A stretch of DNA of 64,000 nucleotides, taken from positions 1 through 64,000 of the forward strand of contig VRMN01000026.1 in NCBI GenBank assembly GCA_008690995.1, read 5' to 3'. Positions 1-64,000 of this stretch are shown here, piece by piece. Each line of letters begins with the position of its first letter. The first letter of the stretch is position 1. A program made the translations under genes and the position numbers. The notes beneath the pieces are model-generated. The model made no database searches, was not told the DNA's origin, and worked only from the letters and a program-made list of their open reading frames with translations. The DNA comes from Porphyridium purpureum (lineage: Eukaryota; Rhodophyta; Bangiophyceae; Porphyridiales; Porphyridiaceae).

Positions 1-3
1 CTG

Positions 4-3000
4 TTAACTTTCAAGCCGCTTGAGCACTTCGGCACGGTCCGCGTCTGGTAAACCGCCTAGCAGCTCCGAGATTGATGCACGCACGGCGTCCAGTCGCACC
101 GGCGCAAGCAGCGCATCCAGGTTGGCACTGTTTTCGTCAAACCACTTCAGGAACGCGCGGTCATCGAGCCACACGGCATCGCCGCCCACGAGTGCGCGCA
201 TGACTTCTGTGGCGGCGAGCCAGTCGAGTGCTGCGTTGACTTTCGCGACGTGCTTGCGCAGCTCTAGTTCACGCAGACGGCGCTTTGTGCGCCAGAAAAA
301 GTACTCGCGGGAGCGCTTCCACTCGACAACGTCACGAATGACGCCCTTGGCCAGCATGCGACCCGAACGGTCGTGCAGATCGGCAAACTCGTGAGCAATC
401 TGGAGATAGATTGGCAGCAACAGATTTTCGCGCTTGCTGATAGCAGCCTTGATTTCTGCGCGATCCTTTTCTTCCGTAGCATTCTCAAGCCGCGCGTCAA
501 GCGAAAGCAGCTCAGTGTCCAGGCGATGCATCGCCTTCAGCTGATCGGGCGCGCGAAACTTGACCTCGCAGATGCCCGGCGGCTCCAAAATACCGCCCCG
601 GCTCTGCGTGTCCGCGTACATCTCCATCATCTTTTCATTAATGGTCGGGTCAACGACCACCCATGCACCGCCGCGAAGCTCCGCATTGGGTGGCAGATAG
701 ATCGAGACAGGCATATCATACTTGCGCAGCGCGTCCACAATCATGGCACCAAACTTGAGCACTTCACCAAACATGTCGCGCGTGCCGCCCGAGAAACCAC
801 GCCAGTTCGCAAAAATCATCAGCGGCAAATTCTCACCGCTGAAGTCTTCGATCGCCTGTGCCGTCTTGAAAGCAGAGTCTGGGTACCATACTTGCCCGGC
901 TTGAGGTTCAAGCGTCTCACGCGACGCCGCATTTGCTGGATCGGCCGGGATCACGCGATCAAAGGTGCGCGTTTCGACAGCAATCACTCCGTACGGAATC
1001 CCGCCAAGCCTGGCGCGGCCTACTACTACACTCCTACCCCAGCCAGCTAGGTATTCTTTGAAGCTGCCGGCGTCAAAGAAGCCACGCAACACCTTGCCAT
1101 CCGGCTGCACACTTCCACGCAACATATCACGCACATCGTACGTGGCCCCACCGCCTTTGGGCGGTACAAACTCGACATCGCGGCCGATTGGATCTGCAGG
1201 CGGTCCCGCAAGTATAGGCGGACTGCCGCGTGCTGTCGCCGGCACGTACGCGAGCCAGTCCAAGATCGCAATGACACCTTCCTGGTCGTTCTCGACGAGT
1301 TCGTGCGTCACGCCATTAGGCACCATGATTTGGGGCCCTCCAAGCTGATCCAGTGAAGAGTATACGTCACGCCCTAGAAGCTTGTTCAGCGCCTGGAAGC
1401 CAGTGAGAATGATCGGTCCATTCGTTTGCTGGATGGTGCGCTGGCCCAGTCTCACCAAATAAGCGCCGATGCCAACCGAACGCCCCGTCACGTAGCTCAG
1501 CGTGAAACTTTCGTCGTACGCACGACTAGTCTCTCCAGCGATGAGACCGGAACCCCTCAGGTTCTCGACGCCGATGCCATGTGCAGTGCCAATGATATCT
1601 TTGAGAACGTAACGCACTTCCTCCCCCTTTTCCCCAGAACCCGCGCACATGCGCCTTTCCGCGATGACTGTACCTTCAGGCAACTCATTGTAGTCCTTCT
1701 CTGACAAATACAAGTACTCGAAGCCAAGTGTTGGGTTCGACTCGTCGCGAAACTGCACTTTGAACATCGGTTTCAGCGACTCGACGAGGCCAATACGTGC
1801 ACCGCTGTTGCTCGACAGATAAATGCGCGGAATGCTACGCACACGGGCATACTCGGACGCTTTGAAAAAGAACTCGTCCTCAGCGACGCCAAACGATCCG
1901 GCCTGGAAGGTTACATCATTGGCAATAACCACGATCTCGCGACCAGATGGATATTCTGGTGTCTTGAGCGTGATGAGCCATGCGACCATACCAATCTCAT
2001 TCTGGCCCGGTGCGCGCTCCACAGGAGACAGCTCCTGCGTTTCTTTATCAAGCACAAGTTCGCGCGTCCTCATGAGCGATCCAAATTGTGGTGTGACGGG
2101 CGGGTTAGTCGAGCGCGTGCGAGCTCGCGACCACTGCTTCACGAGTGCAATTTCAAACAAGGCCATGAAATCGTAAGCGTACGTCGATCCGACGCGACGT
2201 GCCGCGCGGCGCTTGAGCTGCTCCGGTCCACTCTTCGTGTAGTACGGCCGCGACGCTGAAGCATTTAGCTGCTGTCCTTGCGCTATTTGCTGCTCCTCGT
2301 ACGGCACATACTGCTCTGTTACGCCAGTGATCGGGTTCTGAATCTCTGCAAAAGCATCGGTCTTAAAGAACGTCCGCTGTGATTGCGCACCCGCGTAACC
2401 GCCTGTCGGCGACGCCCAAAGACGCACTGCCTGCTGAACTTCATTTCCAGTGCTGTCCGCTTCGAATGGCACGCGTATCTTGAGCTCGATGTTTTCCACA
2501 CGCAGTCGGATCAGCCGTTCTGCGTACTTGACCATTAACGCTTCCATATCTGCTCGAAGGTGTCGAACCGTGTGCGCCGGAGGCAACTTTTTCGTGGGTC
2601 CGCCGGTCTGTTCAATGTACGCCGCCCCTTGGACAGGCTGCAATACGTTCAAAAACATGTTACAGGTCGCGGTGGGGTCTACACGCGGGTTCACGATGCC
2701 AGCGTCGAGTTGGTCCATGAGGATGAGCAGCACTTTTTCCATCACGCCAGGTACAGACATATCTGAGTGCGAAATACCTCGCAGAAAGAGGGACTGCGTG
2801 CGAGGCCGTGTGAGTGCCACTTCTTGGTCGCGCTTCTCGGTGCCCAGCCAAAGTTGAGCGTTTCGCAAGTAAATGGGTAGTCGTTGCAGTTCAAAGTTCT
2901 CACTCAGCCGGCTGAGCTCAAGCAAATAGGGGAAGGACGTGCGCATGTCACGTCGCAAGGCGTCTTCTGCATAGTTTTCGCAGAAGTTGAATGAGAACAT

Positions 3001-6000
3001 GCGCGGTGCTTTTGGCGCCTGGTTCACCAGCAAATTGACCGTGCGAACGCCGGCCTCGTTGCGAAGCTGGAGGTTACGCGCCTGCAACAAACCCTCCCAA
3101 CGCGAAATGAAGCCGCGCTCCTCTTCTGAGCCCTGAGGTAACGCACCAACCGGCCCGTTAAAGCTGATGATTAGCGTACCGATCGGCTCCTGCTCCTCCT
3201 CCTTCTTTTCCTTCGTCCACTCTGCCGCAAAGTCATCAATGATCGAAGGGAGCTTGTCTTGTGCGGTCGCCATCGAATCGCACGCCACCAGTCGCCCAAG
3301 CCGCATGGGCGAGCCCCGTACAATGTCTGCGTACGAAAACCGCCACGTTGCCACAATGCCGGAATCTGTGCGCTCGATGTTCAAAGCGTGGATAACATGC
3401 GCACGGTAAACGCGGCGAATGTACACTTCAAGTGCAGCGCGGGCGACTTGCGCGTCCATGTCCAGGAAGAGTGAGCAAAGGAGGTCGACCGACACACTCA
3501 GCGCACGCGACTTGGCAATCTCATCGAGTGCCGTAGAGTCGTTTCCCTTTGACATGATAAACTGGCGCACGTCTGCTAACCGCGAGTTGAAGTCTGGCGT
3601 GCGCAGTGCAGTCAGCAGCTGACCCGCTGCAACTACCACATCTCCATAGTTCTGGCTCTTCAGCTTCGTAAGAGCGGTCAAAGCGGCGTCGAGCTCCGGA
3701 GACAAAAGTGTGTCGTTCGGAAAGCGGTCCGGAAGCGTTCCTAGCTGGCGCAGAAGCGAGAGAACAAGCTCCGCGCGCCGCGGCAGTGTCAGGTGCGCTG
3801 CGATCATTTGGATTGCTGCCGCGTCGCTACCGGCGCTCTTCTTGATTGCCAAAATCGAATCATTGAGCGCGCGTCCGTCAAAATGTTCTTCGACGCGAAC
3901 AAATTCTTCGATGAGCGGCACGAGCCGAGAGATAATGTCGCATGCCGTGACTGGGTCTTCGATTGACTCTTCTGCTGAGCCAGCGTTTGAGTCCACCAAC
4001 TGCTGCAACGCCGGGCCAACGCTTCCTTGGAAACCGTCTAGGATCAGCCGGAGCTTGTACGCCGCGATATCCACCGCATAGCTGCCAGCGCCTGTGCCCG
4101 CCGCGCCCATGCCAAGAGCAAGGACGTCACGGCCTTCGGGTTTGCGAATGTTAAGGACACCATCAAAGTCAGACACAGGCGACGCCTTGGATGGGTCGTC
4201 GAGATCAAGCCGCGCAAGCAGGTCACCTGTCTTGATGATGGAGCCGGCGGCAAGCTCGTGGCGCAGCATGCCGGTCTCGCCTGCTGAGAGCTGCATAATC
4301 ATCTTCATGGCCTCGAGCTCCACGTAAGGCTCGCCCTTCTTCACCGCATCACCATCCTGTTTGAGAAAGCGCACCACCTTGCCCGTTACGTCGCTGCGCA
4401 ATTCAGATGGGTCAAAGATCGTCGGAATCATTACGGTGCTCCCATTGATAATCATGCGCAATCCGAGGGGCTCCTCTACGCCAGAAACTGAATACACATT
4501 CTCACCCATGGTGCACAGTAGGCTCTGGTCCGGCTGCTCACGCACTTTGACGTCTAGCGACCACGTGCTCATCGAGCTTCCAGCTTTTGCCGCGGCCCCA
4601 CTTGCAGAGCTTCCACTCGCGCTATCAAGCAAATTCAGGCGGAGCACGTCTGGCGCCAATCGGCCCACCTCAAAAGTGAAGCGGAGGCCCATGTAGGTGA
4701 TTTCGACGCTAAACTTGTTCAGAGCGTTCAACTCGGACACGAACGTGCTCTGACCACGCGCAAGCTGCTCAAGGCATGCGAGTTTGCCGCGTTTGATGGT
4801 GTCATGGGCGCGATACACAGCTGCAGCAAGAACGGCAGTGTCGCGATCCAGCTCAAATTTGACCGACTTTTCGCGGATCAGACGATCAAGCCATGAGGTA
4901 TCGATAGTATTCTGCTTGAATTCATCAGTCTCAAGCAGTTGCACCAAGTATTCGACCGGATTGCGAATCTCGCCGCGCGCTTCAAGCTCCTTGAGTGCCA
5001 GCACCAATGCCTTGCGCGCATCCTCACGGTTTGCGCCGCTGGCAAAAACATGCCCAAACTGCGAATCGGCAAACTCGTGAATCCCACCCTGCGCACCGAC
5101 TGAAAAGTAGCCCCAGACGTCCGGACTGCTCTGAAATCGCACGCGCTCCACACGACCGCTCGTTGGCTTGAATCCTTCGTCCGGGTTTTCGGCGGTGATG
5201 CGAGCTGCGATGACGTGGCTGCGAAGCGGCTGGTACATTTCGGTCATAAAGTCGATCGGCGAGTCGCCGTATGCATCTGTGCCATCACGTCCGTACAGTC
5301 GTCGGATATCGGGCACGCGCGATAGTGCAATGCCCATCGCTACCTGCAGCTGCGTGGCGGGCATGTTCACGCGTGTGAGGCCCTCCGTCACTGGATGCTC
5401 GACCTGAAGCCGCGGGTTGAGCTCGAGGAAGAAAAACTTTTGCGTGTCCGCATTGTACAGGTACTCCACGGTTCCGGCTCCGCGGTAGCCGATCGATTGC
5501 GTTAAGCGCTGCGCTGCGCGCTCCATTTCCCGGAAGACCGAAGGCTCCACGATAACGGGCGGTCCCTCTTCGAATATTTTTTGAAAGCGGCGCTGCGTGG
5601 AGCAGTCGCGCCCGTTCAGCGCTACCGCGTTGCCGTACTCATCTCCTACGATCTGGACCTCAATGTGTCTCGCGTTCTTGCACAACTGCATCATGAAGAT
5701 CGGACTCCCGGGTACTTCATTTACCACTTGTTCATAATTCGAGCGCAGCTCTGTTTCGTTCGCAGACATGCGAATGCCCTTGCCACCGCCGCCTTCGGAC
5801 GCCTTTGTCATGATCGGGTAGCCGATGCGCTCGGCCACTGCGATCGCCTCGTCAACGTTGTGCACCATCGCTTGCTCAAATATCTCACGCGGGATCGTGC
5901 CGTCCTCTGACAGCTCTGCCGTCAGTCCATCGCCCGACCACGGGATGCTGGGCACGTTGGCCGTTTGTGCCAAAATGTTCGCGCCAATCTTGTCGCCCAG

Positions 6001-6486
6001 CACGGCCATGACGGGACCCGTCGGCCCGATGAACTGGATGCCCAGCTTGGCGAGTGAATTAGGCAATCGAGGGTTCTCAGATGCGTGGCCCCAGCCCGGC
6101 CACACTGCGTCGACGCCCTCGCGCTTCGCCATCGCACAGATCAACTCCACGTTGGCATAGTTGTTACGGTTTGGGCCGCCGGGTACCTCCACAAAAGAAT
6201 CTGCGAGGCGCACAAACTCGGCGTTGGCGTTGAGATCCTCTGGTGTGGCCATCGCAACAAATTCAATCGCTCGCTCCGAGCCTATTTCATAGTACGCCCA
6301 CTTGCGCATGGACAGAATGGCCTTGGTGGCCGCCATGCCGTTGTTCGCGATCAGCACTTTCCGAATGACGCGCTTGCCGCCGCGAGCGTCCACGTACTCC
6401 TGGAGCTGCTTCAGGTTTGTCTGATTCCGCGGCGACGCCGGCGGCGACGCCGATGCCGGTTTTTCCTTCCACGCTAGCAAGCTCAT
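4..6486 (-). CDS. ACC1: Acetyl-CoA carboxylase, homomeric multidomain (cytosolic type)
   Basis: Makes malonyl-CoA from acetyl-CoA, bicarbonate and ATP. Starting at the ATG at 6484-6486 it is 2160 residues, the usual eukaryotic length. Order seen: biotin carboxylase with the ATP-grasp glycine loop GGGGKG (about residue 235), the biotin attachment motif EAMKM (about residue 727, near 4305), a long central region, then the carboxyltransferase with SSNSGARIGL (near 1800) and GGTRDMFGEVLKFG (near 780). The frame stays open upstream; a second ATG at 6607-6609 would add 41 Arg/Ala/Gly-rich residues. I prefer the inner ATG because conserved sequence begins about 25 residues after it. Red algal plastids usually encode their own multi-subunit carboxylase, so a cytosolic role in fatty-acid elongation is expected (inference). 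No intron is visible. Confidence 0.95.
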   Translation of the reverse strand: MSLLAWKEKPASASPPASPRNQTNLKQLQEYVDARGGKRVIRKVLIANNGMAATKAILSMRKWAYYEIGSERAIEFVAMATPEDLNANAEFVRLADSFVEVPGGPNRNNYANVELICAMAKREGVDAVWPGWGHASENPRLPNSLAKLGIQFIGPTGPVMAVLGDKIGANILAQTANVPSIPWSGDGLTAELSEDGTIPREIFEQAMVHNVDEAIAVAERIGYPIMTKASEGGGGKGIRMSANETELRSNYEQVVNEVPGSPIFMMQLCKNARHIEVQIVGDEYGNAVALNGRDCSTQRRFQKIFEEGPPVIVEPSVFREMERAAQRLTQSIGYRGAGTVEYLYNADTQKFFFLELNPRLQVEHPVTEGLTRVNMPATQLQVAMGIALSRVPDIRRLYGRDGTDAYGDSPIDFMTEMYQPLRSHVIAARITAENPDEGFKPTSGRVERVRFQSSPDVWGYFSVGAQGGIHEFADSQFGHVFASGANREDARKALVLALKELEARGEIRNPVEYLVQLLETDEFKQNTIDTSWLDRLIREKSVKFELDRDTAVLAAAVYRAHDTIKRGKLACLEQLARGQSTFVSELNALNKFSVEITYMGLRFTFEVGRLAPDVLRLNLLDSASGSSASGAAAKAGSSMSTWSLDVKVREQPDQSLLCTMGENVYSVSGVEEPLGLRMIINGSTVMIPTIFDPSELRSDVTGKVVRFLKQDGDAVKKGEPYVELEAMKMIMQLSAGETGMLRHELAAGSIIKTGDLLARLDLDDPSKASPVSDFDGVLNIRKPEGRDVLALGMGAAGTGAGSYAVDIAAYKLRLILDGFQGSVGPALQQLVDSNAGSAEESIEDPVTACDIISRLVPLIEEFVRVEEHFDGRALNDSILAIKKSAGSDAAAIQMIAAHLTLPRRAELVLSLLRQLGTLPDRFPNDTLLSPELDAALTALTKLKSQNYGDVVVAAGQLLTALRTPDFNSRLADVRQFIMSKGNDSTALDEIAKSRALSVSVDLLCSLFLDMDAQVARAALEVYIRRVYRAHVIHALNIERTDSGIVATWRFSYADIVRGSPMRLGRLVACDSMATAQDKLPSIIDDFAAEWTKEKKEEEQEPIGTLIISFNGPVGALPQGSEEERGFISRWEGLLQARNLQLRNEAGVRTVNLLVNQAPKAPRMFSFNFCENYAEDALRRDMRTSFPYLLELSRLSENFELQRLPIYLRNAQLWLGTEKRDQEVALTRPRTQSLFLRGISHSDMSVPGVMEKVLLILMDQLDAGIVNPRVDPTATCNMFLNVLQPVQGAAYIEQTGGPTKKLPPAHTVRHLRADMEALMVKYAERLIRLRVENIELKIRVPFEADSTGNEVQQAVRLWASPTGGYAGAQSQRTFFKTDAFAEIQNPITGVTEQYVPYEEQQIAQGQQLNASASRPYYTKSGPEQLKRRAARRVGSTYAYDFMALFEIALVKQWSRARTRSTNPPVTPQFGSLMRTRELVLDKETQELSPVERAPGQNEIGMVAWLITLKTPEYPSGREIVVIANDVTFQAGSFGVAEDEFFFKASEYARVRSIPRIYLSSNSGARIGLVESLKPMFKVQFRDESNPTLGFEYLYLSEKDYNELPEGTVIAERRMCAGSGEKGEEVRYVLKDIIGTAHGIGVENLRGSGLIAGETSRAYDESFTLSYVTGRSVGIGAYLVRLGQRTIQQTNGPIILTGFQALNKLLGRDVYSSLDQLGGPQIMVPNGVTHELVENDQEGVIAILDWLAYVPATARGSPPILAGPPADPIGRDVEFVPPKGGGATYDVRDMLRGSVQPDGKVLRGFFDAGSFKEYLAGWGRSVVVGRARLGGIPYGVIAVETRTFDRVIPADPANAASRETLEPQAGQVWYPDSAFKTAQAIEDFSGENLPLMIFANWRGFSGGTRDMFGEVLKFGAMIVDALRKYDMPVSIYLPPNAELRGGAWVVVDPTINEKMMEMYADTQSRGGILEPPGICEVKFRAPDQLKAMHRLDTELLSLDARLENATEEKDRAEIKAAISKRENLLLPIYLQIAHEFADLHDRSGRMLAKGVIRDVVEWKRSREYFFWRTKRRLRELELRKHVAKVNAALDWLAATEVMRALVGGDAVWLDDRAFLKWFDENSANLDALLAPVRLDAVRASISELLGGLPDADRAEVLKRLES

Positions 6487-7019
6487 GCGTAACACTCTGG
6501 CGCCGCGCCCGCACGCCCGCCGGCTGATTGCTGCTGGTCCTCGCGCGCTTTCATCCGCTCCACTGGTTTGCGTGAACGACGTGGTTGCTCCGCCACGCCT
6601 TTCATCCATCGCGCAAGCGTCTGAGCGCCGCCGCCGCGGCGCGCGCGCACATGCGCTTGCAAGGGCGGCTGGAACTGAAACGCCAGCATCGCCGCCGCAC
6701 CACCCTCCCTCCTCCTCATCATCATCTTCTCTCCATCCCCCCCTGTCGGCGGCATCATGCACCGTGGCCCGCACCCCACCTCCCACCACACACGCTCAGC
6801 AGCAGCAGCAGCAGCAGCAGCAGCGTCTCTCTCTCTCTCTCTCCCGTGCTCTCTTGCCCTCTCGTCCCCATCTCTCACCCCACCCCCTTGCGTGAGACCC
6901 GCCTTATCACATCCACAAGCCGAAATCTCCATGTGTTCTGCTTTTGCGTTCTGTTTTCGCGTCGCGCCTCGAGCTCGATCAAGTACACTTGCATTCAAAC
7001 TGAACCTTCACATGGCACT
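6487..7019. promoter_or_regulatory. 5' region of the acetyl-CoA carboxylase gene
   Basis: Non-coding stretch upstream of the carboxylase, ending at the copia insertion. It is rich in pyrimidines on the plus strand, holds CAG and CT microsatellites, and has one GTAC site at 6984-6987 inside AGTACACTT. Open frames here are low-complexity (Ser, Arg, Pro) and look like chance. With 36866-37534 it formed the original intergenic space between two divergent genes. Confidence 0.5.
6797..6843 (+). repeat. CAG and CT microsatellites
   Basis: Nine CAG units at 6797-6823 are followed after CG by a TC dinucleotide run at 6826-6843. They lie about 310 bp upstream of the preferred carboxylase start, probably in the promoter or 5' untranslated region. 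Confidence 0.9.
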
Positions 7020-7024
7020 TTTAT

Positions 7025-7322
7025 CGTGGAATATAGTCATCCCTCTCTGCCTGCCTGATGACGTGATGAGGAGTCATCAAATACTTAATGATGACAACTC
7101 TCCGTTGGTTGGTGACCGTAATGGTTAACCACAGTAGTATATCATTCGAGTGTGAGAGACGGCCGACGAGTCGGCGCTCTGTCTCCTTTGGAGGTAAGAG
7201 CTAGGTTGTGTTAAGGAGTAAAGTCGTCTTGTTGTGGACCTCTTGCTTCAGCTAGCCACCAGTAGTTTACTATTGGTACACGTTTGGTATACGCGTGCTT
7301 CACGAAGACGCTATCATCAAAG
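7025..7322 (+). repeat. Copia 5' LTR
   Basis: Matches the split 3' LTR over 298 bp with one difference. The upstream part has three copies of TGATGAC (one inverted) around 7056-7091, resembling bZIP half-sites, one of them as TGACGTGATG. A weak TATA-like TATATC lies near 7138. A GAG|GTAAGAG splice-donor-like site is at 7191-7200. Confidence 0.95.
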
Positions 7323-7405
7323 GGTTATGAGCCCAGCCTTTGCGCTGCGGTGTTTCCCTCATCTTTCTTCTTCTTGCTTGCTTGACTAACCACCTATTGT
7401 GGTAG
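7194..7405 (+). other. Possible leader intron in the copia transcript
   Basis: The donor GAG|GTAAGAG (GT at 7194-7195) pairs plausibly with an acceptor ending GGTAG at 7405. Ahead of the acceptor is a pyrimidine-rich stretch and a TGACTAAC branch-like motif at 7383-7390. Removing these 212 bases would delete the end of the LTR and the primer site and bring the cap close to gag. Copia-family elements are known to make a spliced gag message, although in Drosophila copia the intron lies inside pol. Prediction only. Confidence 0.35.
7323..7337 (+). other. Primer binding site matching the anticodon arm of initiator tRNA-Met
   Basis: The bases after the LTR read GGTTATGAGCCCAGC. This does not begin with TGG, so it cannot pair with a tRNA 3' CCA end. 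It is complementary to a GGGCUCAUAACC anticodon stem-loop as in eukaryotic initiator tRNA-Met. Priming from the 5' half of that tRNA is established for Drosophila copia. Confidence 0.75.
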
Positions 7406-7571
7406 TGTTTCTATCATTCGGTCATTCCCCAACTCTACCCTCGATCACGCTTTGGAAAAGCGACTGTGGCAGCGCGACAGCCAAGACGCTGATCGGCGCC
7501 GCGAACATCGAGAAGGAAAAAAGAGGCGCTCGAAGCGCAACTGGTGAGCGCGACGCGCCCAGTGTTTGGTC

Positions 7572-10500
7572 ATGGAATATGACATGGATAGGGCTGCGGG
7601 TGCTAGTACCCCAGCAACACCGTCGCCGGCACGCGGTGGTGCAAACGCCTCGGCAACCCGCCTTGGCGCGGCAGCAAGTGCGCGGCGCGAGTCCGCGCGC
7701 GAGGAAACGAAACGAGAGATGGCGGCGATGCTGAATGCGGCATACGCCCAAATGCATCGCCAACTCTCGGAGGAATTCGGCGCCAAGATGGCGACCGAAC
7801 TGAATACCCGGACGGCGATTGTTCAGAGTGAGCTCGCCGAGCTGCGGAGCGAGAACGTTCGTCTGAGGGCGCTTCGCGATGGATCCGGTGGAAGTGGCGC
7901 TTTGCCGAGCTGCATGCGCCCTGCGGCCATGCTGTACTATGGCGGCGAGCGATCCACTGCGGCCATTATGACCTGGACGGCAGCAGCGCGTTCGCGGGTG
8001 TACAACCCGGCGCGCTCGGATTGGCGGTCGCAGGGCCGTCTTTGGACGGAAACCGAGGAAGAGGAAGCAGTGTCGACGCTTTCGACTCACCTCTTCGGAT
8101 TGGCGCAACTCTGGTACCAGGCATTACAACCTGATCAGAGACCCACCTCGGTAGAAGAGTTTCTGCTCGCGCTTCAGCGGCGCTTCGAGCCAAAAGAAAC
8201 AGAAAATGACGTGCGGGATGAACTGCAAAAGATGAAGCAGGGTGCAATGAGTGTCCAAGATTTTGAAGCTGCATTTAGTGAAGTTTGTCTGCGTATACCA
8301 AATTTGGTAGACAAAGATAAACTTCACTATTTTACAGAATCTCTTGACACTTCTATTGCCACTCACGTAGCGCTTCACTTCCCTCCCACCTATGACGACG
8401 CTTTGCGTTTGGCTTTAGTTGCCGACAAAGTCATATTTAAGCGTGGTCGAGACCAGCAGCCCATCACAGCACGCACGTACCCGTCAGCCATGCAGCCTGC
8501 ATACCACCCCCAGATGAACTATAACCAGCATGGTCCGGTGCCAATGGACTTGGGTACCGCCAGCGGCAGCAGCGCACGGGTGCACGGACGAGGATACAAC
8601 GACTTCCAGCGGGATCGCTCGAACGAGTATCAACAGCAACAGCATGACCAATGGTCACCAGCTGGACCGCAGCGGAACCTGCGTGCGAATCATGCAGAGC
8701 GGTACGCGCAGAGCCGCGCGGACGGACGAGACGGCGGCTGGCGAGAGCCGAGCACGCATGGTTGGAACCGTGGTGGCGGCCAGAACGACGCGCGTGGGCG
8801 CGGACAGAAGCGTGGCGCACCGCAACGAGGCGGTGCCAGTAGACCACGACCGCGACAGACGCCGAAGTCGCAACAAGATGGCAAGAAGAGTAATCAGCGT
8901 GGGCGCTATTACTGCCATCGGTGCTCCGTGTGGGGGCCAGCGACGCACAACTGTGCAGACAGGCGCGATGATCGCGATGCCAATCTCGGCGGAGCCGAGT
9001 TGATGACCGCCAGTGCGGGCAAAGGGTTGCTCAAGGTGAATGCTTGGGTGAACGGCCGGGCGATGAAAGCAGTCATCGATACCGGCGCAACGCACACCTT
9101 TCTGAGCGAGAGCGCATGCGCGATGGTGCGAGTGCGCACAAATAGCACCGCGAATGCCTTGACCATTCGATTGGCAGACGGCACGCAGTGCATGTCTCGC
9201 GGGCGCGCGACAGTGAATCTGGCGGTGCTGGATTCAGCAGAGAAGCAGCAGGACGTGGTTGTGTACAATGGCCACAATGACCTCGTGATCGGTCTCGATT
9301 GGCTTCGAACCAACCGCTTCGAAATGATCATCGGCGGTCACAGTCTTGGCACAGCCGAGGCTGAGCATGTAGAGCAGGACCATTGCGTTCTGCACATGCC
9401 GTCGCGCGACACGTGCGGAATATGCAGCGCGGCAAAGCTGCGGCGCGCGCGTGCTGTGAGGCGAGACGACTCGGTTGGCAAAGAGCGCGGACGAGCGCGC
9501 GAGTTCAACGACGTGGTGTCGATTGACATTGTGGATCCCGGACTGGCAGCCGTGGATGGCAGCAGGTGGCTGCTCACTCACCTCGACGAAGCCACTGGGT
9601 GGTTCTCAGCAATTGGGCTGGCGGACAAGTCCGCCGCTGAGTGCATTCGCGGGTTGACGGAGCTGCAGCGCGGACGTGGTGATTGGCCACGAGTGTTGCG
9701 GTGTGACGAGGGCCGCGAGTTCATGGGCGAATTCGACGGATTCATCGCGGAAAAGGGCGTGAAGAAAGTCACTGGTGTACCTTACCGGGCGAACACGCAC
9801 GCGACGCATGAACGCAAGCATGCAGACTTGAACGGAGCAGTGCGAGCACTGCTGATGCAGTCTGGCTTGCCGACCGCGTGGTATCCGTTCGCCGCCGCCT
9901 ACTTTTGCCTGGCCAGAAACCTCGCCTGGCGCGGCGCAAAGCAGGAGCAGACCAGCTTCGAGCAACGGCTCGGTCTAACATGGCACAAGCCCATCCCTGC
10001 ATTCGGGAGCGGCATTCTCATATACGATGAGAGCCGCGGCAAATTTGAGCCGAAAGGCTTGCCTGCAATCGTCGTTGGGTTCACGGCACCGAGGCCGAAT
10101 GACCCGCGGCAGCCCATAAACCTGCTCGCCCTGCCCATTGCCGACTTGCGGCCATCTGCGATCAGGAAGGTCGGCGAATGGAAGCCACTTCCCGACAAGT
10201 GGCCATTGCGACGTTTGGCACTGCGGCCTCCGGATGAGGCCATTACGACGGGTGATCAATGGTCGCGAGCACGCGACAATGCACCGGACCGTGCATTCTG
10301 CACACAGTGCAAGAAAATAGTCGGTGGGAGCACCGAATGCGAGAAATGCATTTTGGGTCCGGCGCCCAGCCGACGTCACACTGGTGACGGCGCATGCAGG
10401 CAAATGCACTGCCAGTGCTACCGAGACGAGCACGGAAAGCTCGCGTCACGAGCACAGTATCGGCGCATTGAGCTGCCGTGGAGTCCGGCCGAGGACATTG

Positions 10501-12395
10501 CCATATCCGAAGGCATTGCCCGTTTTGGTGAGGACTGGCTTGCCATCGCGGGTAGGCCAGCATTCTTCATGCGCGGCCGCAAACCAGCCGGCTTACGCGC
10601 GCGCGCAGCGGAACTGGGTGTGCTTCCAGTGCACGCAGCAGCAGCGAGCGACGCGACGCGGAACGACGCGACGCGAGCAGAGAGTAGCAGCGACGCAATG
10701 TATACAAGCGCGGCGACAGGGGGACCAGAGGACGAAGCGGCAGGTCTGGGGGTGGCAGAAGTTGTGGCCACAGCGGTGGCGATGGCCACGCCCGCCGGCC
10801 GCCATGCATTAGCATCCGAGCTTCGTGCGCTCACCAGCACCGGCGCTCTGCCTTTCCGCCGCACGATGGACAAGGCAGTGGCGGCGCGCGTTCCGAACGC
10901 GCAATTCGTTAAGTTGAAGCTCCTCTTCAACAAGAAGAATTCAGAAATGCCTTCGTCGTTCCACAAGACGAAGTGCCGCATCGTCGCGCAAGGATGCGTC
11001 GTGCTGGACGCCGATGGGCGTCGCGCGCGCGAAGAACCGTACCCTTTTGATCGCCCACCAGGTTTGCTGGCGATCCGCGCCTCGATGAGCATGGCGCTCA
11101 TGCTCCATGGACCATCCGCCGACGGCGCCTTCTTCGACGTAACGTGTGCCTACCCCAGTGCACCATTGGGCGGCCGTCCGACATTCGGATATCTGCGCGA
11201 CTTGGTCCCGGTCGTGAAGGGTCTAGTCAGCGAAGCCGACTACAGAAAGATGGCCGCATGCAGCGAGCCTGTCGTGGAGCTACCGCAGGCTCTGTACGGA
11301 ATGAAAAGGAGCGGCAGCGACTTCAGCCACGACGCTCGCGAGCGTGTCCGGCGGCTTGGATGGCAAGAATCCAACGCGGACAAGAACCAGTACTGGCGCC
11401 GCGACGCGAACGGCAGCATGCTCACGCTGAGCATGTACGTCGACGATGGCGCACTCTTCGGCAATGCGGATGCGGTACGAGTGGCGGTCAAACAACTGAA
11501 GACCGTCTTCAGAATCGACCAGAAGGTCGAATACATTGCAGACTCGGCGCGTACGCGCCCTATCAAGTATCTCGGCATGCACATCTATCGCGACGGCGGC
11601 CGATGGATACTGGATTCGGGGGTGTACGCCACCCATGTGGCGAACGGCCACACCGCGGACAACTTGCGCGTGCGCAGCACGCCACTCAGCGAGCGGGTCG
11701 ACGACAATGGACCCGGCGGGCGCGCGTGCCCGACAAACAAGCGAACAGTGATTGGCCAACTGCTGTGGCTCAGCCGAACCACGCGAGCAGACATCGCTTA
11801 TGCCACGGCGCATGTGGCGCGTTATGTCGACCGGTGGGGGCCAAGCGCGGATCGCGCGCTCGACGAGATCGTCGGGTATCTGAAGAAGCATGCGGACGTC
11901 TGTCTGCAATACGACATACCCGCGACAGGAAGTCGCGACGTTCGGTTGCACGCGTGGGCTGATGCCGACTTCTCGGCACCGTCATCCACGAGCGGCGCCG
12001 TGCTCTTCATATCGAATGGCAGATGCCGACACCTTGTAGACTGGACCAGTCGGCGCCAGCGGCGCGTCAGCACCTCGACGACCGAGGCTGAGTTGGTAGC
12101 GCTGCACGACGCAGCGCAAGGCAGCGTGTTCCCAGTGGCGACACTGGCGGAAGAACTTTTGAGGCGCTGGCCTCCGATCGTTGTGCGGTGCGACAACGAG
12201 TCGACTTTGCGCGCGGTGGAGCGCGGCCACAGTGACCGGCTACTGCATGCGCCAAAGATGCAGCGCATCTCTCTGAGATGGTTGCACGAGATAGCAGCGG
12301 ACGGACTCGTCAAGTTCGTCTATGTCGCTACGCGCGACAACATCGCTGACGGCTTGACGAAGCCGATTGCCACCGACGTGTTTCGCGGCCATGCA
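7572..12395 (+). CDS. Copia gag-pol polyprotein (main part)
   Basis: About 1608 codons from the ATG at 7572 to the point where element 1 is inserted. Domains in order: coiled gag region; basic stretch with a zinc-knuckle-like CHRC...HNC near 8912-8955; aspartic protease VIDTGATHTF near 9070; a compact HHCC-like motif; integrase core with D, D and E near 9530, 9710 and 9808; a Cys-rich stretch at about 10300-10425; a Myb/SANT-like segment at 10474-10620; reverse transcriptase with YVDD near 11440; RNase H with TTEAELVAL near 12080. Integrase before reverse transcriptase is diagnostic of copia. The Cys-rich plus Myb-like module is not a usual part. A short C-terminal remainder lies beyond the insertion at 30836-31060. 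Confidence 0.92.
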
Positions 12396-12699
12396 TGTTA
12401 CCAATGCTGTGCCTTTATTCTCTCTCTCTTCTTCTTCTTTCTTACCTCTTCTGTCTCCGAGCAAGACCTGACCGGCTAGCCCGGGCAGGCGCGTCGCCTT
12501 TTTATACCCTTACTTCCGCCAGGGACAGCAAGGCGCCAAGAGAAATGACAATGCAAATCATTGGCATTTCTGCGCACGTCTAGAAGTTTCCGGAACCTCT
12601 AGAAGCTTCTAGAAACGGTTAAACGGTCTACCGGTTTAACGGCTTACCGGTTTCGGATTAACCGAACCGTTCTAGGTGACTGGGGTCGAACGGATAACA
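12396..12699 (-). repeat. Element 1 LTR, left copy (3' LTR)
   Basis: 304 bp with TG...CA ends and terminal TGTTA/TAACA. Read on the minus strand, it carries AACGG repeats, two heat-shock elements, a CCAAT box, TATAAAAA (12499-12506) and AATAAA near 12414. Confidence 0.95.
12499..12614 (-). promoter_or_regulatory. Heat-shock-type promoter in the gypsy LTR
   Basis: Two perfect three-unit heat-shock elements of the form GAAnnTTCnnGAA lie at 12583-12595 (GAAGTTTCCGGAA) and 12602-12614 (GAAGCTTCTAGAA). They are followed in the element's sense by CCAAT and then TATAAAAA at 12499-12506, about 75 bp away. The arrangement recurs at 30714-30745, 31385-31416 and 36554-36585. In element 2 the variable bases changed but the GAA/TTC triplets did not. 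Confidence 0.75.
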
Positions 12700-12818
12700 T
12701 CTCCCCCCCTCTTGGCTCGACGTCTCGGCGAGACTCCAAACTAAGTTGCATTCTTGGCTCGAGGAACCCGCGCTCCGGGAGAAAACCTCTGCCTAGCAAA
12801 CTTCTCACAATTCCCAAG
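12700..12818 (-). other. Element 1 sequence between pol end and 3' LTR
   Basis: About 120 bp between the pol stop and the left LTR. The LTR-proximal end is TCTCCCCCCC on the plus strand, a G-rich polypurine tract on the element's sense strand. No gene seen. Confidence 0.6.
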
Positions 12819-13285
12819 TCATTCAGAGTCAGACTCCTCGATAATTTTCAACAAGTCTGGCTCAGAATCGGACGCCGGCATTTCGTCGGGTACTTCTTCA
12901 TCATTTTCCCCTACCATGTAGTCTTCGCGTCCATAGTATGGCTTCAGATGCTGGGTCGGAAAAACATCATGACAAGCCACACCCTCGGGCAAAATCACTC
13001 GGTAAGCATGCGAGCTTACCTTCTCAATGACAGGCACCGGACCAAGAAACTTTGGTGCCGCCAAATCACTCTTGTTCGGCCGCAGTTGCGGCGCTGTGAC
13101 CAACACTTGATCACCAACTTGAAACTCCCGGGCATCCTTGCGTCGATCGAAGAACTTCTGCATTCTCCCTTGGGCTTCGATCAAATTGTCGCGGACTTCT
13201 TCATGGACTTTGCACAGGCGAAACCAGTGCTCCGCCACGTCCTTCGTCTGCCCGTCGCGCGCAGGCCTCCACCCTTCGCTCGGTG
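12819..13285 (-). CDS. Element 1 pol, C-terminal part
   Basis: C-terminal end of the element 1 polyprotein, separated from the rest by element 3. It contains the integrase tail with VGDQVLVTAPQL, a GPVPVIEKV segment and HDVFPTQHLKPYY, typical of Ty3/gypsy integrase ends, then an acidic tail. No chromodomain is seen. The matching part of element 2 is at 31622-32080. Confidence 0.9.
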
Positions 13286-13565
13286 TGCTATGCTGTACAC
13301 CCCATGCACTGTACACATGTAGCACCTGTACTCCATAGTACAGTCCACCCTCCAAAACCCCATCCAAACCCACCACTGAGTTAGATCCAGGGCTTTGCGG
13401 CAGTATATAATCCACGCCGCCGTGCGGCCCGAGCTAAACAAAAAGTAAAGGAGGTATCGAAGTGCGAGGAGAGGTTGGTGTGCCGTTGGTGTCGGGGTTC
13501 GATCCGGGCGGGTGCCTGTAGGTGAGAGAGAGGGGTTGTAGTGGCTGCGGGTGTAGTACACAGCA
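13286..13565 (+). repeat. Element 3 5' LTR
   Basis: 280 bp, identical on inspection to 25959-26238. Four GTAC sites lie at 13295-13341, followed by TATATAA at 13404-13410, consistent with a U3 promoter. A GGTTCGATCC box at 13496-13505 resembles a Pol III B box but has no tRNA fold. Confidence 0.95.
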
Positions 13566-13566
13566 T

Positions 13567-13578
13567 AATTCTAGAATT
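13567..13578 (+). other. 12-bp palindrome at the element 3 primer position
   Basis: One base after the 5' LTR lies the perfect palindrome AATTCTAGAATT. No TGG-type tRNA primer site is present there. Element 4 has AATTTGCAAATT at the same relative place (19630-19641). Confidence 0.6.
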
Positions 13579-13706
13579 AGCGTTGCCCCATTCTTGAGTA
13601 ATTTCTTGTGGGAGCGCGCGGGCCGGTCTGGTTGGTGGTCGGGTGGCCCGGAACCAGGGCGACGTGGGGGAGAGGTGCCAGGTCGGGTGGCTCTGGTGTC
13701 TCGTTT

Positions 13707-13998
13707 TGTCACAAACGGAGCTTCTTTTCTTTACTTCTTCTTCTCTCCTCCTCTACCTCCTCTCTTCTTTCTAGCCTTTTTTCTTCGTTCGGCTGCCGCT
13801 CGCTCTGTTTTATACCCGCCTTCCGGCGCCGCAACGGCTTGCCCGGCGGGTTCAGCCCTCGGAATAACCCAATCCCGCGGCCCTCAACATAACTCAGCTG
13901 TACCACACGGTACACCCACAGCTGTACTTTCAGTACACTTAGGGACTGTACCTCTGCGTACTCGCTGTACTGAGACCTGCATCAGGTCGCTCGCGACA
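13707..13998 (-). repeat. Element 4 LTR, left copy (3' LTR)
   Basis: 292 bp. On the element's sense strand a cluster of seven GTAC sites (13900-13970) lies upstream of TATAAAA (13808-13814), followed by a purine-rich tail. Two differences from 19643-19934, both in the pyrimidine tract. Confidence 0.95.
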
Positions 13999-14708
13999 TC
14001 CCACACTTCCCGCTTATCCACAGCGACCATTGCGATAGCGTGTTCTAAGCCCACGCGCCGCATGCATAGCAGCCGTTCCCGTGCCGCTCAACAGGTTCAA
14101 GCACAATGAGCTGAGATCGAGCGGACGAAGTACAGTGTAAGCTGACAGGGTACAGTGCCAGCAACAGGGCCAAAAAAATAAGGTGGCCGGTGCCGCTCAC
14201 AAGTGACGCCCACTGACAAGACCCCGTACAGGCTGCCATCCCCCTCCCCCGCTAACCTTAAAGGAAAGGTGCGCTGTTACGGCTCTGCCCAATGTCACCC
14301 CGGGGAATTACCCTAGCCACGGATCCCCAGCATTTCACAGGGGCAGTTTTCTCTAATCAGGGAGTGTCTAAGATCCTCTTCAATTCTCGTTTGCCAAACT
14401 GCCGAAATTTAGAGTATATACACCCCCAAATATGGACTCAGGTACAGTATTACTGTACTTCACTGTACACAGACTGTACTTCATTTTGTTCTTTATCATT
14501 CGTTCTACCGTCTTGCTGCGGGCACGGCTCCTTCTTTACCGTCCAGCCATGGACACAGCTCCTTCTTTAATGTCCAGCAACGGACACAGCTCCTTCTTTA
14601 TCGTCCAGCAACGGACCCAGCTCCTTCTTTACCGTCCAGCCACGGACACTCCATCTTTATTCGAACATTTTTTTTTTGAGAGCAGCGACGGCCGATAGCC
14701 ACCCAGCG
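13999..14708 (-). other. Element 4 3' untranslated region
   Basis: About 710 bp between pol and the 3' LTR with no gene seen. It has more GTAC sites (around 14129, 14150 and 14442-14482) and a 31-bp tandem repeat. The bases next to the LTR are purine-rich on the sense strand (GCGGGAAGTGTGGGA), a candidate polypurine tract. Confidence 0.6.
14527..14650 (-). repeat. 31-bp tandem repeat, four copies
   Basis: Units begin at 14527, 14558, 14589 and 14620 with GCTCCTTCTTTA and contain GTCCAGC(C/A)A(T/C)GGAC; a decayed fifth start is at about 14648. The GTCC...GGAC core of each unit can pair with itself, so the array could form a row of small hairpins in RNA. Confidence 0.85.
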
Positions 14709-17700
14709 TCAAACACCTTCTGCCATGTCTCGGTACGCGGCTACCAGCATGGGCGGGAGCGTCTTCTCAGCCTCCCATGTGTCGCCTCGCTTCCCCATAC
14801 CCCGCCATCTCACCTTGTACTCGCGGCCTCCACCCGCAGCCCGATCTTCCACAATTGCCTCCACCACCCAACTTGCATCTCCTCCAGCGAACACGTTCGT
14901 GCCGGCCATGTCTACCACGTCCGGGTCTGCCTTGTGCAAGCGGTTCACATGCACGAGCTGGCCATGGAGCTCTGCGTCATCTCGGCCGTTTGCGCTGACC
15001 ACGACTGCGTGAACCCCGTTCCGCTTTGTGATGCGGAAAGGTCCGAGCCACGGCTTTGTCAGCTTGCGACCCTGCCTCGTACTTGGGCACCACACGTATA
15101 CGATGTCGCCTTCGGCAAACGTTTCCTTGTTCCGATGAATGTTTCTGTCATAGTACCTTGCAAACCTCTCGGCGTTCTCCGACATCTTATTCCCGGCGAG
15201 CCGATAGGCGCGCGCCAGCTGTGCGGAGATATCTTGCGGTTGCTGGCCCCCTTCAACCGCTCGCGGTCCGGCCATGCTTGCCCAGTCCTTGGCTGGCGAC
15301 CCAAACATCATTTCGTACGGCGAGAAGCCGGTGGCTGCGTGGCGCGACGTGTTGTACGCGTAGGTTACAACGGACAGCCACCTATCCCAGTCGCGCGAGC
15401 TTGCACTGACGTACGCCGACAGCATCTTGCACAGGGTCGCATTGAAGCGCTCCACCCTTCCGTTCGTCTGCGGGTGGTAGGCTGTCGTCATGAGCCTCCG
15501 GATTCCGAGTCTGGCGCAAAGCGACGTGATCACCTCACCGACAAAGTTTGAGCCCCGGTCGGACAAGATGGACTCCGGCGGGCCAAAGACAGTCAACCAC
15601 GTCTGCAGGAAACTCCGCGCCACGGTCTCTGCCTTCTCGTCCGGGAGCGCCACGGCAACCGCCCATCGCGTCCAAGCATCCATCATGACGAGCACCTTGA
15701 TATTTCCCGTTCGCGTCTCCGGACTGATGGTGAGGATGTCCATGCCTACAATTTCAAAGCGTCTGGACGCCGAGTACTGCACCATCGCCGCGTTCCGGCG
15801 GGGTGGTGGTGCCTTGCGCGCTATGCACTCGTGGCAGCACCGAACGAACTTCCGAACGTCTTCTGTCCACCCGGGCCACCACCACTGCGCGTCGGCTATC
15901 CTCGCCGCCGTCCTCGCCGTCCCCATGTGAGCCGACAGCGGGGCTCCGTGATAGACATTCAGAACTGCCGACACAAGGGCGTCAGGGACCACCCGCCTGG
16001 GCATGTCTTTCAGCAACGCAAACACAATCCCGTCTTCGTCCACGATATACTCAGGGAAGGAGTACTTTGACGCGGGGCCTGATAGGTTCTTGAGCTCAGC
16101 GCAGATCTGCTCGTCCTCTGCGTACGCTGCTCTGAGCTCGTCGTCCGTGGGCACAGCGTATAGCGCCCCACTGTCTTGCGTGTCCCGTACCTCCCGGACC
16201 TCTTCTTCCGTGCCAGTGTCCAGAGGAGTACGCGATAGCGCATCGGCCACGATATTCGCTGCGCCTGGCTTGTGCTTCACGTCAAACTCGAAATCTTGCA
16301 CGCGCATGATCCACCTTGCCGTCCGACCCCGTGGCTCTTTCTGGCGAAGCAGCCACAGCAGCGCCGAGTGATCCGTCACGAGAATGAACTTCTTGCCGAA
16401 CAGATAGTGCCTGAACTTTTCCATGGATAGTATGGCACCCAAGCACTCTTGCTCCGTGACGCTGTAGTTCAGCTCTGCGCCTCGGAATGCCCTTGAGTAA
16501 AAGGCCACCGGGCGCCGCTGGTCCCCTTGAAGCAAGACCGCGCCAATGCCCACCTGGCTCGCGTCGACTTCAAGAACCATCTCGGCGGCCGGATTGAATG
16601 CAACCAGGACTGCGCTACCGTCGTCCATCGGATCACCTAGCGCATGGCGTAGGTCTATGAACGCGGCGCGCTGGTCGTCCCCGAATCTGCTCGCCCACTC
16701 TGCGCCACCAGCCGTCTTCCGGTGGAAGCCACCTTTCTTGTCCGTCAATCCGAGCCCAGTCAGCGCCCGCCTCAGCGGGAGGGCGCGCTCCTCGAAGTTC
16801 GGTATGAAGTTACGAAACCAGCCGACCAGTCCCAGGAACCGCTGCAGGTCCTTCGCTTCTTCTGGCTCTGGCCACTCCAGGATTGCCCGCGTCTTATCTA
16901 CCCCAGGCCGCAAACCTTGCGGGCCAATGCGATGGCCCAGAAACTGTACTTCTGCCAGAGCAATCTTGCACTTGCGGGCCGACAGTGTAAGCCCCGACGC
17001 CGCGAACCTTCGCAAGATCTGACGAAGTCCTTCCACATGTTCCTCGAAGGTCTCATGTCCCACTGTCAGATCGTCAATGTAGATCTGCGCGTGTGCATGG
17101 CGCATAGGGCCCAAAATCCGGTTGTTGAGTCGCTGGAAAGTTGGCGGACTATTGCAGCAGCCCTGCGGCAGACGCGTGTATTCAAATAGCCCCTCACGTG
17201 TGATCATGGCAGTCAAATGCATGCTTTCTGGCGCAAGGGGCACCTGGAAAAACCCGTCCTTGAGATCGAGAGCGCTCTTCCATCGGCGCCTCGAAAGCCA
17301 GTCGAGCATCTCCCCAACGTCTGGGATTGGGTACCTGTCCTTGATTGTGATTGCATTGAGCGGGCGAAAGTCGGTAGTCATCCGATACGATCCATCTGGT
17401 TTCCGGATCAGTACGTTGGCTGCTGCACACTCCGACGTGCTCGGCTGCAGCACTCCCTTAGCGACAAGGGCTTCGACCAGGCTGCGCTCGGCCTCGTTCT
17501 CGGCCTCTGAGCGCCTGCGCACTTTGGCCACCAGAGGGCGCTGGCCCGGTTCGACAGTGATGGTGTGTTCCACCAGGTCCGTCAATCCCATGGACGGCCT
17601 GAACAGCACCCACGCCTCAGCTAGGACGTCGCCGACTCGTTTGCGCTGCTCGGGCTCGAGATGCCCAAGCTCGATGGCCGCGGCGTTGCGCAGGGCTTCC

Positions 17701-18317
17701 TCTTTCTCGGCCGCGTGCTTCTGCTCCAGCTGGGCGATTCGACGATCAATCTCGCCCGGTTCTTCAAGATGACCGATGTGTTCTGGGCCCGGCAGACCAC
17801 TCACTTGCTCGAACGGTAGAGAACCTCCACGCTTGAAGAACACAGCTTGACCTGGCAGCACGGCCGCGACTTCTCGAACCTGGAAGTCCCAGCCGATCAA
17901 GAGATCTGTCTTGAGGTGTTCCGCCACTCGGACCGTCTCGCACGGAAAAACGAAAGACCCGAGATGCAGATCCAGAAACCCAACGCTGACTCTGCCCAAG
18001 GAGGCGCCGTCCGGCCCTCGCGCTCCCCAACTTGACGGCTGCGTTTTCAAGCCGAGCCGGTCAGCCACGCTCGGGCTCACCCATGTTGAGTTTGCGCCCG
18101 TGTCCAGAACTGCCAGTGCAACCACTGCCTGGCCACATGCGGTGAGCTTCACCCGCAACGTCGGACTGTTGTCCGCACGCACGGCTAGCTCCGAGTCGCC
18201 GTCTTGTTCCTTGGCGTACGCCGCGCCTTGCAACTCTGCCTCACCTGAGGCATCGCCCGGCTCCCACCATTCCATGCAGGGGGCAGCTACTGCTTGCTGC
18301 CCCACTGCCCGTTTTTT
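14709..18317 (-). CDS. Element 4 pol (protease, RT, RNase H, integrase, chromodomain)
   Basis: Read from the recoding site at 18311-18317, about 1200 codons. Order seen: aspartic protease VLDTGANSTWVS; reverse transcriptase with TTDFRPLNAI and YIDD; RNase H with TDHSALLWLL; integrase with an HHCC zinc motif and the D, D, E core (QTNGRVERFNATL); a C-terminal chromodomain (YKVRWRG...DTWEAEKTL). Reverse transcriptase before integrase marks Ty3/gypsy and the chromodomain marks a chromovirus, a group thought to target marked chromatin. Confidence 0.93.
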   Translation of the reverse strand, partial: KKRAVGQQAVAAPCMEWWEPGDASGEAELQGAAYAKEQDGDSELAVRADNSPTLRVKLTACGQAVVALAVLDTGANSTWVSPSVADRLGLKTQPSSWGARGPDGASLGRVSVGFLDLHLGSFVFPCETVRVAEHLKTDLLIGWDFQVREVAAVLPGQAVFFKRGGSLPFEQVSGLPGPEHIGHLEEPGEIDRRIAQLEQKHAAEKEEALRNAAAIELGHLEPEQRKRVGDVLAEAWVLFRPSMGLTDLVEHTITVEPGQRPLVAKVRRRSEAENEAERSLVEALVAKGVLQPSTSECAAANVLIRKPDGSYRMTTDFRPLNAITIKDRYPIPDVGEMLDWLSRRRWKSALDLKDGFFQVPLAPESMHLTAMITREGLFEYTRLPQGCCNSPPTFQRLNNRILGPMRHAHAQIYIDDLTVGHETFEEHVEGLRQILRRFAASGLTLSARKCKIALAEVQFLGHRIGPQGLRPGVDKTRAILEWPEPEEAKDLQRFLGLVGWFRNFIPNFEERALPLRRALTGLGLTDKKGGFHRKTAGGAEWASRFGDDQRAAFIDLRHALGDPMDDGSAVLVAFNPAAEMVLEVDASQVGIGAVLLQGDQRRPVAFYSRAFRGAELNYSVTEQECLGAILSMEKFRHYLFGKKFILVTDHSALLWLLRQKEPRGRTARWIMRVQDFEFDVKHKPGAANIVADALSRTPLDTGTEEEVREVRDTQDSGALYAVPTDDELRAAYAEDEQICAELKNLSGPASKYSFPEYIVDEDGIVFALLKDMPRRVVPDALVSAVLNVYHGAPLSAHMGTARTAARIADAQWWWPGWTEDVRKFVRCCHECIARKAPPPRRNAAMVQYSASRRFEIVGMDILTISPETRTGNIKVLVMMDAWTRWAVAVALPDEKAETVARSFLQTWLTVFGPPESILSDRGSNFVGEVITSLCARLGIRRLMTTAYHPQTNGRVERFNATLCKMLSAYVSASSRDWDRWLSVVTYAYNTSRHAATGFSPYEMMFGSPAKDWASMAGPRAVEGGQQPQDISAQLARAYRLAGNKMSENAERFARYYDRNIHRNKETFAEGDIVYVWCPSTRQGRKLTKPWLGPFRITKRNGVHAVVVSANGRDDAELHGQLVHVNRLHKADPDVVDMAGTNVFAGGDASWVVEAIVEDRAAGGGREYKVRWRGMGKRGDTWEAEKTLPPMLVAAYRDMAEGV
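18280..18317 (-). promoter_or_regulatory. Programmed -1 frameshift signal, element 4
   Basis: Sense-strand order: heptamer A-AAA-AAC (18311-18317) in the gag frame, a 7-nt spacer (18304-18310), then a perfect 8-bp stem GGGGCAGC/GCTGCCCC with an 8-nt loop (18280-18303). Gag and pol are in a -1 relation here. This is the classical retroviral layout. Confidence 0.85.
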
Positions 18318-19585
18318 GGTCCGTGGCTCAAGCCACCGTCCGAATACGGCGCGCGTGGTGCTCCACCTTGGCCCGCGGGGCGATGCACTCCCCCATCGGC
18401 CCTTGGCCATCCATTGCGGCAATCCCTCTTCAAGTGTCCAAGTTCGCCGCACTGCCAGCACTGCGGCTGTCCGGGCAGAGCAGTCGGAAGGGCTTGGCGC
18501 TTGGCCTGTGGCCCAAAGCTCTCAACCTGGTATACATCCTCTGCGTACAGGCCGTAGTCACGACCGCGCTTCTGGATCGTCGTGCCCGGGACCTCGCCTA
18601 TGCGGCCCACTCTCTCGCGGCCAAGCGGGCGTTGCTGGCCAAACGGAGGAAGCGAGCGACTCGGTAGACCCTTCAAACCATCTTCACCGACGTGGTCTAC
18701 CAGAGCTGAGCGCAGCTTGGTGAACGAGACGCTCACGCCGATCATGCGGACCGTGTTCTTCAAGAACGCGGAGTCCATGGCTTCGATCAACACGTCCTTC
18801 TTGTCCTCGTCGTCCATCTTGAGCCCGTCAGCCTTGGTCTCCAGGTCGTTCAGAAAGACACTCAAGCTGGCTTTCCCCGGTTGGAACTTCATGCGGCGGA
18901 GCTCGGCTTTCAAAGCCTGGCGGTGCTCGACATTGAAAAACATGGACTCCAGTGCCTTCCACACACGGTTCGCTGCGCCGGGCCCTGCCGCATCGACATC
19001 TTTGATCACGGCTTGGTACCTTGACACCGCGGGCCCACCAAAGCAAGCGCTGATGTGCTCCGCGACATTGTCCCTTGCGAGGCCAAGTGTGTCCGCGTGC
19101 GACTCCCAGCAGGTACGCGACGCGAAGAAATGAGCGTCACCTGGGGCCTTGATAAGAACTTGAGCACTGCGGACCGCCTCGCGAAAGGTTGCTGCGAGCT
19201 TCAACTGCTCCTCCCAGAACGACCGATCCGTGGTACGGCCCGAGGTCTGCGCCGAGTTGCGGCTGTGCGCCTGGGCCTCCAGTTCAGCAACGCGAGCGCG
19301 AAGGGCCATCACTTCGGCTCCGCCCGGTGCAGCTAGGTCTCCAACCGGGACAACGGACTCTGCGTCGGCTGCGGCTTCCAGGTGACCTGGCGTCCCCTGC
19401 TCATTGTCGACAGCTTCACCCTGGTGCTCCACGACAGGCCCGTCTTCTGGCGCTGGGCCCCCGGCACGAGCGGCCCCTGCTTCGATGATCGCGGATCCGC
19501 TGCGTGGCTCCCCAAGTCCTGCCACAACTGCTGCCTCGCGAGGCCCACCTGCCTCTCCAACTCCTGCCCCACGCCCACGCGCCAT
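18287..19585 (-). CDS. Element 4 gag
   Basis: About 432 residues from the ATG at 19583-19585. The first part is Gly/Ala/Glu-rich, the middle is a Retrotrans_gag-like helical region, and the C-terminus has one zinc knuckle CWQCGELGHLKRDC (CX2CX4HX4C). The end overlaps pol by about 30 bases around the recoding signal. Confidence 0.88.
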   Translation of the reverse strand: MARGRGAGVGEAGGPREAAVVAGLGEPRSGSAIIEAGAARAGGPAPEDGPVVEHQGEAVDNEQGTPGHLEAAADAESVVPVGDLAAPGGAEVMALRARVAELEAQAHSRNSAQTSGRTTDRSFWEEQLKLAATFREAVRSAQVLIKAPGDAHFFASRTCWESHADTLGLARDNVAEHISACFGGPAVSRYQAVIKDVDAAGPGAANRVWKALESMFFNVEHRQALKAELRRMKFQPGKASLSVFLNDLETKADGLKMDDEDKKDVLIEAMDSAFLKNTVRMIGVSVSFTKLRSALVDHVGEDGLKGLPSRSLPPFGQQRPLGRERVGRIGEVPGTTIQKRGRDYGLYAEDVYQVESFGPQAKRQALPTALPGQPQCWQCGELGHLKRDCRNGWPRADGGVHRPAGQGGAPRAPYSDGGLSHGPKNGQWGSKQ

Positions 19586-19629
19586 CCTATCCCACTCCCA
19601 ACCCCACACTTCCTCGCTCCCACACGACC

Positions 19630-19641
19630 AATTTGCAAATT
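19630..19641 (-). other. 12-bp palindrome at the element 4 primer position
   Basis: AATTTGCAAATT lies one base inside the 5' LTR of element 4, mirroring 13567-13578 of element 3. Just beyond it (sense strand) is TGGTCGTGTGGGAG, which could instead be a displaced tRNA primer site. Confidence 0.55.
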
Positions 19642-19642
19642 A

Positions 19643-19934
19643 TGTCACAAACGGAGCTTCTTTTCTTTACTTCTTCTTCTCTCCTCCTCTACCTACTCTC
19701 TTCTTCCTAGCCTTTTTTCTTCGTTCGGCTGCCGCTCGCTCTGTTTTATACCCGCCTTCCGGCGCCGCAACGGCTTGCCCGGCGGGTTCAGCCCTCGGAA
19801 TAACCCAATCCCGCGGCCCTCAACATAACTCAGCTGTACCACACGGTACACCCACAGCTGTACTTTCAGTACACTTAGGGACTGTACCTCTGCGTACTCG
19901 CTGTACTGAGACCTGCATCAGGTCGCTCGCGACA
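19643..19934 (-). repeat. Element 4 LTR, right copy (5' LTR)
   Basis: 292 bp, partner of 13707-13998 with two differences. Flanked on the outside by the GTTT duplication at 19935-19938. Confidence 0.95.
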
Positions 19935-19938
19935 GTTT

Positions 19939-20066
19939 GAAGTCGGGTGGCTTTGAAAAGATAGTTCTGTTTGGTTTTTGAACTTGCGTGGGAAGCCGGG
20001 TGGCTTCAGCACACGCATTGCACACTTTTGCGTTTGATTTCTAGGGACTGACTGATTATCTGATTT
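19939..20066 (+). other. Element 3 5' leader, second part
   Basis: Untranslated leader between element 4 and element 3 gag. It has two copies of a T/C-CGGGTGGC motif; two more lie in the first part of the leader (13566-13702). No open frame of note. Confidence 0.6.
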
Positions 20067-21278
20067 ATGTCCGGACGCCTGTCGGATATCTTGGGGGAAA
20101 TGGCCGGGCGTCCAACTGTAGCGAGCGTCACGGCTGATGTGGCGGCACTCCAGGGACGTGTAGAGCTGATCGCATCCGGCCAGGAGCAGCTGCGCGAAAG
20201 CATTGACCAGATACGTCAGAGAATGGAGATGATCTTTCAGCGTCTCGGACCGCAGCTGGACGAACCGACGATTGCGGACGCGCAGGATCGCGGTTCTCGG
20301 CCAAGATCCGCCGAACATGGTGCCGAGCCACCGGGGGAGCCCAGCCGCGCGTCCAGAATCGGGACTGCACTGGCGGTCTCTGATGGTTCGAGCCTGTTGA
20401 CAATGTCCACTGAGGAGCTCCGGCTCATCAAACTCGAGCAAGAAATGAAGAGGTCGGTCATTCTCGAGATGAAAGACTGTCGCATCCGTCACGCGCGTGA
20501 TCTCAGGTTCGAAACCACGTATTTGACCTGGGTGGAAGCATGTCGCCACATTCCAGCCGACCTCACGGCAAAGTTTGTGGTTCTAGCTTTTGCGGATTCG
20601 GCTGAGCAGGTTTATCGCACTGCCGAGAAGAACGGCGAGCTTGCGACGGAGTACTCGGCTCAGCAGCGTTGGGCGTGGGCGCGTTCGGTTTTCTGGTCTC
20701 CTCAGCTTTTGGAATCTGTGGAACAAGAGTACTGCGAGAGGAAATGGACGAAGGGCGAGTCAGTGGCAAACTATCACCGCGCCGTGTACGAGCTCGGCGC
20801 TGCTCTTGGGAAATCCGAGGCGTCGATGAAGAGCGACTTTGTTCGAGGACTTCCTCGAGATATTCAACAGATGGGTCGTCTCCACGCTGCCACAGAAACA
20901 TTCTTCGGAATGATTTTACCGTTGGAGAAAAACTACGGGTCGACACTGGAGAAGGGACGAAGCTTTGCCCAAGGGAGACCGGTTTTCCGTCCACCGGGGG
21001 CTGCGGTCAATGTACTTCATGATTCCGAACCAAATCTTGGGGGTGTACCTCCTGACCCGGCGAAGGAGACAGAGGATCAAAAGTTGATCGAAGTGGAGTT
21101 CCTGGCGGACCGGGTGGCAGCCGTTTTGGGCGTGCCCGGAATCGGGGGGAACCGTTTAATGGCCAACTCGGATCGAGTGGTGTGTCGCCGCTGCCAAGGG
21201 ACAGGACACTATGCCGGAGACTGCCTGGCGCCAGCACCGGTGCGCAGAGCTACCTCGGCGGCGCCTGCGAGCGAGTGA
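20067..21278 (+). CDS. Element 3 gag
   Basis: 403 residues from the ATG at 20067. N-terminal helical/coiled region, central Retrotrans_gag-like region, C-terminal zinc knuckle CRRCQGTGHYAGDC. The UGA at its end is directly followed by CUA, and pol continues in the same frame. Confidence 0.88.
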   Translation: MSGRLSDILGEMAGRPTVASVTADVAALQGRVELIASGQEQLRESIDQIRQRMEMIFQRLGPQLDEPTIADAQDRGSRPRSAEHGAEPPGEPSRASRIGTALAVSDGSSLLTMSTEELRLIKLEQEMKRSVILEMKDCRIRHARDLRFETTYLTWVEACRHIPADLTAKFVVLAFADSAEQVYRTAEKNGELATEYSAQQRWAWARSVFWSPQLLESVEQEYCERKWTKGESVANYHRAVYELGAALGKSEASMKSDFVRGLPRDIQQMGRLHAATETFFGMILPLEKNYGSTLEKGRSFAQGRPVFRPPGAAVNVLHDSEPNLGGVPPDPAKETEDQKLIEVEFLADRVAAVLGVPGIGGNRLMANSDRVVCRRCQGTGHYAGDCLAPAPVRRATSAAPASE

Positions 21279-21281
21279 CTA
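21276..21281 (+). promoter_or_regulatory. Probable stop-codon read-through signal between gag and pol
   Basis: UGA-CUA at 21276-21281 in a shared gag/pol frame. UGA-CUA is a recognised read-through context in viral genes, and gag-pol read-through is established for gammaretroviruses. Elements 1, 2 and 4 instead use a -1 shift. Confidence 0.6.
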
Positions 21282-24200
21282 CGCGGACGCGTGGTAGCGT
21301 GGAATGGGAGGGCCGTGGATGAGGCCATGGAAGCGTTGGGATATCGCAAGCCCAGCGTAGGTGAAGAGAACACCGAAATTCGAACAAGTTCCGTGATTGG
21401 TGATCTAGCTCTCGGGCCGAAGCGAATCCTGCGAGCGAGTCCAACCTTGGAAGTCTTAAACCATCTGGTGGAATCTGCTTCTGGCAGAGTCCCGTACGTG
21501 CGCGTGTTGGCCAAAGCACGTGTCATGCGATCGGGTCGCACGCCTGTCAAGGTCTCGGGATCTGCCGTAGATGCTCTTGCCGACACGGGTGCTGTAGGGA
21601 TTGCCGGTGTATATGCGCGAGCAAAGTGGGTCAGTTCTCTAGGAGCCGTAATACAGGACGTGGCGCAGGAGTGTCGAACTGCAGGCGGAAGCTCCCTCGG
21701 TATTGTCGGAGCATCAGAGCTTCAGCTACAAATTGGCCAGTCAATGTACCAGGTGCGCGCATTAGTTGCCGAAGATCTTATCGAAGATCTTATCCTGGGA
21801 TGGGATTTCTGGGTTGCTAATGCTAACGCGCTTTCCTTTGGCAAGGGCGAGCTCGAAATGAAAGACGGCGCCACGATTCGCCTCTTAGAGGGAGCGCCTG
21901 CAAAATCACTGAACTTAATTGATTGCGTTGGGGTAGAGCAAAGAGACGCAAGTAAGCTCGGGAGTCCAAACGTAATGCAAGAGGACGAAGAGGAGACGCG
22001 TGCTCGCATTATGGATGTAGACCTCAGCCACGTAGACGTGCTTCACCAAAGTGGTCTTCGGGCGGTGTTGCTCAAGCACTGGAGGGTGTTCCGGGACCGT
22101 CCAGGTCGCACACGGTCTACTGAGCACTCCATTGCTATTGATCCAGGCGCACGTCTTACCCCGGCCCGCCTGCGTAGATTGTCTGAAGTTGAAAGAGAGG
22201 CCGAGAGCACGCTAGTCCAGCGTTTATTATCTTTGGGCATCCTCGAGCCTTGCTCGGGCCCATATGCCAGCGCGAACGTTATCATTCGAAAGCCAAACGG
22301 TAAGTGGCGGCTGACTACGGATTTCCGCCAATTGAACAGCCACACCGTTCCAGATAGATACCCAATCCCTGACGTGCGCGAATGCTTAGATTGGATGGGA
22401 CGCTTCCTCCCGTGTGGAGTCTTCTCTGTGATGGACCTGGCTGACGGTTTCTTCCAAGTTCCCCTCGCGGAGTCCTCGCGGGACTTCACCGGTATGATAA
22501 CGGCGGAGGGACTGTTCCGCTACACAGTCCTTGCACAGGGCCTCCGAAACTCGCCCGCTACCTTCCAGAGACTTGTGAACACGATACTTGGGTCGCTTCG
22601 ATGGAAACACATCCTGATGTACATAGACGATATGTTGACAGGGACCAAAACGATAGAAAAACATTTGGAGGTCCTAGACGTAGTGCTAAGCAAGTTCCAG
22701 GAAGAGAACATGACATTTTCCCTTCAAAAGTGCAAATTCGCTACGGCAAGGCTCAGTTTCCTGGGACATGAAGTGGAAGAAGGCCGCATTCGGCCGGGGG
22801 GAAAAAGTACGGCAGCCATTCTCAAGTGGCCTTACCCTAAGGGCCCAACAGAGCTGCTGCGTTTCTTAGGGCTTGTGAATTGGTTCAGGGACTTCATACC
22901 CAGGTTCTCGGATCGCGCGGCGCCGCTCCGGAGAGCGCTGGATGGCTTGGACGTCAATGCAAAGAAGGCACACCGCAATACGGATCTAGAGTGCGCCGGC
23001 TGGCAGGCACGCTTTGGGGAAGACGCGCGCTGCGCTTTCGACGGATTCAAAGAGGTGCTCACGTCGGACAAAGTGATGCTGGTGTTGGCGGATCCGAACG
23101 CGCCAAAGGTTCTCGACACCGACGCCTCTCAGATAGGACTGGGCGGTGCGTTGTATCAGGAGATGCCGGACGGGAAGCTTGCGCCAATCTCTTTTTTGTC
23201 GCGGACTTTGACGTCGGCGGAGCAAAATTATACGGTCACCGAGCTGGAGTGCCTTGCAGTAGTTTGGTGTCTCAAAAAGGTACGACACTATGTTTTCGGC
23301 ACAACCGTACGCATTCGCACTGACCATGAACCTCTCCGTTGGCTCCTGTCCATGAAAGAGCCAAGAGGAAGGCTGGCGCGCTGGGCACTGACAATTCAGG
23401 ACTTTTCGTTTACCATCGAGCATGTTAAAGGCCGCTTGAATCGAGTGCCGGACGCACTGTCACGTCTCGAACTGAACGCAGTGCGCACGCGTGCGCGACG
23501 AGATCCCGTCGCAGAGGATTCTGCAGTACCGACAGATGAAGATGATCCGCACGCGATTGGTCAAGCCGTGGGCTACGAGCTCCCATCTCCGGAGAGGCTC
23601 AAGGCAGCGTACAGGGAGGACGAGCTGCTATCGAAAGAGCTCGCGGCATTGCAAAAGTCCCCACGAGTATATTCCTATCCGGAGTACTATCTGGACGAAA
23701 GTGGACTTGCGTGGGCCGCGCTGAAAGACAAACCGCGCAAGGTAGTCCCTGATGGACTAGTGGGCAGTATTTTAGATGTCTACCACTCAGCACCTTTCAG
23801 CGGGCATTTCGGAGTGTCCAAGACGGCGGCACGTATATCCGACGCGGAGTTTTGGTGGCCTGGCTGGCTGCAAGACGTCTTGGAGTTCGTAAAGCAATGT
23901 AGAACTTGCGCCGCGCGAAAGGGCTCACCGACCCCTGTCACAAGCCACCGCATGGGAAAGCGGGTCGTTACCCGGCGGTTCGAGGTCGTTGCTGCGGACG
24001 TTTTAACGGTAACGCCGAGAACAAGCACTGGATACTCAAAAATCCTGGTAGTGAGCGACCTTTTCACTCGGTTCACCATAGCAATATGTGTGCGAGACGA
24101 GCGGGCAGAGACCATTGCCGAGGCTTTTTTGGATCGTTGGGCTGCAATCTTTGGCCTACCGGAAGCTCTTCTGAGCGACAACGGGCCCTGTTTTCGAGCC

Positions 24201-25076
24201 GATGTTCTACGCCAGTTATGCAAGATGCTGCGCGTTAGAAAGCTGTTTACGACAGCGTACAACCCACAAGCCAACGGGGCGGTCGAACGCTTTAACAGGA
24301 CACTCTGCGACATGCTTTCTTCGTGGGTCACGGAGGACGATTGGGATTTGTGGTTGCCTGCCTGTGTGGCCGCGTTCAACCAGACTAGACACAGCACGAC
24401 GCAGAGGACGCCTTACGAGCTCATGTTCGGACGAGAGGCCAATTCATGGCTGGGACCCTTCAACCCGGCCGCCGAAGGGGAAGTAGCGCCACAAGACAGC
24501 GCAAGAAAGGAGGACGCCTTTGTGATTCTGTTGCGCAACAGGCTCGAGGCCTTGCACAACGCAGTAGTTGAAAATGATGCCACCCGGGACGCCCGACGTC
24601 GAGAGCTTAACGCGTCATGTCGAATTGTTGACGTTGAACCGGGGGACTGTGTGTTCGTTTGGAAGCCGCCGCTGGGCAGGGAGGGCCGAAAGCTGGCGGA
24701 CCCTTGGGTAGGCCCTTTTGAAGTTGAGCGTGCTGACGAGCATCGCGCATGGCTCAAGACGCATGACGGCAAAGAATTCTTCGTGCATCGCCGACGGCTG
24801 AAGAGAGTGGACCGAGCGCTACTGAGCAACGATACATTGCGCTCGACCAGCCTGGGAAACGCCGACGGTGACATCGTTGAGGTGTCAGGTCTGAAAGCCA
24901 GGCGCGAACGGAGCGACGGGGCCGAGTATCTTGTGGCTTGGAAGGGGGCAAGGAAGAAGGACTGGACGTGGGAAAGTTCCTCTGCCCTGCCGCCGGCCCT
25001 TGTGTGGGCGTTCAACCGCGGCAGCTTGCACCGCGGCACTGCATTGCGATCCACGTCGGGCGAGAGCTTTCTATAG
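21279..25076 (+). CDS. Element 3 pol (protease, RT, RNase H, integrase, chromodomain)
   Basis: About 1265 codons in frame with gag. Order seen: protease-like LADTGAVGIAG; reverse transcriptase with TTDFRQLNSHT and MYIDDMLTG; RNase H with TDHEPLRWLL; integrase zinc motif (H...H...CRTCAARK) and core with QANGAVERFNRTL; C-terminal chromodomain (EYLVAWKG...WTWESSSALP). Clearly related to element 4 pol across the reverse transcriptase, but too diverged to be the same family. Confidence 0.93.
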   Translation, partial: LRGRVVAWNGRAVDEAMEALGYRKPSVGEENTEIRTSSVIGDLALGPKRILRASPTLEVLNHLVESASGRVPYVRVLAKARVMRSGRTPVKVSGSAVDALADTGAVGIAGVYARAKWVSSLGAVIQDVAQECRTAGGSSLGIVGASELQLQIGQSMYQVRALVAEDLIEDLILGWDFWVANANALSFGKGELEMKDGATIRLLEGAPAKSLNLIDCVGVEQRDASKLGSPNVMQEDEEETRARIMDVDLSHVDVLHQSGLRAVLLKHWRVFRDRPGRTRSTEHSIAIDPGARLTPARLRRLSEVEREAESTLVQRLLSLGILEPCSGPYASANVIIRKPNGKWRLTTDFRQLNSHTVPDRYPIPDVRECLDWMGRFLPCGVFSVMDLADGFFQVPLAESSRDFTGMITAEGLFRYTVLAQGLRNSPATFQRLVNTILGSLRWKHILMYIDDMLTGTKTIEKHLEVLDVVLSKFQEENMTFSLQKCKFATARLSFLGHEVEEGRIRPGGKSTAAILKWPYPKGPTELLRFLGLVNWFRDFIPRFSDRAAPLRRALDGLDVNAKKAHRNTDLECAGWQARFGEDARCAFDGFKEVLTSDKVMLVLADPNAPKVLDTDASQIGLGGALYQEMPDGKLAPISFLSRTLTSAEQNYTVTELECLAVVWCLKKVRHYVFGTTVRIRTDHEPLRWLLSMKEPRGRLARWALTIQDFSFTIEHVKGRLNRVPDALSRLELNAVRTRARRDPVAEDSAVPTDEDDPHAIGQAVGYELPSPERLKAAYREDELLSKELAALQKSPRVYSYPEYYLDESGLAWAALKDKPRKVVPDGLVGSILDVYHSAPFSGHFGVSKTAARISDAEFWWPGWLQDVLEFVKQCRTCAARKGSPTPVTSHRMGKRVVTRRFEVVAADVLTVTPRTSTGYSKILVVSDLFTRFTIAICVRDERAETIAEAFLDRWAAIFGLPEALLSDNGPCFRADVLRQLCKMLRVRKLFTTAYNPQANGAVERFNRTLCDMLSSWVTEDDWDLWLPACVAAFNQTRHSTTQRTPYELMFGREANSWLGPFNPAAEGEVAPQDSARKEDAFVILLRNRLEALHNAVVENDATRDARRRELNASCRIVDVEPGDCVFVWKPPLGREGRKLADPWVGPFEVERADEHRAWLKTHDGKEFFVHRRRLKRVDRALLSNDTLRSTSLGNADGDIVEVSGLKARRERSDGAEYLVAWKGARKKDWTWESSSALPPALVWAFNRGSLHRGTALRSTSGESFL

Positions 25077-25958
25077 TCGGTCCGGGCCGCCGGCGTGTGG
25101 CAAGAGCCTCGGCCTCCTTTCGCGCTGCCTCTCTATCCTTCCCGACCTTCGACTGTGAGAAAGGCGGAGGCTCATCCGTTTATCCGTTTATCCGTTTATC
25201 CGTTTATCCGTTTATCCGTTTATCCGTTTATCCGTTTATCCGTTTATCCGTTTATCCGTTTATCCGTTTATCCGTTTATCCGTTTATCCGTTTATCCGTT
25301 TATCCGTTTATCCGTTTATCCGTTTATCCGTATCGGCGTATCGGCGTATCGGCGTATCGGCGTATCGGCTCACAGGGTGGGTACAGTGAGGATATGGTGT
25401 TGAGAGGCAGGCGGTGTCAACGGATGAGCAACGAGTGTCTGGAGGTTCCAGGGCGAGAGAAGCTCTGCTTTGGTGATGACTGGCTTCGTGGGCCTCATCT
25501 AGGTTACAATATTGCATTTCGCGCACTTTCGCCGCGTCGTTTGGCCGCAAATCAGGAATTTCTGTTCATGGTGGGTCGGCAAATGTTGCACATCGCCGAG
25601 GTTTCCGCAAGCGCCCTCCCTCGCGGGAAAAGGCTTCAATCAACTCCTCTTGAGTGTTGCTTGAGCCTGCACCTCTATCTCGGAACCTTGGATCACCGGA
25701 ATGTGCTCGTCTGGAGTCGGCACCAGAAAACCGAAAACTCACGGGGAAGAGGTACACAGACGCCGCCGCGTACACCCGGGTCGCATGGGTTTTCCGTCGT
25801 TCACAATATTTTTTGCTTGTTTGGGGCTGGCCGGCGGTCGTTTTCCGCGACCCCTTTGCCCGGTTTCCCGCGTGGTTTTCCTCCGGGCTAGCCAGCCTCC
25901 CTTTCCTCTCTTCCCGGTCCCCGAGCGCGCACAAGCGGTTGAGGCGGTGGGGGAGATG
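25077..25958 (+). other. Element 3 3' untranslated region
   Basis: About 880 bp between pol and the 3' LTR, without a convincing gene. It contains an 8-bp repeat array (25174-25365) and ends in the G-rich tract GGTGGGGGAGA that should act as the polypurine primer. An open frame on the minus strand here is a run-on of element 1 pol through the LTR and is not meaningful. Confidence 0.65.
25174..25365 (+). repeat. 8-bp tandem repeat array (24 units)
   Basis: Nineteen exact copies of ATCCGTTT (25174-25325), one hybrid ATCCGTAT, then four copies of CGGCGTAT (25334-25365). No spacers, so not CRISPR. On the minus strand each main unit carries AACGG, a Myb-type core. Confidence 0.97.
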
Positions 25959-26238
25959 TGCTATGCTGTACACCCCATGCACTGTACACATGTAGCACCT
26001 GTACTCCATAGTACAGTCCACCCTCCAAAACCCCATCCAAACCCACCACTGAGTTAGATCCAGGGCTTTGCGGCAGTATATAATCCACGCCGCCGTGCGG
26101 CCCGAGCTAAACAAAAAGTAAAGGAGGTATCGAAGTGCGAGGAGAGGTTGGTGTGCCGTTGGTGTCGGGGTTCGATCCGGGCGGGTGCCTGTAGGTGAGA
26201 GAGAGGGGTTGTAGTGGCTGCGGGTGTAGTACACAGCA
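25959..26238 (+). repeat. Element 3 3' LTR
   Basis: 280 bp, identical on inspection to 13286-13565. Followed by the GGTG duplication at 26239-26242, where element 1 pol sequence resumes. Confidence 0.95.
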
Positions 26239-29174
26239 GGTGGAAACCAAGGATCCCTTCCATACACCACTTTGAATGGCGCGAATCCAGTGGCACTGCT
26301 TGGTGCAGAGTTGTACGCAAACTCGTACAACGGCAAGTCTCGCACCCAGCCACTATTCGTCGCCATCAACTTGAGCATTTCCCGAATCACGCGGTTCACT
26401 CGCTCAGTTTGGCCATCAGTTTGCGGATGGTTGGCGGTAGACATAGCCAACTTCATACCCACCCGCTTGCTCAACTGCTGCCAAAACGTGGACGTAAACA
26501 GCGGATCTCGGTCCGATACAATTGACTTGGGGTATCCGAAACGGCTCACGACGTGCTTCACGAACAAGTCAGCACAACGCTTTGCTGTCAAGTCCTTGCG
26601 CGTCGGGATGAACAGCGCCATCTTCGAATAGCGATCCACCACAGTCATGATTGCATCACAGCTGCCTTCGCTCCGAGGCAGCTCCGTCACAAAGTCCATC
26701 GAAATGTCGACCCAAGGTCCTTCTGGGATCGACAAGGGCTTCAGCTTTCCAAACGACCGATTCTCTGACTTTGTCACTTGGCATGCGTGACAAGTCTTCA
26801 CAAAACGGCTCACGTCTCGCTTCATCTTTGGCCAGTAGAAGCGAGTGATCAAAGATGCATACGTTGTGTCGGCTCCACGGTGCCCTGCTGTCGGGATATC
26901 GTGTTGGAGTTGCATGACACGCTCTCTGAACTTCCTCGGCACGCAAACGCGATTCCTCAAGTACAAGAGCCCAGCTTCGGTTCGAAAACCTTGGTGGGTC
27001 GGTAAATCCCCCATCAAAGTACCAAAGTCCGGGTCACTCGAGTACGAACCCACGAATGCTTGGAAACCCGCACCAAATTCATCACATCGAACTTGGTACT
27101 CTAGCGCATGTAACTCCGGCTTTCTCGACAAAGCATCGGCTACCACGTTCGACTTTCCCTTCACATAGTCGATTGTGATATCAAACTCGGCTAAAACGTC
27201 CAGCCACCGTGCTTGCCGGCCATTCAGCTCCTTCTGCGTCATCAAATGTTTCAACGCCTCATGATCTGTATGAAGCACAAACTTTGCCCCGTACAGATAA
27301 GGTCGAAACTCTCGCAGACAGTGAATGACGGCCATGAGCTCACCTTCATAGCTGCTGTACCTGGTCTCTCGGTCCAGCAGCTTCCTTGACGTAAACGCGA
27401 CCGGTCTGCCTTCCTGTGCCAGCCATCCCCCCACCGCGACTTCGGAGCGGTCTGTGTACACCTCAAATGGCTTTTCAGGGTCTGGCAAGGCCAACACCGG
27501 CGCTTCCGTCAACATCCCGACAATCTTCTTGAAGGCCGACTTGCCTTCATCTCCCAGTTCGATCAGCTGCTTCTTCGACTTTGCGTGCTGCAACAGCGAA
27601 GTCAGCGGCGCCACCACGGTAGAGTATCCTTTGACAAACCTGCGAAACCAGTTTGTCATTCCCAAAAAGGATCTCAACTCCGTCACCGTCTTTGGCACTG
27701 GCCAATCTCTCAAAGCTTCCACCTTCCGTGGATCCATCTTCACGCAACCGTTGCCGACAATGTTCCCCAGGTATTCGACTTCAGAAACGAAGAAGCTGCA
27801 CTTCTTGCGCTTCAAACGATACCCCGCCTTTTGCAAGCGCGACAACACTTCCTTCAGGACCTCGCCGTGCGACTGCCTATCCTTCGTAAAGACCAAAATA
27901 TCGTCCAAGTAGACAATGACGGTCTTGTCCAGCAGATCTGCAAACAGCTCGTTCATGGCCCTCTGGAAAGTTGCCGGCGCGTTGCAAAGACCAAACGGCA
28001 TCACACGGAACTCGAACTGTCCGTACCTGGTCTGGAACGCGGTCTTCGGCACGTCCTCTCTCCGAACACGCAACTGGTGGTATCCCGATGCCAAATCCAA
28101 CTTTGAGAAACAGTGAGCTGCTCCCAGTCGATCCAGCAACTCATCCATGTTCGGCAACGGATACCGGTCCTTCACAGTTGCGTCGTTCAACGCCCGATAA
28201 TCAACGCACATCCTCATGCTGCCGTCTTTCTTCTTCACGAACAGCACGGGTGCTCCAAACGGGCTCTGACTCGGCTGGACGAATCCTTTGTCCAGCAAGT
28301 CATCCAAAGTCTCTCGGAGGACTTTCAACTCCGCAGGGCTCAGTCGGTAGACCCTGCCCACTCTCACAGGCTTCTCATCTTTCAGCCTAATCACATGCTC
28401 CACTGTTCGGCTCTCAGGCAGCCCTCGTGGCTCCTCGAACAGATTTTCGAAATCCTTGAGCATCTTTCTCACAGAGTCAGCGTCTTTGCGCTCCACTGAA
28501 CAGGGCTCCTCCCTTCCTTTCAGCACGCCGAGGTAGCACTCTTCTACCTCCTGACTCTTCAACAGCCGACGGAGCTCTTTCCGCGGCACCAGCATCTGCG
28601 TCATGCTCCAGGCCTTCTTCTCTCCGTAGGCCAACATGCCAGACTGCCAATCAATCACTGGGTTCTCCCGCTTCAGCCACTCCATGCCCAGAATTGCGTC
28701 TTGTCCCGCAATCCGGCAAATGGCAAAGTTAGCGGCCCCTGAGTACCCATCGCTCAGTTCAAACTTGACATTGGAGACTTCTCCGGCTGTTTCCAATACA
28801 GACCCATCCGCTAGGGTCACATGATCTCTCTTCCACGACGCCTTCTGCTTCAGGCCGTCGGATTTCAGCACAAAGTCCACGCTCATAAAGTTGTCCGTCG
28901 CACCACTGTCAATCAAAAACGTGGCCTCTCCATCGGACTTGTGCACTTTTCCTCGAACTCGAAGAAGCATGGCAGCTCCCATCCCTCCAAGTTCCTTGAT
29001 CACGGGCTGATTTGCGCTCGAGTTTCGCCCACAAGGTGTCGGACAGCCAGACCTTGGCTTACCAAGGCCACCACAGCGGTCTCCATTGCCGCCCCTAGAG
29101 GTCTCGTAACGTCTGCGAGCCTCCTTTCCCTCTGACTGTCCGAGGAACCTTTCTACTCGAGCTCCTCGTTTTTT
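26239..29174 (-). CDS. Element 1 pol, main part
   Basis: Protease (LIDSGATDNFMS near 28905), reverse transcriptase with YLDDILVF near 27900, RNase H with TDHEALKHL, integrase HHCC (HRGAD...CHACQVTKS) and the DDE core (NHPQTDGQTERVNRV). Entered from gag by a -1 shift at 29168-29174. The C-terminus continues at 12819-13285 on the far side of element 3. Nearly identical to element 2 pol. Confidence 0.92.
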
Positions 29175-29959
29175 GACTCCAGCGAGTCTCCCTCCAGCTG
29201 GTGGATAGTCTTCCTTGCCTCGGGACACTTCCTCGCGATGTGTCCCGGCCTTCCACAATTCCAGCATTTGAGCTCGGTACGAACACGCCTCTGACCCTGC
29301 ACATGTCCCAGCTCCATCGGGACAGGTCCTTCCTGCGCTGCACGACCGAAAAATGGCGCCCTCACACTTGAATCACGCACGCCGCGGGTCGCATGAATGG
29401 CGTCGTCCACGACCACCGCCACCTGCGCAGCCTCCGCGAACGTACTCACTCCTCGCTTGTACACTTCCAAGCGCACCTCGGGCTTCAGACCCCTCACAAA
29501 GCGGTCCATCATTTCTGCGTCCGACAAGTCCGGAATCACAAGTGCCGCGTCCTGAAAAGCCGCCACATACGCATGGGCCGGGCCTTTCTGCGAAAGACGC
29601 GTCAACTTGTCCCTTGCACGCCTGATCGAATCCTGCGGCGTGAACCGAGCACTCACGAGGGCAGCAAAATCATTCCACGTCGTGGGGATCTCCTGCGGGT
29701 AGCGTTCGCAGTTTAGAACCCACCAATGAAGCGCCTCTCCCTCGAAGTAGTCTGATGCCAAGTCCACAGCACGCCTCTCCGCAAGCAGACGTTTCTCCAA
29801 ATCGTCCGGGTGGATGCTCTCCAACAACCGGCCCAAGATCTTCTTTCTCGCCTGGAACAACCACGTCTTCACAACCAGAAGGTCACGCTTCCCGTCGAAC
29901 TTCATCAGACGGGCCTCCTTCGGGCCACGTGGTCCCAGCGTCTCCGAATCAATCTCCAT
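29153..29959 (-). CDS. Element 1 gag
   Basis: 268 residues from the ATG at 29957-29959. Retrotrans_gag-like helical core (WWVLNCERYPQ, TRLSQKGPAHAYV) and one zinc knuckle CWNCGRPGHIARKC. The end overlaps pol, with the slippery heptamer just before the gag stop. Confidence 0.9.
   Translation of the reverse strand: MEIDSETLGPRGPKEARLMKFDGKRDLLVVKTWLFQARKKILGRLLESIHPDDLEKRLLAERRAVDLASDYFEGEALHWWVLNCERYPQEIPTTWNDFAALVSARFTPQDSIRRARDKLTRLSQKGPAHAYVAAFQDAALVIPDLSDAEMMDRFVRGLKPEVRLEVYKRGVSTFAEAAQVAVVVDDAIHATRGVRDSSVRAPFFGRAAQEGPVPMELGHVQGQRRVRTELKCWNCGRPGHIARKCPEARKTIHQLEGDSLESKNEELE
29168..29174 (-). promoter_or_regulatory. Programmed -1 frameshift heptamer, element 1
   Basis: A-AAA-AAC on the sense strand, in the gag frame, with pol in the -1 frame. 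The bases after it can form a short CGAGGA/TCCTCG stem. Element 2 has the same heptamer at 35014-35020. Confidence 0.8.
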
Positions 29960-30507
29960 GCTTCCTGGGCACAAGCACGCTCAACGATCACGACAACACG
30001 AACAGCAAGCCTCCGATGCTCACTTTCTCCAACAGCTGCGCGCAACACGAACGGGCTCCGTCGCCCTCACGAACACAAACCGACACACGAAGCTGTCCTC
30101 TCACGCACACACACGCACAGCAATCTTCTCACGCACACACAACAAAGCACACAGCAATCCTCCTCTGTTGCGCTGGATGGGGAGCGGCCCGGGCCTTTGC
30201 ACTGGGGCGGGGATTATAGATGCGATCTTGTATGGAGGTGTTCGGCGCCTACCTTCGCAAAGGTGGTCGTGCGACACTAGGATGAATCCTAGTGAAGGCT
30301 GACCGTTACGGCTCTTGCCTACTAATACGTGCTAAGGCAGAGAGCGAGTCCGCCGTCAAGGCCTAGGCCTATCGTACAGCCAAGACTGAGACCCGCTTCC
30401 ACCCGTCGCACCCTCCGGATCGACTTACTCGAACCCCCTTACCCGCAGACTCTCCCACCCAGGCAACCCCAGAGAAACTCTAAGAGAACCTTAGAGCAAC
30501 CCCAGGT
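29960..30507 (-). other. Element 1 5' leader
   Basis: About 550 bp between the primer site and gag, with CA-rich stretches and no gene. Closely matches the element 2 leader at 35806-36353. Confidence 0.7.
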
Positions 30508-30524
30508 AACCAGCGATGATACCA
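30508..30524 (-). other. Primer binding site, element 1
   Basis: On the sense strand, two bases after the 5' LTR, reads TGGTATCATCGCTGGTT. Starting with TGG it fits a tRNA 3' CCA end. The implied tRNA has U72, expected for initiator tRNA-Met with its A1:U72 pair, so initiator tRNA-Met is the best guess. Confidence 0.7.
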
Positions 30525-30526
30525 AA

Positions 30527-30830
30527 TGTTACCAATGCTGTGCCTTTATTCTCTCTCTCTTCTTCTTCTTTCTTACCTCTTCTGTCTCCGAGCAAGACCT
30601 GACCGGCTAGCCCGGGCAGGCGCGTCGCCTTTTTATACCCTTACTTCCGCCAGGGACAGCAAGGCGCCAAGAGAAATGACAATGCAAATCATTGGCATTT
30701 CTGCGCACGTCTAGAAGTTTCCGGAACCTCTAGAAGCTTCTAGAAACGGTTAAACGGTCTACCGGTTTAACGGCTTACCGGTTTCGGATTAACCGAACCG
30801 TTCTAGGTGACTGGGGTCGAACGGATAACA
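30527..30830 (-). repeat. Element 1 LTR, right copy (5' LTR)
   Basis: 304 bp, identical on inspection to 12396-12699, with heat-shock elements at 30714-30726 and 30733-30745. Followed by the ATGCA duplication. Confidence 0.95.
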
Positions 30831-30835
30831 ATGCA

Positions 30836-31060
30836 GCCGCGTGGGGCCTGTACGGTGCAAGCTTATCCCTTGGCATCGCCCAGCGTATGACGCATGCTCG
30901 CTCCGCCGCAAACCGTGGCAACGCCTTCGCGATGCTCATGCAGCCCGACGACTGCGACGATGACGCTGGCATGCGCGGCTATGCGTACAGCCATGCTGAT
31001 GAGAAGATGTCGTGTGACAATGATTCGTACACCCGCTGGCACCTTGTCGAGCGAGTGTGA
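30836..31060 (+). CDS. Copia gag-pol, short C-terminal remainder
   Basis: Copia coding sequence resumes right after the element 1 duplication and runs about 74 codons to a stop. It encodes a tail beyond RNase H of no recognised domain. About 30 bp later comes the copia polypurine tract (TGAGGGGGTG, 31091-31100). Confidence 0.75.
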   Translation, partial: AAWGLYGASLSLGIAQRMTHARSAANRGNAFAMLMQPDDCDDDAGMRGYAYSHADEKMSCDNDSYTRWHLVERV

Positions 31061-31100
31061 TTCGTTCCTGTGCAGCCAGCGCAGAAGTGATGAGGGGGTG

Positions 31101-31208
31101 CGTGGAATATAGTCATCCCTCTCTGCCTGCCTGATGACGTGATGTGGAGTCATCAAATACTTAATGATGACAACTCTCCGTTGGTTGGTGACCGTAATGG
31201 TTAACCAC
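31101..31208 (+). repeat. Copia 3' LTR, left part
   Basis: First 108 bp of the copia 3' LTR, ending in the ACCAC duplicated by element 2. The remaining 190 bp are at 36676-36865. Confidence 0.95.
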
Positions 31209-31501
31209 TGTTACCAATGCTGTGCCTTTTACTCTCTCTTTGCCTTCTTCTTCTGTCTCCGAGCAAGACCTGACCGGCTAGTCCGGGCAGGCGCGTCGCC
31301 TTTTTATACCCTTACTTCCGCCAGGGACAGCAAGGCGCCAAGAGAAATGACAATGCAAACCATTGGCATTTCTGCGCGCGTCTAGAAGGTTCTGGAACCT
31401 CTAGAAGCTTCTAGAAACGGTTCAACGGTCTACCGGTTTAACGGCTTACCGGTTTCGGATTAACCGAACCGTTCTAGGTGACTGGGGTCGAACGGATAAC
31501 A
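31209..31501 (-). repeat. Element 2 LTR, left copy (3' LTR)
   Basis: 293 bp, TGTTA...TAACA ends. Heat-shock elements at 31385-31397 and 31404-31416. Differs from the right copy mainly in the length and order of the C/T tract after TGTGCCTTT. Confidence 0.95.
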
Positions 31502-31621
31502 CCTCCCCCCCCTCTTGGCTCGACGTCTCGGCGAGACTCCAAACTAAGTTGCATTCTTGGCTCGAGGAACCCGCGCTCCGGGAAAAAACCTCTGCCTAGC
31601 AAACATCTCACAATTCCCAAG

Positions 31622-34600
31622 TCATTCAGAGTCAGACTCTTCGATAATTTTCAACAAGTCTGGCTCAGAATCGGACGCTGGCAGGTCGTCGGGTACTTCT
31701 TCATCATTTTCCCCTGCCCTGTATTCTTCGCGTCCATAGTATGGCTTCAGATGCTGGATCGGAAAAACATCATGACAAGCCACACCCTCGGGCAAAACCA
31801 CTCGGTAAGCATGCGAGCTTACCTTCTCAATGACAGGTACCGGACCAAGAAACTTTGGTGCCGCCAAATCACTCTTGTTCGGCCGCAGTTGCGGCGCCGT
31901 GATCAACACTTGATCACCAACTTGAAACTCCCGGGCATCCTTGCTTCGATCGAAGAACTTCTGCATTCTCCCCTGGGCTTCGATCAAATTGTCGCGGACT
32001 TCTTCATGGACTTTGCACAGGCGAAACCAGTGCTCCGCCATGTCCTTCGTCTGTCCGTCGCGCGCAGGCCTCCACCCTTCGCTCGGTGGAAACCAAGGAT
32101 CCCGTCCATACACCACTTTGAACGGCGCGAATCCAGTGGCACTGCTTGGTGCAGAGTTGTATGCAAACTCGTACAACGGCAAGTCTCGCACCCAGCCACT
32201 ATTCGTCGCCATCAACTTGAGCATTTCCCGAATCACGCGGTTCACTCGCTCAGTTTGGCCATCAGTTTGCGGATGGTTGGCGGTAGACATAGCCAACTTC
32301 ATACCCACCCGCTTGCTCAACTGCTGCCAAAACGTGGACGTAAACAGCGGATCTCGGTCCGATACAATTGACTTGGGGTATCCGAAACGGCTCACGACGT
32401 GCTTCACGAACAAGTCAGCACAACGCTTTGCTGTCAAGTCCTTGCGCGTCGGGATGAACAACGCCATCTTCGAAAAGCGATCCACCACAGTCATGATTGC
32501 ATCACAGCTGCCTTCGCTCCGAGGCAGCTCCGTCACGAAGTCCATCGAAATGTCGACCCAAGGTCCTTCTGGGATCGACAAGGGCTTCAGCTTTCCAAAC
32601 GACCGATTCTCAGACTTTGTCACTTGGCACGCGTGACAAGTCTTCACAAAACGGCTCACGTCTCGCTTCATCTTTGGCCAGTAAAAGCAAGTGATCAAAG
32701 ATGCATACGTCGTGTCGGCTCCACGGTGTCCTGCTGTCGGGATATCGTGGTGGAGCTGCATGACACGCTCTCTGAACTTCCTCGGCACGCAAACGCGATT
32801 CCTCAAGTACAAGAGCCCAGCTTCGGTTCGAAAACCCTGGTGGGTCGGTAAGTCACCCATCAAAGTACCAAAGTCTGGGTCACTCGAGTACGAACCCACG
32901 AATGCCTGGAAACCCGCACCAAATTCATCACACCGAACTTGGTACTCTAGCGCGTGCAACTCCGGCTTCCTCGACAAAGCATCGGCTACCACGTTCGACT
33001 TGCCTTTCACGTAGTCGATCGTGATGTCAAACTCGGCCAAAAAGTCCAACCACCGTGCTTGCCGGCCATTCAGCTCCTTCTGCGTCATCAGATGTTTCAA
33101 CGCCTCATGATCCGTATGAAGCACAAACTTTGCCCCGTACAGATAAGGTCGAAACTCTCGCAGACAGTGAATGACGGCCATGAGCTCACCTTCATAGCTG
33201 CTGTACCTGGTCTCTCGGTCCAGCAGCTTCCTTGACGTAAACGCGACCGGTCTGCCTTCCTGTGCCAGCCATCCCCCCACCGCGACTTCAGAGCGGTCCG
33301 TGTACACCTCAAATGGCTTTTCAGGGTCTGGCAAGGCCAACACCGGCGCTTCCGTCAACATCCCGACAATCTTCTTGAAGGCCGACTTGCCTTCATCTCC
33401 CAGCTCGATCAGCTGCTTCTTCGACTTTGCGTTCTGCAACAGCGAAGTCAGCGGCGCCACGACGGTAGAGTATCCTTTGACAAATCTCCGAAACCAGTTT
33501 GTCATTCCCAAAAAGGATCTCAACTCCGTCACCGTCTTTGGCACTGGCCAATCTTTCAAAGCTTCCACCTTCCGTGGATCCATCTTCACGCAACCGTTGC
33601 CGACAATGTTCCCCAGGTATTCGACTTCAGAAACGAAAAAGCTGCACTTCTTGCGCTTCAAATGATACCCCGCCCTTTGCAAGCGCGACAACACTTCCTT
33701 CAGGACCTCGCCGTGCGACTGCCTATCCTTGGTAAAGACCAAAATATCGTCCAAGTAGACAATGACGGTCTTGTCCAGCAGATCTGCAAACAGCTCGTTC
33801 ATGGCCCTCTGAAAAGTTGCCGGCGCGTTGCAAAGACCAAACGGCATCACACGGAACTCGAACTGTCCGTACCTGGTCTGGAACGCGGTCTTCGGCACGT
33901 CCTCTCCCCGAACACGCAACTGGTGGTATCCCGATGCCAAATCCAACTTTGAGAAACAATGAGCTGCTCCCAGTCGATCCAGCAACTCATCCATGTTCGG
34001 CAACGGATACCGGTCCTTCACAGTTGCGTCGTTCAACGCCCGATAATCAACGCACATCCTCATGCTGCCGTCTTTCTTCTTCACGAACAGCACGGGTGCT
34101 CCAAACGGGCTCTGACTCGGCTGGACGAATCCCTTGTCCAGCAAGTCATCCAAAGTCTCTCGGAGGACTTTCAACTCCGCAGGGCTCAGTCGGTAGACCC
34201 TGCCCACTCTCACAGGCTTCTCATCTTTCAGCCTAATCACATGCTCCACTGTTCGGCTCTCAGGCAGCCCACGTGGCTCCTCGAACAGATTTTCGAAATC
34301 ATTGAGCATCTTTCTCACAGAGTCAGCGTCTTTGCGCTCCACTGAACAGGGCTCCTCCCTTCCTTTCAGCACGCCGAGGTAGCACTCTTGTACCTCCTGA
34401 CTCTTCAACAGCCGACGGAGCTCTTTCCGCGGCACCAGCATCTGCGTCATGCTCCAGGCCTTCTTCTCTCCGTAGGCCAACATGCCAGACTGCCAATCAA
34501 TCACTGGGTTCTCCCGCTTCAGCCACTCCATGCCCAAGATTGCGTCTTGTCCCGCAATCCGGCAAATGGCAAAGTTAGCGGCTCCCGAGTACCCATCACT

Positions 34601-35020
34601 CAGTGTAAACTTGACATTGGAAACTTCTCCGGCTGTTTCCAATACGGACCCATCCGCTAGGGTCACATGATCTCTCTTCCACGACGCCTTCTGCTTCAGG
34701 CCGTCGGATTTCTGCACAAAGTCCACGCTCATGAAGTTGTCCGTCGCGCCACTGTCAATCAAAAACGTGGCCTCTCCATCGGACGTGTGCACTTTTCCTC
34801 GAACTCGAAGCAGCATGGCAGCTCCCATCCCTCCAAGTTCCTTGATCACGGGCTGATTTGCGCTCGAGTTTCGCCCACAAGGTTTCGGACAGCCAGACCT
34901 TGGCTTACCAAGGCCACCACAGCGGTCTTCATTGCCGCCCCTAGAGATCTCGTAACGTCTGCGAGCCTCCTTTCCCTCTGACTGTCCGAGGAACCTCTCT
35001 ACTCGAGCTCCTCGTTTTTT
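31622..35020 (-). CDS. Element 2 pol (protease, RT, RNase H, integrase)
   Basis: Read from the -1 site at 35014-35020, about 1130 codons and uninterrupted. Protease LIDSGATDNFMS, reverse transcriptase YLDDILVF, RNase H TDHEALKHL, integrase HHCC and DDE core, integrase tail with GPVPVIEKV and an acidic C-terminus ending EESDSE. No chromodomain. This uninterrupted copy shows what the family looks like. Confidence 0.94.
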   Translation of the reverse strand, partial: KKRGARVERFLGQSEGKEARRRYEISRGGNEDRCGGLGKPRSGCPKPCGRNSSANQPVIKELGGMGAAMLLRVRGKVHTSDGEATFLIDSGATDNFMSVDFVQKSDGLKQKASWKRDHVTLADGSVLETAGEVSNVKFTLSDGYSGAANFAICRIAGQDAILGMEWLKRENPVIDWQSGMLAYGEKKAWSMTQMLVPRKELRRLLKSQEVQECYLGVLKGREEPCSVERKDADSVRKMLNDFENLFEEPRGLPESRTVEHVIRLKDEKPVRVGRVYRLSPAELKVLRETLDDLLDKGFVQPSQSPFGAPVLFVKKKDGSMRMCVDYRALNDATVKDRYPLPNMDELLDRLGAAHCFSKLDLASGYHQLRVRGEDVPKTAFQTRYGQFEFRVMPFGLCNAPATFQRAMNELFADLLDKTVIVYLDDILVFTKDRQSHGEVLKEVLSRLQRAGYHLKRKKCSFFVSEVEYLGNIVGNGCVKMDPRKVEALKDWPVPKTVTELRSFLGMTNWFRRFVKGYSTVVAPLTSLLQNAKSKKQLIELGDEGKSAFKKIVGMLTEAPVLALPDPEKPFEVYTDRSEVAVGGWLAQEGRPVAFTSRKLLDRETRYSSYEGELMAVIHCLREFRPYLYGAKFVLHTDHEALKHLMTQKELNGRQARWLDFLAEFDITIDYVKGKSNVVADALSRKPELHALEYQVRCDEFGAGFQAFVGSYSSDPDFGTLMGDLPTHQGFRTEAGLLYLRNRVCVPRKFRERVMQLHHDIPTAGHRGADTTYASLITCFYWPKMKRDVSRFVKTCHACQVTKSENRSFGKLKPLSIPEGPWVDISMDFVTELPRSEGSCDAIMTVVDRFSKMALFIPTRKDLTAKRCADLFVKHVVSRFGYPKSIVSDRDPLFTSTFWQQLSKRVGMKLAMSTANHPQTDGQTERVNRVIREMLKLMATNSGWVRDLPLYEFAYNSAPSSATGFAPFKVVYGRDPWFPPSEGWRPARDGQTKDMAEHWFRLCKVHEEVRDNLIEAQGRMQKFFDRSKDAREFQVGDQVLITAPQLRPNKSDLAAPKFLGPVPVIEKVSSHAYRVVLPEGVACHDVFPIQHLKPYYGREEYRAGENDEEVPDDLPASDSEPDLLKIIEESDSE

Positions 35021-35805
35021 GACTCCAGCGAGTCTCCCTCCAGCTGCTGGATAGTCTTCCTTGCCTCGGGACACTTCCTGGCGATGTGTCCCGGCTTTCC
35101 ACAATTCCAGCACATGACCTCGGTACGAGCACGCCTCTGACCCTGCACATGTCCCAGCTCCATCGGGACGGGTCCTTCCTGCGCTGCGCGACCGAAAAAT
35201 GGCGTCCTCACACTTGAATCACGCACGCCGCGAGTCGCATGAATGGCGTCGTCCACGACCACCGCCACCTGCGCAGCCTCCGCGAACGTACTCACTCCTC
35301 GCTTGTACACTTCCAAGCGGACCTCGGGCTTCAGACCCCTCACGAAGCGGTCCATCATTTCTGCGTCCGACAAGTCCGGAATCACAAGTGCCGCGTCCTG
35401 AAAAGCCGCCACGTACGCATGGGCCGGGCCTTTCTGCGAAAGACGCGTCAACTTGTCCCTTGCACGCCTGATCGAATCATGCGGCGTGAACCGAGCACTC
35501 ACGAGGGCAGCAAAATCATTCCACGTCGTGGGGATCTCCTGCGGGTAGCGCTCGCAGTTCAGAACCCACCAATGAAGCGCCTCTCCCTCGAAGTAGTCTG
35601 ATGCCAAGTCCACAGCACGCCTCTCCGCAAGCAGACGTTTCTCCAAATCGTCCGGGTGGATGCTCTCCAACAACCGGCCCAAGATCTTCTTTCTCGCCTG
35701 GAACAACCACGTCTTCACAACCAGAAGGTCACGCTTCCCGTCGAACCTCATCAGACGGGCCTCCTTCGGGCCACGTGGTCCCAGCGTCTCCGAATCAATC
35801 TCCAT
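34999..35805 (-). CDS. Element 2 gag
   Basis: 268 residues from the ATG at 35803-35805, with a helical gag core and one zinc knuckle CWNCGKPGHIARKC. Ends in the pol overlap beside the A-AAA-AAC heptamer at 35014-35020. Confidence 0.9.
   Translation of the reverse strand: MEIDSETLGPRGPKEARLMRFDGKRDLLVVKTWLFQARKKILGRLLESIHPDDLEKRLLAERRAVDLASDYFEGEALHWWVLNCERYPQEIPTTWNDFAALVSARFTPHDSIRRARDKLTRLSQKGPAHAYVAAFQDAALVIPDLSDAEMMDRFVRGLKPEVRLEVYKRGVSTFAEAAQVAVVVDDAIHATRGVRDSSVRTPFFGRAAQEGPVPMELGHVQGQRRARTEVMCWNCGKPGHIARKCPEARKTIQQLEGDSLESKNEELE
35014..35020 (-). promoter_or_regulatory. Programmed -1 frameshift heptamer, element 2
   Basis: Same A-AAA-AAC site and the same following bases as element 1, five codons before the gag stop. 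Confidence 0.8.
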
Positions 35806-36353
35806 GCTTTCTGGACACAAGCACACTCAACGACGACAACGACACGAACAGCAAGCCTCCGATGCTCACTTTCTCCAACAGCTGCGCGCACCACGAACGG
35901 GCTCGGTCGCCCTCACGACCACAAATCGACACACGAAGCGGTCCTCTCACTCACACACACGCACAGCAACCCTCTCACGCACACACAACAAAGCACACAG
36001 CAATCCTCCTCTGTTGCGCTGGATGGGGAGCGGCCCGGGCCTTTGCACTGGGGCGGGGATTATAGATGCGATCTTGTATGGAGGTGTTCGGCGCCTACCT
36101 TCGCAAAGGTGGTCGTGCGACACTAGGATGAATCCTAGTGAAGGCTGACCGTTACGGCTCTTGCCTACTAATACGTGCTAAGGTAGAGAGCGAGTCCGCC
36201 GTCAAGGCCTAGGCCTATCGTACAGCCAAGACTGAGACCCGCTTCCACCCGTCGCACCCTCCGGATCGACTTACTCGAACCCCCTTACCCGCAGACTCTC
36301 CCACCCAGGCAACCCCAGAGAAACTCTAAAAGAACCTTAGAGCAACCCCAGGT

Positions 36354-36370
36354 AACCAGCGATGATACCA
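36354..36370 (-). other. Primer binding site, element 2
   Basis: Identical to the element 1 site: TGGTATCATCGCTGGTT, two bases inside the 5' LTR; likely initiator tRNA-Met. Confidence 0.7.
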
Positions 36371-36372
36371 AA

Positions 36373-36670
36373 TGTTACCAATGCTGTGCCTTTATTCTCT
36401 CTCTGCGTCTTCTTACCTCTTCTGTCTCCGAGCAAGACCTGACCGGCTAGTCCGGGCAGGCGCGTCGCCTTTTTATACCCTTACTTCCGCCAGGGACAGC
36501 AAGGCGCCAAGAGAAATGACAATGCAAACCATTGGCATTTCTGCGCGCGTCTAGAAGGTTCTGGAACCTCTAGAAGCTTCTAGAAACGGTTCAACGGTCT
36601 ACCGGTTTAACGGCTTACCGGTTTCGGATTAACCGAACCGTTCTAGGTGACTGGGGTCGAACGGATAACA
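36373..36670 (-). repeat. Element 2 LTR, right copy (5' LTR)
   Basis: 298 bp with heat-shock elements at 36554-36566 and 36573-36585. Followed by ACCAC and the rest of the copia LTR. Confidence 0.95.
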
Positions 36671-36675
36671 ACCAC

Positions 36676-36865
36676 AGTAGTATATCATTCGAGTGTGAGA
36701 GACGGCCGACGAGTCGGCGCTCTGTCTCCTTTGGAGGTAAGAGCTAGGTTGTGTTAAGGAGTAAAGTCGTCTTGTTGTGGACCTCTTGCTTCAGCTAGCC
36801 ACCAGTAGTTTACTATTGGTACACGTTTGGTATACGCGTGCTTCACGAAGACGCTATCATCAAAG
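36676..36865 (+). repeat. Copia 3' LTR, right part
   Basis: Remaining 190 bp of the copia LTR; with 31101-31208 it totals 298 bp, the same as the 5' LTR. Followed by TTTAT at 36866-36870, the copia target duplication. Confidence 0.95.
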
Positions 36866-37534
36866 TTTATACCCAAAACACCCTTTTTCCATAGACGTCA
36901 TCGGTTCTCTGTCGCCCTCCTTTCGGATCGACTCCGCGCGGCGTTTGTTTCTTTCCGGTTTGGTTGGTTCTCATTCTTTCTCATCATAGCAAACGCACCC
37001 TGCGTCTTGACGCGGTTCGGAAGGAGCGCGTGCGTGAGTGATACGTGCGGCTACCGGCTTCCGCAACGATAAGAGTACACTGTACACTACTGAAATGGAG
37101 AGGTGCGAACTGTACACCTGTTGGGCGTGGAGGTTCTGCGGAACGCGGATGAGGTACTGCGCGATGGTTCTCAGCACGAGGAAGTGCTGGGCGTGACCCT
37201 GGAAGTAACTGGGCATGCGGGTTAGATTCAGGGTTGCGGGAAAGCGCGCGCGAAGTTGGAGTGGGGGAGGGGGAAGGAGCGGAAGACGCAGAGGGAGAGA
37301 GCAAGGCGGCGAGAAAGGTCGAGGTGGCGTGCGGGCGGGAGCGCGTGCGGGGAAGGAGCTCAGCGTTGCGTCTTTCTGCGCGACTCATATAGTTCTTTGC
37401 TTGTTGCGCTGGACGAGTGGCGCGTCGGTTCGTGGGGGAGGTTGCGTGGGTGGACGTGAAGAACGCAACAGAGCGGTGGTTGCGCGACGGTCGAGCTGGG
37501 TGTCTCGTGTGAGACGCTGCTGCGGACATTTGCG
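36866..37534 (+). promoter_or_regulatory. Upstream region of the bromodomain gene
   Basis: Non-coding 669 bp right of the copia insertion. GTAC sites lie at 37075-37078, 37082-37085 and 37112-37115 within TGTACAC-type contexts. The rest is G/A-rich. Open frames on both strands here are Arg/Ser-rich and look like chance. Confidence 0.5.
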
Positions 37535-39607
37535 ATGGATCTCGAGCAGCAAGCAAGCGAGCTGGCCGAGCAGCGCGCCAAGATCATGCGGGAACTGCAA
37601 GAGCTGGAAACGCACGGAACAGGAGAGGATGGGGGGCTTTCAAGCGTCGAACTTGCGGTCAAGACTGATGAAGAAACGGCGCAAACGCCGTCCGCCCCAC
37701 AGCCCCATGCCGAGGAGGCCAAGTATCCTGCGGGTTTCGAAAGTTCGGTGCGGGACGCAAGCACGGCACGCCCGTCGCGAGGTACGGGCGGTTCCGCGGC
37801 TTTGGCTTCAACGCCGCAAACCGCCCAGCAAGAAAACTCAGCGGGACAAAGACAAACCTCGGCACAAGAAAGGGCGCCTATAAATAAGCATGGCGGTAAG
37901 AATTTCTACGAATTACTGCTCGATTGCGAGAAGGAAGTGCGGGATGCGAAGGGCTTCTCGGACCTCGAAGCGGCGGCACGCGGGGAGATCAAGGTTTTGC
38001 GCGTCCGCAAGGGCGAGTCGGCACCAAAGCACGCCAAGTTGCTGTGTAAAGTACCCAACACGGGAGTGGATTTTACAGTACCCATCAACGTCGTCGGCTA
38101 TTCGGACGTCGTGAAGACGCCGATCTGCCTGAATGAAATCCGGGACAAAATTCGGCAGGGCGAATACTGGAAGGCGGAGCAATACCTGCAGGATATGGAG
38201 CTTCTTGCGCGCAACACGCACGCGTTCAACCGAGGCCCGGATGTAGATTGGATCTGTCAGCATGCCGATATTATGCTAGAGGTAGCGCACGACGCCGTGC
38301 TTGCCCGCGGAGAGGCGTTGGACGCTGCTGAGAAGGAGCTTGAAACCGGACTGGTTGTTCCTCCGGAGCGCGCCAAGCGCAACTCGAATCGTAACTCGCT
38401 CGATTCCGATAGGCCCAGAGGTTTTGGTGGCTCGCCCGCGGGGAAACAACAGCAGCAGGAGGAATTGCCAGAGGTTGACTCGATGATCCAGATTTATTCG
38501 AGCACGCACCGTAAGTGGCGCACAGCGCGGCTGATGTCTTACAACCGCGACAGAACGAGGGCGGTCGTATATTATGAGGAGCTTGGTGGTGAGGGGGAGG
38601 TCGACATGGTGCACGGTAAGTGGAAGCTGGCGCCCGTTGAACCGCAGACACTTGCCAAAACGAGCATCACCTCGACACAGGCAACAGTTCAGCAGCAGGC
38701 TTCGCCGCAGCGTCGAGCGTCTGGTTCCAGCGGCGGTGAGCACAAGCGCAGGCGGACAACAGATGAACCAGCACAGCTTTCGCTTGCCGTGGATGAAGGC
38801 CTACTTGATAGGTTGGAAGAGATCAAGTCAACGGTTGGCGAGCAACTCACTGCGCAGGTGCGCGGGATTGACGCCAAACTGGAGACGCTCAGCCAGCCGG
38901 TAGTGGAATTTGACGACGCCAAGCTTGGCGTGTTGCTTGATAAGCTTGAGTCGCGTTGCCGTGTACTCATTGAGACAGCCAAAATTGAGATCGATACCAA
39001 GCTGACCTTGCTTTTAGCGCAGAAGGAGGCCCGAATGATAGAAGCCGTGGACCGAGTGGTAAACAGCCGGATGGAAGAGTGGGTCGCGCGTATGGATGCA
39101 GATCGTAAGGCGCGCCACCACCACCACCATCATCACGGTAGCCGTGGTAGTATCCACAAGGACGCTAATCACTCGAACTCGGTCGGCGATAGAAGCACGG
39201 CGGAGCAGCCTGGGACAGCAGGGGGGGCGTCTCGTGGATTCGAACTTTCAGACAGTTTGTCAAAAAGTCCGCCTGTCTATGAGCAACTACCGATCGGCTC
39301 GCGGCTTTCGCCTCGTGCGGCGGCCGTGTTGGGAGTGGATTCGGGCATTCTGATGAATGGCGGCGTCGAGCTCAGCGCGCACCATGACGAACCTACGTCT
39401 GAAGGTAATGGCGCTGCCGGAATGCGCTCCGCAGGAAATGCTGAAGCGGTGAAGCCTGGTCCTGCTTTGCAAAAGCAGTTCTACGGAGACGATGTCGTAG
39501 AGCTGGAGACGGCGGCCGTCGCAGAGGAGCCTGAGCCTGAGCCTGCGCTTACGATGGACACCGAGGGGCATCCAAATCAACGTGTACATATGGACATAGA
39601 GCCTTAA
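37535..39607 (+). CDS. Bromodomain protein with Tudor-like segment
   Basis: 690 residues. Residues about 190-260 (TPICLNEIRDKIRQGEYW, then an NTHAFN asparagine region and the helix DIMLEVAHDAV) fit a bromodomain, an acetyl-lysine reader. Residues about 315-370 (KWRTARLMSYNRD...VVYYEELGGEGEV) look like a Tudor/Agenet-type reader fold. An N-terminal coiled segment (LEQQASELAEQRAKIM), a central helical stretch and a natural run of seven histidines (residues 528-534) are also visible. Probably a nuclear chromatin-associated protein; the complex is unknown. The bromodomain call is fairly sure, the Tudor-like call less so. Confidence 0.75.
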   Translation: MDLEQQASELAEQRAKIMRELQELETHGTGEDGGLSSVELAVKTDEETAQTPSAPQPHAEEAKYPAGFESSVRDASTARPSRGTGGSAALASTPQTAQQENSAGQRQTSAQERAPINKHGGKNFYELLLDCEKEVRDAKGFSDLEAAARGEIKVLRVRKGESAPKHAKLLCKVPNTGVDFTVPINVVGYSDVVKTPICLNEIRDKIRQGEYWKAEQYLQDMELLARNTHAFNRGPDVDWICQHADIMLEVAHDAVLARGEALDAAEKELETGLVVPPERAKRNSNRNSLDSDRPRGFGGSPAGKQQQQEELPEVDSMIQIYSSTHRKWRTARLMSYNRDRTRAVVYYEELGGEGEVDMVHGKWKLAPVEPQTLAKTSITSTQATVQQQASPQRRASGSSGGEHKRRRTTDEPAQLSLAVDEGLLDRLEEIKSTVGEQLTAQVRGIDAKLETLSQPVVEFDDAKLGVLLDKLESRCRVLIETAKIEIDTKLTLLLAQKEARMIEAVDRVVNSRMEEWVARMDADRKARHHHHHHHGSRGSIHKDANHSNSVGDRSTAEQPGTAGGASRGFELSDSLSKSPPVYEQLPIGSRLSPRAAAVLGVDSGILMNGGVELSAHHDEPTSEGNGAAGMRSAGNAEAVKPGPALQKQFYGDDVVELETAAVAEEPEPEPALTMDTEGHPNQRVHMDIEP

Positions 39608-39838
39608 ATCCGGCGCGAGGTAGGCACAATGAGCAAGGGGGAGTGAAGCACCAATGATCACGGGATTCGTAGGTTTAATTCAGAAACAGTGTAAGTTTAA
39701 AAACGGACCAGCAACGGATCAACGTCGAGCTCCCGAGATGAACCGTGAACGGCAATGCGGTTCCCCTGAAGAAGTCTGGCAAAGGCCGATACATGGAAAA
39801 ACATCCGGCATATGATGCAAAACCCGGCGGTATCAGGC

Positions 39839-41332
39839 TCACAGGAGAAGCTTTCCTACTTGACCACTGCTTACTACATCGCGAGCAACTATGCGGCTTT
39901 TTTCATCGAAGCTGACAATGTCGTCAAGCGTTGGGGTGGCCATCCACTCGTTCTTGTGCTTCTCCATCACGGCTTCGATCACCTTGCTGATTTCCAAGTA
40001 GTGAATTTTCTCCTGGCGAAAGAGTTCGACGGCGGCCTCGTTCGCTGCGTTGAGCACAGCTGGCATGGTGCCGCCCTTGCGGCCTGCGGCATACGCGAGT
40101 TCCATGCAGGGATACTTTTCGTGGTCGGGTGCCCTGAAAGTTAGCGAACCTTGTTTGACCAAGTCGAGCCGCTCGTACGGCATTTCTACGCGGTTGGGCC
40201 ACGACATGGCGTACAAAAGTGGCAAGCGCATGTCCGGCCACCCAAGCTGCGCAATCACCGACGTGTCCTTGAACTCCACCATGCTGTGAATAATCGACTG
40301 CGGATGTACCACGATCTCAATGTCGTCATAGCTGGCGCCAAATAAATAGTGCGCTTCGATGACCTCGAGGCCCTTGTTCATCAGCGTGGCCGAGTCGATC
40401 GTGATCTTGGCACCCATGCTCCAATTAGGGTGCTTCAGCGCGTCTGCCACTGTCACTTTCTTCAAGTCCTCAACTGGCCAGTCGCGGAACGCACCGCCGG
40501 ACGCGGTCAAGATCACCTTGGACAGCGACTTGTTCGGCGCGCCCTGCAGGCACTGGAAAATCGCGGAATGCTCGGAATCGGCAGGCGTCATCATGACGCC
40601 GTGCTCGTGCACCAACGGCACGATGACGGGGCCGCCAGCAATTAGCGTCTCCTTGTTCGACAAAGCAATATCCTTGCCGCTCTTAATGGCCGCCACCGTG
40701 GGGAGCAGACCTGCACAGCCAACAATGCCCGTCACGACGACGTCAGCATCCCCGTACGCAGCCACCTCGACTACGCCGGCGTTGCCCGTCACAACCTTGG
40801 TACTGGGGAGCAGGCTCGCGAGCTTGCCTTTCAGCTCCGAGTAGAGGCTTTCGCGCTGGATGCACACAATTTGCGGCTTGAATTCGAGGGCCTGCTCGAC
40901 CAGGAGGTCAACATTCGAGCCTGCGGTGAGACCAACGATGGAGAACATATCTGGCCGCTCGCGCACAATATCGAGCGTCTGGGTGCCGATGGAGCCCGAG
41001 CAGCCGAGCAGCGTTACCTTCTTATGCTGCGACGCGCTGCTTTGGACGCCGGGCGCGTGCTCGTACGCCACGCTAGCCACCCTATCGCTTGCCAGCTTGG
41101 TGAAAATCGGCGCCGCGGCCACCGTGCTGCCTTCTTCGGTTTTCGGCACCGTCGCCGTCATCCGGGTCATGTGCTTGGACGACGGCTCCACGCGTGTGCG
41201 CCGCTGACGCCGCCAGTATGTCCGCGGCTGCCGCGACGCAATCTCACATGTTCGCGCTCGATCACCCACACGAGGACCCGCTCCTGCGCTCGCGCCGCTC
41301 ACCACAAATGCTGCCATATCTCTGTATTTCAT
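39839..41332 (-). CDS. DXR: 1-deoxy-D-xylulose 5-phosphate reductoisomerase, plastid
   Basis: 497 residues from the ATG at 41330-41332. Converts DXP to 2-C-methyl-D-erythritol 4-phosphate with NADPH, the first committed step of the plastid MEP isoprenoid pathway. Seen: NADPH loop [14 protein letters not shown] (about residue 105), metal-site [13 protein letters not shown], flexible loop [11 protein letters not shown], and the signature [11 protein letters not shown]...[19 protein letters not shown]. The first ~100 residues are Arg/Ser/Ala-rich and precede the conserved core, as expected for a transit peptide. A start five codons downstream (41315-41317) is equally possible. Convergent with the bromodomain gene, 231 bp away. 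Confidence 0.95.
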
Positions 41333-41572
41333 CCGCGGCGCCCGCGTCACCAACCAACACGCCACGGCCACCACGTTTGTCTGGTCCCTCTTGGTTTCCT
41401 ATTCCGTCTCTGTCTCGCTCTCGACCGCAACACAACCGCGCTTCGGAGATTAGAATTTCTGGCAGCCGTGAACGCCAAACCATCGAGGTACAGTTAGCCC
41501 TGGAGTACAGTGACGTTTGTGGAGGTACACTAGAGCACGCGTTTGTACACTCCGGGCAAGAGCTGCGGCAAC
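41333..41572 (-). promoter_or_regulatory. DXR promoter region with a GTAC cluster
   Basis: 240 bp between DXR and the amine oxidase stop. Four GTAC sites occur within 61 bp (41488-41491, 41505-41508, 41525-41528, 41545-41548), most as GTACA(G/C). This is far denser than the chance rate of one per 256 bases. Confidence 0.55.
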
Positions 41573-43258
41573 TCAAGGCTGTGGTGCCGAGTGTGCTGAG
41601 GGTTGAAGCCAGCTCAACAGGATGTCGGTGAGGATGCGGTCGCCGTTCCGCGTGATCGCGTCTTCATCCAGCGAGTGCGACGCAGTGTCCGTGTGAGGAT
41701 CAGAACTGGCACTGGCGCCCGCGCTCGCGCTGGGAGATGTGCCGCTAATGCTCTGGCCTCGTGCGTCTGCGCCAGCCACCGTCGGATACATGGCGTAGCA
41801 CGTCTGCGCGGCGCTGCTGAGTGCGCCCAGCGCGGTGCCAAAGTGTGTCGTACTGTATGCGTCCCCGGCAAAGTAGATGGCGCCGTGTGCGGGATCGCGC
41901 AGATGTGCGAAATCCTCTTCGGTGCAGTCCAGAGCGGGGTACACGTGCGAGCCAAGCGTGTACGGATTGGCGGCCCAGCGGGAAACCAGCACTTGGCTCG
42001 ATACCCGCTGAGGAGTCACAAATCGACCGATCATATTCGTCAGACTCTTCAGGACAAGGTCTCGGCATTCGTCGTCGTCCAGACCTTCCACCATCTTTGA
42101 CAGCACATCGTTGCAGTATGCGACGAAAAGCAATTTCCCGCATCGCAGCGTACGCGCGTGGAAATACAGCGGTTTGTTCTCGAACTCTTCCGATTCGGCC
42201 AGTACATTCATGAAAGTTGAGTGCCGCTCATAGTCAAGCGGAGAGTCATCGAGCAAAAACGAAATCTTGTTCGCACAGCCCATTCGAAAATTTTCCAAGC
42301 TTGCTTGCTTTGAGCTAGGAAGTTCCGGTTCGAACGTGATTTGCTTGCTCTTCAGTACGCCGACCGAAACCGTGCATAGGCATTTGGACGCGATGTACAC
42401 TTCACCGGTCTGCGTTTCAATCCGAACCCGTGTGTTCGTATGCGCCTTGGTGCCGGACTCTGGTGTGGCCGATGTGAGAACGCTGATCTTAGAAACCGCG
42501 CAGCTATATTTCACGACGACTTGATTGTCCAAAAACTTTACAAGGCCGTCCAATTCGTACATACTGCGATGATAATCAGGCAACGCTGAGCGAAATAGAC
42601 TATTTTTGGTAAGAACACGCTTGCTGACTTTGCGCAGGCTTGCACCACAGTACAGTGTCGAGCTGGCCTTATACCAATTCACAAGGCTATCCTCCTCCGT
42701 CTTGATATATTCCTGCCTCCTGAAATGTTCCAAGATCGCGTATACCGACTTTTTGTTCGCAAGCGTTGCTCCCGCCGCCGACAATGCGGCTTGTGTTTGG
42801 TGATGAACTTCGACAGCCTGTCGCTTGACCGCTCGCTCCGTATGATCTGTGGAATCCTCAGTTTGAACGAATTTCCATGCATTCTCCACAGCGTTACGCC
42901 ACAAGATCAAAGCGCTCACCCCCAATTTTGCGCTTGCTTTCTTTTCGTTCAGGAACATACATGAGCCAGCGGCCTGGCACCGCTTGTCCTGTCCATTTTG
43001 ACGCGCTGTGGTCCCTACCCGTTGAAGATCCCTTGCCGTAGACTCAGGGAGCTCATGCAAGCACGCCACGCCCATGGGCACTTCCACGCTCACGCTTGGG
43101 TGAGTGCTAGGAAAGGACGCCGACACACATCGACCTCCCGACTTTTCCTGCGCCTCCAGGACGACCACGCGTTTGCCTTGGGATGACAGCCACGCCGCCG
43201 CCGCCAGCCCCGCCAGTCCGGCGCCAACAATCACCACGTCGTATGGCTCTGTCTGCAT
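41573..43258 (-). CDS. FAD-dependent amine oxidase (polyamine oxidase/LSD1-like fold)
   Basis: 561 residues from the ATG at 43256-43258. The N-terminal dinucleotide fold (VVIVGAGLAGLAAAAWL, then VVVLEAQEKSGGRC) and the C-terminal FAD signature (GAIYFAGDAYSTTHFGTALGALSSA) place it in the flavin amine oxidase family. The middle is diverged, so the substrate (polyamine, amino acid or other amine) cannot be named. The last ~60 residues are Ser/Ala-rich. It starts only 33 bp from the Prp16 stop, so its promoter must overlap the 3' end of that gene. Confidence 0.85.
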   Translation of the reverse strand: MQTEPYDVVIVGAGLAGLAAAAWLSSQGKRVVVLEAQEKSGGRCVSASFPSTHPSVSVEVPMGVACLHELPESTARDLQRVGTTARQNGQDKRCQAAGSCMFLNEKKASAKLGVSALILWRNAVENAWKFVQTEDSTDHTERAVKRQAVEVHHQTQAALSAAGATLANKKSVYAILEHFRRQEYIKTEEDSLVNWYKASSTLYCGASLRKVSKRVLTKNSLFRSALPDYHRSMYELDGLVKFLDNQVVVKYSCAVSKISVLTSATPESGTKAHTNTRVRIETQTGEVYIASKCLCTVSVGVLKSKQITFEPELPSSKQASLENFRMGCANKISFLLDDSPLDYERHSTFMNVLAESEEFENKPLYFHARTLRCGKLLFVAYCNDVLSKMVEGLDDDECRDLVLKSLTNMIGRFVTPQRVSSQVLVSRWAANPYTLGSHVYPALDCTEEDFAHLRDPAHGAIYFAGDAYSTTHFGTALGALSSAAQTCYAMYPTVAGADARGQSISGTSPSASAGASASSDPHTDTASHSLDEDAITRNGDRILTDILLSWLQPSAHSAPQP

Positions 43259-43291
43259 GGTCGGTCGTGAAAGCACCAACGCCAGGCTCCT

Positions 43292-46200
43292 TTATTGATT
43301 CGCTGAGTAACTGGCCAAGAACGCGTCGAGTTTTGACGAACTGGTGATGTAGCGCGAGGCTTCTGCGCCATCCTGTGCTACGAGGTCAACGCTTGATCTT
43401 GCGCCTGCATCGCTGGGACGCAGTGAACGTATAGAGTCTCGAAAGGAGTAAAACCGAGCTCCATATTCGACAAGCCAAGCCGGATCAACTTGCGTGCACA
43501 CGGACATGTACTCCTTCTGTGTCATGATGAGTTCGTGGTAGACAAGATAATCAGGCAAGTACCCAGAATTGGCTAGTGCACTCCCCGGATGAACGCAGCA
43601 TGGAAAGTTGGAGCGAAGCGAAGTGTATTCGACCAGATTTCTGCGCCGCGCCGCCTGCCAAAAGTACGCTTCGCAGACGCTTCGGCGAACAAGCTCCCAA
43701 TTTGCGCCGCACGAAGCGCACGCCAAGCCGAGCTGTGCCAAAATATCCTGGAGTTGACGGCGCACCTCGGCTGCTCGCTGCATGCTCTTGGCATTGATGA
43801 AATGTTGTCGACACCATGCCGCCGAGTCGCAGGTGGACACACCTGCAGCGCTGGTGCGACTCATCGAGCGCCAGCGCTCGTACACGTGCAGAAAAGTGAG
43901 GTGGTCACTTTCAGCCACAAGAAATTTTTCACGAGCAGCGTCGCTCTGCTGCTCGGCACCGCGCGGGCGGAGAAAAATGGTCGGCACAGACAGCATGGCA
44001 ACAATAGTCAGCATTTCCGACGCACAGCCTAGCTTCGCACCAGAAAGGAGCATTGCAGATAGGGGCGGATCAAGAGGAAAGGCCACCATCATACGCCCTG
44101 TGTCCGTGATGCGGCCCTCGTCGTCCAATGCGCTCAGCGTCCACAGGTCCAGCATAGACTTGGCCACATTCTCCGATGGCGGCGAGTCCATGAAAGAAAA
44201 GCTCATCAGGTCCGAAATTCCAAGCGACTTGAGTAGAAGTACGATGTGCGAGAGGCTCGTCCGCTGAATTTCCGGTACCGACCCAACGTGAAGCTCCTCT
44301 GTGTACGCGAGCTCGGTGTACAGCCGATAACACTTACCCGGACCCGTTCTGCCGGCTCGACCAGCGCGTTGCTGTGCAGACGCTTGCGAAATCGGACACA
44401 GAAGCAACATGTCCATGCCTACCTTGGCATTGTACGTCTTCATTTTACAGTAGCCGGAGTCGATCACGTACTGGATGCCGTCCACCGTGAGCGAGGTTTC
44501 AGCAATATTGGTGGCAACAATCACTTTCCGCGAACCTTCTGGTGGCGGCTCAAAGATTTTAGCTTGCAAGTCTGCTTGCAACTGCGAATAGATGGGCAAG
44601 ATCAGCATGGGCGGAGGACTTTCCAAAAGCATCATCCGTTCAGCAAGCGTTCCGCATACTGCATCTATGTCTTCTTGGCCAGTCATGAAGACCAAAATAT
44701 CGCCTGGAACGGGAGCTTGTACATGAATCTGCATTACCTGTCTGACGGCTGCCTCGGCATAATCGTGCGGCAAAGTCCGCGAAAAGAAAGTGTCCACTGG
44801 GTGCGTGCGTCCTGGAATGTGGAAAATCGGACACATCCCGAAAAACGCGCTGAACTTGTGCGCGTCCAGTGTAGCTGAAGTGACTACTACACGAAGGTCC
44901 ATGCGGCGCTTCACAATATCTCTCAACACCCCAAACAGAATGTCCGTGTTCAAGCTCCGTTCATGTGCTTCGTCCATGATTACATATGAATACTTGTCCA
45001 GCTCCGGGTCTGTCAGCGTTTCTCGGAGCAAAATCCCATCGGTCATGAATTTGATCCGCGTTTCGGCGGATGTTTCGTCCTCAAACCGAATCGTGTACCC
45101 AACATTTCTGCCGAGTTTCACGCACATCTCATCGGCCACACGCTGTGCGACAGACACAGCGGCAACTCGGCGCGGTTGTGTACAACCAATCATACCTCTG
45201 GGCGAACCACGAGTCTCTTCGTAAATGTACTGCGCCAGCTGCGTGGTTTTCCCGCTGCCCGTTTCGCCGACAATCACGACAACTGCGTTTTCACGGATCA
45301 AACGCATCAGATTATCCCGCACCGAAAAAATGGGCAGCTGCCTCCTCTTCTCTTGGATCTCGCCCAACGCGCTTGCTCGGTTGGAATTTTCATTATTCCG
45401 CAAATGCGCTGAAAAAGTTGCTGCTTTAAATGCATCCGTATCTGCGAGCAAGGTGTGTCTCTCGTGCGCCTCGCGCCTCGAAGTGCGCTCATGGTCTTCC
45501 TTTTCTTTTGCGCCAACCTGTGCACCTTCCAGCTTCCAGTATTTGACCTTTGCTGACCCTTGTGCACGCTCGCGCTTCTCTCGAAACGCTGCAATCAACT
45601 CACTACCTTTTCGCGCCAGCACAGCCATGTCGCTTGTTGGGTCTTTGATTGGACTTACGGCGCTCAATTGCGTCGTGTGATGAACGCGCCCGTTCAAGAA
45701 TGGCGGCACGTTCTCTCTGACTATGATTCTTCTCTGCACATCCAGCGTATCATCAAGCTGCTCGCCCTCGCGGAATGAGCTCAAGGACACTGAAGCATCT
45801 ATTCCGGAAATGCGCTGCATCTGCTGCTCTTCCCATCTGCAAGCATCATCCTGCGCCGCAGCCGCACGGGCACTGATTCTTACTCCTGAATCGCGCCTCA
45901 ATGTGTGCTCACGCTGGTTAACCCCAGCAACGCTGCTCTTCCTCTCAAACGTGAGCAGCGCCGACGGCTCTCCGTCCTCGTGCGTGTACCAAGCACGGTC
46001 CGCGTCGACGTCATCTCGCGCATTTTCGTCCTCCGCTTCCGAAAGCGGTGCAAATCGCGATTGCTTTGTCCGTCTCTTTCTGTCAGTACCGCTGACGCCG
46101 CCGTCTACCTGTGTCATGCTACCAGTTGAGGCGCCAGCCGCAGGCGGATGTCTCAATACCGCCTGTTCATGAATTTGCACGTCCGCCTCGGCATCATCCT

Positions 46201-46300
46201 GCTCGTCATCATGCAGTCCCAGCAACGACGAGGATGGCGTCCGCGCCTTGTGCGACGCACCCAGCCTGCGCTTGCGCTTTGCAAAGCCGTGCGTGTCCAT
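43292..46300 (-). CDS. PRP16: Prp16/DHX38-type DEAH-box splicing helicase
   Basis: 1002 residues. ATPase that remodels the spliceosome between the two catalytic steps. Seen: charged, low-complexity N-terminal third; Walker A GETGSGKTT (about residue 346); TQPRRVAAVSVAQRVADEM; DEAH box (IMDEAHERSLNTDILFG, about residue 441); SATLDAHKF; QRAGRAGRTGPG motif VI; then winged-helix, ratchet and OB-like C-terminal regions. The HIPGRTHPVD and AAVRQVMQIH segments match Prp16 better than Prp2, Prp22 or Prp43. Its presence shows splicing is retained although no introns are visible in the genes here. Confidence 0.9.
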   Translation of the reverse strand: MDTHGFAKRKRRLGASHKARTPSSSLLGLHDDEQDDAEADVQIHEQAVLRHPPAAGASTGSMTQVDGGVSGTDRKRRTKQSRFAPLSEAEDENARDDVDADRAWYTHEDGEPSALLTFERKSSVAGVNQREHTLRRDSGVRISARAAAAQDDACRWEEQQMQRISGIDASVSLSSFREGEQLDDTLDVQRRIIVRENVPPFLNGRVHHTTQLSAVSPIKDPTSDMAVLARKGSELIAAFREKRERAQGSAKVKYWKLEGAQVGAKEKEDHERTSRREAHERHTLLADTDAFKAATFSAHLRNNENSNRASALGEIQEKRRQLPIFSVRDNLMRLIRENAVVVIVGETGSGKTTQLAQYIYEETRGSPRGMIGCTQPRRVAAVSVAQRVADEMCVKLGRNVGYTIRFEDETSAETRIKFMTDGILLRETLTDPELDKYSYVIMDEAHERSLNTDILFGVLRDIVKRRMDLRVVVTSATLDAHKFSAFFGMCPIFHIPGRTHPVDTFFSRTLPHDYAEAAVRQVMQIHVQAPVPGDILVFMTGQEDIDAVCGTLAERMMLLESPPPMLILPIYSQLQADLQAKIFEPPPEGSRKVIVATNIAETSLTVDGIQYVIDSGYCKMKTYNAKVGMDMLLLCPISQASAQQRAGRAGRTGPGKCYRLYTELAYTEELHVGSVPEIQRTSLSHIVLLLKSLGISDLMSFSFMDSPPSENVAKSMLDLWTLSALDDEGRITDTGRMMVAFPLDPPLSAMLLSGAKLGCASEMLTIVAMLSVPTIFLRPRGAEQQSDAAREKFLVAESDHLTFLHVYERWRSMSRTSAAGVSTCDSAAWCRQHFINAKSMQRAAEVRRQLQDILAQLGLACASCGANWELVRRSVCEAYFWQAARRRNLVEYTSLRSNFPCCVHPGSALANSGYLPDYLVYHELIMTQKEYMSVCTQVDPAWLVEYGARFYSFRDSIRSLRPSDAGARSSVDLVAQDGAEASRYITSSSKLDAFLASYSANQ

Positions 46301-46382
46301 TCATCCGCTCACCTCGACATTCTTGTACTCCCGTCACGTGTCGAAGCCAAACTTTTTATTTCTGCGCGCGCTCGAGAGCGCG

Positions 46383-47546
46383 TTATTTGTTCCGCATGGG
46401 GACGTCCACGGTACCAAAGACATCAACGTTGTGAGCGAGGTAGCTGAGTTCGGCAGCATCGACATGAGCGCGTCGCCGCTGAATGTAGCGCATGACAGTA
46501 TCCTGGTCAATTTTGCTCGAACACATCTCGGAACCGCTGAGTGTGTCTTCAATAAAGGACAAAATACAGTGCAAGAAGTACGCCTCGTTCTCCTCGTAAC
46601 GCGGACCCGCGGTCTGAAAACCCGTGCTTGGCATCACCACCCATGCTGAACTGCCTGCGCAAAGAATGTTGCCGCCGGCGCGCGGGATATATTCGAGCAG
46701 TTTGCGTCCTGCCCGGCTTTGTGAAACGGTAGCCCCAGATTCGTTCACCATGTCCATGTGCGCATGGAATTCCTGCTCGATCTCCTCGTCTTCATGCAAG
46801 CTCGGACTGAAATGTGTCGTCCCATCAAAGTTGATGGGAAAGTAGAACATTCCTCTCGCTTTCAAGCATGAGAATAGGATCGGCAGGGATGCACGGATAT
46901 CCACAAGGTCGAGAAACGCCGCCGCGATCAGCAGATCGAAAGGCGCATTTTCTTGCTCCTCATGTTCACTTGACTTGCTCCTCGTGCAATACTGCAAAGC
47001 GTCAGCGCACACAAACTCAATGCAAGCGGGTCCTATGGTGCTGGACTCTCCGACGCAAATCTGCATGTCCATTGCCGCGTTGCGTTTCTCGAACGATGCT
47101 TTCGCATGCACCGAATGATCGCCGGCCACGGAGACTGACACTGATTCACGATCTTGAGAATCCGCGCGACGTGATACGTGCGTTTTGCCCGGCGATCGAG
47201 CCAGCGCCTTGTCTCCTAGAAGTCTGAGCAGACCTCGTCGCGCAGCTTCCAGGTTTTCCAGTTTGTTGTCGACCAGCACGTAGCGCAGCTTGCGCCTGCC
47301 TCGCCTCGCGCAGGTGAGGAACCTCACGCACATATCGCCGACGCCACATCCGACCTCGAGGACCCGGAATTCATCATCACGGGCGGCGGGCGGCGTTACA
47401 GCAACCTTGTCGAGGAGCGCATCCCACACGCGCGCATTCAGCGCGCGCGCGTCCACGCTCCGTTTCGAGTGAAGGTATGCGACATAGTTGAACCCAACCT
47501 GTGCAAACGAAAAGTGCTGCGAAGGATCACACGCTGCAGACTCCAT
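46383..47546 (-). CDS. Class I SAM-dependent methyltransferase, substrate unknown
   Basis: 387 residues from the ATG at 47544-47546. An earlier in-frame ATG at 47817-47819 is rejected because it would overlap the Nudix gene and precede conserved sequence. Motif I VLEVGCGVGDM, acidic motif YVLVDNKLENLEAA, motif ADALQYC and a FDLLIAAAFLDL strand are seen. The N-terminal segment FNYVAYLHSKRSVDARALN resembles a family of bacterial-type methyltransferases without assigned function. Long loops rich in Ser/Glu interrupt the fold. 82 bp separate it from the Prp16 start. Confidence 0.8.
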   Translation of the reverse strand: MESAACDPSQHFSFAQVGFNYVAYLHSKRSVDARALNARVWDALLDKVAVTPPAARDDEFRVLEVGCGVGDMCVRFLTCARRGRRKLRYVLVDNKLENLEAARRGLLRLLGDKALARSPGKTHVSRRADSQDRESVSVSVAGDHSVHAKASFEKRNAAMDMQICVGESSTIGPACIEFVCADALQYCTRSKSSEHEEQENAPFDLLIAAAFLDLVDIRASLPILFSCLKARGMFYFPINFDGTTHFSPSLHEDEEIEQEFHAHMDMVNESGATVSQSRAGRKLLEYIPRAGGNILCAGSSAWVVMPSTGFQTAGPRYEENEAYFLHCILSFIEDTLSGSEMCSSKIDQDTVMRYIQRRRAHVDAAELSYLAHNVDVFGTVDVPMRNK

Positions 47547-47694
47547 GAGTACAACTTTGTTTATATGTTGAAGGCAACCCGCTTGAAAAGTCGCGTGGTG
47601 TAGTTCAAGGTAAGATGAGGTGTCCTCTTTCCGCCTGTGTCCGAGACCTGCGACTTGAAAAATGCAGCTCACAGTAGGACAAAGTGCAGTTCGC

Positions 47695-48525
47695 TCACCT
47701 ACTCTGGGTAGAGAACCACCAGTCCATGAGTACTGCTCGGCACTGCAGGCACTCGAGCTCTGATTGTAGCAGAGTTCGGATATCATTACCATCGTCATCC
47801 ACACGGTAAGCCCGGTCATGCAGATATTCGGGTTTCAGCATGACAGAGTTTTTGATCACCGCGACACCGCCGATGAGTCTCTGGTTCGAAAGCGAGCTGT
47901 TGATGAGCCACCCAGAACCATGTCCTCGGTCATCACAATCGTTGTCGTCGTTCAGAAATTGCAGGCTGTCGACATCGCTCCTCGCAATACCAAGCTCACG
48001 CAAAAGCACGTCGTACGCTGTGTCGATCAGGCTTCGTTGGTCCACACGCCCGCCCGGGAAATCGAGCGTGGCTCGACCAATGCCAGGCCGGAACTGCATC
48101 TTCGGAAACACGAGGCGGTTGCGGTGAACCGTCAGTATCACAAGAGAGTCTGCGCGCTCGATGCGCCAGTAGTCCAACAAGGCGCTTTCGTGATTGCGCA
48201 GTCTCTCAAGGATGATCGTCATCCACGGCGATTGGATCGTGGCGAGCGTCGCGACCAGTTCCCAAGGAGACACCTTGCTTTCCTCCCTCTGTCGCGAGTC
48301 CGCCCTCGAGACGTTGGATGGGTCCACAGTGAGTACACATCGCTGCCTTCCTCTCGCGTATCGAGTCTGCGGGTGTCTCAAACTCACGCGCTTCTCGCTT
48401 CTTAAACCATCCTCACCCCAGCCACTCCGCGCTCGTGACGTGGCCGCTCTTGCCAGGCAAGAATGGCCCACGGCAAACGCTGCGCGGCGGACTTCTAGGC
48501 CCCGATCGTGCCGCTCTCTCTTCAT
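47695..48525 (-). CDS. Nudix-fold protein with a degenerate Nudix box
   Basis: 276 residues. LDFPGGRVD followed by AYDVLLRELGI occupies the place of the Nudix box GX5EX7REUXEEXGU, but most of the catalytic glutamates are absent. Flanking strands (SLVILTVHRNRLVFPKMQFRPGIGR, GGVAVIKNS) fit the fold. It may bind a nucleotide-like ligand without hydrolysing it, or represent a divergent active family. The N-terminal ~70 residues are basic and poorly conserved in appearance, perhaps a targeting peptide. Divergent from the DUF2009 gene across 117 bp. Confidence 0.6.
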   Translation of the reverse strand: MKRERHDRGLEVRRAAFAVGHSCLARAATSRARSGWGEDGLRSEKRVSLRHPQTRYARGRQRCVLTVDPSNVSRADSRQREESKVSPWELVATLATIQSPWMTIILERLRNHESALLDYWRIERADSLVILTVHRNRLVFPKMQFRPGIGRATLDFPGGRVDQRSLIDTAYDVLLRELGIARSDVDSLQFLNDDNDCDDRGHGSGWLINSSLSNQRLIGGVAVIKNSVMLKPEYLHDRAYRVDDDGNDIRTLLQSELECLQCRAVLMDWWFSTQSR

Positions 48526-48642
48526 TCATCTGCTGTTTCCATGGGACGGAACTGTCTCGGACACCCACATTGACGAGCGCCTTGTGTGCACTGCGAGACA
48601 CGGAAGGTTGAAGCGAGCCGGCGTCCGGGCAAGAGCGCAAAC
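48526..48642. promoter_or_regulatory. Bidirectional promoter between Nudix and DUF2009 genes
   Basis: Only 117 bp separate the two divergent ATGs, so transcription in both directions must start here or inside the neighbouring frames. No TATA box or GTAC cluster is seen. Confidence 0.55.
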
Positions 48643-50502
48643 ATGTCGAAACTTGCGCAGGCACTTGAGGAAGGCCAAGAGGATGTGGGCCGAGAAGGGA
48701 TGTCCGAGAGCGGCCACGCGGGCATGGAAACGTGGGACGACGCGGCAATCCAGAAGCAGGCTCGCGAGGAGGAGGAGAAGCGTGCGTATCTCGATCAGGT
48801 GATTCAGCGCCCTGATTGGGATTCCGAGCAAGATGTAGCAAAGGTCAGGGGCGCGCTCGTGGCACTGCTCGATGAGCTGCGTGAATCCAACTCGTTCAGG
48901 CAGCAGGCTACGCAAGGCGAAGCCGCACGCCTGGGACAGGAAGACGCGGCAAGCAAAAATGGCGCGGTACACGCGCACGAGGTGACTGGAGCAGGAATCA
49001 CAGAATCCCATGACGATGGGTCGAATAAGGCGGACGATTCTGACGATGAAGATGATGACAGCGATGATGACATGGACGATGAGGATGCAGATATTGAGGA
49101 GCGGGCCAGGTACATTCCTTTGCGGCTCACCCATTCCGAGCGAAAGCTTTTGAGACTAGTCTCAGCGGCGCTGAACGTGTGCGAATACACGGACAATGTG
49201 GATGTGCTGATAACCAAGACTCAGCGTCGGCATCGAATGCACGCGCAGTTGCGTGAGATCTGCGCTGTTTTGAGTGGGCTACTTGTGGCGAGCGATTTTG
49301 AGGCCGGACAGAAAGTTGTCGAAGCACGCGAGTTTTCAGATATGCAAGATTTCTATCAGAATGCGTTCGAGGTGGCACGCCGCCATAAGGTGTCCAACCC
49401 GGAGCGTTTGCGCTCGGATTACGGGAAACTGATGTATCTACTACAGGACGCAGTAAGTGCAGAGGTAAACGCGATGCTCGAGTTCAACCCTGTCACCCCA
49501 TTGCGCACAGTTTATTCCGTGCTCCATGAAGCTGGCCTCGGGCAGATGCTCCGAGATCCGCGGATGCGTGTCGCGACGATGGAAATTTCGCCCATGGGCA
49601 AGACGCGTCCGCAAATCCAGGCTGAAATTAGGAACAAGGAGCGTGCCATCAAGTCCCTCGTTCGGTCGTTTGCCAGCTCAGCGACCGAGTCTGTGGCCAG
49701 CACAGTGGAGCAGTGTATTTACTCCATTGGGGACAACAGTTCGTTTCTGCTCGCGTCGCGACAACCTTGCGACGAGATGATTCATCTTCTCGAGCACTTG
49801 TTTCATCCAGAAAAAATGGCGTCCGCAGATCCTGCCATGATGCTTAGTATTGTACGCGGACGCGACGGCGCACGCCTGACGCATGACCACCGGCGACAGT
49901 ACAATTATGTGCTGCAGTCATTGCGGTTGTGGCGAGAGATTTCACACCGCATGTTCAAATTGTGGTACCTTGCTGAGCAGGACTTGCTTGATCCCGATGT
50001 TCCTTATAGCTTGCGCAACACGGGGCAGGGCTTGCACAGGGTGCAAGGTGCGCATCGCGTGTACAGAGAAATGAACTCAATCGTCACCAAAGTGCAGCGC
50101 GCCATGGGGGATGCATGGGTGGGCAGCAGTGTGATTCACCTGGGTGACCATAATGTGCCGAATGCGCTTACCTTCATCGATAAGTACGCCCAGGTCCCGC
50201 GCATTTTGAACCCGGTCTTGAATGTGATCCGAACTCTGCCAGAGTTGTGCAAGCGTGACCACCAGGTCAAAGAGTACATCGAACGTTCGTTTTCTGGTGT
50301 CAGGCAGGTTCAGACCGCAATTCTGCGAGATTTTTTCCGCCACGCGTTTGACGGCTCTGGCGCCGATAATTTTATGGACGCTGGAAGCTGCATAGATGGC
50401 CGGCTCACGAGTGCCTGGAATTGGTGCAGCAGCATCGAGAAGAAGTCGTATTTTCCGGTCTTTTTATTGACGGGCTTCTCCGGTTTTGATGGACAGTTTT
50501 AG
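48643..50502 (+). CDS. DUF2009 (UPF0652) family protein
   Basis: 619 residues from the ATG at 48643. An acidic stretch (DDSDDEDDDSDDDMDDED, about residues 128-145) precedes the conserved domain, which starts at RYIPLRLTHSERKLLRLV and runs to the C-terminus. Hallmarks: NPERLRSDYGKLMYLLQD, HRRQYNYVLQSLRLWRE, WVGSSVIHLGDHNVPNAL, FDGSGADNFMDAGSCIDG and the ending FLLTGFSGFDGQF. The family occurs widely in eukaryotes; its molecular function is not established to my knowledge. Confidence 0.88.
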   Translation: MSKLAQALEEGQEDVGREGMSESGHAGMETWDDAAIQKQAREEEEKRAYLDQVIQRPDWDSEQDVAKVRGALVALLDELRESNSFRQQATQGEAARLGQEDAASKNGAVHAHEVTGAGITESHDDGSNKADDSDDEDDDSDDDMDDEDADIEERARYIPLRLTHSERKLLRLVSAALNVCEYTDNVDVLITKTQRRHRMHAQLREICAVLSGLLVASDFEAGQKVVEAREFSDMQDFYQNAFEVARRHKVSNPERLRSDYGKLMYLLQDAVSAEVNAMLEFNPVTPLRTVYSVLHEAGLGQMLRDPRMRVATMEISPMGKTRPQIQAEIRNKERAIKSLVRSFASSATESVASTVEQCIYSIGDNSSFLLASRQPCDEMIHLLEHLFHPEKMASADPAMMLSIVRGRDGARLTHDHRRQYNYVLQSLRLWREISHRMFKLWYLAEQDLLDPDVPYSLRNTGQGLHRVQGAHRVYREMNSIVTKVQRAMGDAWVGSSVIHLGDHNVPNALTFIDKYAQVPRILNPVLNVIRTLPELCKRDHQVKEYIERSFSGVRQVQTAILRDFFRHAFDGSGADNFMDAGSCIDGRLTSAWNWCSSIEKKSYFPVFLLTGFSGFDGQF

Positions 50503-50825
50503 GATACGCGTGGCTCGGGTCTGGAGGAGTAACCTGATTTTATATGCTCCTGAGGGGCAAACCGGTGTGATTTCCTTCCAAACTGTGTCAGCGAGTGCCT
50601 GCAATGTCTTCAGAATCCCTGATTCGCGCACAACCAAAGACAGCAAATCATCGAGAACAATGGTCAGCCGCGCCAAAAGTAAAAGAGAAAACATTTTTGA
50701 GGATCACGCCGAGGAAAGTTGCGTGCTGGACTTTGAAGTGCCGGGCTTCTCCCTACTGGCTCGCCAATCACTTGACTTATCGTCACGACAGATTATGCCT
50801 TATGCGAAAGAGTCAACTGTCCCAT
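50503..50825. other. Convergent 3' region between DUF2009 and Get3 genes
   Basis: 323 bp with weak open frames on both strands (50464-50694 minus, 50489-50896 plus), each overlapping a neighbour's end. The minus frame has a regular amphipathic look but no family I recognise. Probably 3' untranslated sequence. Confidence 0.5.
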
Positions 50826-52553
50826 TTAATTCGCACTCACGTCAACAGCAGCGTGAGGCTCTGAGTCTGAATCAGAAGCGGGGCCAGGGGCATTAGCGGC
50901 TAGACTTCCGGCAGAAGATGAAGCTGACGACGTGGATGTCTCAACCGCTCCCGGCTGTCCCGATGCCAATTTGGCCTTTTCTTCCGGCGGAAAGATTTGC
51001 TGGGCCATGACACGGAGTGCTGAGACGCCGCGGATCTCACGATCAAAAAATTGAATGGGTGAAACTGCTAAGCTTTGGAACTCTCGCGTAACGTACGCCA
51101 TGTTAGCCTGCTGCTCCTTACGGCGAGTGGAGCAAAATTCGCAGTCTGTATTCTCTGGCTGCACTTGGTTCAGAAATACGTGTTCAACAGGAATCTGTTG
51201 AGCTCGAAGCTCTTCGATCAAACGCGCGCTCTCAGCGATAGCCATCATATTCGGAATTGTGGCCACTATGAACTCTGTTTGGGCCTCGTCGCGAAAGATT
51301 TCGCGCACACGACGCATAGAACGTTTCTGTTCCTCCAAATCTTGGCTATCCATGATGTCGTCAAGGCCTCCATCATCCCCGCCAAACACACTCTGAAACT
51401 GTTTCAACATGCCACCCATAGACGAGCGCATCCCCGAAAGCTTGCCCAGGAAGGAGTCCATGAAGTCAGGCAATGACAGCAGGCGCAAAGTGTGTCCCGT
51501 GGGGGCCGTATCAAAAACGATGCGGTCGTACTGTGCGTCCTGTGGATCATTTTCCACAAACTTGACAATTTCCATGACGGCCATGGCCTCATCAAAGCCT
51601 GGCGGAAGTGTATCCAAAAGATCCTCCATCCCTGGCATCCCCATTCCACCCATTCCACCCAGACCGCCCGAATCCTTCAGGAAACTCATATCCGTCTTCA
51701 CATCGTCCGGGTTGATTTCTTGGATAAAGAGGTTCGGCATGTCCGGCACGCCTACAACCTTCCCGTTTGAAAAATTCGCCGGCAGCCCAAAGATATCGCA
51801 TACAGAGTGAGCTGGATCTGTGGACACCAAGAGGACTTTCTCACCCTGGTCAGCAAAACGCACCGCGACAGCCGACGACATGCTTGTCTTCCCCACGCCG
51901 CCCTTGCCCCCCATGAGAATGAACTTCTTCTTGCTCTTCAGGATGTCGTTCGCGTTTTCACACGTTTTGTGCACTTTCGGTCTGGCCTTTCGCTGCGCGG
52001 GCGCTGACGGCGGTGCAGCGTCTGCCCTGTTTTCTCTTACGTCTGAACCCACAACGCCGTTCCCACCGGCTCGGTACGCAGTCGATCCGGTACGCTGTCG
52101 CGCAGTCAGCAGACTCCACAATTTCGTCAGCACCAGCGCAACCGCAAACCCGAACCCGACCTTGACGACAGTGGACTGCCCATTGATACGCCTCCACCAC
52201 GAGCGGTCCTCGCCGGTAGGAGACACTGACACGTATGTCTTTGTCGTGCTGCTACTACCTTGTGCGCTGTCGTCAGCATTGGTGGAAGATGGAGCGGGTG
52301 TTTGAGACGTCCCCGCCTGCATGCCTTCTGTCTGCACGGCGCCATCGGTCTCTGGCCCACCACTGGCCGGCTTTGACGGCACTGGTGCGGCATGAACCTG
52401 GTTACGCGGCACGCGGATCAGCACGCGGCGCCTTGCATTCGGCTCTGGCGCGGCGGCCATGCGAAGCTCGCACGCACGCAGGACACCAACCGAGCCGCGC
52501 GGCCCGCCGCGCAGGGCGGCCGACGAAACCGCAATGAAGCTTGCGCTTGTCAT
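50826..52553 (-). CDS. Get3/ArsA-type ATPase, plastid type, with a possible N-terminal membrane anchor
   Basis: 575 residues from the ATG at 52551-52553. N-terminus MTSASFIAVSSAALRGG with later Arg-rich residues looks like a plastid transit peptide. A hydrophobic stretch VGFGFAVALVLTKLWSLL (about residues 130-147) follows. The ATPase has the deviant P-loop GGKGGVGKTS (about 221), STDPAHS, a Met/Gly-rich client-binding insert (GGMGGMGMPGMEDLL), DTAPTGHTLRLLSLP, and CEFC (about 473), the CXXC that holds the zinc-linked Get3 dimer. Get3 binds C-terminal membrane anchors of client proteins. Plastid Get3 forms are known in plants; a membrane-anchored one would be unusual. Confidence 0.88.
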   Translation of the reverse strand: MTSASFIAVSSAALRGGPRGSVGVLRACELRMAAAPEPNARRRVLIRVPRNQVHAAPVPSKPASGGPETDGAVQTEGMQAGTSQTPAPSSTNADDSAQGSSSTTKTYVSVSPTGEDRSWWRRINGQSTVVKVGFGFAVALVLTKLWSLLTARQRTGSTAYRAGGNGVVGSDVRENRADAAPPSAPAQRKARPKVHKTCENANDILKSKKKFILMGGKGGVGKTSMSSAVAVRFADQGEKVLLVSTDPAHSVCDIFGLPANFSNGKVVGVPDMPNLFIQEINPDDVKTDMSFLKDSGGLGGMGGMGMPGMEDLLDTLPPGFDEAMAVMEIVKFVENDPQDAQYDRIVFDTAPTGHTLRLLSLPDFMDSFLGKLSGMRSSMGGMLKQFQSVFGGDDGGLDDIMDSQDLEEQKRSMRRVREIFRDEAQTEFIVATIPNMMAIAESARLIEELRAQQIPVEHVFLNQVQPENTDCEFCSTRRKEQQANMAYVTREFQSLAVSPIQFFDREIRGVSALRVMAQQIFPPEEKAKLASGQPGAVETSTSSASSSAGSLAANAPGPASDSDSEPHAAVDVSAN

Positions 52554-52700
52554 TCCGGCGCTGCTGAGATAGGACGCACGTGCGCGAAGCGAATGTGGCT
52601 CCACCGCAGCGTCCGCGGGATCAAAGTTGAGCGCACGCAGCCGCGGGCGACACACATGAGGAGAGGTACAGTGAGTGTTCAGTGTTAAGAAGGGGGAGCT
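52554..52700 (-). promoter_or_regulatory. Upstream region of the Get3-type gene
   Basis: 147 bp between the Get3-type start and the zinc-finger stop, with one GTAC (52666-52669) in AGGTACAGTG. Confidence 0.4.
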
Positions 52701-55700
52701 TTAGTGGTCTGGCGTCGGAGTGTGCATGGTCTTCACGTGCTTGCGCAGGTTCGATCGCGTGCTGAAGGGCATCTGGCACACGTCACACTGATGGTTGCGC
52801 GCGCGCAAGTGCACAATCTTCTCATGCGTCTGCGCGTGCTGCTTCAGTGAAAATACCTGGTCGCAGCCCTCGTAATGGCATCGGAAGCGCTTCACGGCGT
52901 GGTGCACTACGTCGATGTGCCGACGCAGGTTGGAGCGGCGGTTCGACGTCACCTCGCAGTACTTGCACGAAAACACGGACGAACCGTCCGGCAATCGTTT
53001 GGTCACCACCTCTTCCTTTGGAGCGGTCTGCGCCGATCCTGACAGGTCTCCCACGTCCAAATGCGGTTGCGCAAAAGATCCTACTTTAGATTGTTGCAGC
53101 AGTGGCAGATGCAATGACGTTTGCGGCTGTGGCGACGAACGCCGATGCAGCAACTCTGTTTGCGGGTGCGGTCCCTGATGATGTTCATGCTGCCGGTGCC
53201 ACTGATACTGCTGTTGCCAGTAGTCATTCTGGTGAAGTTGTTGCTGCTGCTGCTCTCGCTGGTGCGCAGAAAACTCAGCGGACGAAGTTCCAGTCCCCGC
53301 ATCCTGATTGAAACGCTGCCCTAGCTGAGGAGCACCCACTTTCAGAGTCAAACCTGCGTGCGAAACCAATGGGACATGATGACGATAACCAGACTGCGCC
53401 TGCGGTTGCATCTGTCGCTGCGTCTGTGGTTGCGTCTGTGGTTGCGCCTGTGGCTGCATCTCTGAATGGATTGGGGAATGAGAGCGCGATCGTAAGGCTT
53501 CCCAGGCACCTTCACCTGAGGACGCGGCCATTTGATCCGAGCCCACCATCAAACCCGGCTGACCACCCGACTGGTAAAGAGGCCGGACACCGCGCTCTGA
53601 TGTGCCGCTCGCGTGCAGACCATGGCTTACATTAGCATTCCAAGAAGATGGCGCGCCATACTCGGAGGGCTGCTGCTGGTGCGGGGGTACTTGGGAGGAA
53701 TGGCCGGAATGAGGTTGACTCAGAGGATGCACCCAATGCACGGGATGAGGCTGGAGCACCGGATCTACCATCGAAGGATTAAAGCTTTGGTGCGAATCAA
53801 GCAGCGCTTGATTGGGCCAAGTGCACTGGCGGCCAGATTCATGGGATAGACTGCTCCCGTGCCTCGGCGCATCAGAGCTTCCCAATCTTGCCAGACTCTC
53901 GAAAGGTGCCCCGATGTATCGTGCAGCTGGGTCCACAAATTCACCCGGCGACTGCATAGATTCACCTCGCACCGGAGGACGGGAGCTCCCCCACGTATCA
54001 ACAAAACCCTGCTTATAAACGCCCGCGTTCTCGCCAGCCCACGAAGCGGGCATCGGCTGATCGCCAGGACCCATCCACTGAGTTTGACCAAAATAGCCGG
54101 GCGTTGCGTCTCTACATCCCTGCAGCCGTAGCGTATCTGACGTGCGTTCGGGAAATGACGAAAACGCAGGCGTGGGCCCTTGTGCGTACGGAGCACCTGA
54201 TCGAGCGTGAATCGGGCTGACTCCTAAACCGCGCAGCAGGCTGCTCTGGGACCGAGCACGACCTCGTTCGCCATTCTGCGTCGAGGATGAAAACGAGAGG
54301 CGGTCGCTCGCTCCCAGACCCTGGAACAGCTCGGGTGACTGCCAGCGGGCTGGGCCTTCCATGGGCGGTTGACTTGTCTCACGGTGTTCGTCTCTCACTG
54401 GAACAACAGGAATTGGTTCCAGACCCATGTCATCACCCTCCCCTCTGCCCGGATGAGGCAACAAAGAAGGCAGTCCAGCACCCCGGAAGAATCCTGTTGC
54501 AACAGGATAGACTTGACTTGCTGAAACAATCTGCTCGCCGCTATCAGACACTTTCATCCTCTTTGATGACCTCGCTACTATCTGGTCTTCCTCAGTTGCT
54601 GGAAAATTCCGGGTGGGAAAATCAGACACCGAACTTTGACCATTTTCGTGCACAGTGACATCAGAACTTTTCCGAAAAAGCTGCACATCACAGTCATCTA
54701 CGGCTGACAGAGAGCTGAAATGACTCAGATGTTCCATGGCGCATGTTCTTTCTGCCTGTTCTGTCGATTCAGTCGCCGGCAAAATAGTCGGCTCGCCCTG
54801 TGAAGGTGACTTTACAAGGGCACGCTCGACACATACATCCATGTCTGCGTCACCGGCAAAAATCCTTGCCACCGTGCTTTTTCGTTTCTTGGCCTGTTGC
54901 AATCCATCCAATGGCTGCCCTACATCCGTAGACCGTCCGGATTCTAGACAGTTGTTGCCATTCGTCGAATTCGGCGTACCCAGAACCCGAGTGTACTTGG
55001 TTTCGAATGCCGTGATGAAATACATGAAGCGACACTTTGAGCTGAAGGCTCGATCCTCCATTGTGCCTAGCTTGGCAGACAGCTTCGGCTCACACGGTAC
55101 GGCCCAAGCAAGGCGCTGCGCAAAGGCGGCCTCGTACCAGTCGCTACCAATGACCGAATAGGAATTCTCCCTGAGAACGCAGCCCGTCTCGGAAATGAGC
55201 GACGACAGCGCCACTCTGCGGCCGCTTAGCGCCCTCGTGTACCTTTCGCGAAATTGAAGCCAATCAAACGTGGTGCCGACGGCGCCGAACTCGAGAGGTT
55301 CCCGATTCGACGCGGATCTATTTAAGGGGAGTGTGGAGGACGAGCCAGTGTCCACAGTTGCATTTGCGTCATTGCCTACGCTGCCCATGTTGATAGACAC
55401 CAAACCTTTGAATGCGCGTTGGCGCAACGCTGGGGGGCACGAGCACACCTCGGCTTCCACATAGTGGCAAAACGGGCATACGCGCGGCATAAAGTCTCGC
55501 GCACGCGCTACCACCTGCCACGATTTGACTGCCTCTACGCCGGCGTGGCGCCCCTCACGCCCTTCAGTGCAGGCGATCAGGGATGACCCGGAGCCACCGT
55601 CGCGAGCCTGCAGCATCAAACTTTCAGTGTGGACGGCGTCGTCGAAGCCTGCAAGCAAGGAGAAAATTCGGCGCTTGCCGTACGAGCTTTGACACGCGAG

Positions 55701-56126
55701 GAAAACGCCGTTGCTGGCGTTCATCTTGACCGCTCCACGAATACAATACGGCGCGGCATTTTTCTTGACGGACCGCACTTGTCGCGGCGGTTTCTCGCCG
55801 AACAGAAGACACAACATGATGCCGTCGTCCGGCAAGGCCAAAATCGGGATGATGATTCCATCGTTGATATCATTTGTGACGGAGAGCTCACGCGCGGATG
55901 GCGCCACGATCTCGGAGACAAGCAACGCGTTGTGCAACGCAGTGGCGGAAACAACCTGCTCGTCGCGACTGCTTAGCCAGTCGGCGACGGCGGGCGTGCG
56001 CAGCCACCCAAAGTTTTCCAACAAGACGCTCATTTTGTTCTCGCCGTTGTGCACGCTTCCTATCTCGCTCATCCCGGCAGGCCGATACGGCACGCGGCTC
56101 CTCGGGACGGGCTCGCAATCGGTCAT
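52701..56126 (-). CDS. C2H2 zinc-finger protein with long Gln/Ser-rich region
   Basis: 1141 residues from the ATG at 56124-56126. The last ~90 residues hold three tandem C2H2 fingers: CKYCEVTSNRRSNLRRHIDVVH, a CHYEGC...H...H finger, and CDVCQMPFSTRSNLRKHVKTMH. The middle is disordered, with Gln/Pro/His-rich tracts (QPQAQPQTQPQTQ) like an activation region. The N-terminal ~200 residues look folded but match no family I recognise. Likely a nuclear DNA-binding regulator; target unknown. Confidence 0.85.
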   Translation of the reverse strand: MTDCEPVPRSRVPYRPAGMSEIGSVHNGENKMSVLLENFGWLRTPAVADWLSSRDEQVVSATALHNALLVSEIVAPSARELSVTNDINDGIIIPILALPDDGIMLCLLFGEKPPRQVRSVKKNAAPYCIRGAVKMNASNGVFLACQSSYGKRRIFSLLAGFDDAVHTESLMLQARDGGSGSSLIACTEGREGRHAGVEAVKSWQVVARARDFMPRVCPFCHYVEAEVCSCPPALRQRAFKGLVSINMGSVGNDANATVDTGSSSTLPLNRSASNREPLEFGAVGTTFDWLQFRERYTRALSGRRVALSSLISETGCVLRENSYSVIGSDWYEAAFAQRLAWAVPCEPKLSAKLGTMEDRAFSSKCRFMYFITAFETKYTRVLGTPNSTNGNNCLESGRSTDVGQPLDGLQQAKKRKSTVARIFAGDADMDVCVERALVKSPSQGEPTILPATESTEQAERTCAMEHLSHFSSLSAVDDCDVQLFRKSSDVTVHENGQSSVSDFPTRNFPATEEDQIVARSSKRMKVSDSGEQIVSASQVYPVATGFFRGAGLPSLLPHPGRGEGDDMGLEPIPVVPVRDEHRETSQPPMEGPARWQSPELFQGLGASDRLSFSSSTQNGERGRARSQSSLLRGLGVSPIHARSGAPYAQGPTPAFSSFPERTSDTLRLQGCRDATPGYFGQTQWMGPGDQPMPASWAGENAGVYKQGFVDTWGSSRPPVRGESMQSPGEFVDPAARYIGAPFESLARLGSSDAPRHGSSLSHESGRQCTWPNQALLDSHQSFNPSMVDPVLQPHPVHWVHPLSQPHSGHSSQVPPHQQQPSEYGAPSSWNANVSHGLHASGTSERGVRPLYQSGGQPGLMVGSDQMAASSGEGAWEALRSRSHSPIHSEMQPQAQPQTQPQTQRQMQPQAQSGYRHHVPLVSHAGLTLKVGAPQLGQRFNQDAGTGTSSAEFSAHQREQQQQQLHQNDYWQQQYQWHRQHEHHQGPHPQTELLHRRSSPQPQTSLHLPLLQQSKVGSFAQPHLDVGDLSGSAQTAPKEEVVTKRLPDGSSVFSCKYCEVTSNRRSNLRRHIDVVHHAVKRFRCHYEGCDQVFSLKQHAQTHEKIVHLRARNHQCDVCQMPFSTRSNLRKHVKTMHTPTPDH

Positions 56127-57896
56127 CGCATTGCCAGCTCGCTTGCCGTTCAACTCTGCGGCACCCACCGCACTTTCACCTACACGTCGCCCCTTATCAG
56201 TGTGCGGGCGAGACCTTGCGCCTGCTTATCCGCCGCACAGCCTCGCTCCGCCCTATTCTGCGCCCGTGATTTCTCACACCTGTGGCGCGCGCGTGAGAAC
56301 ATCTTTCCGGGTGAGCTGAGCGTGCGTGTGTGTTAAGCTCTGCGGACGGTCCCTCCAACGCGCATGTGGGGTGTGAGCGTTTGTTGCCAGACTTCGAACT
56401 TTGCATCACAAAACCACGAAATCAACCCCCCCTTGAAAAAAAACACGGAAAATTACTTTTTCGCAGTACTTTTGGAATTTCCTTCTTCCCCCCTTCGTCT
56501 AGGACGTCCGCACGCCAAAGGTGAGTCGTGTGTGTGTGAGAGAGAGAGAGAGGGAGGTCATGACGATGCTGGTGCTGGTGATAAGATGATGAGCATAAGC
56601 GGTTCTGCGCGACGTCGCGGTTGCAAGTGTCGCCGCTCACCACAGCCCTCATTCCAATCCACCTATCCGCCGACAGCTGCTGAAACCAATGAGTAAAATG
56701 AGCGGAATGAGCGAATGACCACATGACCTACTGCGTGTGTGCCTGATAGGGCGTCGAAACTAGAGACAGGATGGTGAGGACGCGCGTTCCATTTTGTGGT
56801 GCTACACACGTTCGTGCTCACTCGCTCACCCTCCTCCCCTCACTCCCTCCTCCGCATCGTCGCTCTTTTGCGGTAGCCTTGGGTGAGCAGAGCGGCACAT
56901 AAACATTAAGGATCATGTGTGCGCATGGTGTCCCCCCCCCCTCCGTCGTTCCTCCCACGTTCGGGTGGGTGCGTGCACGTCAAATTGCCGATGAAATCAA
57001 AACGTCTTGTATTCTACGCCGACTCACACGGCCTGACGGAAGCTTGGTTGTTTGGTTTCAGCTCATGACGTGGAAACACACGCAAATGCGCCGGTCGCAG
57101 CGCGCACGCAAAGCACTCGTACAAGCGTGCCGCTTTTGGGGGTGTGAGCACTGAACACTATAGACGTGCACTGTACTCTTCGCACGAGCTGGCGCGCGGC
57201 CACGTGTGAGCGCTCGCAGGCCGCGCAGAGAGGCGCGTTGCGCTCGGACTACACGGTGTGAGCGGTGGATTGAAGCGCGAGTCGTGCACCGGCGTTCTGC
57301 TCACGCAAACAGATGGCCGCGTCAGACCGGACTCTGGCTTTGTATCTCGAAGCAAGCCTGCATCGCCGCGGCATTCGATGACGGTGTGCGCCGATTTGCG
57401 CGCAGCTCTCTGCACAAGCCTGCTCTGCAGCGAGCGCACAGCACACGAGGGGCACTTGGCTTCGATTCGGCTGGTGATGTCGCACGTTCTGAGCGTTCTA
57501 TGCAGTGGCGCGCACGCTACCACAACGCTGCACCCGCCGTGACCGCGCGTCCTGGTCGCACCCACGCGCCAAAGGCTTCAGCATGCCTGCGTTGAAGACA
57601 ATTCCTTCTTGGAAGATGATTTGTTCCACCAGACGTGCATCCAGGTCAAGAGCACCTTCGCTTGCGCAAGTTCTGAAATAACGGAACATGCGGGGGAGTG
57701 TGCGGACCGTGGGAAGGAATAGAGCTGCTCGAGGCCGCCACTGGCATGATACGATAAATCTTCATGTGGGGACCGCCAGCGACGCGGGCAGGTGGCTGTG
57801 CACTTCTTGGCCCTCTCGCTCTGCGGGTCGAGATCACTCTCAAGTGCCTGCGATTGCGGGTCGATGGATTGGTGATCGACGTGGACACGCGCACCT

Positions 57897-57940
57897 AGAT
57901 AAAAAGAGCGCGCGACATGCAGAGCGCGTTCTTTTTATCT
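57897..57940 (+). other. 17-bp hairpin, possible ncRNA or terminator
   Basis: Arms AGATAAAAAGAGCGCGC (57897-57913) and GCGCGTTCTTTTTATCT (57924-57940) with a 10-nt loop. In plus-strand RNA 16 pairs are Watson-Crick and one is G-U; in minus-strand RNA that pair becomes an A-C mismatch, favouring the plus strand. Confidence 0.65.
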
Positions 57941-57998
57941 CTGTGAAAGCGGCGCGGTTCTACTTTGCAGAGGACAGATGCTCCGCCGGATGGAGGAA

Positions 57999-58005
57999 TA
58001 TAAAA
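57999..58005 (+). promoter_or_regulatory. TATA box, probable promoter of the membrane protein gene
   Basis: TATAAAA about 285 bp upstream of the ATG at 58289, on the same strand. It would imply a 5' untranslated region of about 250 bases. Confidence 0.45.
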
Positions 58006-58288
58006 GCTCGCCGGCTACCCCGGCAACGACGGCGCGAGGCACGGCTTGCGACCGCCGTCGTGACAGAACATCTAGGCCCCCGTCATCGAGAAAGGAGTGG
58101 AGCAAGCCAGGGGTAAAGCAAGCAAACCAGCGAATCATTGAAGACGACGCTGTGAGTGACAAGCAAAGTCCTACCTGTGAAACTGACAGGGTGCACCAGC
58201 AAGCTGGCGCTGGGTTTGGCGGTGTGGCAAGGGACTTGAAATTGTGGTGACAGTTGACTGCTGGCCGACCAGTCATACACCCGTGAGA

Positions 58289-59740
58289 ATGGTGCGAGCA
58301 GGCTTCATCGCCGTGCTTGCAGTAGCTTGGCTCGTTGTGTCGTGGAGTGTTGCTGCCTCACACGACGAGTACGCTGCACCGCGCAGTCAGTACGACCCTC
58401 GAGACGAGCACGGTTATTCCGACTACGGCCGTCCTGGATACGACTTCTACGCTGGACCAGAGGATGATCCGTATCTCTCTGGCTGCTGTACGCAAGAAGA
58501 AGAGAAGTGCGGGTACAAGCTTGTGGAAAAGGACGTTTACTGCTATACCGCGCCGTTCAGATACCACCAGAGTGAGGGCGCGTATCATGACGAGTATCTG
58601 TCACATGCACATCATGCAGGAGACGGAGCCGTCGGCCGAGAGATTGATCTTTCATATGTTGACAGCCTGCACAAGTCTCGCAAGGAAAATCGCGAGGAAT
58701 ATGCGCTCGTTCAAATCCTGTACAAGTGCGCGAAGCTTGGCTACAAGTTCGTGCCAGAAATCAAGTATGACGAATACTGCGAGCGCACTGACTCGGTGTG
58801 GGGCCACGACGGCGAGTGGCACGACGTAAGCTACTTTGAGCCATGCGCAAAGGTGGTACCCAAGAGCGTCGCGTATGAATTTTTCGGCACGTGTTCGCGC
58901 GAGGAGTACCGCAAGATTGACGTTGCATTTGTCAAGGCTAGCGACCCAGATTATGGCGTCTTTTGCAAACCGCACTTTGTGTGGAAGTGGCTGTGCGAGT
59001 CGACCCCTGAACAAAAGTACTATGTTGCCGCCGATGATGCCGCTGGCCTCAAAGTTGATGGCGGTGTGCCCGTGAATAATACCCAGCAAGCGAACGACGA
59101 GCTCATCTTTGATGGAGGCATTCCTCCTGGCCAGGACGGGTCTGGAAGTCCCGGCAGCGGTGGTTCGGATGGAGGTGCTGGTCCAGGCTCTGGTGATGGT
59201 GACGGATCTGGATCTGGATCTGGTGGCGGATCTGGTGACGAATCTGGCGGCTCAGATGGTGGGAATACAGACCCATTTGGCCCGGGGGGTGAAGATGGCG
59301 GCCTTGCAGGCCCAGATGATGGCAATGGCGAGTCGTCTGCGCCGGGCTCCCCAGAAGGAGCAACATCAAACGCAAGCGCGTCAGGGTTATCAGGTGGCGC
59401 AATTGCAGGAATCATTGTCGGAGCTCTGGTAGGCGCCGCGCTTCTTTTGGCTATTGTGTTGTTTGCGTACAAGAAGCGACATCCGGGCACTGACGATGGC
59501 ACTGGACAAGACCCGGAAGCAGCAGCCACATCAGCCGATGGAACTCAGGAGCAGGCCTTTGTTGAGCGCGATGAAGCTGTCGCCATGGATGCGGGAGAGG
59601 CACAAGCACCCGCGGCGCCGCCTGGTTCTCCCGCCCTTCCGGAGCGCGACCCGCAGCCGCAGCCGCAGCCGCCAAGCGATCAGGATTTTGGAGTCGCTCA
59701 TGGAGACGTTCGCACTGAGAATGATGCGATTGCTGCGTGA
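58289..59740 (+). CDS. Secretory type I membrane protein with Cys/Tyr-rich ectodomain
   Basis: 483 residues from the ATG at 58289. Signal peptide MVRAGFIAVLAVAWLVVSWSV; an ectodomain of ~250 residues rich in Tyr, Asp, Glu, His and Cys (CCTQEEEKCGYKL, KYDEYCERTD, FEPCAKVVPKS); a Gly/Ser/Asp-rich linker of about 100 residues; a transmembrane helix GAIAGIIVGALVGAALLLAI followed by YKKR; and an acidic Pro/Gln-rich tail. Even-spaced cysteines suggest disulphides. Likely at the cell surface or in the secretory system, perhaps in the cell coat (inference). No known family recognised. Confidence 0.8.
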   Translation: MVRAGFIAVLAVAWLVVSWSVAASHDEYAAPRSQYDPRDEHGYSDYGRPGYDFYAGPEDDPYLSGCCTQEEEKCGYKLVEKDVYCYTAPFRYHQSEGAYHDEYLSHAHHAGDGAVGREIDLSYVDSLHKSRKENREEYALVQILYKCAKLGYKFVPEIKYDEYCERTDSVWGHDGEWHDVSYFEPCAKVVPKSVAYEFFGTCSREEYRKIDVAFVKASDPDYGVFCKPHFVWKWLCESTPEQKYYVAADDAAGLKVDGGVPVNNTQQANDELIFDGGIPPGQDGSGSPGSGGSDGGAGPGSGDGDGSGSGSGGGSGDESGGSDGGNTDPFGPGGEDGGLAGPDDGNGESSAPGSPEGATSNASASGLSGGAIAGIIVGALVGAALLLAIVLFAYKKRHPGTDDGTGQDPEAAATSADGTQEQAFVERDEAVAMDAGEAQAPAAPPGSPALPERDPQPQPQPPSDQDFGVAHGDVRTENDAIAA

Positions 59741-60103
59741 TGCCTCCATCGCGGTCGATTGAACAGTGACTAAGACCGAGGCCGTGCATCGCGGGCCTGT
59801 TTCGAGTTTCGAGAAGCCAGAACAAGTAGCGACCTGGCTGTGCAGCGGCGCGAAATGCGCACGCGAGCAAGTGAACCAATATTTGTAAGTGTCGGTGTGT
59901 CATTTGTGCACGCGCATTTGTTTGTAGCATAAAGACGCGTGTCTAAGACTCCCTCACTCTTTCGGAGCGCTGGTTTCGGATTCCGCGAACTCGAGCCTCA
60001 CGGATCTCGACTTCGCGTACTTCATTCAACGCGAAACAATTAAGAGTCGCCGAGTTCGCGGCAGGCCGTGAAGCTGAAACATCACGCGGGAGACTGGTGT
60101 GCG
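59741..60103. other. Intergenic region before HYPK
   Basis: 363 bp containing the 3' end of the membrane protein transcript and the HYPK promoter. No gene, TATA box or GTAC cluster seen. Confidence 0.5.
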
Positions 60104-60448
60104 ATGGGAGAGGACGGGGAAAAGAAGGGGGAGCGGCAGGCGGCGACAGCCGACCTGGACCGCGTGACGGATTATGTAGAGGACCGTGAACTAGACGCGG
60201 ACAGGTTCGCATCGGTGCAGAAATCGATGGACGCCATGTTCGGCAGCAGCGCCGCGGCCGCGGCGTCGCGCAAGAGTAAAGGTAGCAAGGCCCAGGAAGG
60301 GAAGGAGCTGCATGCGTTGAAGGTCGCGCCCGAGCACATAAAGCTAGTCATGGAACACCTCGAGCTCGATGAGCCGGCGGCCGAGCTGGCGCTTAAGCGC
60401 CATGGCGGCGACGTGCGCGCGACGCTGCACAGCTTACTTTCGATGTAG
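60104..60448 (+). CDS. HYPK: HYPK-like cofactor of N-terminal acetyltransferase A
   Basis: 114 residues from the ATG at 60104. DLDRVTDYVEDRELDADR near the N-terminus and a C-terminal UBA-like domain (VAPEHIKLVMEHLELDEPAAELALKRHGGDV) match the plant and animal HYPK layout. HYPK binds the NatA complex (Naa15/Naa10) on the ribosome and tunes N-terminal acetylation. The middle has an Ala run and a Lys-rich stretch. Convergent with the armadillo gene, 64 bp apart. Confidence 0.82.
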   Translation: MGEDGEKKGERQAATADLDRVTDYVEDRELDADRFASVQKSMDAMFGSSAAAAASRKSKGSKAQEGKELHALKVAPEHIKLVMEHLELDEPAAELALKRHGGDVRATLHSLLSM

Positions 60449-60512
60449 GAGCGTGTAGACGACATAAAATCACGGCAAAAGCGCGAGTGCGTCTCCATTC
60501 TGTGTATTGATA

Positions 60513-62538
60513 CTAATATCTCTTGCTGCCGGAGCGCGAGCGTGAAGAAGCGTCACCCGATGCCGCGCCAGTGCCACTGTAGCTGCTTGATTGCTTCGAA
60601 AATGCACGAGTGATGAATGAAGACTTACTCTTCTGCATTTTGGCAAACTGCGCCTGGCTCATTCGCTCGATCAGAATTCGCGCTTGCTGTGCCAGTTCGG
60701 GATCGTCTTGGAAACGCCGCAAAATACCGTCAAGATGGTCTTCGAGCCGCTGCCCCAGCAAATCTTTCGCGTACGAGTCGGTCAAATTCACAAGCGCCGC
60801 GCAGCCGTGCATCTGAATGCCATGAATCTCTGGGAAACTGATAAGCGTTGAAATGAGCGTATCGGCCATGACCGAGCGAACTGCCGACTTTTTGGATTCA
60901 CGCACCTGAAACGCGAGGTTTCGGAACACGCGGCAGCCCGTCTCCTGGACGCTTGAGTTCAGATGGTGTAGTTTCATCACTCCCGCCACAGTTTCTACGC
61001 ATCCGCATTCGACCGCAAGTTTTTCATTTCTGGGGCTCAAATACAAACAGTTGCTGAGTGCAAGCAGCGCGTTCAGCGTTGGCAGCGGCTCAATTTGCAG
61101 TCGCACGATACACATCTTGATGACTTCAACGGCACGACAGCGCGCCATGCGGTCGCGGTTGTCCTTGGTAAACGCCAGGTAGCGCAACGTGATGCATCCT
61201 TCCGCGAGCAGCGTGATCTGCGAATCAAATTGGCGCATCGCTGCCGCAATGACTTCGATACCGCCCATCTCACCAATATGTTGCTGCATCGGCGCGCTAT
61301 CGCACGACAGTACACAAAGCGTGCGAATCGCTTGCTCCATGAACTGCATGAGTAGCCGCAATTCAACCGCCTGGTCGGCAAAACCGCCCTTGACCGCGAC
61401 CATCTCCATATTATGGATGATCGGTGCCACCCCTCCTGCCTGCACCACATCTGACTTGCAATCTGTGTTTTCTAGCGCGTGGTGCTCGATCACTGCCATG
61501 CAATTGTTTTGAAAACCGACAATCGACCGAACGGAGGACGCTGACGCCGTGCTTGATTGCTCCAAACGCCACCGCTTCATTACATCCACCAGTAGGCCCA
61601 TAACACCTTTTTCGAAGAACTGTGACTCGATTTCGCGGGTCAGGGGATGATACGACGGATGGGGTCCGGCCTCGTCAGTGGCCCCATCTAGGGCGGACTC
61701 CGCAAATCCTTCGCTGTTATTTTCATCTCCCTTTGTGCCTTTCGTGATACCTCGTTCTTCGCTTGCGCGCAAAGAGCACATCACGAGCGACCCAATGAAA
61801 AAAACCACAGCCTCTGCCATGGAGTACGAATCTGCGAAAGAGTGTGCTGCTGATACGGCCAATGCAATGGCCCCGTCTCGCACGATTTCTAGAATTCGTT
61901 CATTCTCGGCCCGTACCGAGTCAAACACGGTCCCGAGAAGCTTCAAGCCAGCGACTTGCGTTGTTTCGTCCAGCCGATGCGTTGACATGGCGAGAACTAC
62001 GAGAGCCGGGCCGTCGCCACGAATAAATTGCGTTGCGCTGGCCACGCTATGCTCACAAATGGAGCGCAGGTTTGAAATGCAGCGCTGTTGAACGTGCAAG
62101 GTCTTTGCGCCTACATCACTCTGCATGGCATCTACGGCAACTCCGACCAGTCCGTCCGAGGGCGTCGCGGACGGGCTCAATGTCGCGGGTGAGCTGCGAG
62201 ACGTTGTTCGCTGCGCGGCCGGAGGACTGGTGCCAAACGCCTCATTTGCGTCTGCATCTGATCTTATGCGCTGAGCACTAGACTGCGTACGCCAAAGCGG
62301 GATTTGCGCCGGCCTCTGCTGCGGTTGGAGCGCGTCGCCCTTGTTCAGGAGACCACTGGAATAAGCTTCGGATGCCGCGGACTGGACGGAGCGTACGGAA
62401 TCTGCATGCTGTGCTGCAAATCTGACGCCCTGTGGAGACTTGTCCGCATTTTTGAGGGTCACATCGTTCAAATTGAGCAAGCTGTCCACAGAGTCGGTGA
62501 CGCCAGGGTTGCGCGGGTTGGAAGATGCAGCTGCAGCT

Positions 62539-62569
<31 letters not shown>

Positions 62570-62858
62570 GAGCATGTTGCACCACCAGACTACTCAAAGA
62601 CACGGGTCCTCGCGGTGGCGAGCGCACATGATTAGCGGCAGCATTTGCATGACTGCTTGTCCGTCCGGGAGGCGACGTCGGCCCGGACGACGTCTTTCTT
62701 GTCGACATGCCACTGGGCGGCTTGGCGCCGTGTCGGGAAGGCTGCGGCGGCGGCGACTGGACACCCGCTGTTGCATCATGCACCCTACGCCCGTTTATCG
62801 GGGCATGCAGCAGCTGTCCCGCAAAGTCGTCGTTGTCGTCGTCGTCTTGAATCTCCAT
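60513..62858 (-). CDS. Armadillo-repeat protein
   Basis: 781 residues. The N-terminal ~250 are disordered, with an acidic start (MEIQDDDDNDDF), Ser/Pro-rich stretches and a run of 14 Ala encoded by GCC/GCT repeats near 62530-62570. From about residue 255 to 740 repeated ~42-residue helical units appear (for example LLALSNCLYLSPRNEKLAVECGCVETVAGVMKLH; HGCAALVNLTDSYAKDLLGQ), typical of armadillo repeats that bind partner peptides. The tail is Ser/Arg/Gly-rich. No single orthologue stands out. Confidence 0.8.
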
Positions 62859-63192
62859 GCTTCACGCTCGCAGCCATGTCCCTCACCGCACCCCGTGGCT
62901 CGCGCTCAGCAGCACTGCGCACTGACACAAGAATGCTGCATTGCATACCAATTATTCATTCCAAACCCAGGTTCCGTGATGGCATTTTAATGCAGCATTT
63001 CCATGACCGCGTGTACACTTTAGGTGTACTTGGGTGTACACGGGTCAGTACGATGAAAAATGGCCAGTTTGGGTGGGTACAGCTTGATTATGTTTCCAGG
63101 CGGTTGAAAGTTGAAGCCGGACAACGTTTTTGGCGTTTGTCGGTTGATGGTGCGTAGAGGCGGCAGGGAGGAAAGAGGGGGATCCTCAACGC
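62859..63192. promoter_or_regulatory. Bidirectional promoter with a GTAC cluster
   Basis: 334 bp between the divergent armadillo and oxygenase genes. Five GTAC sites lie within 68 bp (63013, 63026, 63036, 63048, 63077), mostly as GTGTAC(A/T), roughly 110-220 bp from both starts. Confidence 0.55.
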
Positions 63193-64000
63193 ATGCGAAC
63201 GATGGGAACGATGGATGAGGGAACGGCCGCGAAGAATGAGACTGACAGTGGTGCGGCTGACGGCGTTACCCCGCGAGGAGACGTGAGAGAAACTACGGCG
63301 AAGAAGGAACGGGCTCGACACCGGCAGAACAACCGACGCCGCAGTAGCAACGCCACACCAAACGCGGGCCACAATGGTGAGCACGCGCACTCGCGTGCGC
63401 TAAATCAAGCTGCGGAGAAGGCCAGGGCTCATGAGAACCAGGGAACGGAGCGTGGGAGGAAGAGTCAGGCAGCGGAAGTGGCCCCAGACGCGGCGCTGCC
63501 AGAAAAAGTGCCAGGCGATCCGCGGAAGATCGCAGGCGCTCCGTTGGGCAAGGCGCAGCTCGCTGCCATGGGCAAAGGAGTGCAGTACGGGCGCAACACA
63601 GAGAACTTTGATCCCGCATCGACTCTTGTCCGCCCGTCGATGCGCATTTTGGTAGGCAGCCCCTCGGCTGAAAAATACGATCGCCCGATCAAGCACGACG
63701 ATGTGGTCATTGTACCCGAGTTCTTCTGCGCAGAAAATGACTGGTCTCTATACTATACACTGATTGAAGAAATGACTGCCGTGCAGACTGGCGCAAGAGA
63801 GCAAAAGGGTAGTGAGTGGATCAGCTGGCACGAAGGAGCGCATTTAATCTGCAAGAACCCCACGGGCAGCAAGACGTTTGCCATGATTCAGGACAGAATG
63901 GGCGACTATTTCGGTATTTCAAGGAAGAGCGTGGGCACGCGCTTCAATTGGTATCGCGACGCATCAGACTGGAAGCCGTTTCACCATGATTCGGCAGCTT
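63193..64000 (+). CDS. 2OG-Fe(II) oxygenase-like protein, 5' part only
   Basis: 269 complete codons from the ATG at 63193; the gene runs off the window. The first ~130 residues are Arg/Ala/Asn-rich and disordered. Then a folded part begins (RPSMRILVGSPSAEKYDRPI, DDVVIVPEFFCAENDWSLYYTLIEEM, EWISWHEGAHLICKNP), ending with RFNWYRDASDWKPFHHDSAA. HHD fits the iron-binding HXD motif of 2-oxoglutarate/Fe(II) dioxygenases, and this segment resembles an algal/oomycete group of such proteins. The second iron histidine would lie outside the window. Other ATGs at codons 4 and 7 are possible starts. Confidence 0.7.
   Translation, partial: MRTMGTMDEGTAAKNETDSGAADGVTPRGDVRETTAKKERARHRQNNRRRSSNATPNAGHNGEHAHSRALNQAAEKARAHENQGTERGRKSQAAEVAPDAALPEKVPGDPRKIAGAPLGKAQLAAMGKGVQYGRNTENFDPASTLVRPSMRILVGSPSAEKYDRPIKHDDVVIVPEFFCAENDWSLYYTLIEEMTAVQTGAREQKGSEWISWHEGAHLICKNPTGSKTFAMIQDRMGDYFGISRKSVGTRFNWYRDASDWKPFHHDSAA

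Follow-up and report, generated by a model that had tools for sequence, protein, structure and literature searches.

Does the LTR of a retrotransposon in a red alga act as a heat-shock promoter? The question is raised by a stretch of Porphyridium purpureum DNA, i.e. the first 64,000 nucleotides of contig VRMN01000026.1 (hereafter the window), in which a preliminary description had placed perfect heat-shock elements (HSEs) in the LTRs of a Ty3/gypsy family, here called family 1. Judging from the sequence of the window and of the genome around it, we consider it likely that the LTR of this Ty3/gypsy family serves as a heat-shock promoter.

Nested elements and the HSE pair of family 1

By employing repeat and self-BLAST maps of the window, the nesting of its LTR elements was mapped. 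A copia-type element by domain order (7025-36865, plus strand), whose RVT_2 match falls below the Pfam cut-off, is the host of two insertions of one Ty3/gypsy family, namely family 1. The LTR of this host element lies at 7025-7322, and its 3' LTR is made up of 31101-31208 plus 36670-36865. Element 1 spans 12396-30830 on the minus strand, interrupted at 13284-26238 by a nested LTR element with 282-bp identical end repeats, which itself contains a further element at 13704-19934. The 304-bp LTR at 12396-12699 (TGTTATCC...GGTAACA), the 3' LTR in the sense orientation, is 100% identical to the 5' LTR at 30526-30830, and the target duplication is TGCAT. Gag of element 1 is found at 29153-29974, and its Pol lies in an open frame at 25566-29267, the distal end of which enters the LTR of the nested element (25957-26238); all of these features are on the minus strand. 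Element 2, also on the minus strand, spans 31209-36670, with its 3' LTR at 31209-31501, its 5' LTR at 36372-36670 and the target duplication GTGGT. Its Gag, with a zinc knuckle, occupies 34999-35826, and its Pol (31622-35113) comprises aspartyl protease, RVT_1, RNase H, zinc-binding and core integrase domains and SH3_Tf2-1. Two further observations were made inside the nested material: a Ty3 element distinct from family 1 (14709-18461, minus strand), which has a C-terminal chromodomain and is nested two levels deep within 13704-19934, and an exact 8-bp tandem repeat array at 25174-25331.

The Pol domain order RVP-RT-RNaseH-INT (31622-35113) is that of Ty3/gypsy, and the closest proteins to Pol, 99% and 92% identical, are from Porphyridium purpureum, so that the assignment to a Ty3/gypsy family of a red alga was borne out. 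Family-1 LTRs have the ends TGTTATC...TAACA, the 5' LTR is followed by TTTGGTATC(A/G)TCGCTGG as PBS, and the 3' LTR is preceded by CAAGAGGGGGGGAGA (AAGAGGGGGGGGAGG in element 2) as PPT. Despite SH3_Tf2-1, there was no Chromo match in the element 2 Pol that would make the family a chromovirus, and the Ty1/copia Pol order, as expected for the family of ONSEN (ATCOPIA78), is absent from family 1. A search of a plasmid collection gave no match. The same genome harbors a sister Ty3 family (P0005 type), whose Pol is 71-72% identical over the shared region and 81% over RT-integrase. Its LTR differs from that of family 1: the part read, a partial U3, has TATATAAAGG and no HSE, and the genome search for the HSE pair found none at the sister-family copy at C11:1795297. 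Between a PBS-like stretch and Gag of this sister family (C11:1794000-1794500) there is a run of approximately 20-bp repeats (CTGTGTGGCTCGTTGATTGC).

Two perfect HSEs of three units each, 6 bp apart, were found in all four family-1 LTR copies (12583-12614, 30714-30745, 31385-31416 and 36554-36585). In the first copy these are HSE 1 (12602-12614, sense TTCTAGAAGCTTC) and HSE 2 (12583-12595, sense TTCCGGAAACTTC), both on the minus strand, as are CCAAT at 12560-12564 and TATAAAA at 12500-12506 (AGGGTATAAAAAGGCG). In the sense of the LTR, the HSE pair takes up positions 86-117, CCAAT begins at position 136 and TATAAAA at position 194, 76 bp past HSE 2. Since both gypsy elements are situated on the minus strand, the HSE pair, CCAAT and TATAAAA, which in the first copy run through 12614-12583, 12564-12560 and 12506-12500 in plus coordinates, stand in promoter order. 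The motif GAANNTTCNNGAA occurs eight times in the window, always inside the four LTR copies, against 0.56 expected from 100 dinucleotide shuffles (largest count 2). The number of sites and the placement upstream of CCAAT and TATA thus agree exactly with the preliminary description. No HSE was found in the other three LTR families of the window, where the best three units have 2, 4 and 3 mismatches.

The four LTR copies do not amount to four independent cases, as they descend from one young family. Neither are HSE 1 and HSE 2 independent of each other, being head-to-tail copies of one 19-bp unit with 15 of 19 positions identical in element 1 and 16 of 19 in element 2. A further 19-bp duplication appears in the element with LTRs at C11:598716-599035 and 603907-604222, both of which have a third tandem HSE. 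It had been argued that several filler bases had changed with every GAA/TTC triplet kept. The triplets are indeed intact, but just two filler bases differ between HSE 1 and HSE 2, the probability of both falling in fillers is 0.18, and conservation matching that of the HSE extends over much of the LTR, so that this argument is weak and fails to support selection on the triplets.

A dense inverted repeat such as this one, with its palindromic TTCTAGAA/GAAGCTTC repeats, might also serve some other protein or nucleic-acid step, e.g. another transcription factor, the integrase or packaging. However, the motif precedes the TATA box within U3 and is remote from the LTR ends, from PBS and from PPT, and the same triplets at the same spacing recur before the TATA box of a second LTR family (see below), which together make a role of this kind very improbable.

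Family 1 across the genome

The scan of the genome for the motif pair in other family members, which the preliminary description had proposed, was run on the assembly of 22.16 Mb in 46 contigs. It returned 93 + 65 = 158 matches to the HSE pair, with LTRs bearing three HSEs counted twice, and none to the reversed pattern, which excludes chance as the source of the pair genome-wide. When as many as 3 mismatches were allowed, the TATA region by itself gave 76 + 103 = 179 matches and 0 in the control. Retention of the pair was scored on the 100 TATA places listed with 0-1 mismatch, 97 of which are on C1-C33, where the list of HSEs is complete. The pair was present at the expected distance in 88 of these 97 and missing from nine, one of which is so close to the end of its contig that the HSEs would lie beyond it, leaving a denominator of 96. 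Accordingly, both HSEs are kept in 88 of the 96 assessable TATA-anchored LTRs, in which older LTRs are under-represented owing to the limit of 0-1 mismatch, and at least one HSE is kept in 95 of the 96. The eight pair-less LTRs were read by eye; seven retain a single perfect HSE, while in the eighth both are broken, and the lesions are mostly single substitutions, with one deletion. Loss of the triplets from most other copies, which the preliminary description took as evidence against its proposal, is thus not seen among the assessable copies.

A different sampling gave a similar picture. All 30 LTRs picked by overall similarity, out of 40 places scored and with the query itself accounting for two, had the pair. 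When another 35 copies, mostly selected by pattern, are added (leaving out a 30-bp second piece of one LTR match, at C1:110737), the pair is present in 65 out of 65, but the triplet invariance of this larger set is built in, as some of its members were picked for having the pair, and the unbiased figure remains 88 of 96. Conservation among copies was also considered as a sign of selection, and this was rejected: when a mask of the 18 triplet positions was slid along the LTR, 53% of 151 outside places were as intact as the HSEs in 88 of 96 LTRs, i.e. conservation among copies is not higher in the HSE than elsewhere in the LTR. As the family is young, conservation among its copies is no proof of selection.

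These findings bear on a possible founder effect, by which an HSE that arose by chance in the founder LTR would have been duplicated by slippage and then carried without function in a young family. HSE conservation that equals that of much of the LTR would suit such an origin, as would the descent of all copies from what amounts to one genealogical event, and the existence of private triplet lesions (8 of 96). What speaks against it is the rarity by chance of a perfect three-unit HSE, 0.56 per 64 kb by shuffling.

Recent movement of the family was assessed in 22 elements, comprising 20 picked for an HSE pair in both LTRs and the two elements of the window. The two LTRs are without mismatch in 12 of the 22, of which 10 are also gap-free, and exact 5-bp target duplications flank 17 of the 22. 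Furthermore, a solo LTR at C11:582272 adjoins the leader and the Gag of an element of the sister Ty3 family. An exchange of LTRs between the two Ty3 families was considered here and rejected in favor of a solo LTR insertion, as GTTAT flanks the LTR at either end and this position is uninterrupted in another sister-element copy, which represents the empty site. Mismatch-free LTR pairs, target duplications and the empty site together indicate that family 1 has moved recently. Spread in itself requires no heat, however, and any young family, whatever its promoter, would present the same picture.

Two less regular configurations were also encountered. At C2:249347-259941 and C3:361409-371945, three family-1 LTRs occur in a row approximately 5.16 kb apart, as if tandem elements shared LTRs. 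At C1:1273921 (C1:1273700-1274100) there is a diverged fragment of a family-1 U3 with both HSEs intact. Its similarity to U3 is confined to two stretches within the first 121 bp (81-85%), while the rest is unrelated and includes neither the LTR TATA nor the downstream part; the fragment may possibly be a decayed LTR, part of another LTR family or a co-opted enhancer.

HSF and the heat-shock promoters of the host

One HSF gene was found in the genome. Its DNA-binding domain is intact (E 6.4e-31), and its open frame has 542 codons, or 538 residues counted from the first ATG. The protein matches solved HSF1 structures over residues 111-183, including the recognition helix, and the stretch FVRQLN-YGFRKV is common to both.

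The preliminary description had also proposed that HSP promoters be searched for the motif. Upstream regions were collected from 18 loci, namely HSF, five HSP70-type, eight HSP20 and four HSP90 genes; a fifth HSP90 was excluded as its start lies 48 bases from the end of the locus, and the locus L037 is a second fragment of L036. The regions reach up to 800 bp from assumed starts, which were guessed from open frames with introns ignored. Perfect HSEs were found in 3 of the 18 regions, or 2 of 15 when near-identical copies are counted once, and shuffled upstream regions gave a mean of 0.12 with a perfect HSE, only 3 out of 400 shuffles reaching 2. An HSP20 copy on C2 has a one-mismatch HSE, a perfect HSE and then, 59 bp past the perfect one, TATAAA (GGGTATAAA), and its near-identical HSP20 counterpart on C43 shares this perfect HSE, at an equal distance from the start. 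The promoter of this small HSP thereby has the same layout of HSE followed by TATA as the family-1 LTR. The other perfect HSE lies between an HSP70 gene and a ClpB-type gene on the opposite strand. No perfect HSE was found in the remaining 13 of the 15 independent heat-shock-related regions, including those of the putative cytosolic HSP70 and HSP90, and the HSE code of this alga is for that reason only partly anchored.

In the favored reading, heat or other proteotoxic stress would cause the HSF of the alga to trimerise, the trimer would bind the neighboring HSEs of the U3 pair, each of three units, and bound HSF would drive transcription from the TATA box, which lies 76 bp past HSE 2. Full-length RNA would then be packaged and reverse-transcribed, giving rise to bursts of insertion tied to stress, presumably to the advantage of the element. 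The double HSE would have arisen from a single one by 19-bp tandem duplication, with one branch reaching three. Binding by HSF, heat induction and stress-linked movement are here suggested by general HSE biology and by analogy with ONSEN. A variant is that HSF uses the LTR sites for basal expression, or for expression under other stresses such as light, salt, oxidative or nutrient stress, and not specifically for heat. Both HSF and HSEs are present, the type of stress is left unspecified by the sequence, and the many young copies would suit activation that is frequent and not only rare. The host regions with a perfect HSE nevertheless belong to heat-shock genes (HSP20 and HSP70/ClpB-type), and we regard a role detached from heat as unlikely, though the least so of the alternatives weighed here.

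A second HSE-bearing LTR family and its relation to known systems

A second family first came to notice through a perfect HSE of four units in the sequence flanking one LTR locus. The genome was then searched for GAANNTTCNNGAANNTTC in the GAA-first register, which gave 32 sites, each counted on both strands, and 4 for the reversed pattern. Many of the sites are paired approximately 6.19 kb apart. When the stretch with the four-unit HSE was used in a DNA search, 35 places were obtained, of which 33 are LTR-like and two are fragments of 72-74 bp. The perfect four-unit HSE is present in 31 of the 33 second-family LTRs, as compared by eye with the remaining two unread, and a single one of the 32 sites falls outside these LTRs, in a sequence that can be read as protein. 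The HSE precedes TATAAAA in GGGTATAAAAAG by 54 bp in the two copies that were read. Apart from the HSE and the TATA region, the LTRs of the two families share no similarity other than matches of 8-23 bp.

Relatives of the second family on C17 and C28 have LTRs 81% identical to the query, in which 12 of 12 triplet bases are kept and 3 of 6 filler bases differ (P = 0.025). In these relatives a copia-type RT (RVT_2) ends 832 bp before the LTR in the sense orientation. No RVT_2 match was found inside the main second-family copies among the 150 of 223 candidates scored. The second family is probably Ty1/copia, and its main branch could be non-autonomous. At C43:4569748 and C45:926430, a family-1 LTR adjoins a second-family element, in both cases 72 bp before the 3' LTR of the latter, which would mean either that one insertion site was used repeatedly or that a nested pair was copied.

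The founder effect is further weakened by this second family, as two LTR families of one genome have strong HSEs, 76 and 54 bp before GGGTATAAAAAG. In addition, changes common to several elements are all located in fillers, three in family 1 and three between the second-family lineages, and none in triplets; the probability of six out of six (0.0024) is post hoc, with the family-1 copies partly selected and the two HSE-less second-family LTRs unread. Functionless inheritance from a founder thus appears quite improbable. The best reading of the sequences is instead that of HSF-driven, heat-induced LTR promoters acquired twice, in which a second LTR family, unrelated outside the HSE and TATA region, would have gained a four-unit HSE above a near-identical TATA box, and both families probably wake when the cell is heated. 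More tentatively, and with slightly less than even confidence, we propose that a Ty3/gypsy and a probable Ty1/copia lineage have come under HSF control independently, converging on a dense HSE placed 54-76 bp before GGGTATAAAAAG, a plan also used by the small-HSP gene of the host. That two HSE-bearing families with different LTRs share one layout in one genome goes beyond the preliminary description and is the more interesting part.

HSE-bearing LTR elements are already known (ONSEN, TCN3), and other heat-induced elements include DIRS-1 of Dictyostelium and MAGGY of Magnaporthe. PMC5059998 describes HSE-bearing LTRs in ONSEN and other Brassicaceae copia families, and a high-affinity HSF-type site in the ONSEN LTR that was built by duplication of a proto-HRE. 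According to PMC3907296, HSFA2 binds the ONSEN LTR, and heat induction requires HSFs and is lost in HSF mutants. ONSEN (ATCOPIA78, Arabidopsis) resembles family 1 in its HSF-type LTR sites and in their duplication. It differs in being a Ty1/copia element of a land plant with demonstrated heat induction, whereas family 1 is a Ty3/gypsy family of a red alga for which induction is predicted. Closer in kind is TCN3 of Cryptococcus neoformans, described in PMC12810828. This element likewise belongs to Ty3/gypsy, its LTR holds two HSEs that its authors call putative, and, as in family 1, there are 5-bp target duplications as well as solo LTRs; it inserts at 37 C with no insertions at 30 C. TCN3 is fungal and its temperature-linked insertion was measured, whereas that of family 1 is inferred. 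HSEs, with HSF-1 binding, are also carried by Caenorhabditis Helitrons (PMC6927752); these are DNA transposons, unlike the LTR element described here. Heat-induced Ty3/gypsy elements are tabulated for conifers and other plants in PMC9780303. The preliminary description regarded a heat-driven Ty3/gypsy family in a red alga as new. Among the titles and abstract openings screened in the open-licence PMC literature, no HSE-bearing LTR element from a red alga was reported, which agrees with this claim as regards red algae, but neither HSE-bearing Ty3/gypsy elements (TCN3) nor heat-induced ones (in plants) are new as such.

If HSF control of the two lineages is real, heat would mobilise both families together. 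The genome would then hold between one and two hundred LTRs as a dispersed store of strong HSEs, including 31 of the 32 GAANNTTCNNGAANNTTC sites, able to bring host genes under heat control. Capture of HSF by LTR elements would not be peculiar to the copia elements of land plants but would have a separate origin in red algae, with two such events in one small genome, and its standing as a general route of retrotransposon activation would become testable. A unicell with a genome of 22 Mb, in which one HSF gene was found, offers a simple setting for this question.
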